This document shows positions 1 through 60,808 of a stretch of 60,808 nucleotides of DNA, piece after piece. A model generated the notes under the pieces. It was not told where the DNA came from. It saw nothing but the letters and a program-made list of their open reading frames with translations, and did no database searches. Position 1 is the stretch's first letter. Each line of letters opens with the position of its first letter. The stretch comes from Candidatus Cloacimonadota bacterium (GTDB taxonomy: Bacteria; Cloacimonadota; Cloacimonadia; Cloacimonadales; WRIO01), in NCBI GenBank assembly GCA_029553545.1, contig JAKPKU010000072.1:1-60808 (forward strand), read 5' to 3'. Made by a program: the position numbers and the translations under genes.

Positions 1-29
1 ATTGATGGATCTGGAACAACTAATGGTAG

Positions 30-213
30 TTGTTGATACATGGAATAAAAAGTTGCCTCCAATCCCGCTCGTAGTAGGCATCTGGAGATTTAGGTGAAAA
101 TAGTTTTTGAAAAACTCCACTTTGTCCTGCCAATATATATAGAAGGGGTTGATTTAATTTATGAATCTGCTTTATTCTTTTAAAAACTATTTTGGTTACT
201 ATGCAACACCCTC
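30..213 (-). repeat. Dispersed MITE-like element, copy A
   Basis: This is a diverged, reverse-oriented copy of an element also seen at 19238-19413 and 60605-60775. Shared landmarks are a terminal TGTTGCA-like motif (read here as ATGCAACACC at 201-210), a run reading GAAAACTATTTTCACCT in the other copies, and a CTACTACGANCGGG block near the far end. There is no open reading frame inside. It could be a non-autonomous transposable element or the relic of an insertion-sequence end. The left boundary is uncertain. Confidence 0.55.
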
Positions 214-404
214 TTTAATTGTCAAATGAGGTTAGATTTCAGGTTGGAATTTTATTATTTGAGATGATTTTCCTTGAAATAGAGTTTTATTGCTTAGTTT
301 TTAATTTGGAGATTATGCAAAATTCTCGACAATGAAAGGCAGTCTATTAATAGTAATATCGTTATTCGACAACAACCATCATCGGGTTTTTATTTAATGT
401 ATGA

Positions 405-486
405 AGCAGAGTTTTGGCAGGTTTTAAATGCTTACCAGTTCTTGCATATAAAGCGCATTAAGTAGAGCTTTGGCAGGTTTTAAAAG
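405..486 (+). repeat. Short direct repeat in gene-free stretch 214-496
   Basis: A 24-base unit ending in TTTGGCAGGTTTTAAA occurs at about 405-428 and again at about 463-486, 58 bases apart, with two or three mismatches. Apart from this pair and the element at 30-213, I see no gene, RNA or regulatory site in the first 496 bases. It lies just downstream of the stop of the minus-strand kinase gene. Confidence 0.5.
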
Positions 487-496
487 TAGTCAATGT

Positions 497-2257
497 TTAT
501 TCGTCATTCGTAAAAAGATCATACAATAATAATGAGAGATTATTGAGTTCATAGGGCTTTTTGATAATCTTCAAGTTCTTATTATCAGGGAATAGATCTT
601 GGTAACTTTGATCATAAAAACCAGATGCTAAAATGGTCGGTATATCAGGATTAAGAATTCTAATCTTTTCGATTAGCTCAATACCGGTGAGATTTGGCAT
701 AATCATATCAGAAATAACAGCGTGGAAAAAAGTAGGATCTTTTTCAAATATCTTCAATGCCTCTGTGCTATCGCAACACGTTACGACATTATAGCCAATA
801 TAGCTAAGAAAGTCTTTGATGAGAGAAGTAACAGATTGTTCATCGTCAACAAAGAGAATTGATTGAGATCCACGCAAATAGCCATATTTGGAGTTTTCTG
901 TTTGTTGATTATAAGAATCAATTTGAGGCAAGAGTAATGTAAATGTCGTGCCTTTGTTTTTCTCACTTGCCACACGGATATGCCCTTTGTACGAGTTAAT
1001 AATCTTTTTTACAACGGAGAGTCCTAATCCCGTGCCTTCATTTTGATTTTTGCTGGTGTAATACGGTTCAAAGATTTCTTTGAGTTTCTCAGGCTCAATT
1101 CCTTCTCCAGTATCGCTAATATCTATTCTGATATATGAACCCTGAGCGAGTCCATGGCTATTATTATCTTGAATAATCTCTTTATTAAACGAAATGGTAA
1201 TCTTGCCTTTTAGCTTGCCAATTGCCTGATAAGCATTAGTACAGATATTCATAAAAACTTGATGAATTTGCGTGTAATCAGCAAAGGTCACTGCTTTGTC
1301 AATGGACTTTATCAGCTCAAGCTCAATTGAGGAGGGCAAGATCGGGCGGAGGAGTTTTTTTACATCTTCAATCACATCAATTAGGTCAATTGCTTCTTGA
1401 TTAATTGTCTTTTTTCTACTAAAGGTAAGTATTTGCTTGGTCAGTTCTTTCGCACGCAACCCCGCTTTGAGCACTTCTTCAATGTACTTCTTTCTTGTCT
1501 CTTCGCATAATTCAATAGTGCTTGCCATTTCAGTGTAGCCGATAATAGACGACAAGATATTATTAAAATCATGGGCAATGCCGCTTGCCAATGCACCTAA
1601 AGACTCATTCTTTTGAGACTGGCATAATTGCTCTTCAAGGGCTCTCTTTTCTTCTTCAAAAGCTATTTTTGCAGTAACATCAAGTGCCAGGCAAGCTACG
1701 CCTAATAGGTTGTTTTTTGAGTCAATAATGGGAATGCGACATAAAGAAAAATAGTATTTTTCTCCATTGATTTTTAACATTTCTATTTCATTTTGAGAAG
1801 GCACTCTACGGTTGATTACAGCTTCGTCGCTTCGCTCGTTAAACAGTTGTACATTGTTAATTAGATCTGCATTTGTCTTGCCAATAATGGAGCTTGGAGA
1901 TAGGTTAAAGAAAGACAGGAATTTGTGGTTCACTTGCAAATATTTTAAGTCTGTTGATTTATAATAGAGTAAGCCAGGGGCATTATCAAGCATGAGGTTT
2001 ATGATATAATACCATTCTTTGGTTACTTGTTGTGTTTTTTGCAGTTGTTTATTCTTTAAAAATACAGACTTTTCCAGGTCATTAACAACCTCGAGATATT
2101 TTTTGCTAATGTTCTCGTTTTCTAAATGTACAATGTCAAGTTCATTTTGTAATTGCCGTAATCTTGATGATAAATAGGCGTTTTCTTGTTTTAATAAGTT
2201 AATTTCAATTGATTCATTTTCTATGATTTGATTTGCTTCATCCTTGAAGTTTCCCAT
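497..2257 (-). CDS. Cytoplasmic hybrid sensor histidine kinase (PAS-HisKA-HATPase-REC)
   Basis: This protein autophosphorylates on a histidine and passes the phosphate to its own receiver domain. Numbering is from the ATG at 2257, which lies 2 bases after the upstream stop; an in-frame TTG at 2269 is the alternative start. Residues 10-80 form a coiled coil, and a PAS domain follows at about 85-195. The phosphoacceptor is H229 in IAHDFNN. The ATPase has an N-box around N341 and a DTGEG box at 382-386. The C-terminal receiver carries acidic residues in FVDDE and the acceptor D517 in ISDMIMP. No transmembrane segment is visible, so it should sense a cytoplasmic signal. It is co-transcribed with the HDOD gene upstream, which suggests one signalling unit. 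The ligand is unknown. Confidence 0.9.
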   Translation of the reverse strand: MGNFKDEANQIIENESIEINLLKQENAYLSSRLRQLQNELDIVHLENENISKKYLEVVNDLEKSVFLKNKQLQKTQQVTKEWYYIINLMLDNAPGLLYYKSTDLKYLQVNHKFLSFFNLSPSSIIGKTNADLINNVQLFNERSDEAVINRRVPSQNEIEMLKINGEKYYFSLCRIPIIDSKNNLLGVACLALDVTAKIAFEEEKRALEEQLCQSQKNESLGALASGIAHDFNNILSSIIGYTEMASTIELCEETRKKYIEEVLKAGLRAKELTKQILTFSRKKTINQEAIDLIDVIEDVKKLLRPILPSSIELELIKSIDKAVTFADYTQIHQVFMNICTNAYQAIGKLKGKITISFNKEIIQDNNSHGLAQGSYIRIDISDTGEGIEPEKLKEIFEPYYTSKNQNEGTGLGLSVVKKIINSYKGHIRVASEKNKGTTFTLLLPQIDSYNQQTENSKYGYLRGSQSILFVDDEQSVTSLIKDFLSYIGYNVVTCCDSTEALKIFEKDPTFFHAVISDMIMPNLTGIELIEKIRILNPDIPTILASGFYDQSYQDLFPDNKNLKIIKKPYELNNLSLLLYDLFTNDE

Positions 2258-2259
2258 AT

Positions 2260-3129
2260 CTAAAACCAACCTAATTGTTCCATTTTTAGAATCTCCTCTT
2301 CTACTGCTTCCATAATAATATCTAAAGATCTTTCTTCAAGGTTGTATAAGCTTATAGATGAAAGGAAGTTAAATTTGTTTGTATGTTTGATGTCTGAAAA
2401 CCCAAATTCAAAGTGGGTGCAAAGCTGATCTATTACGAAAAGCATGGTAGCATCTTTTCTCACATGTGCTGGTGCAAGCAGAGGCTGATGGTGGTATCTA
2501 ATTGGGAGATAGAGGTCTTCATGAAAATCCCATTCCTTCATCACTTCTGATGCCAAAAGTGCATGGTCATAGCCCAAAAGCGCTTGCTCTATTTCATATA
2601 AGTTTTTGGGCTCTGTGCGGTATTTGATCATTATCTGTTTAAAGTCATCTGGCTGAAACTGTTCCATCATAATATGACCAATATTGTGCAATAAGCCTAA
2701 AGAATAAATATTGTTGCCAAGCTCTTTAAACTCTCTACGATAAATAAACTTGCCCGCTAAAGCAGAAGCTACGCTAAATCTCCAGAGCTTGTCACGACTA
2801 AAAAAGATGTCCAATTCATTGCCGATGAAGAGCTCTAATGCCTTCATACTAATAGCAATTTGCTTGACAATATCAAAACCTATCCAAATAATTGCCTCTA
2901 GGATATCTGATATTCTTTTTGACATACCATAATATGCTGAATTAGCTAAACGTAAAATTCTTGAGGACAGAGGTGGATCGACTTCAACAATGTCTTTAAG
3001 CTGCTTTGCTGTTGCTGAAGGGTCATTAATTAGTCTGATCAATTCGAGTAGTATTGACTTTATTGATGCTAATTCGGAGCTGTGTACTGCGTGTTTCAGC
3101 TCGTAAAATGTCATTTTCTTTTGATTCAT
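2260..3129 (-). CDS. HDOD domain signalling protein
   Basis: An HDOD domain (a relative of HD phosphohydrolases that usually lacks catalysis) spans most of the protein. Recognisable family features are the N-terminal IVEVDPPLSSRILRLANSAY segment, the IGFDIVKQIA stretch, and the later LLHNIGHIMM and YDHALLASEV motifs. HDOD proteins commonly act as scaffolds or regulators in signal transduction with two-component systems. The ATG at 3129 follows an AGGTC ribosome-binding site. The stop lies just before the hybrid-kinase start, so the two genes are almost certainly translated from one message. No output domain is fused to it. The partner and process are not evident. Confidence 0.85.
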   Translation of the reverse strand: MNQKKMTFYELKHAVHSSELASIKSILLELIRLINDPSATAKQLKDIVEVDPPLSSRILRLANSAYYGMSKRISDILEAIIWIGFDIVKQIAISMKALELFIGNELDIFFSRDKLWRFSVASALAGKFIYRREFKELGNNIYSLGLLHNIGHIMMEQFQPDDFKQIMIKYRTEPKNLYEIEQALLGYDHALLASEVMKEWDFHEDLYLPIRYHHQPLLAPAHVRKDATMLFVIDQLCTHFEFGFSDIKHTNKFNFLSSISLYNLEERSLDIIMEAVEEEILKMEQLGWF

Positions 3130-3237
3130 ATTTGACCTATTCCCTTTATTTAACCAAGATTAAACTTATTATAATGTGTTAAAAAAACACGACTAACCCC
3201 ATATACCATTTTTCTGTTTTTAATGCAAGTATTATTT

Positions 3238-5649
3238 TTATATTTTTTCAAATTCCCAAAACTCTTTAACGTATCTCTCTATTTTCTTAATATTTGAGCA
3301 AGAATAAACATGCTGCCATTCTACAGGAAATAACTCTTTATATGCTCGAACAGTGTACCTATAATCTACTAAAATAATAATACCTCTGTCATTTTCTGTC
3401 CGAATTACTCTACCGCCAGCTTGCAAAACTTTGTTGAAGGCTGGATAACGATATGCATAATTAAAACCGTTTTTGTTCTGCTTGCGAAAATAGCTTTTTA
3501 ATAGATCTTTTTGTAAATCCATTGCAGACAGCCCTACCCCAATAATGATGCTGCCAATAAGCTTGTCGCCTTCAAGATCAATGCCCTCAGCAAAAATGCC
3601 TCCCAATACTGCCATGCCAATCAGTGCATAAGGATTGTCTGCTTTGAAGTTGGATAAAAAGTCTTTGCGTGCTTCCTCACTCATCAAACGCTCTTGATTA
3701 ATGATACGCATATTTTTGCCTTTAATATCGATCTTTCGCATTACCTGCTCCATGAAAGCAAAAGAGGGGTAATAAATTAGATAATTGCCCTGCTTTTGTG
3801 CACAGACAGAGATTATCAAATCAGCGATATCTTGATAGGTGTCTTCACTTCTTGATTTATACTCGCTTGTTAGTGCTGTATAAGCGATAACTTCGCACTT
3901 TTCTTTTGCAAAAGGCGAGCTGAGAGCAATGTACTTATTCTTTGGGCTCTGGTATGAAATCATGTATTCATAATAATCATACGGGATTAAAGTAGCAGAA
4001 AAAATAGCGGTGGCAATAGCGTTCTGCAAGCAGCCTTTGATGTACTCAGTAGCATTCAGGCAGTATAGTTTGAGATTGGTCTCTTGTGCACTCTTTAAAA
4101 TAACTGTCTTGTAATTGTCTCCATACCACGAAAAAGTGTCGATATAAAAATAAAGCTCGTAATAGTAGCAGATTAGGATATACTTTATCTTGGATGGGCT
4201 GAGCTTGAAGATGATATCTGGTAGGTGATTTATAATCATAATGATAGACTTTTTAATTATGTGAGGAAAATCTTTAAGCAGTATTTCGTTTTGCTGAAAT
4301 GAATTGGCAAGCTGGATAAAGTTGTCACGTAAGGCGATCGCTTCCTTTGCGACTGCTGAGTTATTCTCTTTGAAGAAAGGCATTGGTGAATTCAGAATCT
4401 CAAGAGTTAGGTTGCCTGAATACATTTCTCTTGCTCTATCAGGCATATTATGCGCCTCATCAATGAGAAAACAGTACTTCTCTCTAACCTCATCAAAGAG
4501 TCTTTTGATCATGACAATAGGGTCAAAAACATAATTATAATCGCAAATCACTACATCTGCGTATTCAGAGAGAGTTAAAGCCAATTCAAATGGGCAGATA
4601 ATGTGCTTTTCAGCTATTTCTTGAATCAGCGTGGAATCCCATTCATTGTACTGCATAATGTCGGTCAGTGCGACTTTGAGCTTGCCAAAGAAGTTGTCAG
4701 CATAAGGGCAAAAGGTTGGTTCACAGAGCGGGAACTCCATCAAGCATGTCTTTTCTTTAGCAGTTAAAACGAGGTATTTTAAATTGGCTTCTTTTTCATT
4801 AAGTATTCTTAAAGCATTTACAGCAACGGTTCTGCCAACAGTTTTAGCAGTCAAGAAAAAGAGCTTGTCAATCTTCTTTTCACCCATTGCCTTGATGGCA
4901 GGATAGAGGCTTGCCATAGTCTTCCCTGTGCCTGTAGGTGCGCGCACATAGAGCATTTGCCCGTTATTAATAGCATTATAAACAGCAACCGCCATCTTCC
5001 TTTGCTCTTTACGAAACTCAAAGGGAAAGTCAAGCGTTTGAATACGTGCATTTCTTATGGCAATTCTTTTGCTCAAGCTTTTTGCCCAATTTAACCACTG
5101 CTGTAAAGTGTAATTAAAAAAGGTCTCTAACCAGGTGATTGAAAAGTCTGCAAGAAAGGGGTATTCTTTATTCGTCTCATTGTGATAATAAGTGAGCTTG
5201 ATACGAAGATAGGGGAGATTATTGTTTTTACACCAAATATAAGCGTACATCAGTGCCTGAGCCCAGTGTATCGCACTTTTACCACGCAAGGTAGGTATTG
5301 CCTCTTTATACTCAGAAAAACAGGGGAAAAAGATTATTTCAAATTTAGGGTCACCAGTTTTAAAGTCGCTAATAGTCTTGATTTCTTCTAAAGTTGTGAT
5401 CTCTTCATCTGTGAAAAGTCCGTCAATTCTTCCATTAATCTCGATATCAATGCCTGGTAATTGGTGAAGATAGTTGATAGTCAATTCAGATTGGTAGTTA
5501 TCGCCTCTGCTCTTTTGCACAGATTGATGTCCTGCAATGCCTCGTAGGCGCTGTAAGTTGCCCTGCATTGATACAGCAAGGCTACCTTCTTGATAGACAT
5601 ACTTGACAAGCTGTCCGACGGAAATGCTTATCTTTTTCTTTGTTTCCAT
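3238..5649 (-). CDS. XPD/DinG-like Fe-S DNA helicase with N-terminal PD-(D/E)XK nuclease-like domain
   Basis: This is probably a 5'-3' superfamily 2 helicase acting on damaged or branched DNA. Residues about 60-140 look like a PD-(D/E)XK nuclease core: D76, E89-I-K91, and a Cas4-like Q131xxxY135. The helicase part begins with Walker A APTGTGKT (237-244). It has four cysteines C302, C309, C314 and C352 spaced as in the XPD 4Fe-4S domain, DEAH at 397-400, and a C-terminal GGRVIRTENDRG motif VI. Such nuclease-helicase fusions are known in other bacteria, for example clostridia. A strong terminator lies only about 14 bases upstream of the ATG and I see no clear Shine-Dalgarno, so expression may be low or the start misplaced. 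Confidence 0.85.
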   Translation of the reverse strand: METKKKISISVGQLVKYVYQEGSLAVSMQGNLQRLRGIAGHQSVQKSRGDNYQSELTINYLHQLPGIDIEINGRIDGLFTDEEITTLEEIKTISDFKTGDPKFEIIFFPCFSEYKEAIPTLRGKSAIHWAQALMYAYIWCKNNNLPYLRIKLTYYHNETNKEYPFLADFSITWLETFFNYTLQQWLNWAKSLSKRIAIRNARIQTLDFPFEFRKEQRKMAVAVYNAINNGQMLYVRAPTGTGKTMASLYPAIKAMGEKKIDKLFFLTAKTVGRTVAVNALRILNEKEANLKYLVLTAKEKTCLMEFPLCEPTFCPYADNFFGKLKVALTDIMQYNEWDSTLIQEIAEKHIICPFELALTLSEYADVVICDYNYVFDPIVMIKRLFDEVREKYCFLIDEAHNMPDRAREMYSGNLTLEILNSPMPFFKENNSAVAKEAIALRDNFIQLANSFQQNEILLKDFPHIIKKSIIMIINHLPDIIFKLSPSKIKYILICYYYELYFYIDTFSWYGDNYKTVILKSAQETNLKLYCLNATEYIKGCLQNAIATAIFSATLIPYDYYEYMISYQSPKNKYIALSSPFAKEKCEVIAYTALTSEYKSRSEDTYQDIADLIISVCAQKQGNYLIYYPSFAFMEQVMRKIDIKGKNMRIINQERLMSEEARKDFLSNFKADNPYALIGMAVLGGIFAEGIDLEGDKLIGSIIIGVGLSAMDLQKDLLKSYFRKQNKNGFNYAYRYPAFNKVLQAGGRVIRTENDRGIIILVDYRYTVRAYKELFPVEWQHVYSCSNIKKIERYVKEFWEFEKI

Positions 5650-5663
5650 TTTAAATTGTATGT

Positions 5664-5699
5664 AAAAAAGTGGGGTAGTAGCATGAAAGCCACTACCCC
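5664..5699 (-). terminator. Rho-independent terminator after asnS
   Basis: On the minus strand an 11-base-pair stem (arms 5689-5699 and 5672-5682, one G-T pair) closes a 6-base loop and is followed by ACTTTTTT. It lies 24 bases past the asnS stop and just before the helicase start. Confidence 0.85.
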
Positions 5700-5723
5700 T
5701 GTATTGTGTAAGCTAATTTTTCA

Positions 5724-7019
5724 TTATGGATAAATACGGTAAATCATGCGTGGGAATGGGATAGTCTCACGAATGTGCTTTGTGCCCGTCATCCAGGTGA
5801 CTAAACGCTCTAAACCAATACCAAAACCACTATGTGGAACTGAGCCATATTGTCTTAAATCTAAATACCACTTGTATTCATCTAAGTCCATTTTATCTTG
5901 TTCCATTCTATACTTGAGCAAGTCATAGTCGTCTTCTCTCTGTGAGCCACCGATGATTTCACCAAAGCCTTCAGGTGCAATTAAGTCAGCGCCTAAAACA
6001 TAGTCTTCATTCTCAGGGTCACGTTTCATATAGAAAGCTTTTATAGCTTGAGGCCATTTTTCGATAAAAACAGGGACATCTGAACCTTCAGTGAGCATAG
6101 CTTCGTCTTGAGCACCTAAGTCGCTATTATAGTCGATTTCTGAGCCTTTAGAACGAAGATATTCTACTGCCTCGCGGTGTGTCATCTTCTTAAATGGCGC
6201 ATCGGCTTTCTTTAATTGCTCAATATCACGTTCCAAGATAACTAAATCATCGTGATTCTTTTCTAAAACAGTACGTATTACAAAACGAATCAAGCCCTCT
6301 TGAATGGCGAGGTTCTCGTCATGTTCGACAAAAGCAGCTTCTGCATCCATCATCCAAAACTCTGTGAGATGCTTACGTGTTTTTGATTTTTCTGCTCTAA
6401 ATACAGGACCGAAGTCATAAACACGACCAAGGCTCATGATGCCAGTCTCCAAATATAATTGCCCTGATTGTGAGAGATAAGCCGAGCCCTCATCAAAATA
6501 TGGCACTTCAAAGAGAGTGGTTGTGCCTTCGCAAGCGTTTGGCGTGAGTATTGGAGAGTCAAAACGATAAAAACTATTTTGATTGAGATAGTCACAGATA
6601 GCGTGATAAACAGTGTGTCTAACTTTCATGATAGACCGTTGTTTTGGAGAGCGAAGCCAAAGATGTCTATTTTCTAATAAGAAATCAGGTCCATGCTCTT
6701 TTTTAGAGATGGGATAATCATGAGCAATTTGTATTGGCTGAATATCTGTAACTTGCAATTCATAAGTGTTTTCGAGCTTTGGATGCTTTTTTGGTATCCC
6801 ATGTATGATAAGAGAAGATTCCAAGCCCAAGCTCTTTGCTATTTCAAATTTATCATCGCCTAAGTCTGGTCTAAAAGCAACAGATTGAATTTCACCTGTT
6901 CCATCTCTGACAATGATAAAGACAAGCTTTCCAGAGTGGCGGGTGTTTCTTACCCAGCCTTTTAGACATATCTCTTGACCTTCGTATTGAGCGATGTCTT
7001 TTATAAATATATATTTCAT
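5724..7019 (-). CDS. asnS: Asparaginyl-tRNA synthetase
   Basis: This is a class II aminoacyl-tRNA synthetase that charges tRNA-Asn. It has an N-terminal OB-fold anticodon-binding domain (from about residue 10, EICLKGWVRNTRHSG). The catalytic domain includes motif 2 with FRAEKSKTRKHLTEFWMMD, where HLTEFWM is typical of AsnRS, and motif 3 GFGIGLERLV near the C-terminus. At 431 residues it is the usual length. I chose the ATG at 7019 because a GGAGG lies 5 bases upstream; the in-frame ATG at 7031 would overlap that site. It follows the oxidoreductase gene closely and ends before a strong terminator. Confidence 0.95.
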   Translation of the reverse strand: MKYIFIKDIAQYEGQEICLKGWVRNTRHSGKLVFIIVRDGTGEIQSVAFRPDLGDDKFEIAKSLGLESSLIIHGIPKKHPKLENTYELQVTDIQPIQIAHDYPISKKEHGPDFLLENRHLWLRSPKQRSIMKVRHTVYHAICDYLNQNSFYRFDSPILTPNACEGTTTLFEVPYFDEGSAYLSQSGQLYLETGIMSLGRVYDFGPVFRAEKSKTRKHLTEFWMMDAEAAFVEHDENLAIQEGLIRFVIRTVLEKNHDDLVILERDIEQLKKADAPFKKMTHREAVEYLRSKGSEIDYNSDLGAQDEAMLTEGSDVPVFIEKWPQAIKAFYMKRDPENEDYVLGADLIAPEGFGEIIGGSQREDDYDLLKYRMEQDKMDLDEYKWYLDLRQYGSVPHSGFGIGLERLVTWMTGTKHIRETIPFPRMIYRIYP

Positions 7020-7032
7020 TAGGTCCTCCATT

Positions 7033-8013
7033 TTAGAGAGTTTTCTTTTTTATTTTTTCAACAATTTCCATAGCGACGCATAAGGCTTTTGCACCTGCTT
7101 CGCCGTCTACGGCAGGTCTTGTATTTTCATTAATACTCTTGACAAAAGATTCAAGCTCCATGGTAAGGGCATCTTTTTCAAAATCATCAGCTTTAATTTC
7201 TGTAATATCGACAAGATCTTGTGGGTCAAAATTAGTATTTCCCATGAGAATCTGAGGTAAGATCTTATTTATTTCTTTTGACTTTCTTAGAATAGAGACA
7301 TTCTTTTCCTGGAAATCAAGAGAGATATAAGCATCTTTTTGGAAAAAACGAATCTTGCGCTCACGCTTCATTGAGATACGGCTCGAGGTGACATTCGCTA
7401 CAGCGCCATTAGCGAACTCAAGGCGCGCATTGGCAATATCAATACTTGGTGTTAAAACCCCAATGCCAGATGCTTTGATATCGATAAGCTCACTCTTGAC
7501 AAAAGAGAGTATCAAGTCAATATCGTGGATCATCAAGTCTAGCACAACGGGTACATCGCTGCCACGAGGGTTAAATGGAGCAATGCGGTGAGACTCGATA
7601 AACATAGGGTCGTTTACATCTTTTATAACCTTTAGAATGACGGGATTAAATCGCTCTATATGACCGACCTGGATAAACAGATTATTCTTATTTGCTATTT
7701 CTATTAGCTCTTCAGCCTGCTTGATCTCTGAGGTAATCGGCTTTTCTAAAAATACATGACAGCCTCTTTCAAGCGCTGGCTTTGCCAAAGCATAGTGATA
7801 GGTTGTGGTGGCAGCAATATCAACAGCATCAACGACCTCGAGCATTTCTTCATAGCTTGAAAATGCCCTAACCTTGTAAAGATCAGCAATTTCGACAGCT
7901 CTTTCTTTTATTTGATCATATACGCCAACAAATTCGCAATCTTCTATTTCAGAAAAGATTCTTGCATGATGTTTACCCAAGTGCCCAACGCCAACTACAC
8001 CTACTTTCAGCAT
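7033..8013 (-). CDS. Gfo/Idh/MocA family NAD(P)-dependent oxidoreductase
   Basis: The N-terminal Rossmann fold carries GVVGVGHLGKHHAR (residues about 5-18). The EKPI motif at about 93-96 contains the family's conserved lysine. Residues 120-326 form the usual C-terminal alpha/beta dimerisation domain, with a DLMIHDIDL stretch supplying the catalytic histidine region. Members oxidise or reduce sugars, often nucleotide sugars for envelope polysaccharides. The UDP-sugar pyrophosphorylase nearby fits that, but the substrate cannot be read from the sequence. A GAGGGT ribosome-binding site precedes the ATG. Confidence 0.85.
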   Translation of the reverse strand: MLKVGVVGVGHLGKHHARIFSEIEDCEFVGVYDQIKERAVEIADLYKVRAFSSYEEMLEVVDAVDIAATTTYHYALAKPALERGCHVFLEKPITSEIKQAEELIEIANKNNLFIQVGHIERFNPVILKVIKDVNDPMFIESHRIAPFNPRGSDVPVVLDLMIHDIDLILSFVKSELIDIKASGIGVLTPSIDIANARLEFANGAVANVTSSRISMKRERKIRFFQKDAYISLDFQEKNVSILRKSKEINKILPQILMGNTNFDPQDLVDITEIKADDFEKDALTMELESFVKSINENTRPAVDGEAGAKALCVAMEIVEKIKKKTL

Positions 8014-8109
8014 AAATACCCTCTTTACTATTCATAATTATTAAAGCATAATGCATAATTTAAAGCCGTATTTCTACTGGTTTGTCATCATGCATTATGC
8101 ATATTGATC

Positions 8110-8141
8110 AGTGGTTTTATGTGTTAAACCACTACTTTTTT
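8110..8141. terminator. Hairpin downstream of TPR gene
   Basis: An 8-base-pair inverted repeat (AGTGGTTT / AAACCACT, 8110-8133) is followed on the plus strand by a T run at 8136-8141. It sits directly after the stop of the minus-strand TPR gene, but the T run is on the wrong side for that gene, so its role is uncertain. A second inverted pair (GCATAATGCAT / ATGCATTATGC) lies between it and the oxidoreductase start. Confidence 0.35.
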
Positions 8142-9753
8142 AATTAAAGAAATCCTTCTTTGTCATGTCAATATATTGATTATTAGATTGGATTCTATGA
8201 TCAATATCAGAGATAACAGATTGGCTTTTTGCTTTGCCTTTTGCAGCTTTAAACATCTCGTCTGCTTTTCTAAATAATTGATTAGCAGCAGCTTTAGCAT
8301 TATCTCTAACTTTGATAGTATTATCTAATTCAGCACCATAAAGATTGCCGCTATCTGTCTTCTTTTGCAAGTCAACATACTCAGCTTGCTTTGCAATGCC
8401 ACGTTTTTGATTTATTGAAGCCAAAATCAGGTATGGCTCATAGATCTCATTATCCTTTGTGATAGCTGAATTAGCGTATTTCTCTGCCTGTGCAAGGTTA
8501 TTCATATTGAGATTAATATCTGCAATACTCACATCAACAACGCCACTTTGAGGCATCATCTTCTCGAGCTTTTTATAAGTTTCAAGTGCAAGCTTATTAT
8601 ATTTATCAGCTTCTCTTTCATAAGATATTGCACGATATGCAGCGCCGAGGTTTAAATAAGCTCTTGTATTGGTAGCATCTCTTGCAATAAGTGCTTTGTA
8701 GTTTTCAATCGCCTGCTCAAGTCTGCCAGTTCTTTGATAGCTAATCGCCAGTTTTCTACCTAATTCTTCACTGTTTGGATAAAGGTTTGTGACAAATTCA
8801 AGATGTGGAATAGCAGCTTCATAGTCTTTATTATCATAAGCTATTGTTGCATAAAACATGCGCACGCTTTCATTCTCACTATCAATAATCAAGGCATTGT
8901 CTAATGCTTTAGTAGCCTCGCTGATATTATTCTTGTCTTTATGCATTTGCGCAATAGCCAACCAAAGCATAGGATCATGGCTAACATTTGCAACTTTTGA
9001 AAGCACTTCGATGGACTTTTCTAAATTGCCTTGCTTTTTATATGTTTCACTAAGGAAACGTAGGCAGTTTTCATTATCAGGGTTAAACTCGAGTGTCTTA
9101 TCAAAATAGCTAATAGCTTCTGTATACTTGTTATTTTGGTAATTGATCATGCCTAAATAATAGTAAACTTCAGGGTTGTTTTCATCAATAGATGTTAATC
9201 TCAAAAACATTTCTTCAGCTTCTACCAGCTTTTTAGCATTAAAGTTTTGCTCTGCAATATTAAATATCTTCTTTACTTCGCTTGCTGCAAACTCTGATAT
9301 CTTTGCCAAGAAATTTTCTTGTAAAGACTTCATTCTTTGGTTCTTGTCTTTGGTAATAGAAAAAGTGAGGTTGATCAAGTCTTTTGTTCTCATACTCATA
9401 ACTTTTCCAGTAACAAAGAAAGAGGTAGGGTTTTCTCTTGAGATCCACATCCAGATAGCCAAATCAGCATTTAGTCCTTTTGCAATATCTTCAACAGTGG
9501 AAGGTTCAATTTCTTTTAATGATCCTTTAAACCCATCATTTTTAAGTGCTTTTGCGCTCTCTTTAAGAGGTATTAATTCAAGATGCAAGTCTTCTTTAAA
9601 GGCTGCTTCGAGGTCTCTTTTTTCAAGCATTGTTTTAACGTATCTACTTTCACTATCGTCAGCATCAATACCAATAATCACAATCTTTTCTTTTGCAATT
9701 AAAGGGATGATTAATAGTAAGCTTATTATGAGAAGTATCATTCTCTTTTTCAT
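8140..9753 (-). CDS. Exported tetratricopeptide-repeat protein
   Basis: The N-terminal stretch MKKRMILLIISLLLIIPLIA is a signal peptide or membrane anchor, so the protein acts in the periplasm or at the envelope. Residues about 20-150 form a region with no family I recognise. About eight TPR units follow from residue 165, for example PEVYYYLGMINYQNNKYTEA and TRAYLNLGAAYRAISYEREA. TPRs mediate protein-protein contacts. The GGAGG 4 bases before the ATG is strong. It lies downstream of the cell-shape and UDP-sugar genes, separated by 88 bases. A role in envelope assembly is only an inference. Confidence 0.8.
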   Translation of the reverse strand: MKKRMILLIISLLLIIPLIAKEKIVIIGIDADDSESRYVKTMLEKRDLEAAFKEDLHLELIPLKESAKALKNDGFKGSLKEIEPSTVEDIAKGLNADLAIWMWISRENPTSFFVTGKVMSMRTKDLINLTFSITKDKNQRMKSLQENFLAKISEFAASEVKKIFNIAEQNFNAKKLVEAEEMFLRLTSIDENNPEVYYYLGMINYQNNKYTEAISYFDKTLEFNPDNENCLRFLSETYKKQGNLEKSIEVLSKVANVSHDPMLWLAIAQMHKDKNNISEATKALDNALIIDSENESVRMFYATIAYDNKDYEAAIPHLEFVTNLYPNSEELGRKLAISYQRTGRLEQAIENYKALIARDATNTRAYLNLGAAYRAISYEREADKYNKLALETYKKLEKMMPQSGVVDVSIADINLNMNNLAQAEKYANSAITKDNEIYEPYLILASINQKRGIAKQAEYVDLQKKTDSGNLYGAELDNTIKVRDNAKAAANQLFRKADEMFKAAKGKAKSQSVISDIDHRIQSNNQYIDMTKKDFFN

Positions 9754-9841
9754 TTTACCTCCAAATTAATATATTTTAATTTATGTTATCTTGACCATGT
9801 ATTCAACAATATTTTTGCCCGTGAATAATGCAAGTTTATTT

Positions 9842-11188
9842 TTAATAATTTGATATTTCAACTGAATCAAGCTTTAAAGGCTGTTTTGCAATGAGTCTAA
9901 TATTACCTTTAAATACAGTGTTTCTGCCAAAAGTTATGTCTCCTTCTACAAAAAACCGATTACATTCTTTTAGAGACGGAATATCTTCAGAAAAGCGTAA
10001 TCTTGCCTGGTCAATCTCGCCATAAAATGCAGAATCAAGCTCTATTAGATGGTCAATTTTACTGACTTTTTGCAAAGAATAATCATCTTTCAGCTCATAT
10101 GCATCTGACCAGATCAAGAGTAAATCTTGTGTCTTTTTTACAGGGGCAAAGCGGTCTCGATTGACAAGTATAGCTTTTGAATCTTTAAAGATGCTAATTG
10201 CCGCCCCCATTGCTGTTTCGAGCTGTATTACATCTGTCTCTTCAACCTTTTTGGGGTTAATTATCAAAGGCAATTCAATTACAATATTATTTTGCTCTAA
10301 ATACTCTTTTAAAGCCTTGAGCTCGATCCAGAGGTTATTGGTATTAAAATAATTATACAGCTCTATATCTTGAAATTCTTCCACTTCATCTGCAGGACAC
10401 TGTGCGCTTTCTCTTAAGGTCAAACGCCCCTCTTTTGTTTCTGCGAGATGCCCCCCTTTTTTATCCATTTCAGTTCTTTGACAAACCTCCATCATAAAGG
10501 GTGTTTGGCTTTCAATCATATATGTGAGTATTTTTAAATCTGCCAAGGCGCCGAGATTATCAGAGTTTGATACAAAGACATACTCAATACCATGTTTTAG
10601 CAATGTGTCAATGATACCCTCTTGTGCAAGACATGAGTAGATATCTCCATGTCCTGGTGGGTTCCAATTTAATGTATCGTCTTTATTCTCCAGCGGCATA
10701 AAGTTGTCTTTTCTGATTTTAGGAAACTTGTTTTGAATAAAGTCTAAAGGGCAAACTTGTTTTCCAATATTCTCATATTTTGCCAAAGCAGAAAGAGTAT
10801 CTGCTTGTGTATTAAAGCTATTCATAAAGATAATTGGAACTTGGCTTTTGTTTTTTTCTCTCAAAAACAGTACTTGTTTTGCGATAATATCCAAAAAGGT
10901 AAGCTCTCCTTTGACAGGCAGGAGAGACTTTGCTTTTTTCAAGCCCATACTTGTACCCAAACCACCGTTAAGCTTGATGATAGCGAGCTTGTGCAAATGT
11001 TCATTCACTTGCTTTTCGAGCTTATTATAATCAACAATTTTCTCTTCTGACGGCTTTTTAATCTCACTTTTACTCAGCTTACCTGTTTCTCCGTCCACAA
11101 GCTTCTGATAGTAATTAATAAAGGTTTTGATAATGATATCATTCAACCCATCTTTCTTCATTTTGTCGATAAACATCTCTTTCTTCAC
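9842..11188 (-). CDS. UDP-sugar pyrophosphorylase of the eukaryotic-like UDPGP family
   Basis: This enzyme should make a UDP-sugar (UDP-glucose or UDP-N-acetylhexosamine) from UTP and sugar-1-phosphate. The nucleotide-binding signature LNGGLGTSMG is followed by KAKSLLPV, the family's catalytic-lysine region. NSFNTQADT, PPGHGDIYSC and SNSDNLGA are the other conserved UDPGP blocks. At 448 residues it matches the UGP2-like group rather than bacterial GalU. The start is a GTG preceded by AGGGGTGA. It follows rodA by 10 bases, so precursor supply is coupled in transcription to wall synthesis. The exact sugar is not decidable by eye. Confidence 0.85.
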   Translation of the reverse strand: MKKEMFIDKMKKDGLNDIIIKTFINYYQKLVDGETGKLSKSEIKKPSEEKIVDYNKLEKQVNEHLHKLAIIKLNGGLGTSMGLKKAKSLLPVKGELTFLDIIAKQVLFLREKNKSQVPIIFMNSFNTQADTLSALAKYENIGKQVCPLDFIQNKFPKIRKDNFMPLENKDDTLNWNPPGHGDIYSCLAQEGIIDTLLKHGIEYVFVSNSDNLGALADLKILTYMIESQTPFMMEVCQRTEMDKKGGHLAETKEGRLTLRESAQCPADEVEEFQDIELYNYFNTNNLWIELKALKEYLEQNNIVIELPLIINPKKVEETDVIQLETAMGAAISIFKDSKAILVNRDRFAPVKKTQDLLLIWSDAYELKDDYSLQKVSKIDHLIELDSAFYGEIDQARLRFSEDIPSLKECNRFFVEGDITFGRNTVFKGNIRLIAKQPLKLDSVEISNY

Positions 11189-11198
11189 TGCTCACCCC

Positions 11199-12416
11199 CT
11201 ATAATTCTTTATAAACTGAGTACTTTAAGACCATTGCAACTGCAAATGAGTTTATCAAAAGGTTTGACCCTCCATAGCTGATAAATGGCAAAGGTACCCC
11301 TGTTGTCGGCAGGACACCGAGATTCATGCCAATATTAATAAAAGTTTGCAGCAGTAAATAAGAGAATATTCCAGCAATTGCTATTTTATACTCTTTTTTG
11401 CTTACAACTTTTATCAGATAAATAATACGATTAAAAAATAGATAGAATATCAGTAATAATAGAAAAGCACCTATAAAGCCGAACTCTTCGCCAATCACAG
11501 AAAAGATAAAGTCTGTATGATGCTCTGGTAAGAAATTCATGTTCTTTTGGCTACCCTGCAAAAAACCTTTACCAAATACTTGCCCTGAACCAATAGCAAT
11601 CTTTGCTTGAATAACTTGATAACCTGCTCCTAAAGGGTCGTGGATTGGGTTGAAAAATGTGATAATCCTATTTTGCTGATACGATTTTAAACTGTTCCAC
11701 AAGACAGGAGTCAAGAAGAAGACAAATGTGTTTAAGATACTCGAAAAGGCTATTAATACCCAGCTCAATCGCTCGCGATAGTAATAATAAATTAGTATTA
11801 AAGACGCTATCACAAAAAGTATCCAATTGAATGAGAAGACAACTCCAATAATTGGGCTGATTAAAAGCACTAAATAACATAAAGGAAATCCTGCCTGCAT
11901 GAGCATAAAGACCAAGCTGCCCCAAAAGATGATAGTGGTTCCAAAGTCTGGTTCTAATAAAATGAGTGTGACAGGGATGATTACGCCTATCAAGGCTTTA
12001 TACAGCATTTTTAATTCAGAGATATGGTCTTTTGAAATGAGTTTTGACACTAATAAGATCATTACCATTTTTGCCAGCTCAGACGGCTGGAAGCGCATCC
12101 CTCCGAGGAATAACCAACTGTGTGCATTATTGACTGCCGGCATAAATAAAACTATTACCAGCAAGATTACTGTAAAAATATAAAGCGGTAAGATTAGCAT
12201 ATCTATCACAGACAGAGGTATTTTGAGTACAAGATAAAAGACGATAACGCTGATAAAGAACCAAATAATCTGTTTCCAATAATAGTTTTTTAGAACAATA
12301 TCATCGCCTATTTTAGCTGCTGAAGCTGTAATAATCGCAAAAATTCCAAAGATTACAAGTATTGCCCAAAGTGAAAATAGGTGCCAATCAAAATTTCTAT
12401 CAAATGATATCTTCAT
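11199..12416 (-). CDS. rodA: Rod-shape SEDS peptidoglycan glycosyltransferase RodA
   Basis: RodA polymerises lipid II into glycan strands during cell elongation, in complex with PBP2. Around ten hydrophobic membrane segments are visible. Family motifs include GGMRFQPSELAK, LLEPDFGT and, near the C-terminus, GVLPTTGVPLPFISYGGSNL. At 405 residues it has the normal length. The ATG at 12416 directly abuts the stop of the PBP2 gene, the usual RodA-PBP2 pairing, which separates it from FtsW. Confidence 0.93.
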   Translation of the reverse strand: MKISFDRNFDWHLFSLWAILVIFGIFAIITASAAKIGDDIVLKNYYWKQIIWFFISVIVFYLVLKIPLSVIDMLILPLYIFTVILLVIVLFMPAVNNAHSWLFLGGMRFQPSELAKMVMILLVSKLISKDHISELKMLYKALIGVIIPVTLILLEPDFGTTIIFWGSLVFMLMQAGFPLCYLVLLISPIIGVVFSFNWILFVIASLILIYYYYRERLSWVLIAFSSILNTFVFFLTPVLWNSLKSYQQNRIITFFNPIHDPLGAGYQVIQAKIAIGSGQVFGKGFLQGSQKNMNFLPEHHTDFIFSVIGEEFGFIGAFLLLLIFYLFFNRIIYLIKVVSKKEYKIAIAGIFSYLLLQTFINIGMNLGVLPTTGVPLPFISYGGSNLLINSFAVAMVLKYSVYKEL

Positions 12417-14183
12417 TTACTTATCTCTAATGTGTTTATTATAATAACTAATTATTTTACCTGCTATTGGCGCTGCCATGCTACCTCCATGCCCTGCATT
12501 TTCTAAAAATACCACTACTGCGAGTTCTGGCTCTTCCCATTTTGCATAGCAAGCAAACCATGCATGTGTGCTTGTGCCGTGAGCATTCTCTGCTGAACCT
12601 GTCTTTCCATAGACATTTACACCTGGTACTCGTGCAGCGCCACCAGTTGAGCCTGCGCCATTCACTGCCTGCCACAGTCCATCTTGTAGGAGTTTTATAT
12701 GATCGATCGATACAGGCAATCTCACTCCCTCATTATTTTCCAGCTCTTCGTATAAGAGGGTTTTATCACCGATTGCTTTTTTTAATAAATGGGGCTTTTT
12801 CCAAACACCGTCATTGGCAAGAGCAGAAAAGTAAGCACATAGCTGCACAGGTGTGACCAAAACCTCGCCTTGTCCTATCGAGAGGTTTGCTTTGATACCA
12901 TGCGATCCATAATATTTACCCAGGCGCTTTGTATACCATTCTGTTGTTGGGAAAAAGCCTTTCTTTTCATATGGCAAATCAATTCCTGTCTTTTCAACGA
13001 GGTGGTTTTTTTCGACAAATGCAGCAAACTCATCGATCTTAAAGTACTTTGATAGATCATAAAAAAACACGTCACACGAGATCTTCAAAGCAGTAACAAA
13101 ATTAGTGCGTCCATGTCCTACGGATGTCCAACATTTGAAAAAACGATTACCAATCTTTAGTCCACCGATACACGAGGCGAGCAGAGTCTCACTATTTATA
13201 TAGCCTTTTTCAAGCCCAAAGCTTCCTGTGACTGTCTTAAAAGTTGAGCCTGGCGGATATGACCCATTGATCACTCTATCGAGCATTGGCTTTTTGGGGT
13301 TATCACGCAAATTCACCCAATCTTCTGTACTGATCGGCGAGGCAAAGATATTCTGATCGTATTCTGGGAAGCTACTATAAGCCAAAACTCCGCCTGTACG
13401 GGGGTTCATTACCACAACTGCGCCAGCGATACTTTGTGGGAAGATTTCATTAATATACTTTTGCAAATCTAAATTTATATTTAACACGAGGTGTAAGCCA
13501 TTTTCAGGCTCTTTGGACAAGTTCTCTTTGAAGATATTCAAGCTTCTCCCGTGAGCATCGACTTGGATAACTTCATAGCCTGCTTTACCAGACAGTATTC
13601 TTTCATAATATTTCTCTATACCAGCTTTACCGATCAAACTATTTATCTTATAGCCATCCTCTTTATAAATAGCATATTCATCGCTATTAATTCTGCCCAC
13701 ATAGCCTGTAAAATGGTTGTTAATTGTATAAGAGCGAAGGGTCTCTACTTTGAAAAAGAGTTCTGGAAAATAGTTTAGCTTCTCAGAAATAACTGCCATC
13801 TGTTCATAAGTAATATTTTCATAGAGCAAGACTTCATTGAATCTCAAAAAGCGATAATCATAGATACTTTTCATAATTGATTCACGGCTTATCGGCAGGT
13901 AAGACGTGACAAAGTCTGCCATATCATCTTTATTTTTGATTAAATGTGGTCTAAAATAGAGGTTTATTGATGGATTGTTTTCGGCTATAGGATTGAGCTT
14001 TTCATCGTAAATGACGCCTCTGGCTGCCTCTATTCGTCTGATTCGCACATAATTTCGTTTAGCAATTTCTTTGTAATGCTCTCCTTTTGCTATTTGCAAA
14101 TAGAAGAGAGTAATGCTCAACAACAGGAATATTATGCCAAGCAAAACCCTATATATTATGACGAGTTTAGATTGTAGTTTCAT
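12417..14183 (-). CDS. mrdA: Penicillin-binding protein 2 (elongasome transpeptidase)
   Basis: This class B PBP crosslinks peptidoglycan during elongation. An N-terminal membrane anchor covers residues about 8-28. A dimerisation/pedestal domain follows, beginning around RRIEAARGVIYDEKLNPIAE. The C-terminal transpeptidase has the catalytic S-x-x-K in PPGSTFKT, an S-C-D in place of S-x-N in KISCDVFF, and the KTG triad in VYGKTGSAE. At 588 residues it is typical. Its start overlaps the end of mreD by 17 bases and its stop abuts rodA, so translation is coupled across the cell-shape operon. Confidence 0.93.
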   Translation of the reverse strand: MKLQSKLVIIYRVLLGIIFLLLSITLFYLQIAKGEHYKEIAKRNYVRIRRIEAARGVIYDEKLNPIAENNPSINLYFRPHLIKNKDDMADFVTSYLPISRESIMKSIYDYRFLRFNEVLLYENITYEQMAVISEKLNYFPELFFKVETLRSYTINNHFTGYVGRINSDEYAIYKEDGYKINSLIGKAGIEKYYERILSGKAGYEVIQVDAHGRSLNIFKENLSKEPENGLHLVLNINLDLQKYINEIFPQSIAGAVVVMNPRTGGVLAYSSFPEYDQNIFASPISTEDWVNLRDNPKKPMLDRVINGSYPPGSTFKTVTGSFGLEKGYINSETLLASCIGGLKIGNRFFKCWTSVGHGRTNFVTALKISCDVFFYDLSKYFKIDEFAAFVEKNHLVEKTGIDLPYEKKGFFPTTEWYTKRLGKYYGSHGIKANLSIGQGEVLVTPVQLCAYFSALANDGVWKKPHLLKKAIGDKTLLYEELENNEGVRLPVSIDHIKLLQDGLWQAVNGAGSTGGAARVPGVNVYGKTGSAENAHGTSTHAWFACYAKWEEPELAVVVFLENAGHGGSMAAPIAGKIISYYNKHIRDK

Positions 14184-14670
14184 CTATAGTAATTCTCAAT
14201 CTGTCTGATATAACGAGTAGGTATAGCACAGCTACATGCATTGTGCTGTTCAAGATAATACTTACAAGCCCGTTAATAATCAATGCTTTTGGATTCAAAT
14301 AGCCAATAGTAAAAAAGAGCCAATAACCCAAAAAGAAAAAGAGATTAATTACTGATACTGAAAAAAATACAGAAACAAACTTTTCTTTATTTATATTTGC
14401 ATGAAATTTAAAGACAAAATGGCAGATCAAGATATTTATTATTGTGTTCAAGCCGAGCAATTGTGGGAATAGAATGTCCCATAAAATGCTTATTATAAAG
14501 GTCAGTGTCATGCATTTAACATAGGAAAGATTAATTGCAAAGTAAATTACTAAAGCCAGTGGCAAATACAAGCATGAACCAAATATTGTAAACTTATACA
14601 AAAATAGTGCTTGTATATAGATTGCAAAGATGGAGAACAATATGTATTTACTAAGCTTAGCAAAACTCAT
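14167..14670 (-). CDS. mreD: Rod-shape-determining membrane protein MreD
   Basis: A short protein (168 residues) of about five hydrophobic helices, in the position and of the size expected for MreD, the integral membrane link of the elongasome. Sequence identity is low across this family, so the call leans on hydrophobicity and on its place between mreC and mrdA. I chose the ATG at 14670, which lies 5 bases after the upstream stop with GAGAAGG about 11 bases before it. The longer reading begins at a TTG (14697) inside the previous gene. Confidence 0.8.
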   Translation of the reverse strand: MSFAKLSKYILFSIFAIYIQALFLYKFTIFGSCLYLPLALVIYFAINLSYVKCMTLTFIISILWDILFPQLLGLNTIINILICHFVFKFHANINKEKFVSVFFSVSVINLFFFLGYWLFFTIGYLNPKALIINGLVSIILNSTMHVAVLYLLVISDRLRITIDETTI

Positions 14671-14675
14671 AGCTA

Positions 14676-15356
14676 TTATTGCCTTCTCACTATACAAAAG
14701 GGGGTCAATTCATCGCCTTGACCTTGTGGGTTATCTTTCATTATTTTTTCCATTAATTTATCATTAACGGCATCACTACTACCAATTACCCAGCTACCGC
14801 CGATATCATTGATATCCATTATACATGCATCATAGCCGAGCTTATCTTTAATCTTTTGAGCAACTTTCTCAGGGTATAGCGGTCCTTTGATCACGCATTC
14901 TGTATATGGAGGGACGGGGCTTGTTGATGCGGCATCAACCAATGCTGACTGTTTTCCTGCGATGCGATAAAAGTCGCCTTTTCTACCAAATAGTTTTGTA
15001 AAGCCGCCAATTGCAGCGGCAAATAAGATTCTCAATCCACCACATTCCTCAACAGCACATTGCATGCTTGTCGGTGCCCGTAATCCTATTCCATAATTCA
15101 CTTTTCCCACAAAGCGCCACAAGATATTTGCTAAAAAGCCAACTTTAATATCTTTTATTGGTATTGCTCTGCCCTGCGTGATTGCTAAAGGGCTCTCGCT
15201 GATGACGAGTATATCGCCCTCTTGCATTAGAGGCACTGCATATTCTCTGACTAATTCGATTATATCATCTTTTGGCTGCAATATCTTTGTTTTGACAGGT
15301 ATACGTAAATATTCAATTTCATCTACTTTTACTACTGGATTCGATGAACTCTTCAT
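14676..15356 (-). CDS. CofE-like gamma-glutamyl ligase family protein inside the mre operon
   Basis: The 226-residue product resembles the F420-0:gamma-glutamyl ligase (CofE) family. Residues about 30-60 contain EGDILVISESPLAITQGRAI, corresponding to the GD-V-V-hydrophobic-S...EGR block of CofE, and later blocks are rich in conserved glycines. In archaea and actinobacteria CofE adds glutamate to coenzyme F420. No other F420 gene is visible here, so it may use another acceptor. I rejected the longer frame (to 15602) because it lies inside mreC. The ATG at 15356 has an AAAGGAAAG site and overlaps the end of mreC by 38 bases, so it is firmly within the operon. Confidence 0.75.
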   Translation of the reverse strand: MKSSSNPVVKVDEIEYLRIPVKTKILQPKDDIIELVREYAVPLMQEGDILVISESPLAITQGRAIPIKDIKVGFLANILWRFVGKVNYGIGLRAPTSMQCAVEECGGLRILFAAAIGGFTKLFGRKGDFYRIAGKQSALVDAASTSPVPPYTECVIKGPLYPEKVAQKIKDKLGYDACIMDINDIGGSWVIGSSDAVNDKLMEKIMKDNPQGQGDELTPFCIVRRQ

Positions 15357-16116
15357 AACTTTCTTTCCTTTCAGGCTTGAGAATAAAAACATTTTCAAGG
15401 TTGCTAAAAACTGTTGTTGGTGATACACGCCCTTTGATATACAGTGCATCTTGCGATTCTTCAATACTTGATACAATCCCCACAGGATAGTTTGGCGGGA
15501 AGAGACGTGATAAATTTGAAGTAACAATAGTATCTCCAATGCTAATATTTGCACCAAGATATACAAAAGTAATATATGTTTGACCAGATACATTCGATTC
15601 AAGCATACCTTGAATATTTGAGCTTTGATCTAAAATGGGCATTTTAAACTCAGGGTTGGTCATAGGCATGACTACAGAAAAATCATAATATGTCTGCACT
15701 ACTTTTCCTACAACACCTTTAGAAGACAAAACAGGATAATCATTTTCTACACCATCTTTTTGCCCTTTATTGACTACAATATTATAAGCTGCAAGATTGC
15801 CAGCGAGCCCAACAACATCAGCAAAAATAAAGGTACTATCTTGCATTGGAAACTCAAAATGATATGACTCACTTTTACGGATATGTGTTTTTAAATGAGC
15901 ATTTTCAATGAGCTGATTGGCAAGTAAAATTTGCAATTCTTCATTATATGCTTTAATTTTTGTATATGAGTTGAAGTTATCTATACTCACAATAAATGGA
16001 GAGAGTATAGTCCTTGAGATAAAGGATGCTTTTTTCAAGCGCCCTTCCATACTGCCCATAAACAAAAATAAGCCCAAAAACAAATATGTAAATAAGATAG
16101 ATTTTTTGGGCGTCAC
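15319..16116 (-). CDS. mreC: Rod-shape-determining protein MreC
   Basis: MreC is a periplasmic scaffold linking MreB filaments to PBP2/RodA. The protein has an N-terminal transmembrane helix (residues about 7-22) and a coiled coil (about 50-85). Beta-rich domains follow with YNIVVNKGQKDGVENDYPVL, GVVGKVV, and SRLFPPNYPVGIV, all typical of MreC. The start is a GTG 8 bases after the mreB stop with no strong ribosome-binding site, so it probably depends on translational coupling. The next candidate start (M20) would remove the membrane helix. Confidence 0.9.
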   Translation of the reverse strand: MTPKKSILFTYLFLGLFLFMGSMEGRLKKASFISRTILSPFIVSIDNFNSYTKIKAYNEELQILLANQLIENAHLKTHIRKSESYHFEFPMQDSTFIFADVVGLAGNLAAYNIVVNKGQKDGVENDYPVLSSKGVVGKVVQTYYDFSVVMPMTNPEFKMPILDQSSNIQGMLESNVSGQTYITFVYLGANISIGDTIVTSNLSRLFPPNYPVGIVSSIEESQDALYIKGRVSPTTVFSNLENVFILKPERKESYEEFIESSSKSR

Positions 16117-16124
16117 GGTTATAT

Positions 16125-17162
16125 TTAGTCAGCTATTTTATTGATTAATACATCTCGGTATTGGTCGATATCTTCAAGTATTTTACCAACACCTTTGACC
16201 ACACATGTTAATGGCTCGGGTACCACATGTACAGGTAGATCAACTGTTTCACGGATTCTTTCATCAAGCCCTTTTAATTGAGCGCCGCCACCAGTGAGAA
16301 TAATGCCTCTTTCTGCAATATCGGCTGCCAATTCTGGCGGTGTCTTTTCAAACAATCTTTTAATAGCATCGATCATGTCGGTAATTGTTTCTGAAAGTGC
16401 TTCACGAATCTCATTTGAAGTAACTTTGATAGTTACTGGAAAACCATTTACCACATCACGTCCGCGTACATCCATCTCCAATTCTTCTTTGAGTGTAAAG
16501 GCTGACCCAATGGATTTTTTGATCTTCTCAGCGGTTTGAATACCAATACTTAAGCCGTTCTTTTTGCGTAAATAATTGACTATATCAGAGTCCATTTTAT
16601 CACCACCAATGCGAATAGAATTGTGGATAACAATATGGGAAAGAGATATTACAGCTATTTCAGACGTGCCTCCGCCAATATCCATCACCATGTTTCCAAA
16701 AGGCTTATGAATTGGCAAATCTGCCCCGACTGCTGCAGCGATAGGCTCTGAAACCAGATGAACTTCACGTGCTCCTGCATGTAATACACTATCTCTTACT
16801 GCACGTTTTTCAACTTCTGTGATGCCTGAGGGTACACAAACAATTACGCGTGGCTTTACCAGCCATTTCTTTCTTTGCGTTCTGAGGATCAAGTCTCTTA
16901 GCATTAGTTCAGTGACATGAAAATCAGCGATTACGCCGTCTTTCATTGGTTTTACTACTCTAACTTCATCTGGACTTTTTCCTATCATTTCTTTAGCTGC
17001 TTTTCCAATCGAAATTATCTTTTTTGCGTTTGTAGACAATGCCACAACCGATGGCTCATTAATGATTATTCCAGAGCCATGCTTAAAAACTAAAGTATTT
17101 GCCGTGCCCAAATCTATTGCGACATCACTTGATAAAACACCAAATAGTTTATGAAATATCAT
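16125..17162 (-). CDS. mreB: Actin-like cell shape protein MreB
   Basis: MreB forms membrane-bound filaments that direct side-wall synthesis. The 345-residue sequence has the phosphate-1 loop in AIDLGTANTLVF, the phosphate-2 loop in VMDIGGGTSEIAVI, and the adenosine-binding GIILTGGGAQLKGLDE. Length and colinearity are normal for MreB. It heads the mreBC-cofE-like-mreD-mrdA-rodA run, 20 bases downstream of ackA. The presence of a complete elongasome predicts a rod-shaped cell. Confidence 0.96.
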   Translation of the reverse strand: MIFHKLFGVLSSDVAIDLGTANTLVFKHGSGIIINEPSVVALSTNAKKIISIGKAAKEMIGKSPDEVRVVKPMKDGVIADFHVTELMLRDLILRTQRKKWLVKPRVIVCVPSGITEVEKRAVRDSVLHAGAREVHLVSEPIAAAVGADLPIHKPFGNMVMDIGGGTSEIAVISLSHIVIHNSIRIGGDKMDSDIVNYLRKKNGLSIGIQTAEKIKKSIGSAFTLKEELEMDVRGRDVVNGFPVTIKVTSNEIREALSETITDMIDAIKRLFEKTPPELAADIAERGIILTGGGAQLKGLDERIRETVDLPVHVVPEPLTCVVKGVGKILEDIDQYRDVLINKIAD

Positions 17163-17182
17163 TATATCCTCAATTCTTTCAT

Positions 17183-18388
17183 TTAATTTTCGCTTATTAG
17201 CCTTTTTGTCTCAAGTGCAATCATCAATTCTTCATTTGTTGGGACTTTCAAAATCTTCACTTTGGAAGTTGGAGCACTAAGGTCAAGTATTTCATCGTTG
17301 AATATCTGGTTTTTTTCAAGATCTAAAACGATACCAAGGGCGTCTAAGTTTTCAAGCACCATCTGTCGTAAAATTGGCATTTTTTCACCTACGCCGCCTG
17401 TGAAAACCAATAAATCACAGCCGTTTAATGATGCAAAATAAGCCCCTATATATTTTGTAATACGATATGCATAAACACTGAGTGCTTGAATTGCCAAGGA
17501 GTTTTTATTTTTCAAAACTTCATCTTCAATCTCTCTCATATCATTTGATATTTGCGACAAGCCTAACATCCCACTCTTCTTATTGAGAATATTATCAATT
17601 TCGTCTATACTCATGCCAAGGGTTTTATTCATATAAATTGGAATTGCAGGGTCAAGGTCGCCGCATCTTGTTCCCATCATCAAGCCTTCGAGCGGTGTGA
17701 AGCCCATTGATGTATCTATTGATTTACCGCCATCGATAGCAGTGACAGATGCTCCATTGCCGATATGACAGGTGATAATCTTTAAATCTGAAATATCTTT
17801 TTGTACATATTCTGCGGCTTTAAGGCTCACATACTGGTGAGATGTCCCATGAAAACCATACTTACGGATTTTATATTTATTATAAAGATCTAATGAGAGT
17901 GGATAGAGATAAGCTTTTGCAGGAATAGTCTGGTGAAATGCTGTATCAAAACAACCACATTGTACTGTCTCGGGTAAGTTTTTATGAACAGCCTCGATAC
18001 CTTTGATATTTGCTGGATTGTGCAAAGGCGCAAGCACACAGCATTTTTCAAGCACTTCTTCTACTTCTTTGGTAATCACAACGCTGGTGGTAAAATATTC
18101 TCCACCATGCACAAGTCGATGTCCCACAGCTGCAATTTCAGCCGCATCTTTAATAATACCATGTTCTTTATGGAGAAGGGTATCTATAATCATTTGCAAG
18201 CCTTTTGCATGGTCTTCTATTATTTCTTTGCTTTTTTTCTTTGTAAAGGGCTCACTTTTGTATGTAAATAGAGAAGAAGCTTCACCTATTTTTTCTATAA
18301 TTCCTTCTGCTAATACACTTTCATCTATCATATTTAAAAGTTGAAATTTTATCGAAGAGCTACCACAGTTTAAAACCAATATTTTCAT
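17183..18388 (-). CDS. ackA: Acetate kinase
   Basis: This enzyme converts acetyl phosphate and ADP to acetate and ATP, the final energy-conserving step of many fermentations. The N-terminal phosphate loop VLNCGSSSIKFQ is followed by the GFHGTSH active-site histidine region, the HIGNGASV loop, and the C-terminal FTGGVGEK motif. At 401 residues it is the standard length. A GGAG site precedes the ATG. No phosphotransacetylase gene is adjacent. Its location between ndk and the mre operon is unusual and may reflect only shared growth control. Confidence 0.96.
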   Translation of the reverse strand: MKILVLNCGSSSIKFQLLNMIDESVLAEGIIEKIGEASSLFTYKSEPFTKKKSKEIIEDHAKGLQMIIDTLLHKEHGIIKDAAEIAAVGHRLVHGGEYFTTSVVITKEVEEVLEKCCVLAPLHNPANIKGIEAVHKNLPETVQCGCFDTAFHQTIPAKAYLYPLSLDLYNKYKIRKYGFHGTSHQYVSLKAAEYVQKDISDLKIITCHIGNGASVTAIDGGKSIDTSMGFTPLEGLMMGTRCGDLDPAIPIYMNKTLGMSIDEIDNILNKKSGMLGLSQISNDMREIEDEVLKNKNSLAIQALSVYAYRITKYIGAYFASLNGCDLLVFTGGVGEKMPILRQMVLENLDALGIVLDLEKNQIFNDEILDLSAPTSKVKILKVPTNEELMIALETKRLISEN

Positions 18389-18404
18389 TAATTCTCCTTT
18401 TTTA

Positions 18405-18809
18405 TTATTGTTTATTAAAAATTATATCTATTTCTCTCAATGCATTTTCTTCGCTATCAGAGGCATGCACTGCATTGATAGTTGTTGATTCGCCATACAA
18501 ATAACGTATTGTACCTGGGTTTGCTTCACTGGGGTTGGTATTACCAACTAATAAGCGAAGATCTGCGATCGCATTATCTTTTTCTAAAATAACTGCCACC
18601 GTCTTACCAGATGTCATAAATTCAATCAGTTTTGAGAAAAAATCCCTCAGTTGATGCATTTCATAAAACTCATTTGCAATGTCTTTGGTCATCGTAAATA
18701 ATTTCAAATCTACTACCACAAAGCCATTACGCTCTACCATGTCGATAATTCTACCGATGAGATTGTGTTTGCATGCATTTGGCTTAATCAACAAAAGAGT
18801 CTTTTGCAT
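18405..18809 (-). CDS. ndk: Nucleoside diphosphate kinase
   Basis: It balances NTP pools by transferring the gamma phosphate through a phosphohistidine. The phosphorylated residue is H115 in NAVHASDS. K9-P-N-A near the start and GNTNPSEANPGTIR (about 89-102) are conserved. Two differences from the usual sequence are visible: the common RGDFG after GTIR reads RYLYG, and HGSDS reads HASDS. The active-site histidine and NTNP block are intact, so activity is expected. Length 134 is normal to slightly short. Confidence 0.93.
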   Translation of the reverse strand: MQKTLLLIKPNACKHNLIGRIIDMVERNGFVVVDLKLFTMTKDIANEFYEMHQLRDFFSKLIEFMTSGKTVAVILEKDNAIADLRLLVGNTNPSEANPGTIRYLYGESTTINAVHASDSEENALREIDIIFNKQ

Positions 18810-18812
18810 CTT

Positions 18813-19130
18813 TTAGTCCATATTTTCGTAAAAGTCCATAGCTGCAACTTTAATATAAACATCACGACCAAGCTGCTCGCTCATTTTTATCTTATGTTTC
18901 AAGATATTTGTCCATAAGTCATAGATATTACGATCTTTCAAGTCTTTGCCCAGGTAGTGTTTGAGCATAGATTGGTAAAAATCGTCTCTATCTCCTTCTA
19001 CTTTTACAATTACAAGTCTAAACACTTCAGTACTAACATCATAATCTCTGTATCTTACGTCTATCACTGCATAACCCAATTTCAAGAGACTATCATAATT
19101 GATTTGAATATCATTTTCATTGTTTGTCAT
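18813..19130 (-). CDS. Small conserved-looking protein of unknown function
   Basis: I do not recognise this 105-residue protein. It is soluble, with no signal peptide or membrane segment. The middle is beta-like (YAVIDVRYRDYDVSTEVFRL) and the C-terminal half helical. It has a convincing GGAG site 5 bases before the ATG and sits 3 bases upstream of ndk, so it is the first gene of the ndk-ackA-mre run. A TTGACA on the minus strand (19193-19188), about 60 bases upstream, could be part of the operon promoter, but no good -10 box follows at the right distance. Confidence 0.65.
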   Translation of the reverse strand: MTNNENDIQINYDSLLKLGYAVIDVRYRDYDVSTEVFRLVIVKVEGDRDDFYQSMLKHYLGKDLKDRNIYDLWTNILKHKIKMSEQLGRDVYIKVAAMDFYENMD

Positions 19131-19237
19131 TTTAACTCCAATATTTTTATATTATATTGTATTCCAAAAATTAAAAATATGATACTTTGTCAACGCATTA
19201 TTTAGATAAATGAAAAATATCTAAGATTACCTATTTT

Positions 19238-19413
19238 GAGACTGTTGCATAGTGGCCAAAATAACTTATCAAAGAATAAAATGGAATCTTAAAATTAAAC
19301 ATCACCCTCTATATATATAGGGCTTACAAAATGGTTTTTTTGAAAACTATTTTCACCTGAATCCGCAGATGACTACTACAAGCGGGTTTAGGGGTGATTT
19401 TTTTTGCAACACA
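19238..19413 (+). repeat. Dispersed MITE-like element, copy B
   Basis: A 176-base element that starts GAGACTGTTGCA and ends TGCAACAC, giving short imperfect inverted ends. It shares with copy C (60605-60775) an identical internal block of about 32 bases that includes CCCTCTATATATATAGGG, and the GAAAACTATTTTCACCT and CTACTAC blocks. It carries no open reading frame. It marks the left edge of the repeat-rich accessory region. Confidence 0.6.
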
Positions 19414-19420
19414 CGATTTT

Positions 19421-19480
19421 GATCCTCGCTTCGCTGCGGGTTAGGAGCTTTCACATTTGTGAAAGGTTTTTTTTAAAGGA
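19421..19480 (+). repeat. Mosaic hairpin cassette fragment
   Basis: Begins with the cassette opener CCTCGCTTCGCTGCGGG, then GTTAGG and an 8-base-pair hairpin CTTTCACA-TT-TGTGAAAG. It is a short piece of the hairpin arrays described at 29335-29810. Confidence 0.6.
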
Positions 19481-19501
19481 TATTGCAACTTCTTTTTAAT
19501 A

Positions 19502-19757
19502 ATCTATCATTCACAATAATCTGGCTTTGTAAATACAAATAGCCTTATTTGTATACGTGCGATGGACAACTACGAACAAACCAAAAAGAAATCTATCATT
19601 CACAATAATATGGCTTTGTAAATACAAATAGCCTTATTTGTATACGTGCGATGGACAACTACGAACAAACCAAAAAGAAATCTATCATTCACAATAATCT
19701 GGCTTTGTAAATACAAATATCCTTATTTGTATACGTGCGATGGATAACTACGAACAA
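19502..19757 (+). repeat. Three tandem copies of an 89-base hairpin repeat
   Basis: Units start at 19502, 19591 and 19680 (period exactly 89; the third is shorter). The first two differ at about one position. Each contains a perfect 9-base-pair palindrome ATACAAATA-GCCT-TATTTGTAT; the third copy has one change in an arm. Further copies lie at 28700-28777, 29103-29270 and 31743-31820, giving seven in the window. No reading frame runs through them and no variable spacers separate them, so this is not a CRISPR array. Confidence 0.85.
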
Positions 19758-19766
19758 GTAAACGTA

Positions 19767-19917
19767 GGTACAATCTATCTTAGTTGTACCAAAATAAGAC
19801 CGAAAAAAAATCCTTATAACAAACAAAAATCAATTGATTTTTTACCTAACCTTCGACGCAGTCGAAGTACCTAACCGTTGCGAAGCAATGTACCTAACCC
19901 GCAACGAAGTGAGGACC
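19767..19917 (-). repeat. Mosaic hairpin array, reverse orientation
   Basis: Reverse-orientation version of the array at 29335-29810. It begins with GGTACAA and TTGTACC arms (19767-19790). After a linker come the palindrome AAAAATCAATTGATTTTT and then hairpins separated by TACCTAAC: CTTCGAC-GCA-GTCGAAG, CGTTGC-GAA-GCAATG (one G-T pair), and the opener reading CCGCAACGAAGTGAGG. It lies 104 bases upstream of the deiminase-like gene. The remaining bases to 20021 carry a TTGACA at 19975-19980, a possible -35 box for that gene. Confidence 0.75.
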
Positions 19918-20021
19918 ACAAATAATGTACCGGCGAGGCTCAAAAGATATTTCCATGGCAATTATTTTTTCTGCTTGACATATATGCTTTTTTGATTTTT
20001 CTGAACCTAAAAGGAGGATAG

Positions 20022-22076
20022 ATGAAAAAAATACATAAACTCATTCTTTTCAGTCTATTATTAATCATATTAAGCATTGGGCAAGTATTTGCTCAAAATA
20101 TGCAGGAAATTAGTCCTTTACCATTGACTCATGAGATGAGTGATGATGAAATAGCTCTTATGCCTGCTTGGGTAATTGACAGAGAAAAATCAAACCCACC
20201 TACAGGACCTATCCGCCCTGTCGCCGAATTTGAACCTGCTACAAAAGTTTTAGTACGTTATCCTTTAGGATTCCATGTAAACTTTATCAAGCTACTTGCA
20301 GAAGAAATTGAAGTACTCACTATAGTCTCAAACGAATCTGTAAAAAACCAAGCTATACAAGCATATACAAATGCACAAGTAAACATGAGTAATTGCACTT
20401 TTGTGATTGGTGCAACTAATTCGTATTGGACACGTGACTTTGGTCCTTGGTTTTCATTCGATAGCAATAATAATCTCAGTGTTATAGATTTTACTTACAA
20501 TCGACCACGCCCATTAGATGATGCTTTTATACCGATCTATGCAGCTTACGATACACTAAATTGCTATACTATGTCTATCGTACAAACTGGCGGAAATTAC
20601 ATGTGCGACGGTATTGGCATTGCTGCTGCCTCACATATTGCTTATACTGAAAACTATAATAATCAGAGCTTAGTAAATGAACAAATGCAGCAGTTTTTAG
20701 GCATTGATACCTATCACGTTGTACAGGATCCAAATAATACATATATCGACCATATCGACTGCTGGGGCAAGTTTTTGGCACCTGATAAGATAATTATTCG
20801 TCAAGTACCTTCTACTCATCCAAGATATAATGCACTTGAACAGATGGCGCAATATTGGGCAAATCAAATGAGCTCTTACAATAGACCATTCAGAGTTTAC
20901 CGCGTTTATACTCCTAATGATCAGCCTTATTCAAACTCGCTAATTCTCAATAATCGCGTCTTTGTTCCTATCATGAACAATGCAAATGACGAGGCTGCGC
21001 TCCAAGCTTATCGCGATGCTATGCCTGGCTACACTGTGTATGGTGTCACAAATAATACGTCAAATCCATGGGAATCTACCGACGCTCTTCACTGCCGTAC
21101 GCATGAGATTGCTGATCGCAGAATGCTCTATATTTCTCATATGCCGCTCGCCTATGAACAAGAGATGCAGAATAATTATGCAATCGAAGCAGATATTATT
21201 TCTTATGGTGGCGCAGATATTATTGCTGATTCTACAAAAGTCTTTTTTAAAGTCAATCAAGGCGATTATACAAGCATTGATATGTCTTACTTTGCTGGAA
21301 ATCTCTACCATGCTGAAATACCAATCCCTGCTCTGGGTGACACTGTTTACTACTATATTCATAGCGTTGATACAAATAATAAAAAAGCAAATCATCCTCT
21401 CATGGGCGCATACGATCCACATTATTTCGTCATCAATGGTGACGACACAGAATTCCCTGTTATCGAACACGAGCCTATCGCAATTATTCATGAAAATGAA
21501 TTGCCTTATACAATCTCAGCGACAGTCACAGATAATGTTGGTATTGCAGAAGTTAAACTTGAGTTCCGCAGGAATGAATCAGATGAAATATATTCTATTA
21601 CCATGTCAGAATCAGATCAAAACATTTGGTCATGCCAGCTACAAAGCACCGATATCATTAGTGCCAGCTCCATCTATTATCGCATTACAGCCACCGATTT
21701 TGCTCAAAATACAAACTATTTTCCAAGTGAAGATACATGGATTCTTTGTGATTTGGATTTAAATATTGAAGATATTATCAAACCTCTTGAAAAAGATAAC
21801 TTCATTGCTGTCTATCCAAACCCTGTTAATTTCAACAAATCAGATATTAATATCAAATACTCAACCAGCGATACCAAAAGGGTCAAGTTTGAAATATACA
21901 ATATCAAAGGTCAAAAGGTATATGAATTTAATCAATTCAACCGTAAAAACGATACCAAAAGCATTCAAGTTGACCTCAGTGAACATGTGAAAACACGTCT
22001 TAAATCTGGCGTTTACTTTATCAAAATGTCTACCAATGATTACAGCGTCAGCAAAAAGATAATTATTATCAAATAA
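20022..22076 (+). CDS. Secreted peptidylarginine-deiminase-like protein with type IX sorting domain
   Basis: A guanidine-modifying enzyme of the agmatine deiminase/bacterial PAD superfamily, probably exported and surface-attached or released. A signal peptide covers residues 1-24. The catalytic domain (about 60-380) retains the family residues: D139 in WTRDFGPW, H244 and D246 in HIDCWGKF, N305 and nucleophile C358 in DALHCRTHE. Ig-like beta domains follow (about 385-580), then a C-terminal module starting YPNPVN with GQKVYE and SGVYFIK, typical of Por/type IX sorting domains. This order matches Porphyromonas PPAD. The product would be citrulline on proteins or a deiminated small guanidine; which one is unknown. 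AGGAGG precedes the ATG, and a perfect terminator follows the stop. Confidence 0.85.
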   Translation: MKKIHKLILFSLLLIILSIGQVFAQNMQEISPLPLTHEMSDDEIALMPAWVIDREKSNPPTGPIRPVAEFEPATKVLVRYPLGFHVNFIKLLAEEIEVLTIVSNESVKNQAIQAYTNAQVNMSNCTFVIGATNSYWTRDFGPWFSFDSNNNLSVIDFTYNRPRPLDDAFIPIYAAYDTLNCYTMSIVQTGGNYMCDGIGIAAASHIAYTENYNNQSLVNEQMQQFLGIDTYHVVQDPNNTYIDHIDCWGKFLAPDKIIIRQVPSTHPRYNALEQMAQYWANQMSSYNRPFRVYRVYTPNDQPYSNSLILNNRVFVPIMNNANDEAALQAYRDAMPGYTVYGVTNNTSNPWESTDALHCRTHEIADRRMLYISHMPLAYEQEMQNNYAIEADIISYGGADIIADSTKVFFKVNQGDYTSIDMSYFAGNLYHAEIPIPALGDTVYYYIHSVDTNNKKANHPLMGAYDPHYFVINGDDTEFPVIEHEPIAIIHENELPYTISATVTDNVGIAEVKLEFRRNESDEIYSITMSESDQNIWSCQLQSTDIISASSIYYRITATDFAQNTNYFPSEDTWILCDLDLNIEDIIKPLEKDNFIAVYPNPVNFNKSDINIKYSTSDTKRVKFEIYNIKGQKVYEFNQFNRKNDTKSIQVDLSEHVKTRLKSGVYFIKMSTNDYSVSKKIIIIK

Positions 22077-22080
22077 AGGT

Positions 22081-22105
22081 GATGCCTTCGGGCATCTCTT
22101 TTTTT
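22081..22105 (+). terminator. Rho-independent terminator after the deiminase-like gene
   Basis: A 6-base-pair stem GATGCC-TTCG-GGCATC with a UUCG-type tetraloop, followed by TCTTTTTTT. It starts 4 bases after the stop codon. Confidence 0.92.
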
Positions 22106-22124
22106 AGCAAAGATTGAGGTGAAA

Positions 22125-22664
22125 ATGTCCTATATTTGCCAAGAGTGTCACGAAACAAAGTATGGCTGCTGCAATTTTACAGGCGAACCAAACAGTATCG
22201 AAATAGGCATCTCAATCCCCGAAGCTATCATCATCCAAAAAGCAATAGGACTACCAATCTCCGACTTTTTGGAAAGAGATATGATCAATCCATTACTCGT
22301 CGACTCTATAGCCAGATCTATTCACCCCAACTTCAAACAAATCTTCTATAAAAATATCCGCTATAAACTCAAAACAGTCGACAATAAATGTATCTTTCTC
22401 ACCGATCAGGGCTGCCAATTGCCACGCAATATTCGCCCACATTATTGCAATCTCTATCCTTTTTGGCTCATGCCAGACGAAGATCGCCTACAAGTCCTCA
22501 TCAATCCCGATTGCTTGGCACAAACACGCGTCATAAATATTGTGGAATTACTCAAACTCTTTGGCATCAATCGTAATGATATCATAAATGAATTTTATGC
22601 ACTACAAGATAAACTAAAAGAGCATGTGGAATTCATAGATTCTGGGAAAGACATTATTCAGTAA
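22125..22664 (+). CDS. YkgJ-family cysteine-cluster protein
   Basis: A soluble 179-residue protein with the cysteine pattern of the YkgJ/CxxCxxCC group (putative zinc or iron-sulphur binding). The N-terminus has CQECHETKYGCC, and later come CIFLTDQGC and YCNLYPFW. The biochemical role of the family is unsettled. I start at the ATG at 22125, with GAGG 5 bases upstream; a GTG at 22119 overlaps that site. The preceding terminator suggests it is transcribed separately or by readthrough. A hairpin-cassette opener begins right after its stop. Confidence 0.8.
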   Translation: MSYICQECHETKYGCCNFTGEPNSIEIGISIPEAIIIQKAIGLPISDFLERDMINPLLVDSIARSIHPNFKQIFYKNIRYKLKTVDNKCIFLTDQGCQLPRNIRPHYCNLYPFWLMPDEDRLQVLINPDCLAQTRVINIVELLKLFGINRNDIINEFYALQDKLKEHVEFIDSGKDIIQ

Positions 22665-22669
22665 ACTTT

Positions 22670-22750
22670 GGTCCTCGCTTCGCTGCGGGTGAGGATTAAA
22701 GATAGTTGTCGCTACGTTTTTTGTCTCTACAAGTTGATATGCGAAGGTGT
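22670..22750 (+). repeat. Hairpin-cassette opener plus a dispersed 50-base block
   Basis: GGTCCTCGCTTCGCTGCGGG at 22670-22689 is the cassette opener. A block at 22701-22750 (from GATAGTTGTCGCTACG to GCGAAGGTGT) recurs almost exactly at 43096-43146, and its first part again near 28863. It lies between the convergent YkgJ-like and hsdM genes. Confidence 0.75.
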
Positions 22751-22784
22751 ACAATTAGCTGCACGTGGATTCTCTCTTATTTTT

Positions 22785-24266
22785 CTACTCCCCATTCAGG
22801 GTTTCCATCAATGCCTGAAAGCTCTCCAATCCTGCTTCTATATTTTCTATTATCTCGTTCGCCAAAATATCTGGGTCTGGCAAGTTATCTAAGTCTGTTA
22901 AGCTATCATCCTTAAGCCAAAATATATCCAAGCTTGTCTTATCTCTTTCAATGATTTCATCATAACTAAATTTTCTCCATCTTCCTTCTGAGTTGCTCTC
23001 TGACCATGTTTCCTGCCTTTTATGTCTATTGGACGGATTATAGCATTTGATAAAATCCTCTAAATCTTCAAATTCCATAGGTTTCTTCTTCAAAGTATGA
23101 TGGACATTGGTTCTATAGTCATAAAACCATATCTCTTTTGTCCAAGGGTGTCTGGCTCCTGGTTTATTGTCAAAGAAAAGCACATTAGCCTTAACACCTG
23201 GTCTATAAAAAATCCCTGTAGGTAGTCTTAGTATAGTGTGAAGGTCTGTTGTTTTAAGGAGTTCTTTTCTAACTGTTTCTCCTGCCCCTCCTTCAAATAA
23301 AACATTATCTGGTAAAACTACTGCAGCCTGTCCTTCATCTTTTAATAATGTTCTTATATGTTGTAAAAAGTTTAATTGCTTGTTTGATGTGGTCACCCAA
23401 AAGTCTTGTCTATTATAAACCAAATCTTCCCTGACTTGCTCTCCTCCTCCATTAGTAATAGTCATTGATGATTTTTTCCCAAAAGGAGGATTTGCAAGAA
23501 CATAATCATACCTCTTACCCTCATCTGCTATTAAGGCATCAGCAGAAGAAATAGAAGTCTCTCCATCAATTTCGCCTATATTATGTAGAAACATATTCAT
23601 CAAGCAAAGCCGTCTGGTATTCGCTACAATCTCGTTACCATAAAAGGTTTTATTCTTTAAAAATTCCTTTTCTTCTTTATTTAAATCGTGGTCTTGGCTA
23701 ATGTAGTCATAGGATGCCAAGAAAAATCCACCTGTCCCACAGGCTGGGTCAGCTATGGTTTTACTTGGTTCAGGCTGAACACAGGCAACCATTGCCTTTA
23801 TAAGGGCTCTGGGCGTAAAGTATTGACCTGCACCACTTTTGGTATCCTCTGCATTTTTTTCTAAAAGGCCTTCATAAATTCTCCCTTTTAGATCAGATCC
23901 CATCATTGCCCAATCTTCCTTATCAATCATTTCAATAATTCTGGAAAGCTTTGCAGGATCTTGAATTTTATTCTGTGACTTGGTAAAAATTTGTCCCAGT
24001 GTCCCTTTCGCATTGGATAGCTCTCTTAAAGTTTTATTATAGTGGTCTTCAAGCTCAGCTCCGCGCATCTTATTTAAATCATTCCAAGTATATCCATCTG
24101 GAATACTTATCTCTCTTGAATAGGGAGGTTTGGAAAATTCATCTACCATCTTGAGAAAAAGCAAATAAGTAAGCTGCTCTAAATAATCACCATAGCTTAC
24201 TCCATCATCTCTTAATATATTAGCAAAATTCCATACTTTTGAAACTATATTAGATTCATTTACCAT
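22785..24266 (-). CDS. hsdM: Type I restriction-modification DNA adenine methyltransferase (M subunit)
   Basis: This subunit methylates adenine in the recognition sequence and protects self DNA. The N-terminal helical HsdM domain (1-140) is followed by the methyltransferase domain. It has the SAM-binding motif I DPACGTGG (173-180) and catalytic motif IV NPPF (259-262). At 493 residues it is full length and the frame is intact. It is the last gene of an hsdR-hsdS-hsdM operon, starting 2 bases after hsdS. That gene order is less common than R-M-S. The enzyme is expected to work as M2S for methylation and R2M2S for restriction. Confidence 0.95.
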   Translation of the reverse strand: MVNESNIVSKVWNFANILRDDGVSYGDYLEQLTYLLFLKMVDEFSKPPYSREISIPDGYTWNDLNKMRGAELEDHYNKTLRELSNAKGTLGQIFTKSQNKIQDPAKLSRIIEMIDKEDWAMMGSDLKGRIYEGLLEKNAEDTKSGAGQYFTPRALIKAMVACVQPEPSKTIADPACGTGGFFLASYDYISQDHDLNKEEKEFLKNKTFYGNEIVANTRRLCLMNMFLHNIGEIDGETSISSADALIADEGKRYDYVLANPPFGKKSSMTITNGGGEQVREDLVYNRQDFWVTTSNKQLNFLQHIRTLLKDEGQAAVVLPDNVLFEGGAGETVRKELLKTTDLHTILRLPTGIFYRPGVKANVLFFDNKPGARHPWTKEIWFYDYRTNVHHTLKKKPMEFEDLEDFIKCYNPSNRHKRQETWSESNSEGRWRKFSYDEIIERDKTSLDIFWLKDDSLTDLDNLPDPDILANEIIENIEAGLESFQALMETLNGE

Positions 24267-24268
24267 AA

Positions 24269-25549
24269 TTAATTTACCTCCTTATTATCTTCTTTTATTC
24301 TTTTTAACAATTCTGCTGCTGGCTCCCAATCATCTTCTTGTCTGCATGCTTCTAATACTTCCTTAGATAGTAACTTGCCTTCAAAGGCTTTTTTCAAGAT
24401 GCTCTGGCGTAAAGCTTCAGCTTTTTCAAGAGCTTCCTCTATATTAGCTTCTATATTTTCGCAAACAGAAAGACGAGATTCTATTTCTTGAACAATTTGG
24501 TTTTGTTCCTTTAAAAGAGGTAAAGGAATGATTTGTTCAAATACATCTTTATCTCTAACAGCAGGATAAGAAGAACCTGTTTGAAGTTTATTAAGCGGCT
24601 GAAGGAAGCCTTCATATATTGTAAAATAAAAAATGAATTTTGGGTCTAACAGTTTTTCAATGCCTCTTATTACCGTAAAACCAGATGAGCATATCTGATT
24701 ATTATGTATACTATCTGTTACTTGAGCAATATTTTTTAAATATGTTCTTACTGTTGAAAATAAAACATCACCTATCTTAATTATCTGTTGTGCCCTTGAT
24801 GGTGCGTCTTCCCATTTATATACCTTATGAGAGATAATTTTATATATTTCATTATCAATACTTCCTATATCAATATAAAAAAATTGTTTGTGTTTATCTA
24901 AGTTTTTTTTGTTTATTTTTTCTACTTTATCACAAACATCGCCAAGCTTTCTTCTCATCCATTCATTTTGCATCTCAGTACAAATATTTTTTTCTCTCCA
25001 TTTCCTTGTCAGCTTTCCTTCAAAAGCTGCTTTTAATACTGCCTGCCTATATATTTCTAATTGTTCTTTCGCTTTCTTAAGACTTTCTATTCCACTATCT
25101 AATTTAGAAAATGATTCTTCAATTTTAGCTACAATGGCTCTTTGTTCTGGTAGGGGAGCTATTGCAATATTTAGTTTAGAAAATATTGAAATCCAATATC
25201 TTTTATGAGTATCTACGTTGTGCCTAATAGTTTGCATATGGTAATAAACATATTTAACATTAACTTCTTCTGATGATGGTGCCAATATTTTCATAGCTGA
25301 TGACTTTACTTTGAATTTGAAATTTACATATTTAGTAGAAGTTGTAAAATCATCAAAAATTATAACTGGTAGAGTAGCAAATACATTATTTTCCTCATCT
25401 GTATACCCTAAAATAAAAGTTTTACCTGCAGTTAATACGGGCGTTTTATAGTTGTCATTATAAGCAGTTGACTCAACTATGTAATTAGTAGGTTGAATAT
25501 AGTTTAGTAAATCTTCAAGTTTTCCTTCAATCCAATTTTCTCTCATCAT
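24269..25549 (-). CDS. hsdS: Type I restriction-modification specificity subunit
   Basis: HsdS sets the DNA target through two target-recognition domains. TRD1 covers residues about 1-130 and TRD2 about 195-345. They are separated by matching helical conserved regions: PLPEQRAIVAKIEESFSKLD with AAFEGKL, and PLPLLKEQNQIVQEIESRL with KAFEGKL. Both halves are present and in frame, so specificity should be bipartite. The start overlaps the hsdR stop (ATGA, 4 bases). No inverted repeats or second hsdS copy that would allow phase-variable shuffling are visible. The target sequence cannot be predicted by eye. Confidence 0.93.
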   Translation of the reverse strand: MMRENWIEGKLEDLLNYIQPTNYIVESTAYNDNYKTPVLTAGKTFILGYTDEENNVFATLPVIIFDDFTTSTKYVNFKFKVKSSAMKILAPSSEEVNVKYVYYHMQTIRHNVDTHKRYWISIFSKLNIAIAPLPEQRAIVAKIEESFSKLDSGIESLKKAKEQLEIYRQAVLKAAFEGKLTRKWREKNICTEMQNEWMRRKLGDVCDKVEKINKKNLDKHKQFFYIDIGSIDNEIYKIISHKVYKWEDAPSRAQQIIKIGDVLFSTVRTYLKNIAQVTDSIHNNQICSSGFTVIRGIEKLLDPKFIFYFTIYEGFLQPLNKLQTGSSYPAVRDKDVFEQIIPLPLLKEQNQIVQEIESRLSVCENIEANIEEALEKAEALRQSILKKAFEGKLLSKEVLEACRQEDDWEPAAELLKRIKEDNKEVN

Positions 25550-28341
25550 GCTACCAATGCCTCATTTAATTCATTTATAATTTCAAACATATTATCTCCA
25601 AATAACTTATACATTTTTCCTCTTCCTCCTTGACTGTTGAATGGTAGATTATCCAAATCTTCTATTTCAATATGGAAGCTTGTAGCCACATGTTCTTTAA
25701 TCATTCTTAACCATTCCATTTGTTCTTTTGTATATTTTAGAGGACCCGCTTGCTTACCAAAGACCCATTTTTGAAAATTCCTATCTACTATTCTGTTGTA
25801 GGGAGTAAGGGCTTTGTCCAAGCCAGTTACTCTTCTTATTAAGGAAACAAGTGCTACCAGCTCATTTTTAGGGCTTTTACCTTTTACATCTTCTAATTGA
25901 CTATAAGCATCCCAAACATAATGAGGTGCAAGTAGCGGTTTTTCAGTTTTTAATTTTTCAAACAATTCCTTTATCATTTTAAAAGTTAATTCTCTCATTC
26001 TATATGGTTGATTATAAAAGATACTAAAAGCAGTAATCTCATCTTTGTTTTCTGCTATATATTCTTCAAAGCTTTTTACTATCTCTTTTGCCTTATCTTT
26101 TGTAAAACTATCCAATCTTGCCTTTAGAACTTTGTCTTGATTAATATTATCTATAATTTGCTCATGTGATTTTCTAACATTTTCAATATAGCTATTTAAC
26201 TCACCTGTGAAAACTTTAGCTGCTTTTGTTGCCAGTTGTTCTCCTGCTTTCTTTTTGCACTCTTCCTCTTTTGATTTCGTTCTTTCTGGCTCAGGTATTT
26301 CATTTAACAATTCTATAGTTTTAGCTTCAATTAAATCTGGATCATAAGCATCAAGTAGGTTTTTAGTCATATCTTTTAGACTCTGCCCACCACTTTTCTC
26401 TATTATTTTTTCCCTCTCATTTTCTCTAAGCTGTTTATCCAAACGAATTAACCTATTAGCTAAAGAAGTAAATAAATCTTCATCCTGTACTCCCATAGAT
26501 ACAGCCCCTAATAAATCTTTTAAGGCAACTGTTCTTTTTCTTTCCAATGATCTACTATCTGTCTTTCTTGATTTTGTTACACCTATAGCATCAACTATGA
26601 TAAAATGGGTCTTTGTATGTTTTGCCGTACTTGATACTTTTTTCAAGTCATCATAGTTTATAGTTCTTGTACCTCTCCCCTTCATTTGTTCAAAATAATT
26701 AGAGCTTTTTACATGCCTCATAAAAAGCAATACTTCCAGAGGTTTTACGTCTGTTCCGGTCGCTATCATGTCAACTGTTACAGCTATTCTTGGATTCCAT
26801 GAGTTTCTAAATCGATTTAATACCGATTTAGGGTCCTCCTCAGCTTTATATGTGATTTTTTTACAAAACTCATTACTCTCATTAAACTCTTCTCTTATCA
26901 TATGTATAATGTCATCTGCATGGCTATCAGTCTTTGCGAAAACCAGGGTTTTGGGCACTTCAAAAACCTCATCTTTATCATAACGGTCAGGGAAAACCTT
27001 CTTTAAAGCTTCTTTATATGCCCTAATAATACATCTAATCTGGTCTATGCTTACCACATCTTTATCCAAGTCTTTTGCTGAATATTCGATATCCTCGTCC
27101 AATTGTTCCCATCTCATTTTCCGTGTTAGCCTCTCTCTTTTGTCAACATATTCTTTAGCTTTTAATTCTGCCCCAGCTTGGGATATCTCGGTTTCTATTG
27201 TATAAACATCATAAGGAACATTGACACCATCAGCTACAGACTCCTCATATGTGTACTCACTAACTACATTCTCTTTAAAAAAACCAGTAGTTCTTTTATC
27301 AGGGGTTGCAGTAAGTCCAATTAAAAATGAGTCATAATAATCTAAAACTTGCTTCCATAAATTATAAATGGATCTGTGGCACTCATCTATAATTATAAAA
27401 TCAAACTGCTCTATTGGGTTATCTTTAGAATACTCAACAGGCATGGGGTCTTTCTTATTCCATTGCCAACTACTTTCATTAGGATTTTCTTCTTCAAAAG
27501 ATTCCTCAAGTTCTTCACCTTTTAAAATCGAATATAATCTCTGAATAGTGGAAATACAAACGTGACTATCTTGAGCTATGTAGCTTGATGTTAATCTTTG
27601 AACATTATATAATTCGGTAAATTTCCTGTTATCATCCTTAGAATGATATCCCATAAATGCCTGTTCGGCTTGTTCGCCTAAGTTTTTGGTATCTACGACA
27701 AAAAGTATTCTTTTAGCTTTGGCAAATTTTAATAATCGATAGACAAAGGTACAGGCAGTATATGTCTTACCAGCACCTGTTGCCATCTGAATCAAAGCCC
27801 TTGGTTTATTGTTTTTAAAGGATACCTCTAAGTTTTCTATAGCTTTTATCTGTGCAGCTCGCAATCCATCCTTCTCCAAGGCTGGCATATCTTGCAATCG
27901 ACCTCTGAGGGTTGTTTCTTCCTTAAGCCATTCTAATAAAGTTGATGGTTGATGAAAGTTGAATATTATTCGTGAACGAGGTTTAGGGTCTCTATAATCA
28001 ATAAACTTTGTTTCAACACTTGTACTCAGATATGCAAAAGGCAAGGAATCCTTTTTTACAATATTCTTAAGCTTTGCATGTGCATAATAATAGACTTGAT
28101 CCTCAGCAGCTATAAGCCTTTGCCCTTCATCCTCTCTTTTTGCTTCTATAACTCCTAAAGGTTTACTATCAACAAATAAAATATAGTCAGCAGGTCCCAC
28201 ATCAGTTAAATATTCTCTTACGGCAACTCCCTTGCATTCTGACAAATTAACACTTTTATTATCTTGAACACTCCAACCAGCATTTCTTAGCATTTGGTCA
28301 ATTTTGTCTCTTGCTTTTTCTTCTGGACTTTGGTTTATCAT
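25546..28341 (-). CDS. hsdR: Type I restriction endonuclease motor subunit
   Basis: HsdR translocates and cleaves unmodified DNA. The N-terminal PD-(D/E)XK nuclease has GPADYILF and VIEAKRE. The helicase motor has Walker A MATGAGKT, a DECHRS box and motif III LIGLTATP, then a C-terminal helicase domain with VDMIATGTDVKPL and MKGRGTRT, and a helical tail that contacts the methylase. I chose the ATG at 28341 (931 residues), with AGGGGG upstream. The frame stays open for 81 more codons, but that part is hydrophobic, lacks family similarity and covers the promoter. All catalytic blocks are intact, so the system looks functional. Confidence 0.94.
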   Translation of the reverse strand: MINQSPEEKARDKIDQMLRNAGWSVQDNKSVNLSECKGVAVREYLTDVGPADYILFVDSKPLGVIEAKREDEGQRLIAAEDQVYYYAHAKLKNIVKKDSLPFAYLSTSVETKFIDYRDPKPRSRIIFNFHQPSTLLEWLKEETTLRGRLQDMPALEKDGLRAAQIKAIENLEVSFKNNKPRALIQMATGAGKTYTACTFVYRLLKFAKAKRILFVVDTKNLGEQAEQAFMGYHSKDDNRKFTELYNVQRLTSSYIAQDSHVCISTIQRLYSILKGEELEESFEEENPNESSWQWNKKDPMPVEYSKDNPIEQFDFIIIDECHRSIYNLWKQVLDYYDSFLIGLTATPDKRTTGFFKENVVSEYTYEESVADGVNVPYDVYTIETEISQAGAELKAKEYVDKRERLTRKMRWEQLDEDIEYSAKDLDKDVVSIDQIRCIIRAYKEALKKVFPDRYDKDEVFEVPKTLVFAKTDSHADDIIHMIREEFNESNEFCKKITYKAEEDPKSVLNRFRNSWNPRIAVTVDMIATGTDVKPLEVLLFMRHVKSSNYFEQMKGRGTRTINYDDLKKVSSTAKHTKTHFIIVDAIGVTKSRKTDSRSLERKRTVALKDLLGAVSMGVQDEDLFTSLANRLIRLDKQLRENEREKIIEKSGGQSLKDMTKNLLDAYDPDLIEAKTIELLNEIPEPERTKSKEEECKKKAGEQLATKAAKVFTGELNSYIENVRKSHEQIIDNINQDKVLKARLDSFTKDKAKEIVKSFEEYIAENKDEITAFSIFYNQPYRMRELTFKMIKELFEKLKTEKPLLAPHYVWDAYSQLEDVKGKSPKNELVALVSLIRRVTGLDKALTPYNRIVDRNFQKWVFGKQAGPLKYTKEQMEWLRMIKEHVATSFHIEIEDLDNLPFNSQGGRGKMYKLFGDNMFEIINELNEALVA

Positions 28342-28420
28342 GACTTTCCCCCTCCCTTTTTCAGTTTTCACACCTATATAAAACATTGAGAATTGTCCCA
28401 ATATCACATTTTCATTGTCA

Positions 28421-28449
28421 AATAAATCATGTAATGGTAATACTGTCAA
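28421..28449 (-). promoter_or_regulatory. Likely hsdRSM promoter
   Basis: On the minus strand TTGACA (28449-28444), 17 bases, then TTTATT (28426-28421). The same GTCCTTGACA-like block and downstream leader (CTATATAAAACATTGA when read on the plus strand) recur before the decayed second hsd operon at 31551-31579, which supports a real promoter and leader. Confidence 0.55.
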
Positions 28450-28699
28450 GGAATAAATTACAAAAAGGTAAAATAGTGTCAAGGGGGCAAGTGTGTTGTT
28501 GACAGATCTGAGAACTGAGTTGGCTGGTAATTTCACTGCGTGAAATTGATCTATTGAATCGTTTATGTACTCGAAGGCAGCCATTGGTTCTTATACAATT
28601 AAGGCTAATTGTATCTACAATTAGCTGCACGTGAATTTTACATTAGGTATTTCTTTCTGGTAGAAAGAAATATATAAGGAAGTATCTTCTTTTTTAATA

Positions 28700-28777
28700 A
28701 TCTATCATTCTCAATAATATAGCATTGTAAATACAAATAGCCTTATTTGTATATGTGTGATGGATAGCTACGAACAG
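28700..28777 (+). repeat. 89-base hairpin repeat, single copy
   Basis: Diverged copy of the unit at 19502, with the ATACAAATA/TATTTGTAT palindrome intact. Together with the following repeats it makes up the gene-free stretch 28450-29821. Confidence 0.75.
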
Positions 28778-28870
28778 GTAAATAGATGCATTCTTTCAAT
28801 ATCATGAAGTGAAAGGTTTTTTAAAGGAGGGTAGCTATTACTTGCTTCGCTGCACAACTAAGGATAGTTG

Positions 28871-28910
28871 TGGCTACGTTTAAAAAAAATCCTTTTTTTA
28901 AACGTAGCCA
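28871..28910. repeat. Perfect 18-base-pair inverted repeat with A/T core
   Basis: Arms 28871-28888 and 28893-28910 are exact reverse complements around a 4-base loop ATCC. Each arm is TGGCTACGTT followed by an A-rich run. Because both strands carry a T run at the 3' arm start rather than after the stem, it is not a standard terminator. It may be two facing cassette ends fused head to head, since TAGTTGTGGCTACGTT resembles the 22701 and 43096 blocks. Confidence 0.8.
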
Positions 28911-28946
28911 GCAGCGAAGCAAGGCAAGTGAGTTGGTCCAGTTTGC

Positions 28947-29070
28947 TGACGAGCAAAGCTCTTTGGTCCTCACTTCGTTGCGGGTTAGGTACTTTGTTTT
29001 GGTCCTCACTTCGTTGCGGGTTAGGTACTTTTCTTCGAAAAGGTTAGGTATTTTCACTTCGTGAAAGGTT
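28947..29070 (+). repeat. Mosaic hairpin array
   Basis: Two openers (CCTCACTTCGTTGCGGG, 28969-28985 and again near 29003) each followed by GTTAGGTA. Then come hairpins CTTTTC-TTC-GAAAAG, GTTAGGTA, and a TTTCAC-TTC-GTGAAA hairpin. It is preceded by GAGC-AAA-GCTC (28951-28961). The plus-strand reading frame here is an artefact of the repeats. Confidence 0.75.
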
Positions 29071-29102
29071 TTTTTAAAGGAAGTTGCAACTTCTTTTTAA
29101 TA

Positions 29103-29270
29103 ATCTATCATTCTCAATAATATAGCTTTGTAAATACAAATAGCCTTATTTGTATATGTGCGATGGATAGCTACGAACAAACAAAAAGAAATCTATCATT
29201 CTCAATAATATGGCTTTGTAAATACAAATAGCCTTATTTGTATACGTGCGATGGACAACTGTGATCAGGT
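29103..29270 (+). repeat. Two tandem copies of the 89-base hairpin repeat
   Basis: Units start at 29103 and 29191 (period 88). Each has the ATACAAATA-GCCT-TATTTGTAT palindrome. The last bases of the second unit diverge. Sequence on both sides (28797-28845 and 29280-29350) is itself a near-duplicate, so the whole block appears to have been copied. Confidence 0.8.
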
Positions 29271-29334
29271 AAATAGATATATTCTCTCAATATCATGAAG
29301 TGAGAGGTTTTTTTAAAGGAGGGTAGCTATTAAT

Positions 29335-29810
29335 TGCTTCGCTGCGGGTTAGGTACTTTTTTTGGTCCTCACTTCGTTGCGGGTTAGGTACTTTTCTTCG
29401 AAAAGGTTAGGTATTTTCACTTCGTGAAAAGTTAGGTACTTCGACTTCGTCGAAGGTTAGGTAAAAAATCAATTGATTTTTGTTTGTTTTAAGGAATTTT
29501 GCGGTCATATTTTGGTACAACTAAGATAGATTGTACCTACGGTTTGATGCGACTTCGTCGCTTTCTGACGAGCACAGCTCTTTGGGTCCTCGCTTCGCTG
29601 CGGGTTAGGTACTTTTCTTCGAAAAGGTTAGGTATTTTCACTCCGTGAAAAGTTAGGTACTTCGACTTCGTCGAAGGTTAGGTAAAAAATCAATTGATTT
29701 TTGTTTGTTATAAGGATGTTTGCGGTCTTTTATGGTACAACTAAGATAGATTGTACCTACGGTTTGATGCGACTTCGTCGCTTGCTGACGAGCACAGCTC
29801 TTTGGTCCTT
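29335..29810 (+). repeat. Mosaic hairpin arrays, two tandem copies of a ~220-base cassette
   Basis: Cassettes start with GGTCCTC at 29364 and 29585, and a third start at 29804 runs into the dinD fragment. In the second cassette the spacer GTTAGGTA lies at 29604-29611, 29627-29634, 29652-29659 and 29677-29684. Between these spacers are hairpins CTTTTC-TTC-GAAAAG, TTTTCAC-TCC-GTGAAAA (TTC loop in the first cassette), and CTTCGAC-TTC-GTCGAAG. The palindrome AAAAATCAATTGATTTTT follows at 29685-29702. Further on are GGTACAA/TTGTACC arms, GCGAC-TTC-GTCGC and GAGC-ACA-GCTC. There is no plausible gene. Confidence 0.85.
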
Positions 29811-29821
29811 GCTTTGCGCCT

Positions 29822-30052
29822 TTAGGCATATCTATCATTTTCGTGACCTCACGAAAATGATCCAAAACCTCAAAGCCCGTTGTTTCACAATAAGTTATTG
29901 CACGATTAATTGCGGTCTCAAAGTTTTCCCAATGCTTATAACCTAACAGTTCTTGTAATTCTCGAGCATACCAAAACTCAAAATCATCCTCTGTTTTATG
30001 TATAACCGTATCAAATTGGTTTTTTAAAACTCTTATATTATCAGATGTTATT
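29822..30052 (-). pseudogene. Truncated dinD-like fragment, downstream copy
   Basis: Reading on the minus strand gives an intact frame resembling the N-terminus of DinD-family proteins: FEFWYARELQELLGYKHWEN, then VLDHFREVTKM. The start codon position reads ATA instead of ATG and overlaps the rhuM stop. The frame leaves DinD similarity after GAKQG, where the hairpin cassette begins. A perfect 13-base-pair inverted repeat (29834-29846 / 29849-29861) lies inside. It is a near-duplicate (about 206 bases) of the piece at 31141-31351. It is probably not expressed as a functional protein. Confidence 0.75.
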
Positions 30053-31049
30053 TCTTTTCGCTCTCGCCCTTAAGCCGTTTCTTCATTTCGCTTAGTGTTT
30101 CGAGATACGCCCTTTCCACCTCGGTCAGTTCGTCGGAAAATTGTACACGGTAGCGGTCATACTCGCCATGTGCTTTCTCCATTGCCCGTTCGTGGCTGAC
30201 CGAACCAGAACCCTCCAAAACGCCCACGCCAAAATCACGGGAAAATTTGTCCAAAATCTCCAACCAGTCGCGCATATACATCGGTTCATGTCTTTCCGCC
30301 TTAAGTTCCGCCATATCAAAGAAGGCGTTGACCATGCGTCGCAGGGCAAACAGTTCTTTTTCGGTCATATAGTTTTTAGCGATCGAAACCTCGCTTTTCA
30401 CGGGCCGCTTGCCTTTGAAGGTCGTTAAACCCATAAAAGGCAGTTCTGCGTTGGCGCGGTCAAATATAATCTCGCTCGCCGTGTGTCCGCTGACGGCATA
30501 GTGCAGCTTGTTCTGCACGATTTTAAAGAATTCCAGCGTCTCCTGCATGGTGGCATTGTAGTCGAGGCTTGTTGCATAGAGATCGAGAATTTGTCGATAC
30601 ATGACTTTTTCACTGGCACGGATGTCCCGAATACGCTCCAGAAGTTCTTTCCAATAAATGCCGCCGCCCATATTTTTCAGGACTTCGTCGTTCATGGTAA
30701 AGCCCTTTTGCAAATACTCATGTAAAACGGTCGTTGCCCACTGCCGGAACTGTGTGCCGCGCGGAGATTTCACACGATAACCGACCGCCAAGATAGCATC
30801 GAGGTTATAATGCTTTATGTTGTAGGTTTTATTATCAGCTGCAGTTGTTCGGAAATTCCGAACAACTGAATCTTCAAAGAGCTCGCCTTCCTCAAAAATG
30901 TGCTTCAGGTGCTCGCTAATATTCGATTTACTCGTCTGGAAAAGTTCGACCATACCAGCTTGTGTCAGCCAGACGGTTTCCCCCTCCATCTGCAGGTCGA
31001 TCTTCGTCAGCCCGTCCTGAGTTTGATAGATAATTATTTCAGATTTCAT
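30048..31049 (-). CDS. rhuM: RhuM-family protein
   Basis: A 333-residue soluble protein of the RhuM (virulence protein) family. The conserved N-terminal part has ETVWLTQAGMVELFQTSKSN, a helix-turn-helix-like region, and TYNIKHYNLDAILAVGYRV. Genes of this family are often found beside or inside type I restriction operons, although the function is not established. I chose the ATG at 31049, preceded by AGGGG; the TTG at 31055 is within that context. Base composition is clearly richer in G and C than the neighbouring hsdRSM operon, which suggests separate transfer. It is flanked on both sides by copies of a dinD fragment. Confidence 0.88.
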   Translation of the reverse strand: MKSEIIIYQTQDGLTKIDLQMEGETVWLTQAGMVELFQTSKSNISEHLKHIFEEGELFEDSVVRNFRTTAADNKTYNIKHYNLDAILAVGYRVKSPRGTQFRQWATTVLHEYLQKGFTMNDEVLKNMGGGIYWKELLERIRDIRASEKVMYRQILDLYATSLDYNATMQETLEFFKIVQNKLHYAVSGHTASEIIFDRANAELPFMGLTTFKGKRPVKSEVSIAKNYMTEKELFALRRMVNAFFDMAELKAERHEPMYMRDWLEILDKFSRDFGVGVLEGSGSVSHERAMEKAHGEYDRYRVQFSDELTEVERAYLETLSEMKKRLKGESEKK

Positions 31050-31066
31050 ACCCAACCCCTCTTTTT

Positions 31067-31351
31067 CTAATCATTCATCACCCTCACCGTCCTTTGGCAA
31101 TGCACCGCCTTGTTTTGCCCCACTACCCAGTGGAACCATATTCGTGACCTCACGAAAATGGTCAAAACCTCAACGCCCGTTGTTTCACAAGAAGTTATTG
31201 CACGATTAATTGCTGTCTCAAAGTTTTCCCAACGCTTATAACCTAACAGTTCTTGTAATTCTCGAGCATACCAAAACTCAAAACCATCCTCTGTTTTATG
31301 TATAACCGTATCAAATTGGTTTTTTAAAACTCTTATATTATCAGATTTCAT
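31067..31351 (-). pseudogene. Truncated dinD-like gene, upstream copy with frameshift
   Basis: Starts at ATG 31351 with MKSDNIRVLKNQF and continues FEFWYARELQELLGYKRWEN, as in DinD-family proteins. A 1-base loss near 31160, compared with the other copy, shifts the frame. With it restored the protein would read DHFREVTNMVPLGSGAKQGG and stop at a TGA a few codons later, far short of the full family length. Its ATG overlaps the stop of the hsdM remnant (ATGA), which fits an original operon hsdM-dinD-rhuM. Confidence 0.75.
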
Positions 31352-31468
31352 ATCCAATCACCCCCCAGTCTTTTCCTAATCTTATCCTCCAACTCATGCG
31401 AGCGCTTAAACATATCCGAAAGCTCTCCCGTCAGTCGCTCCTTTGGTCATATCTTCAATTTTTGCCAT
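31348..31468 (-). pseudogene. Remnant of a second hsdM-like gene
   Basis: The last 30 codons before the TGA at 31350-31348 read LTGELSDMFKRSHELEDKIR and then KRLGGDWI, like the C-terminal helix of type I methylases. Upstream, in a different frame, an ATG at 31468 gives MAKIEDMTK. The leader before that ATG matches the leader of the intact hsdR. I infer a large internal deletion that removed the methyltransferase core and fused the gene's ends out of frame. Confidence 0.6.
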
Positions 31469-31550
31469 ACACTGACTCTCCCTTTTTCAGCTTTCCACAT
31501 CTATATAAAACATTGAACCCCTCAATACCAGATCATTAAGAGCATAATCA

Positions 31551-31579
31551 TATTAATCAGATAAGGATAATATTGTCAA
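31551..31579 (-). promoter_or_regulatory. Duplicate hsd-type promoter
   Basis: TTGACA (31579-31574), 17 bases, then TTAATA (31556-31551) on the minus strand, with the same flanking GTCC and downstream leader as the promoter at 28421-28449. It may still drive rhuM. Confidence 0.5.
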
Positions 31580-31589
31580 GGACTTTTTT

Positions 31590-31708
31590 GGTCCTCGCTT
31601 CGCTGCGGGTGAGGTACTTTTCTTCGAAAAGGTTAGGTATTTTCACTTCGTGAAAAGTTAGGTACTTCGACTTCGTCGAAGGTGAGGTACTTTCACTTTC
31701 GTGAAAGG
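31590..31708 (+). repeat. Mosaic hairpin array
   Basis: Opener CCTCGCTTCGCTGCGGG, then CTTTTC-TTC-GAAAAG, TTTTCAC-TTC-GTGAAAA and CTTCGAC-TTC-GTCGAAG separated by GTTAGGTA or its variant GTGAGGTA. The last hairpin is CTTTCAC-TTTC-GTGAAAG, whose loop has one extra base. Confidence 0.8.
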
Positions 31709-31742
31709 TTTTTTTAAAGGAAGTTGCAACTTCTTTTTATTA

Positions 31743-31820
31743 ATCTATCATTCTCAATAATATGGCTTGTAAATACAAATAGCCTTATTTGTATACGTGC
31801 GATGGACAACTACGAACAGG
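31743..31820 (+). repeat. 89-base hairpin repeat, single copy
   Basis: Copy of the unit at 19502 with a 1-base deletion (GGCTTGT for GGCTTTGT) and the 9-base-pair palindrome intact. Confidence 0.75.
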
Positions 31821-31871
31821 TTAATAGATCCATTCTTTCAATTTCACACAGTGAAATTACCTACAGCTTAA

Positions 31872-31963
31872 CAAAAATCAATTGATTTTTTACCTAACCT
31901 TCGACAGTCGAAGTACCTAACCTTTACGAAGTAAAGTACCTAACCCGCAGCGAAGCGAGGACC
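31872..31963 (-). repeat. Mosaic hairpin array, reverse orientation
   Basis: AAAAATCAATTGATTTTT, TACCTAAC, CTTCGAC-A-GTCGAAG (loop reduced to one base), TACCTAAC, CTTTAC-GAA-GTAAAG, TACCTAAC, then the opener as CCGCAGCGAAGCGAGG. The CTTTAC stem is not seen in the other arrays. Confidence 0.8.
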
Positions 31964-32012
31964 CAAAAGGTGTGTTGTTTAAAAAAAGAATGTATGAGTT
32001 GCGCCAATGTCT

Positions 32013-32045
32013 CATGGAACATTATTGCCAGTGTTTTAAAAAGTG
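32013..32045 (+). repeat. Dispersed 33-base block in gene-free stretch 31964-32417
   Basis: CATGGAAC to AAAAAGTG recurs with three mismatches at 43386-43418. The rest of this stretch is AT-rich. The minus-strand 65-codon frame across it runs out of the repeat array and has no ribosome-binding site, so I see no gene here. Confidence 0.6.
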
Positions 32046-32417
32046 AGATGTTTAAAAAAAAAACTCCCTTTGATTCCCTTTTGATTCCTTTAATATTACC
32101 TTTCATTCTCCAAGATAGCAAGGGGAATGTCAGGGGAGTCCCATAGGCATATTATTGAAAAATAGTAATATACAAAAAGTGGGAGAGGGTTAGCGAAAAG
32201 TGAGAAAAAATAGGACCTCATGGTAGTAAAATTAGTTTTTATTTGACACCTTTTATAATAAAAAAAGGGCTGTTTTTATATTGCAATTTTCATGTTATTT
32301 TGATTCTCTGAAAAATATTATATTTTTCTTGCAATTTTTGGGAATTGACGATAATTTCATGAGATTGTAATGAACAAATCTGCAAGATTTTTTCTTTGCA
32401 AATCTTGTTTTATTTGG

Positions 32418-32445
32418 TTGACTTATTTTTTAAAAGTATTATCTT
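32418..32445 (+). promoter_or_regulatory. Promoter for the first TPR gene
   Basis: TTGACT at 32418-32423 and TATCTT at 32440-32445 (16-base gap). The same TTGACTTAT start and spacing occur before the third TPR gene, which supports it. The gap to the TTG start is short, so the untranslated leader is only about 10 bases. Confidence 0.5.
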
Positions 32446-32461
32446 ATAAATGGAGGTTATT

Positions 32462-33997
32462 TTGCAATCAGAAAAAATAAAAAAAATAATTAGTGATGAG
32501 TCTAAAACTATAAAAGAAAACATTGTTGAGGAGCTTGAACAATTACGCAAAAGCGTCCTTAACTCTAAGGAAGATAGTATTTTGAAGGTTGATCTTCTTA
32601 TCGAACAGTGTAGTCAATACGGGTTTAAAGAAGAATTAGTAGACAGTATACAAGTAAAGAGCCACATAATTTCGACAAAGGGAGATTATGAATTAGCCAT
32701 TGCAACAGTAGAAAAGGCAATAAGTCTTGCTGAACAAATAGAGTCACCGTATTTGCGTGGTTTGACAAATAATCAATGTGGGATAATACACTTTAATTAT
32801 AGTTTTTTTGACAAGGCAATTGCTCAATTTCTTAAGGCAACGGATTATTTCAAACTCACTGACCAGCATAAATATAAGTGTAATTCTATTCGTAATGTAG
32901 GTGTTGCATATCTAAGAAAATCCGAGTTTATAAAGTCTGAAGAATATCTCATGAAGGCATTGCACTGTGCAAATGAACACCAATTAAAGGATGTGAAAGC
33001 TACTATCCTGTCCTGGCTGGGCATATTAGAAAATGAGCAAGCAAACTATGACAAGGCAGTCGAACATTTAATCGAATCTAATGATATTTTATATGAGATA
33101 AAGGACTTTTTTAACTATGCTGTAAATTTAAATATCATTGCTTTGACTTATATTTATAGTAAAACTGATATTGCAATTGAATACTTGAAACAGGCAGAGG
33201 AGATTTCCAGAAAGTATGAGTACTACTATATTCTTGCGGATGTGACGCATAATTTTGGTTTGGCTTACTTTGAGCAGAAAAACTATGAGAAATCCTTGGA
33301 AAAGTATTTTGAGTCTCTGGAATATGGCAAAAGATCTACATCTATTGACAAAACATCAAATACATACCACAATATTGGTGATGTCTACAATTCCTTAAAT
33401 AAACATGACTTAGCTATGGAATACTTGCAAAAAGCTCTGAAGATCAGAAAGGATGCAAATCATAAGTATCGTATTGCTGAAAGCTATATTTCCATAGCTT
33501 CGACTTATTTGTTGCAGGACTTGGATGATGAAGCTTTGGATGCGTGTAATATGAGCATGGAATATGCAGTTGAATTTAATAATGCAAATCAATTATCAGC
33601 TTTGTATAAGGTTTATAGTACATATTATGAAAAAAGAGGTAATTTTAAAACAGCTTATGAATTTTATACACTTTACAGAGAAGAAAAAATCAAGAGCAAT
33701 AGAGAAAAAGTGAATAGAGATATTTTAAACATACAAAAGCGATTTGAATTGAGTAATATCGAAAGAAATGCAAAGATTAAAGAGCAAGAGGAGGCTTTAA
33801 AAGGTAGTATTGCAATGGCTATCACAGCTAATCACCACATAAACCAGCCATTGACAGTATTGCAAGGTAATGTGGACTTGATAAATAGCAAACTTGAAGC
33901 GTGCAATATGAGCTCTGACAAGACTTATTTATTGCAAATACAAGAGATGATTGAAAACATACAGCATACCTTACACATGTTTAGAAAGAATAATTGA
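32462..33997 (+). CDS. TPR protein with orphan histidine-kinase DHp-like tail (type A, copy 1)
   Basis: Cytoplasmic protein of 511 residues with no signal peptide or membrane segment. Residues about 40-385 are a run of TPR units (e.g. SNTYHNIGDVYNSLNKHDLA). A charged coiled coil spans about 390-445. The last 64 residues resemble a kinase DHp helix pair: GSIAMAITANHHINQPLTVL carries an H-box-like motif (HHINQPL, first His = H458), followed by a second helix. No ATPase domain follows. It could dimerise with, or be phosphorylated by, another kinase; this is inference. I use the TTG at 32462 because GGAGG lies 5 bases upstream; the ATG at 32450 overlaps that site. It is paralogous to the gene at 35788. 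Confidence 0.75.
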   Translation: MQSEKIKKIISDESKTIKENIVEELEQLRKSVLNSKEDSILKVDLLIEQCSQYGFKEELVDSIQVKSHIISTKGDYELAIATVEKAISLAEQIESPYLRGLTNNQCGIIHFNYSFFDKAIAQFLKATDYFKLTDQHKYKCNSIRNVGVAYLRKSEFIKSEEYLMKALHCANEHQLKDVKATILSWLGILENEQANYDKAVEHLIESNDILYEIKDFFNYAVNLNIIALTYIYSKTDIAIEYLKQAEEISRKYEYYYILADVTHNFGLAYFEQKNYEKSLEKYFESLEYGKRSTSIDKTSNTYHNIGDVYNSLNKHDLAMEYLQKALKIRKDANHKYRIAESYISIASTYLLQDLDDEALDACNMSMEYAVEFNNANQLSALYKVYSTYYEKRGNFKTAYEFYTLYREEKIKSNREKVNRDILNIQKRFELSNIERNAKIKEQEEALKGSIAMAITANHHINQPLTVLQGNVDLINSKLEACNMSSDKTYLLQIQEMIENIQHTLHMFRKNN

Positions 33998-34115
33998 GAG
34001 AGTGAAACTTGACATGGCAAAGACGTTTTTACCTAATTTAAGTGGAGCTATGAAGTGTATTTTGGCTCATTAAATAAGCATATTTTTAATAAAAATGAAG
34101 AAATAAGGTGATAAA

Positions 34116-35666
34116 ATGGAACAAATTTACAAGGAAATTGAAGAACTGAGTAAACTGAATATTAATATTATTAATCAAGACAAAGAGTATTACCAAGAGA
34201 AAATAGTTGAATATCTCAAACTCATAGAAAAAGATGGCGTCAATAAATGGCACTTTAAGCTAAACCTAATTGCCTTGCAGATCAGCGATAAAGAAGATTT
34301 TGACTCGCATAAAGCCAAATGCGAGGAAATAGCCGCTGCTCTGAATAATCCTGAATATGAGGCTGAATTGCTTTTGGTGCTGGCAAATATCTGTCGCTTA
34401 AATAAAGATTTTGAGTGTGCAGAAAAATACTATCAAAAGAGTTTAGATCTAACTAAAGACCTCAATAATAAACTCTTGTACTATCGTACCGAGCTCAACT
34501 ATGCAACTCTGCTCATCTCTTTGGGCAATTATCTTGAGGCTTATAAGAAACTGGTAATGATTGAAGAGAACCATATCGTCAAGCAAGATAATGTTTTATT
34601 GATGACTACTTATATGTGGCTTGCTGATATTGAAACTAAGTTTAAAAACTACAAAAAAAGCATAAAATATACTGATATGATGAGTCAGATTGCATTAGAT
34701 ATGGACAATATGCCTGCCTATGCTATTGCTCAAAATACATTGGGTCTCAATTATTATAGATCCGAAAAATATGAATTGGCAATTATTGCCTTTAATAATG
34801 CTATAAAAGCATGTAAAGACAATGTAAATCACTACTTGATTGCTGAGACTATACATAGTATCGGATTGGTATACAGTCAATTATATGACTTTACAAAGGC
34901 AGAAGAATACCTTGTAAAGGCATTAGATTATGCGGAGAAGCATCAATGCAATAGAGTCATATCCAATGCACTCTCAAGTTTAGGAGTGCTTTACCTCGAT
35001 CAAGCAAAATATGAGAAAGCAAAAGAGTCATTTAAAAAGGCATTAATTATTAGGAAAAAGATGAAACTTGAGGGCTTATTAACCGACACTTATTTAGACT
35101 ATGCAAAGTATTTTGTTCTGACAAAGCAATATGATATCGCCAGCTCCATCGTCCATAGAGCAATTAATAAATGCGAAGAAGACGATTTTCAAGACTTAAA
35201 AAAAGCCTATGAAATGCTGGAATGCCTGTATGTTGAGCAAGGAGATTATGATTTGGCTTTGAAAAATGCAAAATTAAAGAATGAATACTATGATAAGTTT
35301 GAAAATCGTGAATCCCAACAAGAGATAGAAGAGCTTAAAATGAGCTTTGATCTCGATATGATAAAGGACAGCATGCAAAAGAAAGCTGAGCTTGAAAAAC
35401 AAAAAACGGCATTGAACGAAGCAGTTAAAACAAAAGATAAAATAGCAAAGCCTGTGGCAATTATTCGTGATGGATTAAATTCGATGAGAAGGTCATTTCA
35501 AGAGCAAGGCGTGTTCAGTGCTTTTGAGCAAAACTTGAATAAAATGTATGGTGCAATAGAAAGGATTGATGACTTGCTTTATACCTTTGAAAACAACAAG
35601 AATATCACCTTTGGCTTATATCTGAACACAGATGAGATGGTGGAGTTTCAGCCCAAAAAAACTTAG
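34116..35666 (+). CDS. TPR protein with degenerate DHp-like tail (type B, copy 1)
   Basis: A 516-residue soluble protein. It has a short helical N-terminus, TPR units from about 85 to 395 (e.g. NALSSLGVLYLDQAKYEKAK), a coiled coil (about 395-435), and a C-terminal helix pair. In that tail, TKDKIAKPVAII lines up with the type A segment ANHEINQPLMIL, placing D441 where the phosphoacceptor His would be. It ends NITFGLYLNTDEMVEF, resembling the linker that joins DHp to the ATPase in real kinases, but the ATPase is absent. AAGGTGAT precedes the ATG. A TTGACA 107 bases upstream may give it its own promoter. It is paralogous to the gene at 37299. Confidence 0.72.
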   Translation: MEQIYKEIEELSKLNINIINQDKEYYQEKIVEYLKLIEKDGVNKWHFKLNLIALQISDKEDFDSHKAKCEEIAAALNNPEYEAELLLVLANICRLNKDFECAEKYYQKSLDLTKDLNNKLLYYRTELNYATLLISLGNYLEAYKKLVMIEENHIVKQDNVLLMTTYMWLADIETKFKNYKKSIKYTDMMSQIALDMDNMPAYAIAQNTLGLNYYRSEKYELAIIAFNNAIKACKDNVNHYLIAETIHSIGLVYSQLYDFTKAEEYLVKALDYAEKHQCNRVISNALSSLGVLYLDQAKYEKAKESFKKALIIRKKMKLEGLLTDTYLDYAKYFVLTKQYDIASSIVHRAINKCEEDDFQDLKKAYEMLECLYVEQGDYDLALKNAKLKNEYYDKFENRESQQEIEELKMSFDLDMIKDSMQKKAELEKQKTALNEAVKTKDKIAKPVAIIRDGLNSMRRSFQEQGVFSAFEQNLNKMYGAIERIDDLLYTFENNKNITFGLYLNTDEMVEFQPKKT

Positions 35667-35741
35667 CGGGATATCTATTATTTTGTAAATAAAGGAGCTT
35701 TATAGCAAAACTTTTCAATAGAAAATACTTTGATAATTTGC

Positions 35742-35769
35742 TTGACTTATATTGTAAATAAAGCATAAT
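35742..35769 (+). promoter_or_regulatory. Promoter for the third TPR gene
   Basis: TTGACT at 35742-35747, 16 bases, CATAAT at 35764-35769. The predicted start of transcription falls near the ATG at 35776, which favours translation from the downstream TTG. Confidence 0.6.
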
Positions 35770-35787
35770 TGAACAATGGAGGTTAGT

Positions 35788-37299
35788 TTGGAAACAGATT
35801 TATTAAAAAAACAGATTATTAATGAACTGAAAAAATTAGATATAAAAGCAAATCAATTAGAAGATAGTGATAGCATATTGCTCGATAGATTAATTGAGCA
35901 GTGTTTATCTCATGGATATACAGAATTATTAATTAAGCTAATTATCCATAAATGCACATATTTGTCGGATATAGGTGATTTTGACAAGGCATTTTCCTTA
36001 ATAAATGATGCTATTAAATTATCAAAAAAGTATAATTCAGTCAATTTGATGGGAGATTCTACTCTAAAAAGTGGCGTCTTGTACTTTAGGCAAGGTAATT
36101 TTGAAAAGGCTTTACTAAACTTTTTTGAGACATTAGAATTGTATACACGCACGGATAATACTGAGAAAATAGGTATTGCAACGAGGAATATCGGGGTCGT
36201 TTATCAAAGATCTGGAGATTATCTTAAATCCTTTCAGTATTTACAAAATGCTTTAACGCTCGCTAAAGAGCACAAATATAAAGAATTGCAGGCAAGTACA
36301 CTTTCTTGGCTCGGTATACTTGAAAGTTATTACGATAATTATGAAGATGCAATAAATTATTATATCGAATCAACCAATTTATTTGAAGAATTGCAAGACA
36401 AATATAATATTGCGGTGAACCTCAACTCAATAGGGCTTGCTTATACTATTTATAATGCTGAACTGGCTCATGAATATCTCAAGCAAGCAGAAGATATTGC
36501 ACGCAAGGATAATAATTATTTTGTTCTTGCTGATGTTTTACACAATTATGGATTGACTTTCTCTGAACAAAAAGAATATGACAAGGCATTAGAGAAATAC
36601 TTTGAATCTATTGAATGCCGAAAGAAGGCAATGTCTAATGATAAGCTTTCACATACATATACTAATATTGGTAATATCTATTGTATACAGGGCAAATATG
36701 ACCTTGGCTTAGAATACCTCAATAAAGGCTTGAAAATTCGTGAAGAGGCAAACTATCAAATTAGAATGGTTGATAGCTATTATGATATCGCATTCTGTTA
36801 TTTGGATAGCAAACAATATGATAAAGTTATTGAGATGTGTAATAAGGCTTTAGAGCTTGCTGTGCAGTTTAATGACTCATGGCAATTGTCAAATATTTAT
36901 GAATTATATTACCTATATCATAAAGAATTAGGCAACTTTGCTAAGGCATATGAGTTTTATACTCTTTATTATGATGAAAAGGCTAAAACAAAGGCAGAAA
37001 AGACATATGAAACGCTAATTTTGATGCAAAAGAAGTATGAAATTGCAAGCATTGAAAGAGCAGCAAATATTTCCAGACAAAATGAAACAAATAAAGGATC
37101 ACTTGCAATGGCGCTCACTGCAAACCATGAGATCAACCAACCGCTGATGATTTTACAAGGTAATCTTGACTTATTGCAAACAAAACTCGAAGCGAATAAA
37201 AATGAATCATATCAGCCAATTGTCGATAAAACCCAAGGCTTGATCAATGATATTAATAAAGTTTTAGATGATTATAAAAGCTATGTTGAGGATCTATAA
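35788..37299 (+). CDS. TPR protein with orphan histidine-kinase DHp-like tail (type A, copy 2)
   Basis: A 503-residue paralog of the gene at 32462, alignable from end to end; for example both have the segment EYLKQAE in the same place and a SWLGILE block. TPR units fill about 40-380, followed by a coiled coil. The C-terminal helix pair has the more canonical H-box GSLAMALTANHEINQPLMIL (H447) and a second helix ending at the stop. There is no ATPase or receiver. The TTG start at 35788 has GGAGG 5 bases upstream, the same arrangement as copy 1. The stop overlaps the next start (TAATG), so A2 and B2 are translationally coupled, which suggests the pair functions together. Confidence 0.75.
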   Translation: METDLLKKQIINELKKLDIKANQLEDSDSILLDRLIEQCLSHGYTELLIKLIIHKCTYLSDIGDFDKAFSLINDAIKLSKKYNSVNLMGDSTLKSGVLYFRQGNFEKALLNFFETLELYTRTDNTEKIGIATRNIGVVYQRSGDYLKSFQYLQNALTLAKEHKYKELQASTLSWLGILESYYDNYEDAINYYIESTNLFEELQDKYNIAVNLNSIGLAYTIYNAELAHEYLKQAEDIARKDNNYFVLADVLHNYGLTFSEQKEYDKALEKYFESIECRKKAMSNDKLSHTYTNIGNIYCIQGKYDLGLEYLNKGLKIREEANYQIRMVDSYYDIAFCYLDSKQYDKVIEMCNKALELAVQFNDSWQLSNIYELYYLYHKELGNFAKAYEFYTLYYDEKAKTKAEKTYETLILMQKKYEIASIERAANISRQNETNKGSLAMALTANHEINQPLMILQGNLDLLQTKLEANKNESYQPIVDKTQGLINDINKVLDDYKSYVEDL

Positions 37300-38846
37300 T
37301 GGAAAAAATTTATCATGAAATAGAAGAAATAGTTAAAGTAGAAAAATACCTGCTTGTAAAAAAACCCTCATATTATCGAGAAAAGTTTAGTAACTATTTA
37401 AAACAAATAGAAAATGAACCAAATAGTAAATGGCATCTGTTGCTAAATCTACGCCTTTTAGTGCTTTGTGCAAATGAAGAGATCGATGAGATAAAACAAA
37501 AATGCATTAGGCTTGATAAAGAATTTCAAGATGAAGAGCTAAGCGCAGAGATGTTCTTAACTTTTGCCAATAAACATCGCACATTATACGAATTTCAAGA
37601 GGCTCAAGACTATTATGAGATAGCCTTGGAAAAATATAAAGAGTTGGGCGATAAAATGTCATACTATTTGACAGATTACAATTATGCAGTGCAATTAATC
37701 ATGATGGAAAAACACTTTGATGCTTATAAAAAGCTGATAACAATCATTGAAGATAAGATTGTCAAAGAAGATAAATTGATGCAGATGTCTGTTTATTCAT
37801 GGCTATCAGTTATAGAATCATTTTTTAAGAACTATGAAAAAAGCATAGAATACAGCTTGTTGACAAGCGAGCTTGCAATGGAAATAAGAAATATGCATGC
37901 ATATGCTATTTCACAAAACTCCTTGGGGCTTGATTATAATTATATAGGAAAATATGATTTGGCATTGGAGGCGCTATTTTCAGCACTGAGAATAGGGAAA
38001 GATTATACAGATAATGACCTTTTGGCAAATACTACGCATAATATTGGTTTGATATATAAGACGATTAATGATTTAGATAAAGCAGAAGAATACTATTTAC
38101 AGTCTCTTGAGTATAGAAAAAAAGGCACAAATCTATACAATCTTACTCTTACTTATACAGCCTTAGCAAGCATTGCGCTTGGTAAACAGGCTTTTGATAA
38201 GGCAGAAGAATATCTGTTTAAAATCTTTGCTATTAAAAAGAAGTATAAATTTGATAAATACCTACAATTGGTTTATTTGGATTATGCAAATTTGCAGCTT
38301 GCCAAAAACAATTACCCCGCAGCAGAAGCCATTGCTGTGAATGTTATTAAAAATAGCAGCGAAGATGATTATCGAAAGTTATGGCGAGCCTATGGTTTAT
38401 TAGAAAAGATAAATGTTGAAAAAGGCGACTATACAACAGCTCTTGATAATGCTATCAACAAAAACAAATACCAGGAGAGCTTTCAAAAACTCGAATCTCA
38501 GCAAAAAGAGATATCTATGAAGAATACATTTGACCTGGAAAAAATCAAAGCTAATGTGAAAAAAAAGCTTGAGCTTGAAAAGCACGAAGATGCCTTAAGA
38601 GTTGCAACTAAAACAAAAGAAAAGCTGATTATGCCCCTCATACAAATGAAAGAATGCTTGATTGAACTGCAAAGTAGCATAAAAAAGGATGAATTATGCG
38701 ATAAGTATGAGATACAAATCACGAAAATGTTCAGTGCTACAGATAGAATAGAGAGTATTTTGAATAACTATGATAGTAATAAAAATATCTCTTTTAAGAC
38801 CTACTTGCATGATAGTGAAATGGTTGAATTTGAAAAGAATAAATAG
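37299..38846 (+). CDS. TPR protein with degenerate DHp-like tail (type B, copy 2)
   Basis: A 515-residue paralog of the gene at 34116. Both share the N-terminal pattern of IEE...YYxEK and NKWH/SKWH, the TPR layout, and the ending NISF...YL...SEMVEF. In the tail TKEKLIMPLIQM places E441 at the phosphoacceptor position. An acidic residue there in both B paralogs might mimic a phosphorylated state or simply mark loss of function. The function is unknown. The gene overlaps the type A gene by one base. No terminator is evident before the tRNA-Gly promoter. Confidence 0.72.
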   Translation: MEKIYHEIEEIVKVEKYLLVKKPSYYREKFSNYLKQIENEPNSKWHLLLNLRLLVLCANEEIDEIKQKCIRLDKEFQDEELSAEMFLTFANKHRTLYEFQEAQDYYEIALEKYKELGDKMSYYLTDYNYAVQLIMMEKHFDAYKKLITIIEDKIVKEDKLMQMSVYSWLSVIESFFKNYEKSIEYSLLTSELAMEIRNMHAYAISQNSLGLDYNYIGKYDLALEALFSALRIGKDYTDNDLLANTTHNIGLIYKTINDLDKAEEYYLQSLEYRKKGTNLYNLTLTYTALASIALGKQAFDKAEEYLFKIFAIKKKYKFDKYLQLVYLDYANLQLAKNNYPAAEAIAVNVIKNSSEDDYRKLWRAYGLLEKINVEKGDYTTALDNAINKNKYQESFQKLESQQKEISMKNTFDLEKIKANVKKKLELEKHEDALRVATKTKEKLIMPLIQMKECLIELQSSIKKDELCDKYEIQITKMFSATDRIESILNNYDSNKNISFKTYLHDSEMVEFEKNK

Positions 38847-38866
38847 AATAGATAAAGAGAAAAATC

Positions 38867-38895
38867 TTGACAAATAATGCTAACTTAAAAATAAT
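38867..38895 (+). promoter_or_regulatory. tRNA-Gly promoter
   Basis: TTGACA at 38867-38872, 17 bases, AATAAT at 38890-38895, ending 20 bases before the tRNA. This is the best -35/-10 pair in the window. Confidence 0.75.
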
Positions 38896-38915
38896 GATAT
38901 TGTTGATTAATCAAA

Positions 38916-38991
38916 GCGGGCTTAGCTCAGTCGGTAGAGCATCAGCTTCCCAAGCTGAGGGTCGCGGGTTCGAACCCCGTAACCCGCTCCA
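38916..38991 (+). tRNA. tRNA-Gly (anticodon CCC)
   Basis: A cloverleaf can be folded. The acceptor stem GCGGGCT/AACCCGC has one C-A mismatch, the D arm is AGCTCAGTCGGTAGAGC, the anticodon stem TCAGC/GCTGA has loop TTCCCAA, and the T arm contains GGTTCGAAC. The discriminator is T and CCA is encoded. T73 and the CCC anticodon identify glycine. It decodes GGG. Confidence 0.93.
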
Positions 38992-39017
38992 TTTTTTCAA
39001 CAAAAAGAAAGGCAAAT

Positions 39018-40712
39018 ATGACTGTTGATATTAGCCTGATGACTGCTAAAGATGGATCAAAAGTCCCTGTTATTAATAACTTTCCTGTGCATAGTACTTA
39101 TCAGCCAATAGAAGAAGGAAATAGACTTGCCAATACAATAATAAATGCTAATCATGGTACAGACTTGCCTTTAATTGTCTTTGGTCTGGGCTTTGGATTT
39201 CATATCAGACCATTACTAAACCATTTTAAAAGAATAATCGTCATTGAATCTCTGAGCGAATTAATACGTGTAGCAATTGAGTCCAAAGCAATAGAAGATA
39301 TATTGCCACATATAAGTATTATTGAAAAGCTTGAAGATATACCTTATTTGCCCGAGTATCATAGCCTCGCATTGAGATCTGAATACCGCTGGCAAGAAGG
39401 CTTTTTTCAAGAAGCTCAAAAGAGACTCAGCCTCAAAAAATCAAGTTATCAGATTAAACCTGATGAATTGCGTGTTTTAGTCAATTTCCCCATTTATGGA
39501 GGCTCTTTTACCACAGCTGAATATGTGAGCCAAGCATTTAAAGAACTTGGCTGTGTGGTGGAAACAATGGACAACTCTTTGGCTGATAAAATGCTCGATT
39601 ATATTTTAAAACTTGAGACCAACCAAAATGCATTTGCAAAGAGATTGACAGATATGATGAGCGATTTATTGTGGGATAAATACCTGAAGTTTAAACCGCA
39701 TATTGTTTTTTGTCTTGCACAGGCACCAATTGAACCACAGGTAATCAATGCAATAAGAAAAGCGGGATCTGTGGTGGCATTTTGGTTTGTGGAAGATTTT
39801 AGAAGATTCCCCTATTGGCAAGATGTGATTGATTATGTTGACTGCTTTTTCCATATTCAACGCGGAGAATTTGAGTATATCTTGGACAAGGCTCAGATTA
39901 ATAAGGCGATGTATTTGCCAATGGCTTCATCTGCAAACTTTATGGAATTGGCAAAGAATGATAATACTGATAGTGAGTTTTACAAAGCTGATATCTCTTT
40001 TATGGGCGCCGCTTTTACCAATAGAGTAAATTTCTTTTCACAATTACATGGCTTCAATTTAAAGCTGTGGGGTACAGGTTGGTATGATTTTGATATATTT
40101 AAAGACAAATGCCCACTGCAAGAGGCGAGAATAAGCATTGCACAGTCTGTGAAGATTTATCAGAACAGCAAGATTAATATTAATTTGCACTCTGCAATGG
40201 CTGATAATGTTTTTAATCAATATGGAGATTTTGTTAATCCACGAACCTTTGAGATATTGGCAGCGCATGGATTTCAGCTTGTCGATGACTCGCCCGTGAT
40301 AAGAGAGTTTTTTACTCCAGATGAAGATTTAGTTGTGTTTAATTCCATAGAAGAGGCTGTTGATAAGATCAAATTTTATCTAAATAATGATGCACTGAGG
40401 AAGAAAATAGCTGAAAATGGGTATCGTAAAGTGATGCAATACTATACATATAAAGATAGGATGAACACAGCTCTTAACTATATTACTAAAGAATTTCCCA
40501 ATGTATGTGCTCAAGTTGAGGAAGAACAAGGTAAAGTTGAAAAGATAATTAAGTCATTAAATGACAAAACTTTTACAAATATCATTAAGCAAATTCCGCC
40601 AGCTTTAAGAAACAGTTCACAATTAGTTTTAGATACTTTCATTCAAGACGAGAAAAATACCACCTATAAAACAATTTTTAAGCTATTAGGGACGTTTTTA
40701 GAGGGGGAATAA
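39018..40712 (+). CDS. CgeB-like GT-B glycosyltransferase with N-terminal extension
   Basis: Residues 1-150 form a Rossmann-like domain (LIVFGLGFGFHIRPLL, HFKRIIVIESL), reminiscent of motility-associated (Maf-type) glycosylation proteins. The region from about 155 to 520 is a GT-B fold: VNFPIYGGSFTTAEYV opens the N-terminal half, and the C-terminal half has the donor-site pattern NPRTFEILAAHGFQLVDD, as in CgeB/Glyco_trans_1_2 enzymes. It is probably a soluble enzyme that glycosylates a protein or surface polymer; donor and acceptor are unknown. It overlaps the next glycosyltransferase by one base. The AAAGG site before the ATG is moderate. Confidence 0.8.
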   Translation: MTVDISLMTAKDGSKVPVINNFPVHSTYQPIEEGNRLANTIINANHGTDLPLIVFGLGFGFHIRPLLNHFKRIIVIESLSELIRVAIESKAIEDILPHISIIEKLEDIPYLPEYHSLALRSEYRWQEGFFQEAQKRLSLKKSSYQIKPDELRVLVNFPIYGGSFTTAEYVSQAFKELGCVVETMDNSLADKMLDYILKLETNQNAFAKRLTDMMSDLLWDKYLKFKPHIVFCLAQAPIEPQVINAIRKAGSVVAFWFVEDFRRFPYWQDVIDYVDCFFHIQRGEFEYILDKAQINKAMYLPMASSANFMELAKNDNTDSEFYKADISFMGAAFTNRVNFFSQLHGFNLKLWGTGWYDFDIFKDKCPLQEARISIAQSVKIYQNSKININLHSAMADNVFNQYGDFVNPRTFEILAAHGFQLVDDSPVIREFFTPDEDLVVFNSIEEAVDKIKFYLNNDALRKKIAENGYRKVMQYYTYKDRMNTALNYITKEFPNVCAQVEEEQGKVEKIIKSLNDKTFTNIIKQIPPALRNSSQLVLDTFIQDEKNTTYKTIFKLLGTFLEGE

Positions 40713-42313
40713 TGGATAATAATATACTCATTGTAAATCTGACTCGTTTGGGCGATATAATTCAATCGATAGGGCTAATTAAAGGATTGAAAAAAAAATA
40801 CCCTTCAAGTCAAATACACTTCTTGGCAATGTCATCTTTTTCCGGTATTTTACAGAATATTGAGGGTATTGACGAGGTTATTAGCCTTGATGCTGTAAAG
40901 CTTGTTGATGAGATTAAAGGTGATTTTTGGTGTGCTTTTGAAGAAATAATTAATAAATTGGAATATCTAAATAGTAAAAAATATGACTTAGTTGTTAACC
41001 CGATTATGTCGATACAATCATCCTATCTGTGTGCCCTGATCAATGCTAAGCAAAAAAGAGGGATGGTACTCAATAAAGAGGGTGAACAGAGCGTGAAATC
41101 TGAATGGTCAGCGTATTTATTGGCAAATCAGCATAGCTTAGGTGACCACAGCTTTAATCTGGTGAATATCTTTGCTGGAGTAGCAAATGTCAGCTTTGAT
41201 CTTGACGCATATAGTATTAAGGCAAAGACAAAGATTAATGTGCAGATGGGTACAAATACCCTCAAAGTAGGCTTTCATGTCGGTGCAAGCCAATCAAATA
41301 AGACTTGGAAAATAGAGTATTTTAAAGAGGTGATCTTGCATTTGGTGCAAAACCCAAAATATGAACTATTTCTCTTTGGCGGTTATAAAGAAACTGAGGT
41401 AAAAGACTTTTTTAATGATATTAAACAGGCTAATTTTCATAATTGGATCGGTAAATTTAAGTTGGATGAGCTAATAAGCGCAGTGTCATTGATGGACATG
41501 TTTGTGACTAATGATACAGGTCCCATGCATATTGCTGCATGCGTGAAGGTACCAATCATCAACCTCTCCTTGGGTCCTGTTTCTATGTGGGAGACAGGCG
41601 CATACAGCGATAAAACAATTGCCTTGCAGGCAGATATGGACTGTCATCCATGTAGCTTTTCCTATGAATGCCCCCATTGGAATTGTCATAGTACCATCAA
41701 ACCAGAAGCAGTTATAAATTTAATAGAACAGCATTTTTCTCCAGCGATACGGCTCAATTTGCATGATAATGTCCTTTATTGGAAGGCAATTACAGATATA
41801 TTTGGCTATATTCATTGGGTTCCTCTACAAAAAAGAATGATACGAGAGCGTGAACTATTCTTTGAGCTGAAGAGATTAATATGGGGTATTACACTCAATA
41901 ATCAATTTGAAAAGCAAGAACAAATTACAGAGCAATATATAGAGTTTCTCAGTATTTATTATTCTTTTGGCAATTATCAGTTCAATGATATTAAGAGAGC
42001 CATAGATAATTTGCATAAATATTGTTTGCAAATCTCCCTATTATTAAAGGATATATCTAAACTTTCACAAAATACGAAAAATAATCTTGACAAAATACGG
42101 TCTATTTGGTCTAATGTTGTTAGCTTGAAAAACGAGATGTTTAATCAAGCTAAAGAATATAGTGTGATTTATGATTTTTTTCTTTATCTTAGCTTTACAG
42201 AATCAAATCTTGAGGCAGTAGATTTGACAGAATTATCAAAAGATACAATTATTGTCTACAACAGATTAAGCCAGCAATTAACTCTTTTTCAGACTGTGCT
42301 TAATAATTTTTAG
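40712..42313 (+). CDS. Glycosyltransferase family 9 (heptosyltransferase-like)
   Basis: The N-terminus NILIVNLTRLGDIIQSIGLI is the GT9 opening motif, seen in ADP-heptose:LPS heptosyltransferases. VGFHVGASQSNKTWKIEYF and FVTNDTGPMHIAACVKVPII are the family's donor-site blocks, with the conserved TGPxH. Catalytic similarity ends near residue 350. The final 180 residues are helical and unfamiliar, making the protein longer (533) than typical GT9 enzymes. Cysteines in DMDCHPCSFSYECPHWNC (about 309-326) may bind a metal. Coupling with the CgeB-like gene suggests sequential steps on one glycan. Confidence 0.85.
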   Translation: MDNNILIVNLTRLGDIIQSIGLIKGLKKKYPSSQIHFLAMSSFSGILQNIEGIDEVISLDAVKLVDEIKGDFWCAFEEIINKLEYLNSKKYDLVVNPIMSIQSSYLCALINAKQKRGMVLNKEGEQSVKSEWSAYLLANQHSLGDHSFNLVNIFAGVANVSFDLDAYSIKAKTKINVQMGTNTLKVGFHVGASQSNKTWKIEYFKEVILHLVQNPKYELFLFGGYKETEVKDFFNDIKQANFHNWIGKFKLDELISAVSLMDMFVTNDTGPMHIAACVKVPIINLSLGPVSMWETGAYSDKTIALQADMDCHPCSFSYECPHWNCHSTIKPEAVINLIEQHFSPAIRLNLHDNVLYWKAITDIFGYIHWVPLQKRMIRERELFFELKRLIWGITLNNQFEKQEQITEQYIEFLSIYYSFGNYQFNDIKRAIDNLHKYCLQISLLLKDISKLSQNTKNNLDKIRSIWSNVVSLKNEMFNQAKEYSVIYDFFLYLSFTESNLEAVDLTELSKDTIIVYNRLSQQLTLFQTVLNNF

Positions 42314-42324
42314 AGGAGTAGAAA

Positions 42325-42927
42325 ATGCAAATACAATTAAATGACAACACTTTTGAAATAAAAGTAGCTTCCATAAGCACTTTGTTAGATGTCGTTTCAC
42401 AAATTGAGACACGCATACCAAAGGGTCATGTTATTACTGAAATAGCACTAAATGAGCGTATATTAGAATCAAATTGGTTTTATAATGCAAATAAGATTTA
42501 TTTATTAGACGAAGATAGACTAAGCGTTAAAGCAGAAGACCCAAAAAACTTTTCTAATGAAGTGCTAAAGAACTCTAAAAAGCAGTTTTTGGTGATTCTT
42601 GAGGATTTTGAGCGCATTGCAAATTCTTTCAGAACAGAAGAAGAAAAGCTTGCAAATCAATACTTTATTCAAGGGATAGAAAACTTGCAATGGTTTTTTA
42701 AAATACTTGAAGATGCAGCTGTTTTAATCGGTAAACCGCTGACAAGCATTGCTGATGATAATAGAAACTTTAAAGAAATCATCACTGATGTGGAAAACAA
42801 ATTAGGCGATATAATCGTCTTGCAAGAAAGACAAGACTGGATTATGCTTGCCGACTCAATCGAATATGAGCTTGTCCCTGGATTAAGAAAAGTATTTAAA
42901 GTGTATGAGATTTTTGAGATAGAATAA
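42325..42927 (+). CDS. Protein of unknown function, linked to glycosyltransferases
   Basis: A 200-residue soluble protein I cannot assign. Residues 1-70 look beta-rich and ubiquitin-like (MQIQLNDNTFEIKVASIS), with YLLDEDRLSVKA closing that part. Residues 85-200 are helical and acidic (KKQFLVILEDFERIANSFRT). GGAG precedes the ATG and the gap to the GT9 gene is 11 bases, so it belongs to this operon. Adaptor or chaperone roles are possible but unsupported. Its end marks the end of the plus-strand block. Confidence 0.65.
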   Translation: MQIQLNDNTFEIKVASISTLLDVVSQIETRIPKGHVITEIALNERILESNWFYNANKIYLLDEDRLSVKAEDPKNFSNEVLKNSKKQFLVILEDFERIANSFRTEEEKLANQYFIQGIENLQWFFKILEDAAVLIGKPLTSIADDNRNFKEIITDVENKLGDIIVLQERQDWIMLADSIEYELVPGLRKVFKVYEIFEIE

Positions 42928-42956
42928 GATAGGTGTTTGGTTCTCGCATTTTTGGT

Positions 42957-43146
42957 CCTCGCTTCGCCTAATGTAGGGGCGAGCTTTGCTCGTCAGTAAC
43001 CGACGAAGTCGCTTGCAACCGTATGTACATTTAGCCTTAATTGTACCAGATAAAAATTGAAATATTCAATTCAACGGCTTCGCTGCACAACTAAGGATAG
43101 TTGTCGCTACGTTTTTTTGTCTCTACAAGTTGATATGCGAAGGTGT
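42957..43146 (+). repeat. Degenerate hairpin cassette and dispersed block in gene-free stretch 42928-43466
   Basis: GGTCCTCGCTTCGC (42955-42968) is a broken opener. Then come CGAGC-TTT-GCTCG, and GACGAAGTC as a remnant of the GCGAC-TTC-GTCGC hairpin. Later GTACATTTAGCCTTAATTGTAC is partly palindromic. The block 43096-43146 is the second copy of that at 22701-22750. A further block at 43386-43418 matches 32013-32045. No gene is seen. Confidence 0.7.
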
Positions 43147-43259
43147 GAGATCTTTGAATTAGAAAGGAAAAGATTTATAGACGCGGATTACGCTGGTATT
43201 TAAGGATTTTATGTTTTGAGCCAGCTCCAAAAAAGGCATAATAACGAAGGCTTTTTAAA

Positions 43260-43284
43260 AAACAGACTTTAACTTCGTCTGTTT
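43260..43284 (+). terminator. Possible terminator hairpin
   Basis: An 8-base-pair stem AAACAGAC/GTCTGTTT around a 9-base loop, followed by TATGTTTT. It is 330 bases past the last plus-strand gene, so it could also be another repeat-derived hairpin. Confidence 0.35.
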
Positions 43285-43466
43285 TATGTTTTGAATAAGG
43301 CATTAACGACTAATTCAAAGCTCTCACTTTTAGGGTTCAAAGCTTTAGACAAACACAAACGATAGATAAACTGTACCATATGTACCATGGAACAGTATTG
43401 CAAGTGCTTTAAAAAGTGTGTTGTCGTGTGTTGTTAAAAAATGTTCGGAAAAGTGTGTTGTGTTTT

Positions 43467-44126
43467 TTAGAACTCAATTTGGTAATTTAAGAGAGGTTTT
43501 AGTTCGCTATTAAGGCTAATAGAGAATTGACCTGTATTCTTTGTAACTCTTGCTGCATTAAAAGCGCTGGCAATATGATTGGCAATGATTGCCCCAGTGA
43601 GGGCTTTGGTGACGTCTTTATACTCATTTGAGTGCTTGCGCATGATCCTGTATTTGTTTTGGTCGGCTACTGTGTCCCATGCCCAGTAAATATTGTCTGA
43701 CAAAACATTATTGTTGATATAGTTTGTTTGAGCTTCGGTGTCATTGGGAAAGAGGCTTATTGCTTGATTGACAATGCTCTCATTATAACCACCAGAATTG
43801 TAGCCAGAGCTATTGAATCTGCCAACGATCAGGCGGAGGTCTTCATCATTGAGTTTACACGATACATGTGCTTTATTGTATGCATAAAGTAAAGATTCAT
43901 TGATTTTATTGTCCGCTTTGACATCATTGTACTTGTAGCTAAAGATCAAGCTAAGTTCGGAGGCAAAAAAGATATAAGCACTATTATGCCCCTGAGAGAG
44001 CTCACCCCAGCCAGGGATGATAGCAGACTTCGCAAAAGAGAGGAGTTTATTCGGGACTCGAGCTTCTGCACGTAATGATAATGCCATTATGATGAAGAGA
44101 AATAAGATTAAAAGCTTTGATTTCAT
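43467..44126 (-). CDS. Exported DUF5683-like protein, copy 3
   Basis: A 219-residue protein with an N-terminal signal peptide (MKSKLLILFLFIIMALSLRA). A family-like block SFAKSAIIPGWGELSQGHN is followed by a hydrophobic segment (AYIFFASELSLIF), then a charged region and a C-terminal AIIANHIASAFNAARVTKNT. This resembles the DUF5683 family of Bacteroidota and relatives, whose function is unknown. It is the last of three paralogs in one operon below the M6 protease. It is the most diverged: the GAGQLY motif reads GWGELS. Confidence 0.7.
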   Translation of the reverse strand: MKSKLLILFLFIIMALSLRAEARVPNKLLSFAKSAIIPGWGELSQGHNSAYIFFASELSLIFSYKYNDVKADNKINESLLYAYNKAHVSCKLNDEDLRLIVGRFNSSGYNSGGYNESIVNQAISLFPNDTEAQTNYINNNVLSDNIYWAWDTVADQNKYRIMRKHSNEYKDVTKALTGAIIANHIASAFNAARVTKNTGQFSISLNSELKPLLNYQIEF

Positions 44127-44154
44127 GTCTTGCCTCGCAAATGACTTTAAAGGG

Positions 44155-44832
44155 TTAAAAATTATATTCGTAGTTTAAACTAATGCCTTTACCATTGGGA
44201 TCAGGCACAGTGTAAAAATGATGTTTATTGTTTGCTTTAGTTGATTTTGCAGCATCAACAATAGATATAAGCCTATTGAGTAATAAAGACCCAAAAGTGA
44301 AGTTTGAATAGAGTAGATATTTTTGACGTTGAATACGCATATCTTTGAATTGTAATCTATTTTCATCGGTTTTCCAGTCCCAAGACTCATTACCTGTAAA
44401 TAAATGCGTATCTAAGTATTGCTCATAAGCCTCAGGGTCATTGTAGATTAATAAAAAGTAGTTTCTGGCAGCAAGAATGATTTCGTCATTATATTGCTCA
44501 CTACTGAGATAACCTTGCAGTATATTATACTTTTTGCCTGAGGTATTGGGGTCTGCTCCCGCTATTTCAGTAGCAAACTTCTTATAAGAGTTTTCTGTCC
44601 ATTTCCTTTCATTATCAAAGCGAGTTTTACCGAACCATAAAAGAGCTTCTGTTGCTAAGAAGATGCTTGCAGAGGTTTGATTTTCTATGTAAAGTTGCCC
44701 TGCACCTGGAAGAATGGCTGAAAAAAGCATGGCTTTGGGAACTGATTTTGTTTGATCAGCATTTAATAAGGTGAAGCAGGCGCTGAAGCTGATTAGTAAG
44801 ATGATTGTGATGAGCATTGTATTTTTGTTCAT
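44155..44832 (-). CDS. Exported DUF5683-like protein, copy 2
   Basis: A 225-residue paralog of its neighbours. The signal peptide covers residues 1-25. SVPKAMLFSAILPGAGQLYI (about 30-49) is the family hallmark, followed by a hydrophobic helix (ASIFLATEALLWF). The C-terminal NFTFGSLLLNRLISIVDAAK is a second conserved membrane-proximal segment. It is likely inserted in or attached to the inner membrane or periplasm. It is 8 bases from copy 1 and shares its operon. No enzyme motif is visible. Confidence 0.75.
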   Translation of the reverse strand: MNKNTMLITIILLISFSACFTLLNADQTKSVPKAMLFSAILPGAGQLYIENQTSASIFLATEALLWFGKTRFDNERKWTENSYKKFATEIAGADPNTSGKKYNILQGYLSSEQYNDEIILAARNYFLLIYNDPEAYEQYLDTHLFTGNESWDWKTDENRLQFKDMRIQRQKYLLYSNFTFGSLLLNRLISIVDAAKSTKANNKHHFYTVPDPNGKGISLNYEYNF

Positions 44833-44840
44833 TGAAAACC

Positions 44841-45734
44841 TCAGAATTTGCAGTTAATACTCAAAATAGGTGTGATTTGATTATTGAAGACAGTAGTTTC
44901 AATGGTGGGCTGGATTGAGACTGTTTTTAATGCATTACGGTTGTATTTATTTGTAGCTCTAAATGCTTCAATCGAGCTTACAAGGTGGTTTGCTGCTAAA
45001 AGAAATCTCATATTATCAGCAGATGAATAATGCTTTTCTGCATTTTTTCTCATTTGAATATACTGCTTACGCATTTCTGATGCTTTGTCGGGGCTATCAT
45101 ATTCATTTGCACCATAACCTTCAGGTGGATTGATAGGGCGGTTTCCAATCCAGACTATGTCTGAAGGATTCAGTGTATCGAGCCCATCAAATACCCAAAT
45201 GCATTCAATATTATTGCCATTGATATCTCTGACATACTTTTCATACCAATCTTCCCATCCAAAGATATATTTGTTATACTTGCCAATGTCTTCGTAGAAA
45301 TGCTGGGTATTAGTGTCATCAAGGCGGAAGTGGTTGGTAGAATAAATGCTATTCGCAAGGGAGGGGTGATTGATAAAATTGTTTTGTACTTTTGTTTGTC
45401 TGGCTCTGTCATAGTGCTCATCGGCAAACTTCTTGTATTTTTTGGTAACATCATCGCCTTTTGAAAAGTCACTGATGTAAACGCTCCATAAACTAATCTC
45501 AATAATCGGGTAAACATATGCCATGATCGATTTTTTGTTGACATAAAACTGTCCAGCGCCAGGAAATAGGGCAGAGTAAAGCATAGCTTTTTGTGCTGAC
45601 TTTTGTTGATATTTTACTTCTACAATAGAATCTTTGCTTAAGAAATCGTCATTTGATAGATCATCGAGTATTTGTGCAGATAAGATGCCTGATATGAATA
45701 GGCAAATAATGCTGATTAGAATGATCTTTTTCAT
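44841..45734 (-). CDS. Exported DUF5683-like protein, copy 1
   Basis: At 297 residues this is the longest of the three paralogs. After a signal peptide (1-20) comes an acidic linker, then SAQKAMLYSALFPGAGQFYV (about 48-67) and a hydrophobic helix. A middle insertion of about 70 residues is absent from the other copies. Near the C-terminus NMRFLLAANHLVSSIEAFRA matches the second conserved segment. It starts 12 bases after the M6 protease stop, so it is co-transcribed with it; involvement in protein export or envelope anchoring is only inferred. Confidence 0.75.
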   Translation of the reverse strand: MKKIILISIICLFISGILSAQILDDLSNDDFLSKDSIVEVKYQQKSAQKAMLYSALFPGAGQFYVNKKSIMAYVYPIIEISLWSVYISDFSKGDDVTKKYKKFADEHYDRARQTKVQNNFINHPSLANSIYSTNHFRLDDTNTQHFYEDIGKYNKYIFGWEDWYEKYVRDINGNNIECIWVFDGLDTLNPSDIVWIGNRPINPPEGYGANEYDSPDKASEMRKQYIQMRKNAEKHYSSADNMRFLLAANHLVSSIEAFRATNKYNRNALKTVSIQPTIETTVFNNQITPILSINCKF

Positions 45735-45746
45735 TAAGTCTCCTCT

Positions 45747-48700
45747 TTATTTAATTACCGCAAACTTTACTCTTTTATGCTCTTTATCAGTTGAAATAAG
45801 GGCATAGTAAACGCCAGAGGCGAATTTGCTGGTATCTAATTGATAGTCTTGATATGTGTTATTCCCTTTTTCGATATTATTTTGATAGATGAGGTTGCCG
45901 CTGATATTGTAAATCTTGATTTGAATGTTTGCTTTTGCATTTTCAATTCTTAATCTACAATTTGCATTCATGACAGGATTTGGATAAATGAAAGCATTGA
46001 GCTGGTTTGTAGTGGAAATGATCGCTGTACTGCCAGTTATATACCCATTATCACCATTACGGAAACCATTCCATAGCAAGTCGTCATTGTTGCCTAAATG
46101 ACGATATGAGAGAAAAATATTATTGCTATTATCTGTGTAAAGTAGATAAAGACGGTTTGTTGCTTGCTCTTTAAACCAGCTTGGCAGGATATTGCTATGT
46201 TGCCAAAAAGCTGTATTATTGTAGTCTATTTCAGCATTGTGCTTGATGCCAATAAACCCGCCATTATCACAGTTAAATATGGTGGTGAATGTATCATTAG
46301 TCTTGATGATAGTAGGATCAGAATAGTCGGTAACAGTGAAATTATTCAGTTTGAGCGGATACTTATCAACAAAAGTACCATCATTAAAGATGAGAAAAGC
46401 TTTATCTTTGGCAGCGAAACTGATATTTAATTGGTTCTGTTGATTGACTAATAATGCCATTTGGCTAGTCTGGCTTGTTGTGAAATGTTTTGTATCCATG
46501 ATTAATAGGGGATTCGATTGATTAATAACTCTGTGGATCTTGCCATTATCAGACATGATGAAAAGCTCAAAGTTGCCATCATCTTTTTGAAATGCAACAG
46601 GTTCATAATGGCTATGAACCTCATCAAGAGGGAGTTGGTTTTGCAATTCGAGGTTCCAATCAAAGAAAGAAAGCGATCTCTCTGATAAAAGGACTATTTG
46701 TTGGTCATTAACAATAATCTTGCCTGTGAGATCTACGCTGTTCTGAGGCGAGAAAACATATGAAGAGTAAGATTGGTCGAGCTTATATAAAACGGTCTTG
46801 TCTTCGAAGGGGATCAGAATAAGAATATTAGTGCCTTGATAGTGAATTATTGGGGCGTTTTTTATCTGCTGATCAAATTCCGTTGTCTGATAAATATCTT
46901 GGCTGACAAGATTGACTTTGTTGCCTTCAACAATTAAGAGAGTTTCAAGATTATTAGCCTTTAATCTTACTTTTTGAATTGGCAGAGTAGGAGTAAAGGC
47001 TTGGTCTATTGACCAAAATTCATTCCACCTATCTTCATGGTTATTATAATTATGTGACCAAAACTTCGATTCATCATTAGCTGATATCATGAGATCGGTG
47101 GCTGTATCGGGGATAAAGTTAGTAGCAGGTGAAATTGTGGTCATATTGTCTGCAGTGTGTAGTCTTATTGTATTATCAAAAAGAGCATTGGCGAGGCGAA
47201 AGCTCATGACAGGCATTGCTTTACTAATTGAGTGTATCGCCCATGAACTTGGATTGCCTTTATTTGTGTATAAAGCGGGCTTGGTGAAGGCTGAAAGCGA
47301 GTCATTGTGTATTTCCCCACTCCATCGTACAAAGAGCCCATATTCGTCTAAAACAGGTGTATTTTTGAAGAAGAAATCATAAGCAGTGCCAGTCCAAAAC
47401 CATGAACTTGGATTTCCTAAGTCTTGAATATTGTCAGCTTCAATCACTCTGACGCCTCTTTTTGCGAAGAGAGGATTGACAGAGTTATTTTCAAAATTGC
47501 TGATAAAGTCGCCATTGCTATCAGTGACCCCTGTTTCGTAAATGCGCTCATTATCAATATGCCAGATTAATAAGCCTCCGCCGTACCAGTTGCCAAGTCT
47601 GTCCATCCAACTGGGCATCAGCCAATCATATTCATACGTGGGCTCATCGCTAATGTAGGGGCATGGATGCAAAGCGATTCTGCCATTAAGCGCAGATTTT
47701 ATGGTAGTGCCACCATCTTCGTCAGGGTCGATACTCTTATTTTCTATCAAGAGGTATTCTTTTTCATTTAGAGGGATTTTATAAAAGTGAGGAGTATTAT
47801 CTGCTGAATATTTGCTTTCTGCAGCTCTAACCTTTAACACTTGAGATAAGTCAAAAAGATCTGTTTCCAATGAACGTGTAATGCCTTTTTCATTGAAATA
47901 ATTGCCAAAAGCAAGGTTTCTGGACCAGGCGCCAGGAAGAGCAGGTAGTGCACCTTCAATCGCATAGTATCTGTCAGAGATAAGCGGATCAGGAATAGTG
48001 ATAAGCCCTTGCCCACCGGAGTCCATAATGTCGAATACTCCAACCATTGGTCTTGAATTTGTGGTATTGTATAGGTCAACTAAACCCAGAGAATGCCCAA
48101 ATTCATGTGCGTAAACGGCATTTACAGCGCCGTAGCCATAAATATATGTGGTACCATCTTCGACTGACTCATAAGTGTCTTGTGTGATGGTTTCTGGCAC
48201 ATTGCAGGCATGGGAGATAGTCGTTGCGCCATTATCGACGACGACTTCTTTTCCCGTTCCTACACGAATGAAAAAGGAGGGTAAATCAGAGGGAGAGTCT
48301 CCATTGATATCATGTTGCCAGTCAGAGCCAGCATGTATGATCATATAATGGTCATAATTGCCAAAGTAAAGCGAAGAGTCTTGATCAGCAGTAGTGAAGA
48401 CATCATGAAAGTACTCTTCAACACGGCTAATAAAGAGGTCATTGCTGGCATTTACAGGGTGATAATAAGCCATTTCATGTGGTAGAGTATAGGCACCTGC
48501 ATTTTTTGGATAGACATCATATTCAAGCTGAAAACTCTCAAAACTGGCTGCTTTATAATAGTATTTTAAAGCCTCCATGTGTGTCTCATAGAACAGCTTA
48601 TTACGTGGAGGACTATCGATGATGAATTTGTAAGTTGTGTCTATAGTGGATACAAACTTGCCATTGCCAGTGGTATTGGGGTTTTCATCAAGCTGAAAGT

Positions 48701-48908
48701 CGACCAGTAGGACAAGTAGCTTATTGAAGTTTGGGGACTTTTTATTTGGCACGTACTGTTGATATTGCTTAGCAAAGTAGTCGCTTGCGGGGTGTGTTTT
48801 GGTTTGTATTTTATTATACTTTTTTCCAAAGATAATCTTGTCATTATTGGCATTTAATGAGATCGCCAAAACAAGTAGCACAAGGGCAGATAGAGTTTTT
48901 AACTTCAT
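45747..48908 (-). CDS. Secreted M6-family metalloprotease with type IX sorting domain
   Basis: A zinc protease of the immune-inhibitor-A (M6) type, 1053 residues. The signal peptide spans 1-20. The zinc site is H268-E269-x-x-H272 in YAHEFGHSLGLVDLY, with D278 as the third ligand in the H-E-x-x-H-x-x-G-x-x-D pattern. Residues about 600-930 are beta-rich and propeller-like, without a family I can name. The C-terminus carries YPNPVMNANCRLRIENAKAN and ASGVYYALIS, typical of a Por/type IX sorting signal. It probably degrades external protein, fitting an amino-acid fermenter. It lies directly downstream of a PorV-like gene. Confidence 0.88.
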   Translation of the reverse strand: MKLKTLSALVLLVLAISLNANNDKIIFGKKYNKIQTKTHPASDYFAKQYQQYVPNKKSPNFNKLLVLLVDFQLDENPNTTGNGKFVSTIDTTYKFIIDSPPRNKLFYETHMEALKYYYKAASFESFQLEYDVYPKNAGAYTLPHEMAYYHPVNASNDLFISRVEEYFHDVFTTADQDSSLYFGNYDHYMIIHAGSDWQHDINGDSPSDLPSFFIRVGTGKEVVVDNGATTISHACNVPETITQDTYESVEDGTTYIYGYGAVNAVYAHEFGHSLGLVDLYNTTNSRPMVGVFDIMDSGGQGLITIPDPLISDRYYAIEGALPALPGAWSRNLAFGNYFNEKGITRSLETDLFDLSQVLKVRAAESKYSADNTPHFYKIPLNEKEYLLIENKSIDPDEDGGTTIKSALNGRIALHPCPYISDEPTYEYDWLMPSWMDRLGNWYGGGLLIWHIDNERIYETGVTDSNGDFISNFENNSVNPLFAKRGVRVIEADNIQDLGNPSSWFWTGTAYDFFFKNTPVLDEYGLFVRWSGEIHNDSLSAFTKPALYTNKGNPSSWAIHSISKAMPVMSFRLANALFDNTIRLHTADNMTTISPATNFIPDTATDLMISANDESKFWSHNYNNHEDRWNEFWSIDQAFTPTLPIQKVRLKANNLETLLIVEGNKVNLVSQDIYQTTEFDQQIKNAPIIHYQGTNILILIPFEDKTVLYKLDQSYSSYVFSPQNSVDLTGKIIVNDQQIVLLSERSLSFFDWNLELQNQLPLDEVHSHYEPVAFQKDDGNFELFIMSDNGKIHRVINQSNPLLIMDTKHFTTSQTSQMALLVNQQNQLNISFAAKDKAFLIFNDGTFVDKYPLKLNNFTVTDYSDPTIIKTNDTFTTIFNCDNGGFIGIKHNAEIDYNNTAFWQHSNILPSWFKEQATNRLYLLYTDNSNNIFLSYRHLGNNDDLLWNGFRNGDNGYITGSTAIISTTNQLNAFIYPNPVMNANCRLRIENAKANIQIKIYNISGNLIYQNNIEKGNNTYQDYQLDTSKFASGVYYALISTDKEHKRVKFAVIK

Positions 48909-49016
48909 TAGATTTAACCTTTTCTTTTGATCAACGTAAAAAACAGCTCTTTCAATAGAAAACTATAAAGCGGTAAAGAACTACAGATTTACAGTGAAAC
49001 AAAATAATCTTTATTT

Positions 49017-50075
49017 TTAGAATTCAAGACCAATTGAAAAAGTTTTATTGTAGTCAGTTAAATCGCCACCTTCTTGCATTGCAAAGTCAACGCTGAGTTT
49101 GTATTGATTAGCAAAAGTATATTGAACGCCAGCGCCAAAGTGAGGACCCATAATGTTTCCAGCTTTATCGTAAATATATCCTGCTCTGAGAGATAAAAGG
49201 CTAAGATAAACATATTCACCGCCTACATTAAATATCGTAGATTGAAACTCCTGTTTACGAGGGTCATCATACCAAGCAGTAATAATGCGTTTAAGTACAA
49301 AGTCGTCATTTGCAAGCAGCTTATTCATGTCAGCATTGATGGTGAGCTTATTAAATTCGCTTTCAATTGCACGATAAGAAAAGCCCATTCTCCAGTTTAA
49401 AGGTAGTGGGTCAGCTTGTTCTTCATTTATAAAAGAGATATCTGGTCCGATATTCTGGATATTTAAACCAAAGTCCAATCTATTGATAAGCAAGTTTTTC
49501 TTCTTAATACCAATGTCAAAGGCATAGCTCATACCGCGTCCCTTTTCATTTTGCTCAGTTTGTCCTGTGCCTTCAGGTGAGAGGTCGCTCAGAATGAATT
49601 TTAGTGTTGTGCCTATACCTAAGTTTTCGCTGTATTGGTATGCATAAGATGCTGCAATAGCGACTTCATAGCTGTTGAATGTGCCATCGTACTGATTGTT
49701 TTCAGTGATTCTCTCTTGTTCGCCATAAGTTAAATATAATACATGAAAACCAAAATTGCCCATCAAGTCTTCGCTGTATTTGTTAAAAGCCAGATATTCA
49801 AAATACATATCGTTAATGCCGTCAACATCGCCAAACCAGTTGGTGTGCATACCAGCGATTTGTGTTTTTTTATTAAATGCTAATGCACCAGGGTTCCAAT
49901 AGTTTGCTAATGCGTCATCTGCTTGAGCAACATAAGCATTCCCCATACCGCCAGGACGTGAGCCAGGCTCGATAGTTAAGAAAATAACTCCAGCTTCAGA
50001 TATTGCTGAGATTAATACAGGGCATAATAGAATTATAGCGGTGATGATAGTGATAATTGTATGCTTATTTAGCAT
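49017..50075 (-). CDS. PorV-like outer-membrane beta-barrel protein
   Basis: A 352-residue outer-membrane protein resembling PorV/PorQ of the type IX secretion system, related to FadL barrels. After the signal peptide (1-24) comes GSRPGGMGNAYVAQADDALA with YWNPGALAF, the hallmark N-terminal block. The rest alternates amphipathic beta strands and ends in SIGLEF with a C-terminal phenylalanine, as expected for barrel insertion. PorV delivers sorted cargo to the attachment machinery. Its place upstream of the M6 protease carrying a sorting domain fits that role. Confidence 0.82.
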   Translation of the reverse strand: MLNKHTIITIITAIILLCPVLISAISEAGVIFLTIEPGSRPGGMGNAYVAQADDALANYWNPGALAFNKKTQIAGMHTNWFGDVDGINDMYFEYLAFNKYSEDLMGNFGFHVLYLTYGEQERITENNQYDGTFNSYEVAIAASYAYQYSENLGIGTTLKFILSDLSPEGTGQTEQNEKGRGMSYAFDIGIKKKNLLINRLDFGLNIQNIGPDISFINEEQADPLPLNWRMGFSYRAIESEFNKLTINADMNKLLANDDFVLKRIITAWYDDPRKQEFQSTIFNVGGEYVYLSLLSLRAGYIYDKAGNIMGPHFGAGVQYTFANQYKLSVDFAMQEGGDLTDYNKTFSIGLEF

Positions 50076-50130
50076 TACGTTCCTCCACGTATTTGTTTTT
50101 ATGGTATTAAGGTTTTTTTCATAATAAAAA

Positions 50131-50217
50131 TGGTACCGAAGGCCGGACTCGAACCGGCACGAGCTTGCACTCGGAGGATTTTGAGTCCTCTGCGTCTACC
50201 GATTTCACCACTTCGGC
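50131..50217 (-). tRNA. tRNA-Leu (anticodon CAA)
   Basis: An 87-base class II tRNA on the minus strand. The acceptor stem is GCCGAAG/CTTCGGT (one G-T pair) with discriminator A and encoded CCA. The anticodon stem GAGGA/TCCTC encloses loop CTCAAAA, giving anticodon CAA. A long variable arm (GAGTGCAAGCTC) and A73 identify leucine. It decodes TTG. Confidence 0.93.
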
Positions 50218-50372
50218 ACACTCTATTATGATAATGACTAATCTCTGAACTCGCTAATTATGTCAAGAAAAAATTATTAGTCCACACTATTTTCTGTTTC
50301 TATTATTGTAACTACTGAATAATAGGATGTTTCAATATATTTTGATAAATCAAAATAATACAAGATCATTAT

Positions 50373-50403
50373 TAAAAAAATAAAGGCAACAGTAATAGTT
50401 GCC
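50373..50403 (-). terminator. Rho-independent terminator of the decarboxylase operon
   Basis: On the minus strand GGCAAC-TATTACT-GTTGCC followed by TTTATTTTTTT, starting 17 bases after the stop of the beta subunit. Confidence 0.88.
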
Positions 50404-50419
50404 CTTATTTGATGGTTTT

Positions 50420-51544
50420 TTAACCAAGAATTCCAAGTAAAACACCTGCAGCAACAGCAGAGCCGATAACACCAGCTACGTTTGGTGCCATTGCGTGCAT
50501 TAATAAGTAATTACCTTTATCATATTGTTGTCCCATAACTTGAACCACGCGTGCTGAGTCAGGAACAGCAGATACGCCAGCGGCACCGATCATAGGATTG
50601 AGTTTTTCTTTTATAAAAAGATTCATTATCTTGGCAAATAAAACACCAGATGCGGTTGAAATCATAAAGGAAAAAGCACCAAGTGTAAATATTTTTACAG
50701 AGCTTGCATTTAAAAATACATCTGCACTGGTAGACGCTCCGACCGTAATACCGATAAGTATTGTACAAATATCGATCAGTGAGGTACGAGCAGTTTGTGC
50801 AAGCCTCTCTGTGACCCCACTCTCTTTTAATAAATTACCAAAAAAGAGCATACCTAAAAGTGCAACACCACCAGGAGCGATGAGTCCCGTCGCAACAAAA
50901 CCGATAATAGGGAAGAGGATCTTTTCTCTTTTGCTGACCATACGTGGAGTTTTCATTCTGATAACACGCTCTTTAGGAGTGGTTAAGAGTTTGATCACAG
51001 GTGGTTGAATAACAGGAACCAAAGCCATATATGAATATGCAGCAATAGCTACAGGACCTACCAAGTGAGGCGCCAGCTTGGAAGAGAGGTAGATCGATGT
51101 AGGACCGTCAGCACCGCCAATAATACCGATAGAAGCAGCCTCTAAGACGTTGAACCCGAGTATCAGAGAGCCAATAAAGGTAGCAAAAATACCAAATTGA
51201 GCAGCTGCCCCAAGCAAGATAAGCTTTGGATTAGCGATCAATGTTGAGAAGTCTGTCATAGCTCCGATACCTAAGAAAATTAGAGGAGGATAAACGCCTT
51301 TTATCACACCGAAATAGAGATAATTCATGACAGAGCCTTCTGAGTAAACGCCCTGCATCATGGCTGAAACGCCAGGCAAGTTGCCAAGTACAATACCAAA
51401 GCCAATTGGAACTAATAATAGTGGCTCGTATTCTTTTGCAATACCGATCCAAATAAAAACGAACCCGATTATCAGCATTAGCAAATAACTGTGACTATAC
51501 CAAGCAAACCCTGTTGTGTGGAAAAAGTTTATTAATTCTGCCAT
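50420..51544 (-). CDS. Sodium-pumping decarboxylase beta subunit (membrane carboxybiotin decarboxylase)
   Basis: This integral membrane subunit decarboxylates carboxybiotin and exports sodium, building an ion gradient. About nine to eleven hydrophobic segments are visible. The OadB/MmdB signatures include ASIGIIGGADGPTSIYLSSK and YMALVPVIQPPVIKLLTTPK, with PGGVALLGMLFFGNLLKESG later. At 374 residues it is typical. It is the last gene of a four-gene operon: carboxyltransferase, gamma-like subunit, biotin carrier, beta. Sequence alone does not separate methylmalonyl-CoA, oxaloacetate and glutaconyl-CoA versions; the carboxyltransferase argues for an acyl-CoA. Confidence 0.92.
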   Translation of the reverse strand: MAELINFFHTTGFAWYSHSYLLMLIIGFVFIWIGIAKEYEPLLLVPIGFGIVLGNLPGVSAMMQGVYSEGSVMNYLYFGVIKGVYPPLIFLGIGAMTDFSTLIANPKLILLGAAAQFGIFATFIGSLILGFNVLEAASIGIIGGADGPTSIYLSSKLAPHLVGPVAIAAYSYMALVPVIQPPVIKLLTTPKERVIRMKTPRMVSKREKILFPIIGFVATGLIAPGGVALLGMLFFGNLLKESGVTERLAQTARTSLIDICTILIGITVGASTSADVFLNASSVKIFTLGAFSFMISTASGVLFAKIMNLFIKEKLNPMIGAAGVSAVPDSARVVQVMGQQYDKGNYLLMHAMAPNVAGVIGSAVAAGVLLGILG

Positions 51545-51547
51545 TGA

Positions 51548-52294
51548 TTAATCTCCTATTTCAAGTAAGACTTGACCGTCAATGACGTTGTCACCTTTGT
51601 TAACTAAGATCTTTGTTACAGTGCCTGAATATGCACTAAAGATCTCTGATTCCATTTTCATTGCTTCAAGCACAAATAATACTTGGTCTTCTTTTACTTT
51701 TTCTCCTATTTGTACTTTAACATCAAGGATAATACCAGGTAGAGGGGTGACGATTGTTTTATTGCCTGCTTGTGCAGGTTGTGAAGTCTGTACAGGTTGA
51801 GGAGCGGGAGCTTGAGGCATTGGCTGTGGTGTATGTGTTGGTTGAGGTGCAGGAGCTTGAGGCGCTTCTTTTATTACTTGCTGTATAGTAGCTAACACTT
51901 CGCCTTCTTGTACAGGGCTCTTTTCTTTTACATTTATTTTTTGAATAATGCCATCGACATTAGCCATTACTTCAGTTTCCATTTTCATTGCTTCAAGAGT
52001 AATAATCACGTCTCCTGCATGGACAAAGTCGCCTTCTTTCTTTTGGACAGAGATAATAACGCCAGGTATTGGAGCCACAACGTCACTATTCTTGCCAGCT
52101 TCAGAGCGCATTTGAGGCACACTTGGTACAGACTTTTCCATCTGAACAATTCTGGTCTCAGGTTGGCAAGGATCTGTGCCTATTTCAACAACAAATTCGA
52201 CACCATTAACATCGACTTTTGCATGATTAGCAGAAAACTCTATGATACGAGCTTCGAAGAGCTCATTGTTAATCTTCATTGAATATTTTTTCAT
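51548..52294 (-). CDS. Biotin carrier protein with two biotinyl domains
   Basis: Carries carboxyl groups from the carboxyltransferase to the membrane decarboxylase. Residues 1-45 are a beta-rich linker domain (NELFEARIIEFSANHAKVDV). The first biotinyl domain (about 70-142) has LEAMKMETEV with K104. A Pro/Gln/Ala-rich hinge follows (about 144-176). A second complete biotinyl domain (about 178-248) has LEAMKMESEI with K213. Most homologs have one biotinyl domain, so this duplication is unusual. Both lysines sit in the canonical AMKM motif and could both be biotinylated. It starts 21 bases after the gamma-like gene stop and ends 3 bases before the beta gene. Confidence 0.92.
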   Translation of the reverse strand: MKKYSMKINNELFEARIIEFSANHAKVDVNGVEFVVEIGTDPCQPETRIVQMEKSVPSVPQMRSEAGKNSDVVAPIPGVIISVQKKEGDFVHAGDVIITLEAMKMETEVMANVDGIIQKINVKEKSPVQEGEVLATIQQVIKEAPQAPAPQPTHTPQPMPQAPAPQPVQTSQPAQAGNKTIVTPLPGIILDVKVQIGEKVKEDQVLFVLEAMKMESEIFSAYSGTVTKILVNKGDNVIDGQVLLEIGD

Positions 52295-52315
52295 AAATTC
52301 TCCTTGTGAATTTCA

Positions 52316-53152
52316 CTATTTCTTAAACTGTCTAAATTGTGCATTTGGGAATTGAACTATCCCTGATGCTTGCCACATGCTAACGCTTGCTCTCTTCCAT
52401 GTAAGCAGGATTTTGCTTTCTTCTTCAAGCTCTTGTTTTCTGATATGAATAGCGGTAATAACAGCGATTATTGCGGCACTGCTAAGGTTTTCAGGCTTAG
52501 TAGTTTTGATTGTCCCAATTGGTGTTTGCACTGATGATTGCACAATTGGTGTAGGTTGTTTTTTCTTGTTGAAATATGCTAATTGAGAAATGACAAAAGC
52601 TGTAATGGCAAGAGCTCCAAAAACGACAAGCATGCCGATAATGGTTAGAATAGCACCAAATTCTGGTTTTTCTTCTAAAAATTGTTCATTTATTTCTACG
52701 ATTTTTTCTGGTGTGACTTTAAGATCGAGAAGAGTTTTGGTATAATTTGATTTATCTTGAATGCCTAAATGTAAATACTCGAGTAGTTTTTTGGGTGGTA
52801 TATGAAATTTATCGCATACCTGTGATATCGTATAGTTATGATTTAATGAATACCGACTATCATCTCTAAAGATAATGATTTTTTCTGGGTCTAATCTCAG
52901 TGCTTTAAGGGTTCTTCTTGTTAAGAATCTATCTTTTTGATTGAGCTTAAATTGTGTAGATAAGCTATCAATTGAAATGTTGACAAATTCTGACACCTCT
53001 AAAAGCGTGCTATTTTCTGATATTCCATAACGTTCTAATTGTGTGCTAACCATTATATCCGTTGAGTCAGCTTCCTGTGCAGTGAGAGGCAAAAATAGAC
53101 ATAAAGCGAGCAAACAAAGTATAATGATAGAATAGTTTTTTTTCATTGTCAA
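52316..53152 (-). CDS. OadG-like gamma subunit with a large extracytoplasmic N-terminal domain
   Basis: Gamma subunits of these pumps are usually small (roughly 80-120 residues) single-helix proteins that assemble the complex. Here a signal peptide (1-25) precedes about 140 residues containing two similar helical units of about 50 residues: TLLEVSEFVNISIDSLSTQF... and YTISQVCDKFHIPPKKLLEY.... The OadG-like part follows, with a transmembrane helix at about 167-189 (ILTIIGMLVVFGALAITAFV). A cytoplasmic region with SSAAIIAVITAIHI comes next. Together these suggest an extra domain on the outer face of the membrane. It lies between the carboxyltransferase and biotin carrier genes, which supports the assignment. 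Confidence 0.8.
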   Translation of the reverse strand: MTMKKNYSIIILCLLALCLFLPLTAQEADSTDIMVSTQLERYGISENSTLLEVSEFVNISIDSLSTQFKLNQKDRFLTRRTLKALRLDPEKIIIFRDDSRYSLNHNYTISQVCDKFHIPPKKLLEYLHLGIQDKSNYTKTLLDLKVTPEKIVEINEQFLEEKPEFGAILTIIGMLVVFGALAITAFVISQLAYFNKKKQPTPIVQSSVQTPIGTIKTTKPENLSSAAIIAVITAIHIRKQELEEESKILLTWKRASVSMWQASGIVQFPNAQFRQFKK

Positions 53153-53157
53153 ATCCT

Positions 53158-54708
53158 TTATAATGGAATATTGCCGTGTTTACGAGGTGGATTAGAGTCT
53201 TTCTTGGTAGCTAACATTTCAAAAGCTCTAATGAGTCTAACTCTTGTGCGCGCAGGCTCAATAATATCATCAACATAACCTTTTGATGCCGCACTATACG
53301 GATTTGCAAATTTATTACGATACTCTTCTTCTTTTTGTTTTAGTACTTGGGTTGGATTTTCTGCTTCTTTTACTTCTTTTCTAAAAATAATTTCAACAGC
53401 ACCTTGAGGTCCCATGACTGCGATTTCAGCACTTGGCCATGCATACACTACATCAGCACGCATGTGTCTGCTATTCATCACGCAATACGCACCCCCATAA
53501 GCCTTTCTTAAGATAACTGTAATTTTTGGAACTGTTGCTTCAGCAAAAGCGTAGAGGAGTTTTGCGCCATGTCTGATAATGCCATTATGTTCTTGATTTG
53601 AACCAGGTAAGAAGCCAGGCACATCTTCAAGTACGAGAAGTGGGATATTAAATGCATCACAGAAGCGGACAAATCGTGAAGCCTTTACGGAGGCATTAAT
53701 ATCAAGTACGCCAGCCAAGACTTTGGGTTGATTTGCTACAACGCCAATAGTCTGCCCATTTAGGCGAACATAGCCGACAACTATATTTTGAGCATATTGT
53801 TTTGCTACTTCTAAAAAGTCGCCATCGTCAGCGATACTCTTTATAACTTCGTAAATATCATATGGTTTGTTTGGGTTGTCTGGAATTAAAGTTGCCAGAT
53901 TATCACAAAGACGTGTTACAGGATCGATACATGCGATTCTTGGAGGGTTTTCCATATTGTTTGATGGCAAGAAACTTACCAGCTTTTTAATCAATGTTAA
54001 GGTCTCTTCTTCATTTTCTGTGAGGAATTGAGCCACACCACTCTTAGAAGCATGGACTCTTGCACCGCCCAAGTCTTCTGTTGAAATTGTCTCATTGAGT
54101 ACAGTTTTCACTACTTTTGGTCCTGTTACAAACATATAGGAGTTTTTCTTGTCCATGAGAACAAAGTCAGTAATTGCAGGAGAATAAACTGCTCCACCTG
54201 CACACGGTCCTAAGATTGCTGAGATTTGTGGTATTACGCCAGAGGCTTGAACATTGCGCCAGAATATCTCTGCATAGCCTGCTAAAGCGTCTACACCTTC
54301 TTGAATACGTGCGCCACCTGAATCATTCAAACCAATTACAGGTGCACCAACCTTCATTGCCATATCCATAACTTTACAGATTTTTTCAGCATAGGTTTTA
54401 GATAGTGAGCCTCCAAAAACAGTAAAGTCTTGAGAAAAAATATAAACTAAACGTCCGTCGATAGTTGCACAACCAGTTACAACACCATCGCCTAATACTT
54501 TTGATTTTTCCATACCAAAGTTTGTGCACTCATGAGTCACAAACATGTCAAATTCTTCGAAAGAGTCTTGATCAACTAAAAACTTAATACGTTCACGTGC
54601 AGTTAGTTTCCCTTTTTCATGTTGGCTTGTAATTTTGTCTTCTCCACCACTCAGATAAGCTTGTTCTCTTTTTCTTCTGAGTTCTTGGATTTTATTCTCT
54701 ATTTCCAT
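53158..54708 (-). CDS. Acyl-CoA carboxyltransferase subunit (methylmalonyl-CoA decarboxylase alpha type)
   Basis: Transfers CO2 from an acyl-CoA (most likely methylmalonyl-CoA) to biotin. This 516-residue protein has the crotonase-like double domain of PCC-beta/MmdA proteins. Conserved blocks include [59 protein letters not shown], and the C-terminal [12 protein letters not shown] with [22 protein letters not shown] precedes the ATG. With the other three genes it gives a complete sodium-pumping decarboxylase that would couple succinate-to-propionate metabolism, or its reverse, to an ion gradient. A TTGACA near 54765-54760 is a possible promoter element. Confidence 0.92.
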
Positions 54709-54849
54709 TGATCCTCCATTCTAATCTATTTTAAGACAAGTTTAATATTTTTGTATATTTGTCAAGAAAAGAGGTATAGTTTTTTTATTATTTCTTTTTT
54801 ATAGAGTAAATGCTTTTATTTCTAATAAAATTCAAGTAATTAGGCTCTT

Positions 54850-57126
54850 TTAAAATCTTTTTTTGGTGATAGTATCATATACAGTTTTTGAGAGTTGTTC
54901 AAGCGTATATGGTTTTTGTATAAAGCCCTTAATTCCCATATTGGTAATGTTTTTGATACGTTCATCTTGTTTAAAGCCAGAAGATAATAAGACTTTTACA
55001 TTTTCATTCAATGCCTTTAATTCGACAAATGTATCTTTACCAGACTTTTGAGGCATAATCATATCAAGAATAATCACATCAATTTTGTACATTTGGCTTT
55101 TATATATATCTATACATTCTTTGCCATTATTTGCTGTAATAACATAATACCCACATGTTTCGAGCATTTCTCTTGCCATTTTTCTGACGAACAATTCATC
55201 GTCAACCAATAAAACTGTGCCTTCGCCTTTGTATATCTTTTCATGTTTTTGGATATTGCTTGTTTTTAGCTTCATATGATGGACAGGGAGGTAGATATAT
55301 ACATTTGTCCCAATACCTAATTCAGAGTAGATATCAACAAAGCCATGGTGCTGCTTGATAAGATTATACACCATTGTCAAGCCAAGTCCTGTACCCATAT
55401 CCTTGTTTTTTGTAGTGTAAAATGGTTCAAAGATTTTTGTAATATAATCTCTTTCAATGCCCACGCCTGTATCTGCAACCAAGATCCTCCAGTACTCAAT
55501 TGGTTCTGCATCGGGGTGAATTTGGGTGAAAAACTGATCAGCTTTGATCATTGAAATAGTAAGATTTAATACACCACCATACTCATCATTATAATCTCTC
55601 ATGATCGTCATGGCGTGATTTGCATTAATACACAAGTTTAATAAAATTTGCTCAATATGTGTTGCAGAGGCAAAAGATATTGCAGGCTCCTCATATGGGG
55701 TTGTAAATATTTCAACTGACTTATCAAATGATTTATTACATATAGTTGTTACATTAGTCAGACATGTGTTCAAGTCTATTGGTGCAAGAAAGAGGTCTTG
55801 TTTTTTGGATAAAGATAATAATTGTTGTACAATATTTGCTGCTCTACTTGCAGAGCTCTCCATTAATTGATGGTATTCCATAATCTTTTCTGTTGAACAT
55901 TCTTTTTTACTCTCGATATTGAATTTCATTATTGACAGGGTTCCGATTATTCCACTAAGCATATTATTTATCTCATGTGCAATGCCACCAGCAAGATTGC
56001 CTATGGATTCCATTCTTTGGGCTTGTTGCAATTGAGAGTTTTTATTTTCAAGCTCTGTCACATCATCTGCCAAAATAACAATATTCTCCAGCTCAGGGCT
56101 TTTTATTGGATAAATATGTACATTCATTATGCTTTCATTGATCTGTTGATGATTGTAAAGCTTGCTCCTTTTGTGTGTCATAAAATTTTCAAAAAGCAGA
56201 TTAAATTCGGGCGAAATACCCCGCAAAGACTTTCCAATAGCGTCGGAGCTGGAAATCTGAAAAAAGCTTGCTGCTGCATTATTCCACTGAGTAATTTCTC
56301 CATTCTTATTAACATTCACTAAAATAGACGGCATATAATTTATTATATTAGTTAGGTTTGTTTGTACCCACATTAATTCTTTTTTTATCTTATCGTGGCT
56401 AATATTTCTTTGATGTACTTCTTCGAGCATGATATCAAAATTATTATAAAGCTGCCCAATTTCATCTTGCAATTCAGTTTTTAATCTGATAGTATAGTCA
56501 CTTTTTTGGGTAATTAAGTTTATTGTTTTAGATAATGATATCATAGGTTTTAATATATTTGTCGAGATGAATAAATAAGAAATAAATAATAAAGACAACA
56601 TCAGTAGAAGATAAGTTACAGATATTGCAAAGCTGCTTCTATTTACTTGTTTTAATGCATAAATATTGGTATAAAAAAGCTCTATATTGGCAATTTTTTG
56701 ATTGTTATAATATACTTGGAAACTCTTTTTTGTGACACTCTTTTCATTATCATAATTATTATAAGGCACAGTGCGGTCTTCAATTATCGCTGAATTATTA
56801 ATAAGCGTCTTATCACAGCTTGCAATAAATTCAAAATCTTCATTGAATATATTTATGGCAACATATTCTTCATTGTTCAAAATTGCATTATTCAAGGCAT
56901 CAATATTGTCGTAATCTATATTCCAAATAGGTAGTTGATATGTTTTTGATAAGGTATTTATCGTATTGTCCACTGATCTTGAAAGAGAATTAATTTCTTT
57001 TTCTTGTAAGTATTTTTTGAAGACTAAGATATTTACAGCGCTTACTGCTGTAAAAGTAACAATCAGAATCAACAATAATTTAAATATTATCTTTCTTTTG
57101 TAATCGCTAAATTGCCATCTTTGCAT
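54850..57126 (-). CDS. Membrane-bound hybrid sensor histidine kinase
   Basis: A 758-residue sensor. Transmembrane helices at about 14-36 and 167-188 enclose a periplasmic sensor of about 130 residues. A HAMP domain follows (about 189-245), then PAS (about 255-360). The HisKA acceptor is H384 in GIAHEINNML. An ATPase domain with NANHAM and DTGVGIER comes next, then a receiver with acceptor D688 in ILDMIMP. It should autophosphorylate in response to an extracytoplasmic signal and pass phosphate to its receiver. No separate response regulator is adjacent. AGGAGGTGG precedes the ATG. The domain layout resembles the cytoplasmic hybrid at 497-2257. Confidence 0.93.
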   Translation of the reverse strand: MQRWQFSDYKRKIIFKLLLILIVTFTAVSAVNILVFKKYLQEKEINSLSRSVDNTINTLSKTYQLPIWNIDYDNIDALNNAILNNEEYVAINIFNEDFEFIASCDKTLINNSAIIEDRTVPYNNYDNEKSVTKKSFQVYYNNQKIANIELFYTNIYALKQVNRSSFAISVTYLLLMLSLLFISYLFISTNILKPMISLSKTINLITQKSDYTIRLKTELQDEIGQLYNNFDIMLEEVHQRNISHDKIKKELMWVQTNLTNIINYMPSILVNVNKNGEITQWNNAAASFFQISSSDAIGKSLRGISPEFNLLFENFMTHKRSKLYNHQQINESIMNVHIYPIKSPELENIVILADDVTELENKNSQLQQAQRMESIGNLAGGIAHEINNMLSGIIGTLSIMKFNIESKKECSTEKIMEYHQLMESSASRAANIVQQLLSLSKKQDLFLAPIDLNTCLTNVTTICNKSFDKSVEIFTTPYEEPAISFASATHIEQILLNLCINANHAMTIMRDYNDEYGGVLNLTISMIKADQFFTQIHPDAEPIEYWRILVADTGVGIERDYITKIFEPFYTTKNKDMGTGLGLTMVYNLIKQHHGFVDIYSELGIGTNVYIYLPVHHMKLKTSNIQKHEKIYKGEGTVLLVDDELFVRKMAREMLETCGYYVITANNGKECIDIYKSQMYKIDVIILDMIMPQKSGKDTFVELKALNENVKVLLSSGFKQDERIKNITNMGIKGFIQKPYTLEQLSKTVYDTITKKRF

Positions 57127-57210
57127 GATTGATCCACCTCCTATTAATACTAATATTTATCTTAAACAATGAGAAAAAAAAGTCAAGCATAATTATTATA
57201 ACATTTTCAT

Positions 57211-58026
57211 TTACCAATATTTTGCTTCTGGATGATGGATGATTATGGCACATGTTGAAAACTCAGGTTCCAATTCATCGCTTTCATTCATGATAATTCC
57301 CATGTCTTTTGCCTTTAGAATATCCAAGACCTTGAATTGCTCAGCCATATCTGTTGACCAGCTATATCCAAAGCTATATCTCCTGCTACGATAATTCATT
57401 GCCCATTCATCTTCTACTGTTTCATTCTCTTTAGCAATACCCATCTCTTTTCTGATTTTAGCGTGTGTAAAGGCTGCTAATGCCTCTGTGAGAGCAGAAC
57501 AATAGCCATGCCAATAAAAATAGTCTTGATATTGATTTTCATCATTTAATTGTTTAGCAAATTGAACAGGCATGTCGCCCAGAGTTACAACCTGGCACCC
57601 AAGAAAGTCTATTACACCCGAGTTTACTGTATTTAAATAATCACAAATTGAGATATTATGCTCTTGATCACGCTCAAAAAATAAGACTTTCTGTACATTT
57701 TCAGTACTTGTAGATAAGAGATTGCAAGCAACGCAGTTTTCACAGCTGTCTTTTTTTTTGTAAATCAGAATCATATCATCATCTGCTTGGCAGGGGAATA
57801 TCCCATAAGATATGCTTGGTGAACATTGTGTCTTTGCCCATTCGAACATGCGATTATGGGCTTGTTCTATTTCTTGTTTAATATTTTTATCTTGCATATC
57901 GTCAGGCTTAAAGCCCCATAATTTAAAGTATAGCATCTTTTTATTTATCCAGTTATTAATTATTTCAATATCAATGCTATCAACTTGATTAAGCCCTATA
58001 CAGTGCGGCTTGATTTGATAATTCAT
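57211..58026 (-). CDS. Stand-alone MetH reactivation-domain protein
   Basis: This protein corresponds to the C-terminal activation module of MetH, which presents S-adenosylmethionine to remethylate inactive cob(II)alamin. The AdoMet-binding signature appears as RSRRYSFGYSWSTDMAEQ (about 211-228). It ends HHPEAKYW, like the family's HPEAKYF terminus. YGIFPCQADDDMILIYKK corresponds to the GYFPA block. A CENCVACN motif at about 115-122, not usual in this domain, could bind metal. It overlaps the metH stop by 4 bases (ATGA), so both parts are made together. An external electron donor must still be supplied. Confidence 0.85.
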   Translation of the reverse strand: MNYQIKPHCIGLNQVDSIDIEIINNWINKKMLYFKLWGFKPDDMQDKNIKQEIEQAHNRMFEWAKTQCSPSISYGIFPCQADDDMILIYKKKDSCENCVACNLLSTSTENVQKVLFFERDQEHNISICDYLNTVNSGVIDFLGCQVVTLGDMPVQFAKQLNDENQYQDYFYWHGYCSALTEALAAFTHAKIRKEMGIAKENETVEDEWAMNYRSRRYSFGYSWSTDMAEQFKVLDILKAKDMGIIMNESDELEPEFSTCAIIIHHPEAKYW

Positions 58027-60524
58027 AGTACTTCCTTCATAAATTCTAAGCCAGAAAAGGCATCTTTTCCATAAATAACTTTGCCATTATAGACAGTCTG
58101 TAATTCTCTTTCTACAAAGCTTTTGTTCAATGCTGCGCCACCGCAGATGACGGGTATATTGATGTCTGCATTCTTGAGAAATTCTAATGTCTCTTTCATG
58201 TAATAAGTGGATTTGATAAGCAGAGCGCTAAGTCCAAGAGACTGCGGTTTATGCATGATAATAGCTTCTTTAATTTGTTGTGGCGTTTGTTTTACGCCCA
58301 AGTCAATGATATTATAGCCATTATTCTCTAAAATTATTTGCACCAAGTTTTTGCCAATATCATGAACATCACCCTTTACTGTTGCCAGGAGCATGGATTT
58401 ATTCTTATTGCTGCTAAATTCAGCCATCATAGGTTTTAAATATTCTACTGATTTTTTCATTACCTCAGCCGACTTCAGCACAAAGGGCAATTGCAATCTC
58501 CCATTTTCAAAGAGCTCTCCAACTTTTTGCATGGAAGGAATAAGGAGTTCATTAATGATTTCATGTGCATGTTTTTCAGCTAAAGCTTTATTCAATACAA
58601 TATCAAGCTCCGCTGTATTGCCTTTTATAATCTTGTTTTCTAACTGCTCATTGTAGGGCAAGTTTTCAGCACTATCAGAGGCATTAGCTTCTGTTACATT
58701 AGATTTTGCCAATAAAAGTAGAGCGTCTTCACCATTAAGTTTTTTATTATAAATAAGCTTTGTGCAAATCTCATAAATATCCGTATCTATTTCATTGATC
58801 GGAATGAGCTTCGAGGCGTCAACTATGGCTGCGTCAAGCCCTTTTTTGACACATTCATTCAAGAAAACAGCATTGAGGTATTTTCTGATCTTGGGGTTCA
58901 AACCAAAGGACACATTGCTTACGCCCATGATCGAGCTTATTTTTGGCTCATTCTTCTCTATATATTCAATCATTGTTAGCGATTCGATAGCAGAATCACG
59001 ATAGCTATCTTCACCAGTTGCCAATGAAAAAGTTAAGCTGTCGAAAAATAAATTATCTTGAGGCATGCCAACTTCATTTGCTAATGCGATAAAACGATTT
59101 AGAATATGCAGCTTTTGTTCAAAACTCTTTGCCATTCCTGTCTCGTCGATTGCAAGGCAGATCAAAGCAGAGTTTAGTCTCTTTGCAACTTGCAAGTAGC
59201 GTCGCACATTATTATCGCCTTCTTCAAAATTACATGAGTTGATAATTGCCTTTCCACTGAGGCATTTTAAGGCAGCTTCCACTGCATCCAAAGAGGTAGT
59301 ATCGATCATTAAAGGCGCTTGAATAGAGGAATTGAGCATGGGGAAGAAGGTGTTGATATCATTTACTTCATTCCTGTTTAGATGAGTGAGGCAGATATCT
59401 AAGACATGTGCGCCTTGATCTTCCTGCTCTTTACATATCTCCAACATCTCATCCCATTTATCTTCTTCTAAAAGTTTTTTGAATTTCTTGCTTCCATTGG
59501 TATTTGCCCTTTCTCCTATCAATAAAGGCTTGGGATAGACATCTATTGCTTGTGCTGAAAATAAAGAAGTCAAATGGTTTTTGTAATCAAAAGAGAGAGG
59601 ACCTGCCTTGTAATCGGCTAACTCTTTGGCTAATGCAGTGATAAACTCGGGAGTAGTACCACAACAGCCACCAATCATCCGAATATTATACTTTTTCACC
59701 AAATCAGCTGTCATTTTGGCAAACTCATTCGCTGTCAGATCATATGCGAGCTCTCCATTTTCCATTACAGGCAAGCCTGCATTTGGCAAGAGAGAAATAA
59801 GCTTATTGGAATTTTCTGCCAGTGTCTTTATATAAGACTCCATAAGCTGAGGTCCCGTACCGCAATTAATTCCGATCACATCTACAGGCATGGTGGCAAA
59901 AGTATGTAAAAAAGCGAGCACGTCGGTGCCCACCAGCATTTGCCCATTATCTTGAATAGTCGCTTGGACAATGAGGGGAACAGTCTTTTTTTGCTCATCA
60001 AACACACGATAACAAGCATTTAACACTGCTTTGATATGCAAGGGATCCTGATTGGTCTCTATTTGCAAAATATCCACATTTTCTTCCACCAAAGTTGCAA
60101 TTTGAGAGTAATATGTTGCGCTTATTTCATCGAACTTGATATGCCCTAAAGAGGGTAGCTTTGTGCCTGGACCAATAGATCCAGAGACAAAACAGGGCTT
60201 TTCAATAGTAGAGAATCTGGCTGCAACGGACTTAGCGATCCTCACCCCTGCTCTGTTTATTTCTTTTGTTTTATCTGCTAAACCATACTCCTGTAAAGAA
60301 AGCTCCGAGGCATTAAAAGTATTTGTTTCTATCACTTGCGCCCCTGCTTGGAGATATTGCCTGTGAATCTTAGTGATAATATCTGGTCTGCTGATATTCA
60401 AATAATCATTGCACTCATAGCCACCAAAATCCTCCTTATTGAGCTTGTACTTTTGAATCATTGTGCCCATTGCACCATCAAATATCAAAAAATTTTCTTT
60501 TAAATAATCTAAAATATTCGGCAC
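58023..60524 (-). CDS. metH: Cobalamin-dependent methionine synthase lacking its reactivation domain
   Basis: Makes methionine from homocysteine and methyltetrahydrofolate. The homocysteine domain (1-300) has zinc ligands C221 (GINCGTGP), C287 and C288 (GGCCGTTPE). The pterin domain is about 330-595, with LLIGERANTNGSKKF. The cap and B12 domain are about 625-833, with the base-off ligand motif D719-V-H721-D-I-G724. At 833 residues it ends where full MetH enzymes continue into the activation domain, which here is the next gene. The start is a GTG with GAGGAGG 4 bases upstream. I looked for a SAM or cobalamin riboswitch upstream and saw none. Confidence 0.93.
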   Translation of the reverse strand: MPNILDYLKENFLIFDGAMGTMIQKYKLNKEDFGGYECNDYLNISRPDIITKIHRQYLQAGAQVIETNTFNASELSLQEYGLADKTKEINRAGVRIAKSVAARFSTIEKPCFVSGSIGPGTKLPSLGHIKFDEISATYYSQIATLVEENVDILQIETNQDPLHIKAVLNACYRVFDEQKKTVPLIVQATIQDNGQMLVGTDVLAFLHTFATMPVDVIGINCGTGPQLMESYIKTLAENSNKLISLLPNAGLPVMENGELAYDLTANEFAKMTADLVKKYNIRMIGGCCGTTPEFITALAKELADYKAGPLSFDYKNHLTSLFSAQAIDVYPKPLLIGERANTNGSKKFKKLLEEDKWDEMLEICKEQEDQGAHVLDICLTHLNRNEVNDINTFFPMLNSSIQAPLMIDTTSLDAVEAALKCLSGKAIINSCNFEEGDNNVRRYLQVAKRLNSALICLAIDETGMAKSFEQKLHILNRFIALANEVGMPQDNLFFDSLTFSLATGEDSYRDSAIESLTMIEYIEKNEPKISSIMGVSNVSFGLNPKIRKYLNAVFLNECVKKGLDAAIVDASKLIPINEIDTDIYEICTKLIYNKKLNGEDALLLLAKSNVTEANASDSAENLPYNEQLENKIIKGNTAELDIVLNKALAEKHAHEIINELLIPSMQKVGELFENGRLQLPFVLKSAEVMKKSVEYLKPMMAEFSSNKNKSMLLATVKGDVHDIGKNLVQIILENNGYNIIDLGVKQTPQQIKEAIIMHKPQSLGLSALLIKSTYYMKETLEFLKNADINIPVICGGAALNKSFVERELQTVYNGKVIYGKDAFSGLEFMKEVL

Positions 60525-60604
60525 ATTTCCTCCTCAAATCAATATAACTATTTAATAAACAAAGTCAAGTTAAAATGTCAAGCAATTTAACAGTATTTAA
60601 AAAT

Positions 60605-60775
60605 GAGGCTGTTGCAGAGTACTTAAAATATCTTATAAAAGAATAAAGCAGATTTAAAAAACAACACCCTCTATATATATAGGGCTTACAAAATGGTGTT
60701 TTTTGAAAACTATTTTCACCTAAATCAGTAGATGCCTACTACGAACGGGTTTAGGGGTGATTTTTTACAACGCAC
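60605..60775 (+). repeat. Dispersed MITE-like element, copy C
   Basis: A 171-base copy of the element at 19238-19413. It opens with GAGGCTGTTGCA and contains CCCTCTATATATATAGGG, GAAAACTATTTTCACCT and CTACTACGAACGGG. It occupies most of the stretch upstream of metH (60525-60808), which has no gene. Confidence 0.6.
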
Positions 60776-60808
60776 TACAACTCTCCTTAGTTAACACCAG
60801 TCAATTAC

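Follow-up and report, generated by a model that had tools for sequence, protein, structure and literature searches.

The closest described relatives of the repeats considered here are the REP/BIME elements and the RAYT enzymes that accompany them (REPtrons), in particular those of the GTAG super-family. They consist of short extragenic palindromes, clustered as well as dispersed, with complementary stem variants and short loops, and of a RAYT gene that has related repeats on both sides (PMC3733652; PMC2817692), and all of these traits recur in the hairpin arrays described below. Among the enzymes, subclass 2.7 of TnpA_Y1 is tabulated with the motifs [ND]HVH, WQ and YI[LR][NQ]NP and a mean length of 213 aa (PMC6006769). 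For REPs with perfect stems, another study reports that one loop base is essential and that a mismatch that breaks the stem abolishes cleavage, changes of the stem sequence having milder effects (PMC8266576).

The locus to be compared with these systems was recognized in a window (the whole 60,808-nucleotide stretch of DNA that was analysed) of a draft genome of Candidatus Cloacimonadota, which comprises 2.88 Mb in 268 contigs. A reading of the sequence alone had reported hairpins separated by a fixed 8-base spacer, GTTAGGTA, present four times in one array, at 29604, 29627, 29652 and 29677, and directly bounded by palindromes. These positions are exact, and so are the palindromes, namely CTTTTC-TTC-GAAAAG, TTTTCAC-TCC-GTGAAAA and CTTCGAC-TTC-GTCGAAG. 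Each array unit is composed of GTTAGGTA and a palindrome of 15 or 17 nt (a stem of 6-7 bp and a T-N-C loop). The units, usually one to five per array, follow each other head to tail with a start-to-start spacing of 23-26 nt, mostly 23 or 25, over the 47 arrays that were read. A head, TTTTGGTCCTCGCTTCGCTGCGG, is present at the start of nearly all of the 47 arrays; it can form an imperfect hairpin of its own, again with T-N-C as the loop. At the other end, most of the arrays carry one of two tails: AAAAATC-NNNN-GATTTTT and further bases in tail A, or CTTTCAC-NNNN-GTGAAAGGTTTTTTTAAAGG in tail B. Between TTTTGGTCC and the last base of tail B (GGTTTTTTTAAAGG), the columns have a high information content, which drops towards 0 on either side, so that the arrays are discrete elements. 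The elements of the window are the following, in window coordinates.

19417..19479, plus strand: minimal element, a head joined directly to tail B, with no spaced hairpin unit
19826..19918, minus strand: array with a head, spacers at 19891, 19868 and 19843, stems CATTGC (imperfect) and CTTCGAC, and tail A
28844..28920, no strand assigned: copy of the 77-bp three-way-junction element (see below), GCTTCGCTGC...GCAGCGAAGC enclosing CACAACTA-AGGA-TAGTTGTG
28962..29080, plus strand: array with two heads, spacers at 28984, 29020 and 29043, and a tail B hairpin, ending in GGTTTTTTTAAAGG
29336..29481, plus strand: array 1, with two heads, spacers at 29348, 29383, 29406, 29431 and 29456, and three hairpins
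29464..29481, plus strand: tail A of array 1
29581..29702, plus strand: array 2, with head TTGGGTCCTCGCTTCGCTGCGG and the four spacers at 29604, 29627, 29652 and 29677
29612..29626, 29635..29651 and 29660..29676, plus strand: hairpins of array 2
29685..29702, plus strand: tail A palindrome of array 2, AAAAATCAATTGATTTTT
31588..31720, plus strand: array with a head, spacers at 31609 (GTGAGGTA), 31632, 31657 and 31682 (GTGAGGTA), three hairpins and tail B
31873..31966, minus strand: array with a head, spacers at 31937, 31914 and 31891, stems CTTTAC and a shortened CTTCGA, and tail A

The window arrays thus do occur in both orientations, as had been claimed. Near 19421, where a further array had been placed, an element is indeed present at about 19417-19479, but it is made of head and tail only. 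Right after tail B there is often a second dispersed repeat, about 89 bp long and arranged in tandem twos or threes with an inner palindrome, TACAAATAAGGCTATTTGTA; its sites are 19463-19764, 28661-28784, 29064-29275 and 31703-31826.

In the window, GTTAGGTA occurs 20 times, as against 1.0 in shuffles (largest 5). Genome-wide, the spacer alone is only moderately enriched (146 occurrences versus 105 in the reversed control). Over the whole draft, GTTAGGTA-N13..19-GTTAGG gave 78 spaced pairs and none in the reversed control. Regions covering the 47 arrays were extracted and all read in one orientation, which yielded 120 flanked units, and 106 spaced hairpins were used for the stem and loop counts. 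With a length of 23-25 nt, the units fall within the size range of REP palindromes (20-40 nt), and they are likewise numerous and both dispersed and clustered. The arrays are extragenic: no open stretch of 150 codons contains any of the 47 midpoints. In the window, three gaps between genes hold arrays, and two of them separate divergent genes, which places the arrays upstream of genes there.

Among 125 genomes of the phylum, the arrays were found only in the source genome, the few matches to the spacer followed by GTTAGG in the other 124 being of low complexity or unrelated. A genome of the same genus, G001, contains neither arrays nor a match to the RAYT-1 protein discussed below. Its gene order matches that of the window on either side of 19204-19973, at 72-76% DNA identity, and the products of the neighbouring genes, acetate kinase and a PAD-like protein, are 88% and 75% identical, respectively. 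The syntenic gap of 415 bases in G001 holds no array, and its sequence is unrelated to that of the window rather than a clean empty site. This synteny without an array implies that the arrays were either gained in the source lineage or lost in G001. Across all GTDB species, a single further locus had the succession of spacer, hairpin and spacer with a TTC loop. It belongs to Prevotella sp. tf2-5 (L076, about 3070-3125) and consists of a tandem GTTAGGTACGCCCTTCGAGGGA, in which the sequence of the hairpin is different.

The sequence-only reading had stated that no described element has such a design, which is too strong, since compensatory variants of the stem and a tagged foot are known from described REP/BIME systems (PMC3733652; PMC6006769). 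The arrays nevertheless differ from the GTAG REPs by their foot, GGTA(C/T), their constant 8-base spacer, their multiple stems and their distinct head and tails (PMC3733652; PMC2817692). The Group 3 TnpA_REP systems, e.g., those of Stenotrophomonas and Marinomonas, resemble the arrays in having perfect palindromes, a key loop base and a looser demand on the foot; their loop is GCT, compared with T-N-C in the arrays (PMC8266576). The foot of the array hairpins is formed by GTTAGGTA and a following C or T, i.e., GTA plus the stem, and the tetranucleotide GTAG or GTGG is absent from this 5' foot. What is unusual in the arrays is their head-to-tail order, whereas most REPs pair in inverted orientation, together with the fixed spacer and the several different stems per array. 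In the portions of the REP/RAYT literature that were covered, neither head-to-tail multi-stem arrays with a fixed spacer and defined head and tails nor a foot-and-loop rule across a RAYT lineage in a phylum was found. A modular head, middle repeats in variable number and a tail also make up the pneumococcal BOX elements (boxA-boxB(n)-boxC). The middle units of BOX are longer than the array units and do not form a series of different stems, and the likeness is one of architecture.

That the arrays could be substrates of an HUH/RAYT-like enzyme encoded elsewhere had also been suggested, and this idea is supported by the presence of two RAYTs in the genome, one of which, RAYT-1, has on both sides an element with modules in common with the arrays. 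Pfam Y1_Tnp matches were obtained at two places of the genome, corresponding to an IS200-type TnpA and to RAYT-1, and RAYT-1 used as a query retrieved the second RAYT (RAYT-2) and a fragment. RAYT-1 is encoded on contig C113 as one full-length copy of 216 aa. It passes the NF047646 model (REP-associated tyrosine transposase) with 80.5 bits for a cut-off of 80, its family profile found only 4er8 (TnpA_REP) in the PDB, and 4er8 is also the best match of its predicted fold (pLDDT 82; E 1.2e-7). Its HUH motif and catalytic tyrosine (H121, H123 and Y186) are invariant in 26 aligned sequences, and it carries NHVH, WQ and YILNNP, as well as residues matching the W-Q-D-H-R guide-contact set. By motif alone, RAYT-1 fits the tabulated subclass 2.7; this subclass is reported with long canonical GT[AG]G REPs (PMC6006769), whereas the flanks of RAYT-1-like genes display GTA[ACGT] feet and stems of 7-8 bp.

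RAYT-1 is a low-copy gene flanked by hairpins. On both of its sides is found a 77-bp element, GCTTCGCTGCGGGTATCGTTTAAAAAAATC-NNNN-GATTTTTTTAAACGTACCCACAACTA-TCCY-TAGTTGTGCAGCGAAGC, which is often located within 1 kb of arrays; its CACAACTA hairpin has 29 sites genome-wide. This element holds both the head module of the arrays, GCTTCGCTGCGGGTA, and their tail palindrome, AAAAATC-NNNN-GATTTTT. The array nearest RAYT-1 lies about 0.7 kb upstream, the direct flank being this related three-way-junction element. The arrays are probably REP/BIME-like non-autonomous mobile repeats, most likely served by RAYT-1, which would be the enzyme that acts on them.

It appears unlikely that RAYT-2 (contig C20) or the IS200-type TnpA (contig C186) is instead the enzyme serving arrays of this REP-like kind, although the TnpA is intact and RAYT-2 has repeats of its own close by. 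On either side of RAYT-2 (L046, 670-1800) stand tandem GTAGGGGCGAGC-TNY-GCTCGTC REPs with a GTAG foot, the whole being a textbook REPtron. About 80 copies of this REP are dispersed in the genome, many of them adjoining GTTAGGTA arrays, so that co-location alone cannot choose RAYT-1 over RAYT-2. However, the head and tail-palindrome modules of the arrays are shared with the element flanking RAYT-1 and not with the RAYT-2 REPs, and those RAYT-2 REPs that were seen have one constant GC-rich stem.

For RAYT-1, the flanks of related genes were inspected over 300 nt at 30 loci, i.e., its own and 29 others in the phylum, mostly 29-42% identical. They contain 137 hairpins, as against 3.3 in shuffles, spread over 27 of the 30 loci, and 98 of these 137 hairpins have a GTA foot, compared with 16% for random placement. 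The loops are mostly TCCN or GCC, the stems are perfect over 7-8 bp, and several stems coexist in most of the loci. Because the hairpins were selected as perfectly paired, covariation among them was left uncounted, and the evidence taken from them is their enrichment and their GTA foot. The array unit, with its GTA foot, perfect stem of 6-7 bp and TTC, TCC or TGC loop, has a layout common to most RAYT-1-like loci. In G056, which encodes one of the closest homologues, GTAC-footed hairpins with a TTC loop are present at five places only. Most of the homologue loci (L077-L105) were seen to harbor at least two hairpin types each, with different stems and often as inverted pairs. These loci constitute a natural data set for RAYT/REP co-evolution.

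The 106 array units, picked by their flanking spacers and their length alone, have 96.8% of their stem positions paired, and the stems of 87 of them are perfect. About eight stem types recur, the common ones being CTTCGAC, CTTTAC, CTTTTC, TTTTCAC, CATTGC, CTCTGAC and CTTTCAC. The earlier claim that both arms change together holds among distinct stem types. In 10,000 trials in which the 3' arms were re-dealt among the distinct arm pairs, the observed pairing was attained 3 times for the 6-bp stems and 4 times for the 7-bp stems (p about 4e-4), in a small sample of 8 (6 bp) and 12 (7 bp) distinct pairs of which several are one-step mutants of others. The claim does not extend to every unit, as about 18% of them are mismatched, mostly in one arm. 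Independent mutation of the arms had been named as evidence that would count against covariation, and some one-arm mutants do exist, including CATTGC/GCAACG, which occurs seven times. The latter is also the form of the CATTGC stem in the window, where the partner is imperfect, but perfect CATTGC/GCAATG copies are found elsewhere in the genome. The other objection, namely that the stems descend from one ancestral block copied whole, was checked and does not apply, since the units are arranged in about 30 different orders. The loop, described as mostly TTC, is indeed TTC in 70 of the 106 units, but the rule is T-N-C (TCC in 19, TGC in 13), closed by C-G in 102 of the 106.

Covarying stems could also result from selection on RNA if the arrays acted in transcripts, as small RNAs, attenuators or terminators; tail B forms a hairpin with GTTTTTTT behind it and scores as a terminator at 31690-31707. 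Such structured RNAs, the alternative offered by the sequence-only reading, have nevertheless gained no support and are improbable. There is no Rfam match near the gathering score in the region 19000-32500 of the window, terminator-like sites are hardly more frequent than in shuffles (5 versus 2.9), and G-T (G-U) pairs are rare in the array stems. In addition, the arrays lie in both orientations, and two of the three gaps that hold them in the window are those between divergent genes.

It is even less probable that the covariation is a mere mutational by-product of template switching at quasipalindromes, with neither selection on hairpins nor an enzyme. This mechanism is documented (PMC8794818; PMC7202029), and the one-arm mutants are in keeping with it, but it leaves unexplained the fixed spacer, the T-N-C loop, the dispersal to 47 arrays, their sharp ends and the modules shared with the element at RAYT-1. 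Template switching is compatible with the RAYT-based explanation, and both can operate together. The compensatory change had been taken to mean that the hairpin itself is maintained or actively generated. The covariation is real, but selection is not required for it, given that template switching also yields compensation (PMC8794818); either process may be the source of the paired stem changes, and the data do not separate them. A relation to integron recombination sites, suggested by the fit of GTTAGGT in the spacer to GTTRRRY, the attC/attI core, is highly improbable, as the arrays are direct repeats of one core without an inverse RYYYAAC paired within the element, they are scattered rather than collected in a cassette array, and no integron integrase exceeds the family cut-off in the genome (best 80 bits versus 265), comparably weak matches being present in all 14 control genomes.

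If RAYT-1 serves the arrays, an array strand that becomes single-stranded, for instance as the lagging-strand template, would fold into a row of short hairpins. As an HUH tyrosine enzyme of the TnpA_REP type, RAYT-1 would recognize a hairpin by its GTA foot and its loop, and not by the stem sequence, cut near the foot of the hairpin and rejoin the ends, and the element would thereby be moved or multiplied. The stem sequences would be free to drift because only the foot, the loop and perfect pairing would matter, and the arms might remain complementary through selection for pairing, through template-switch repair of a mismatched arm, or through both.

More tentatively, RAYT-1 and its relatives might practice a stem-agnostic recognition, in which a GTA foot and a short loop are read on any perfect stem of 6-8 bp. 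If this were the case, a single element could hold several unrelated stems, and their rearrangement as modules could give rise to tandem mosaic arrays. Together with some two dozen related loci in the phylum, the source genome offers a natural collection of hairpins with nearly constant foot and loop and with variable stems, often within one locus, which makes stem-independent recognition directly testable. The C-TNC-G loop of one strand corresponds to C-GNA-G on the other, a class of unusually stable DNA triloops, and this leads to a prediction about which strand folds. ViennaRNA, with RNA and DNA parameters, was uninformative as to a strand or loop preference, because its model assigns one energy to all triloops.

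The third kind of dispersed repeat (CACCCTCTATATATATAGGGCTTACAAAATGG...CGGGTTTAGGGGTGATTTTTT) measures about 110 bp and lies at either end of the window as well as upstream of RAYT-1 (46-155 on the minus strand, 19297-19403 and 60658-60767 in the window; 3725-3830 of L011). A RhuM-like gene (30048-31055) is enclosed by 192-bp direct repeats (29863-30054 and 31163-31354) that are 96% identical; a type I restriction hsdR gene is present in the same region.
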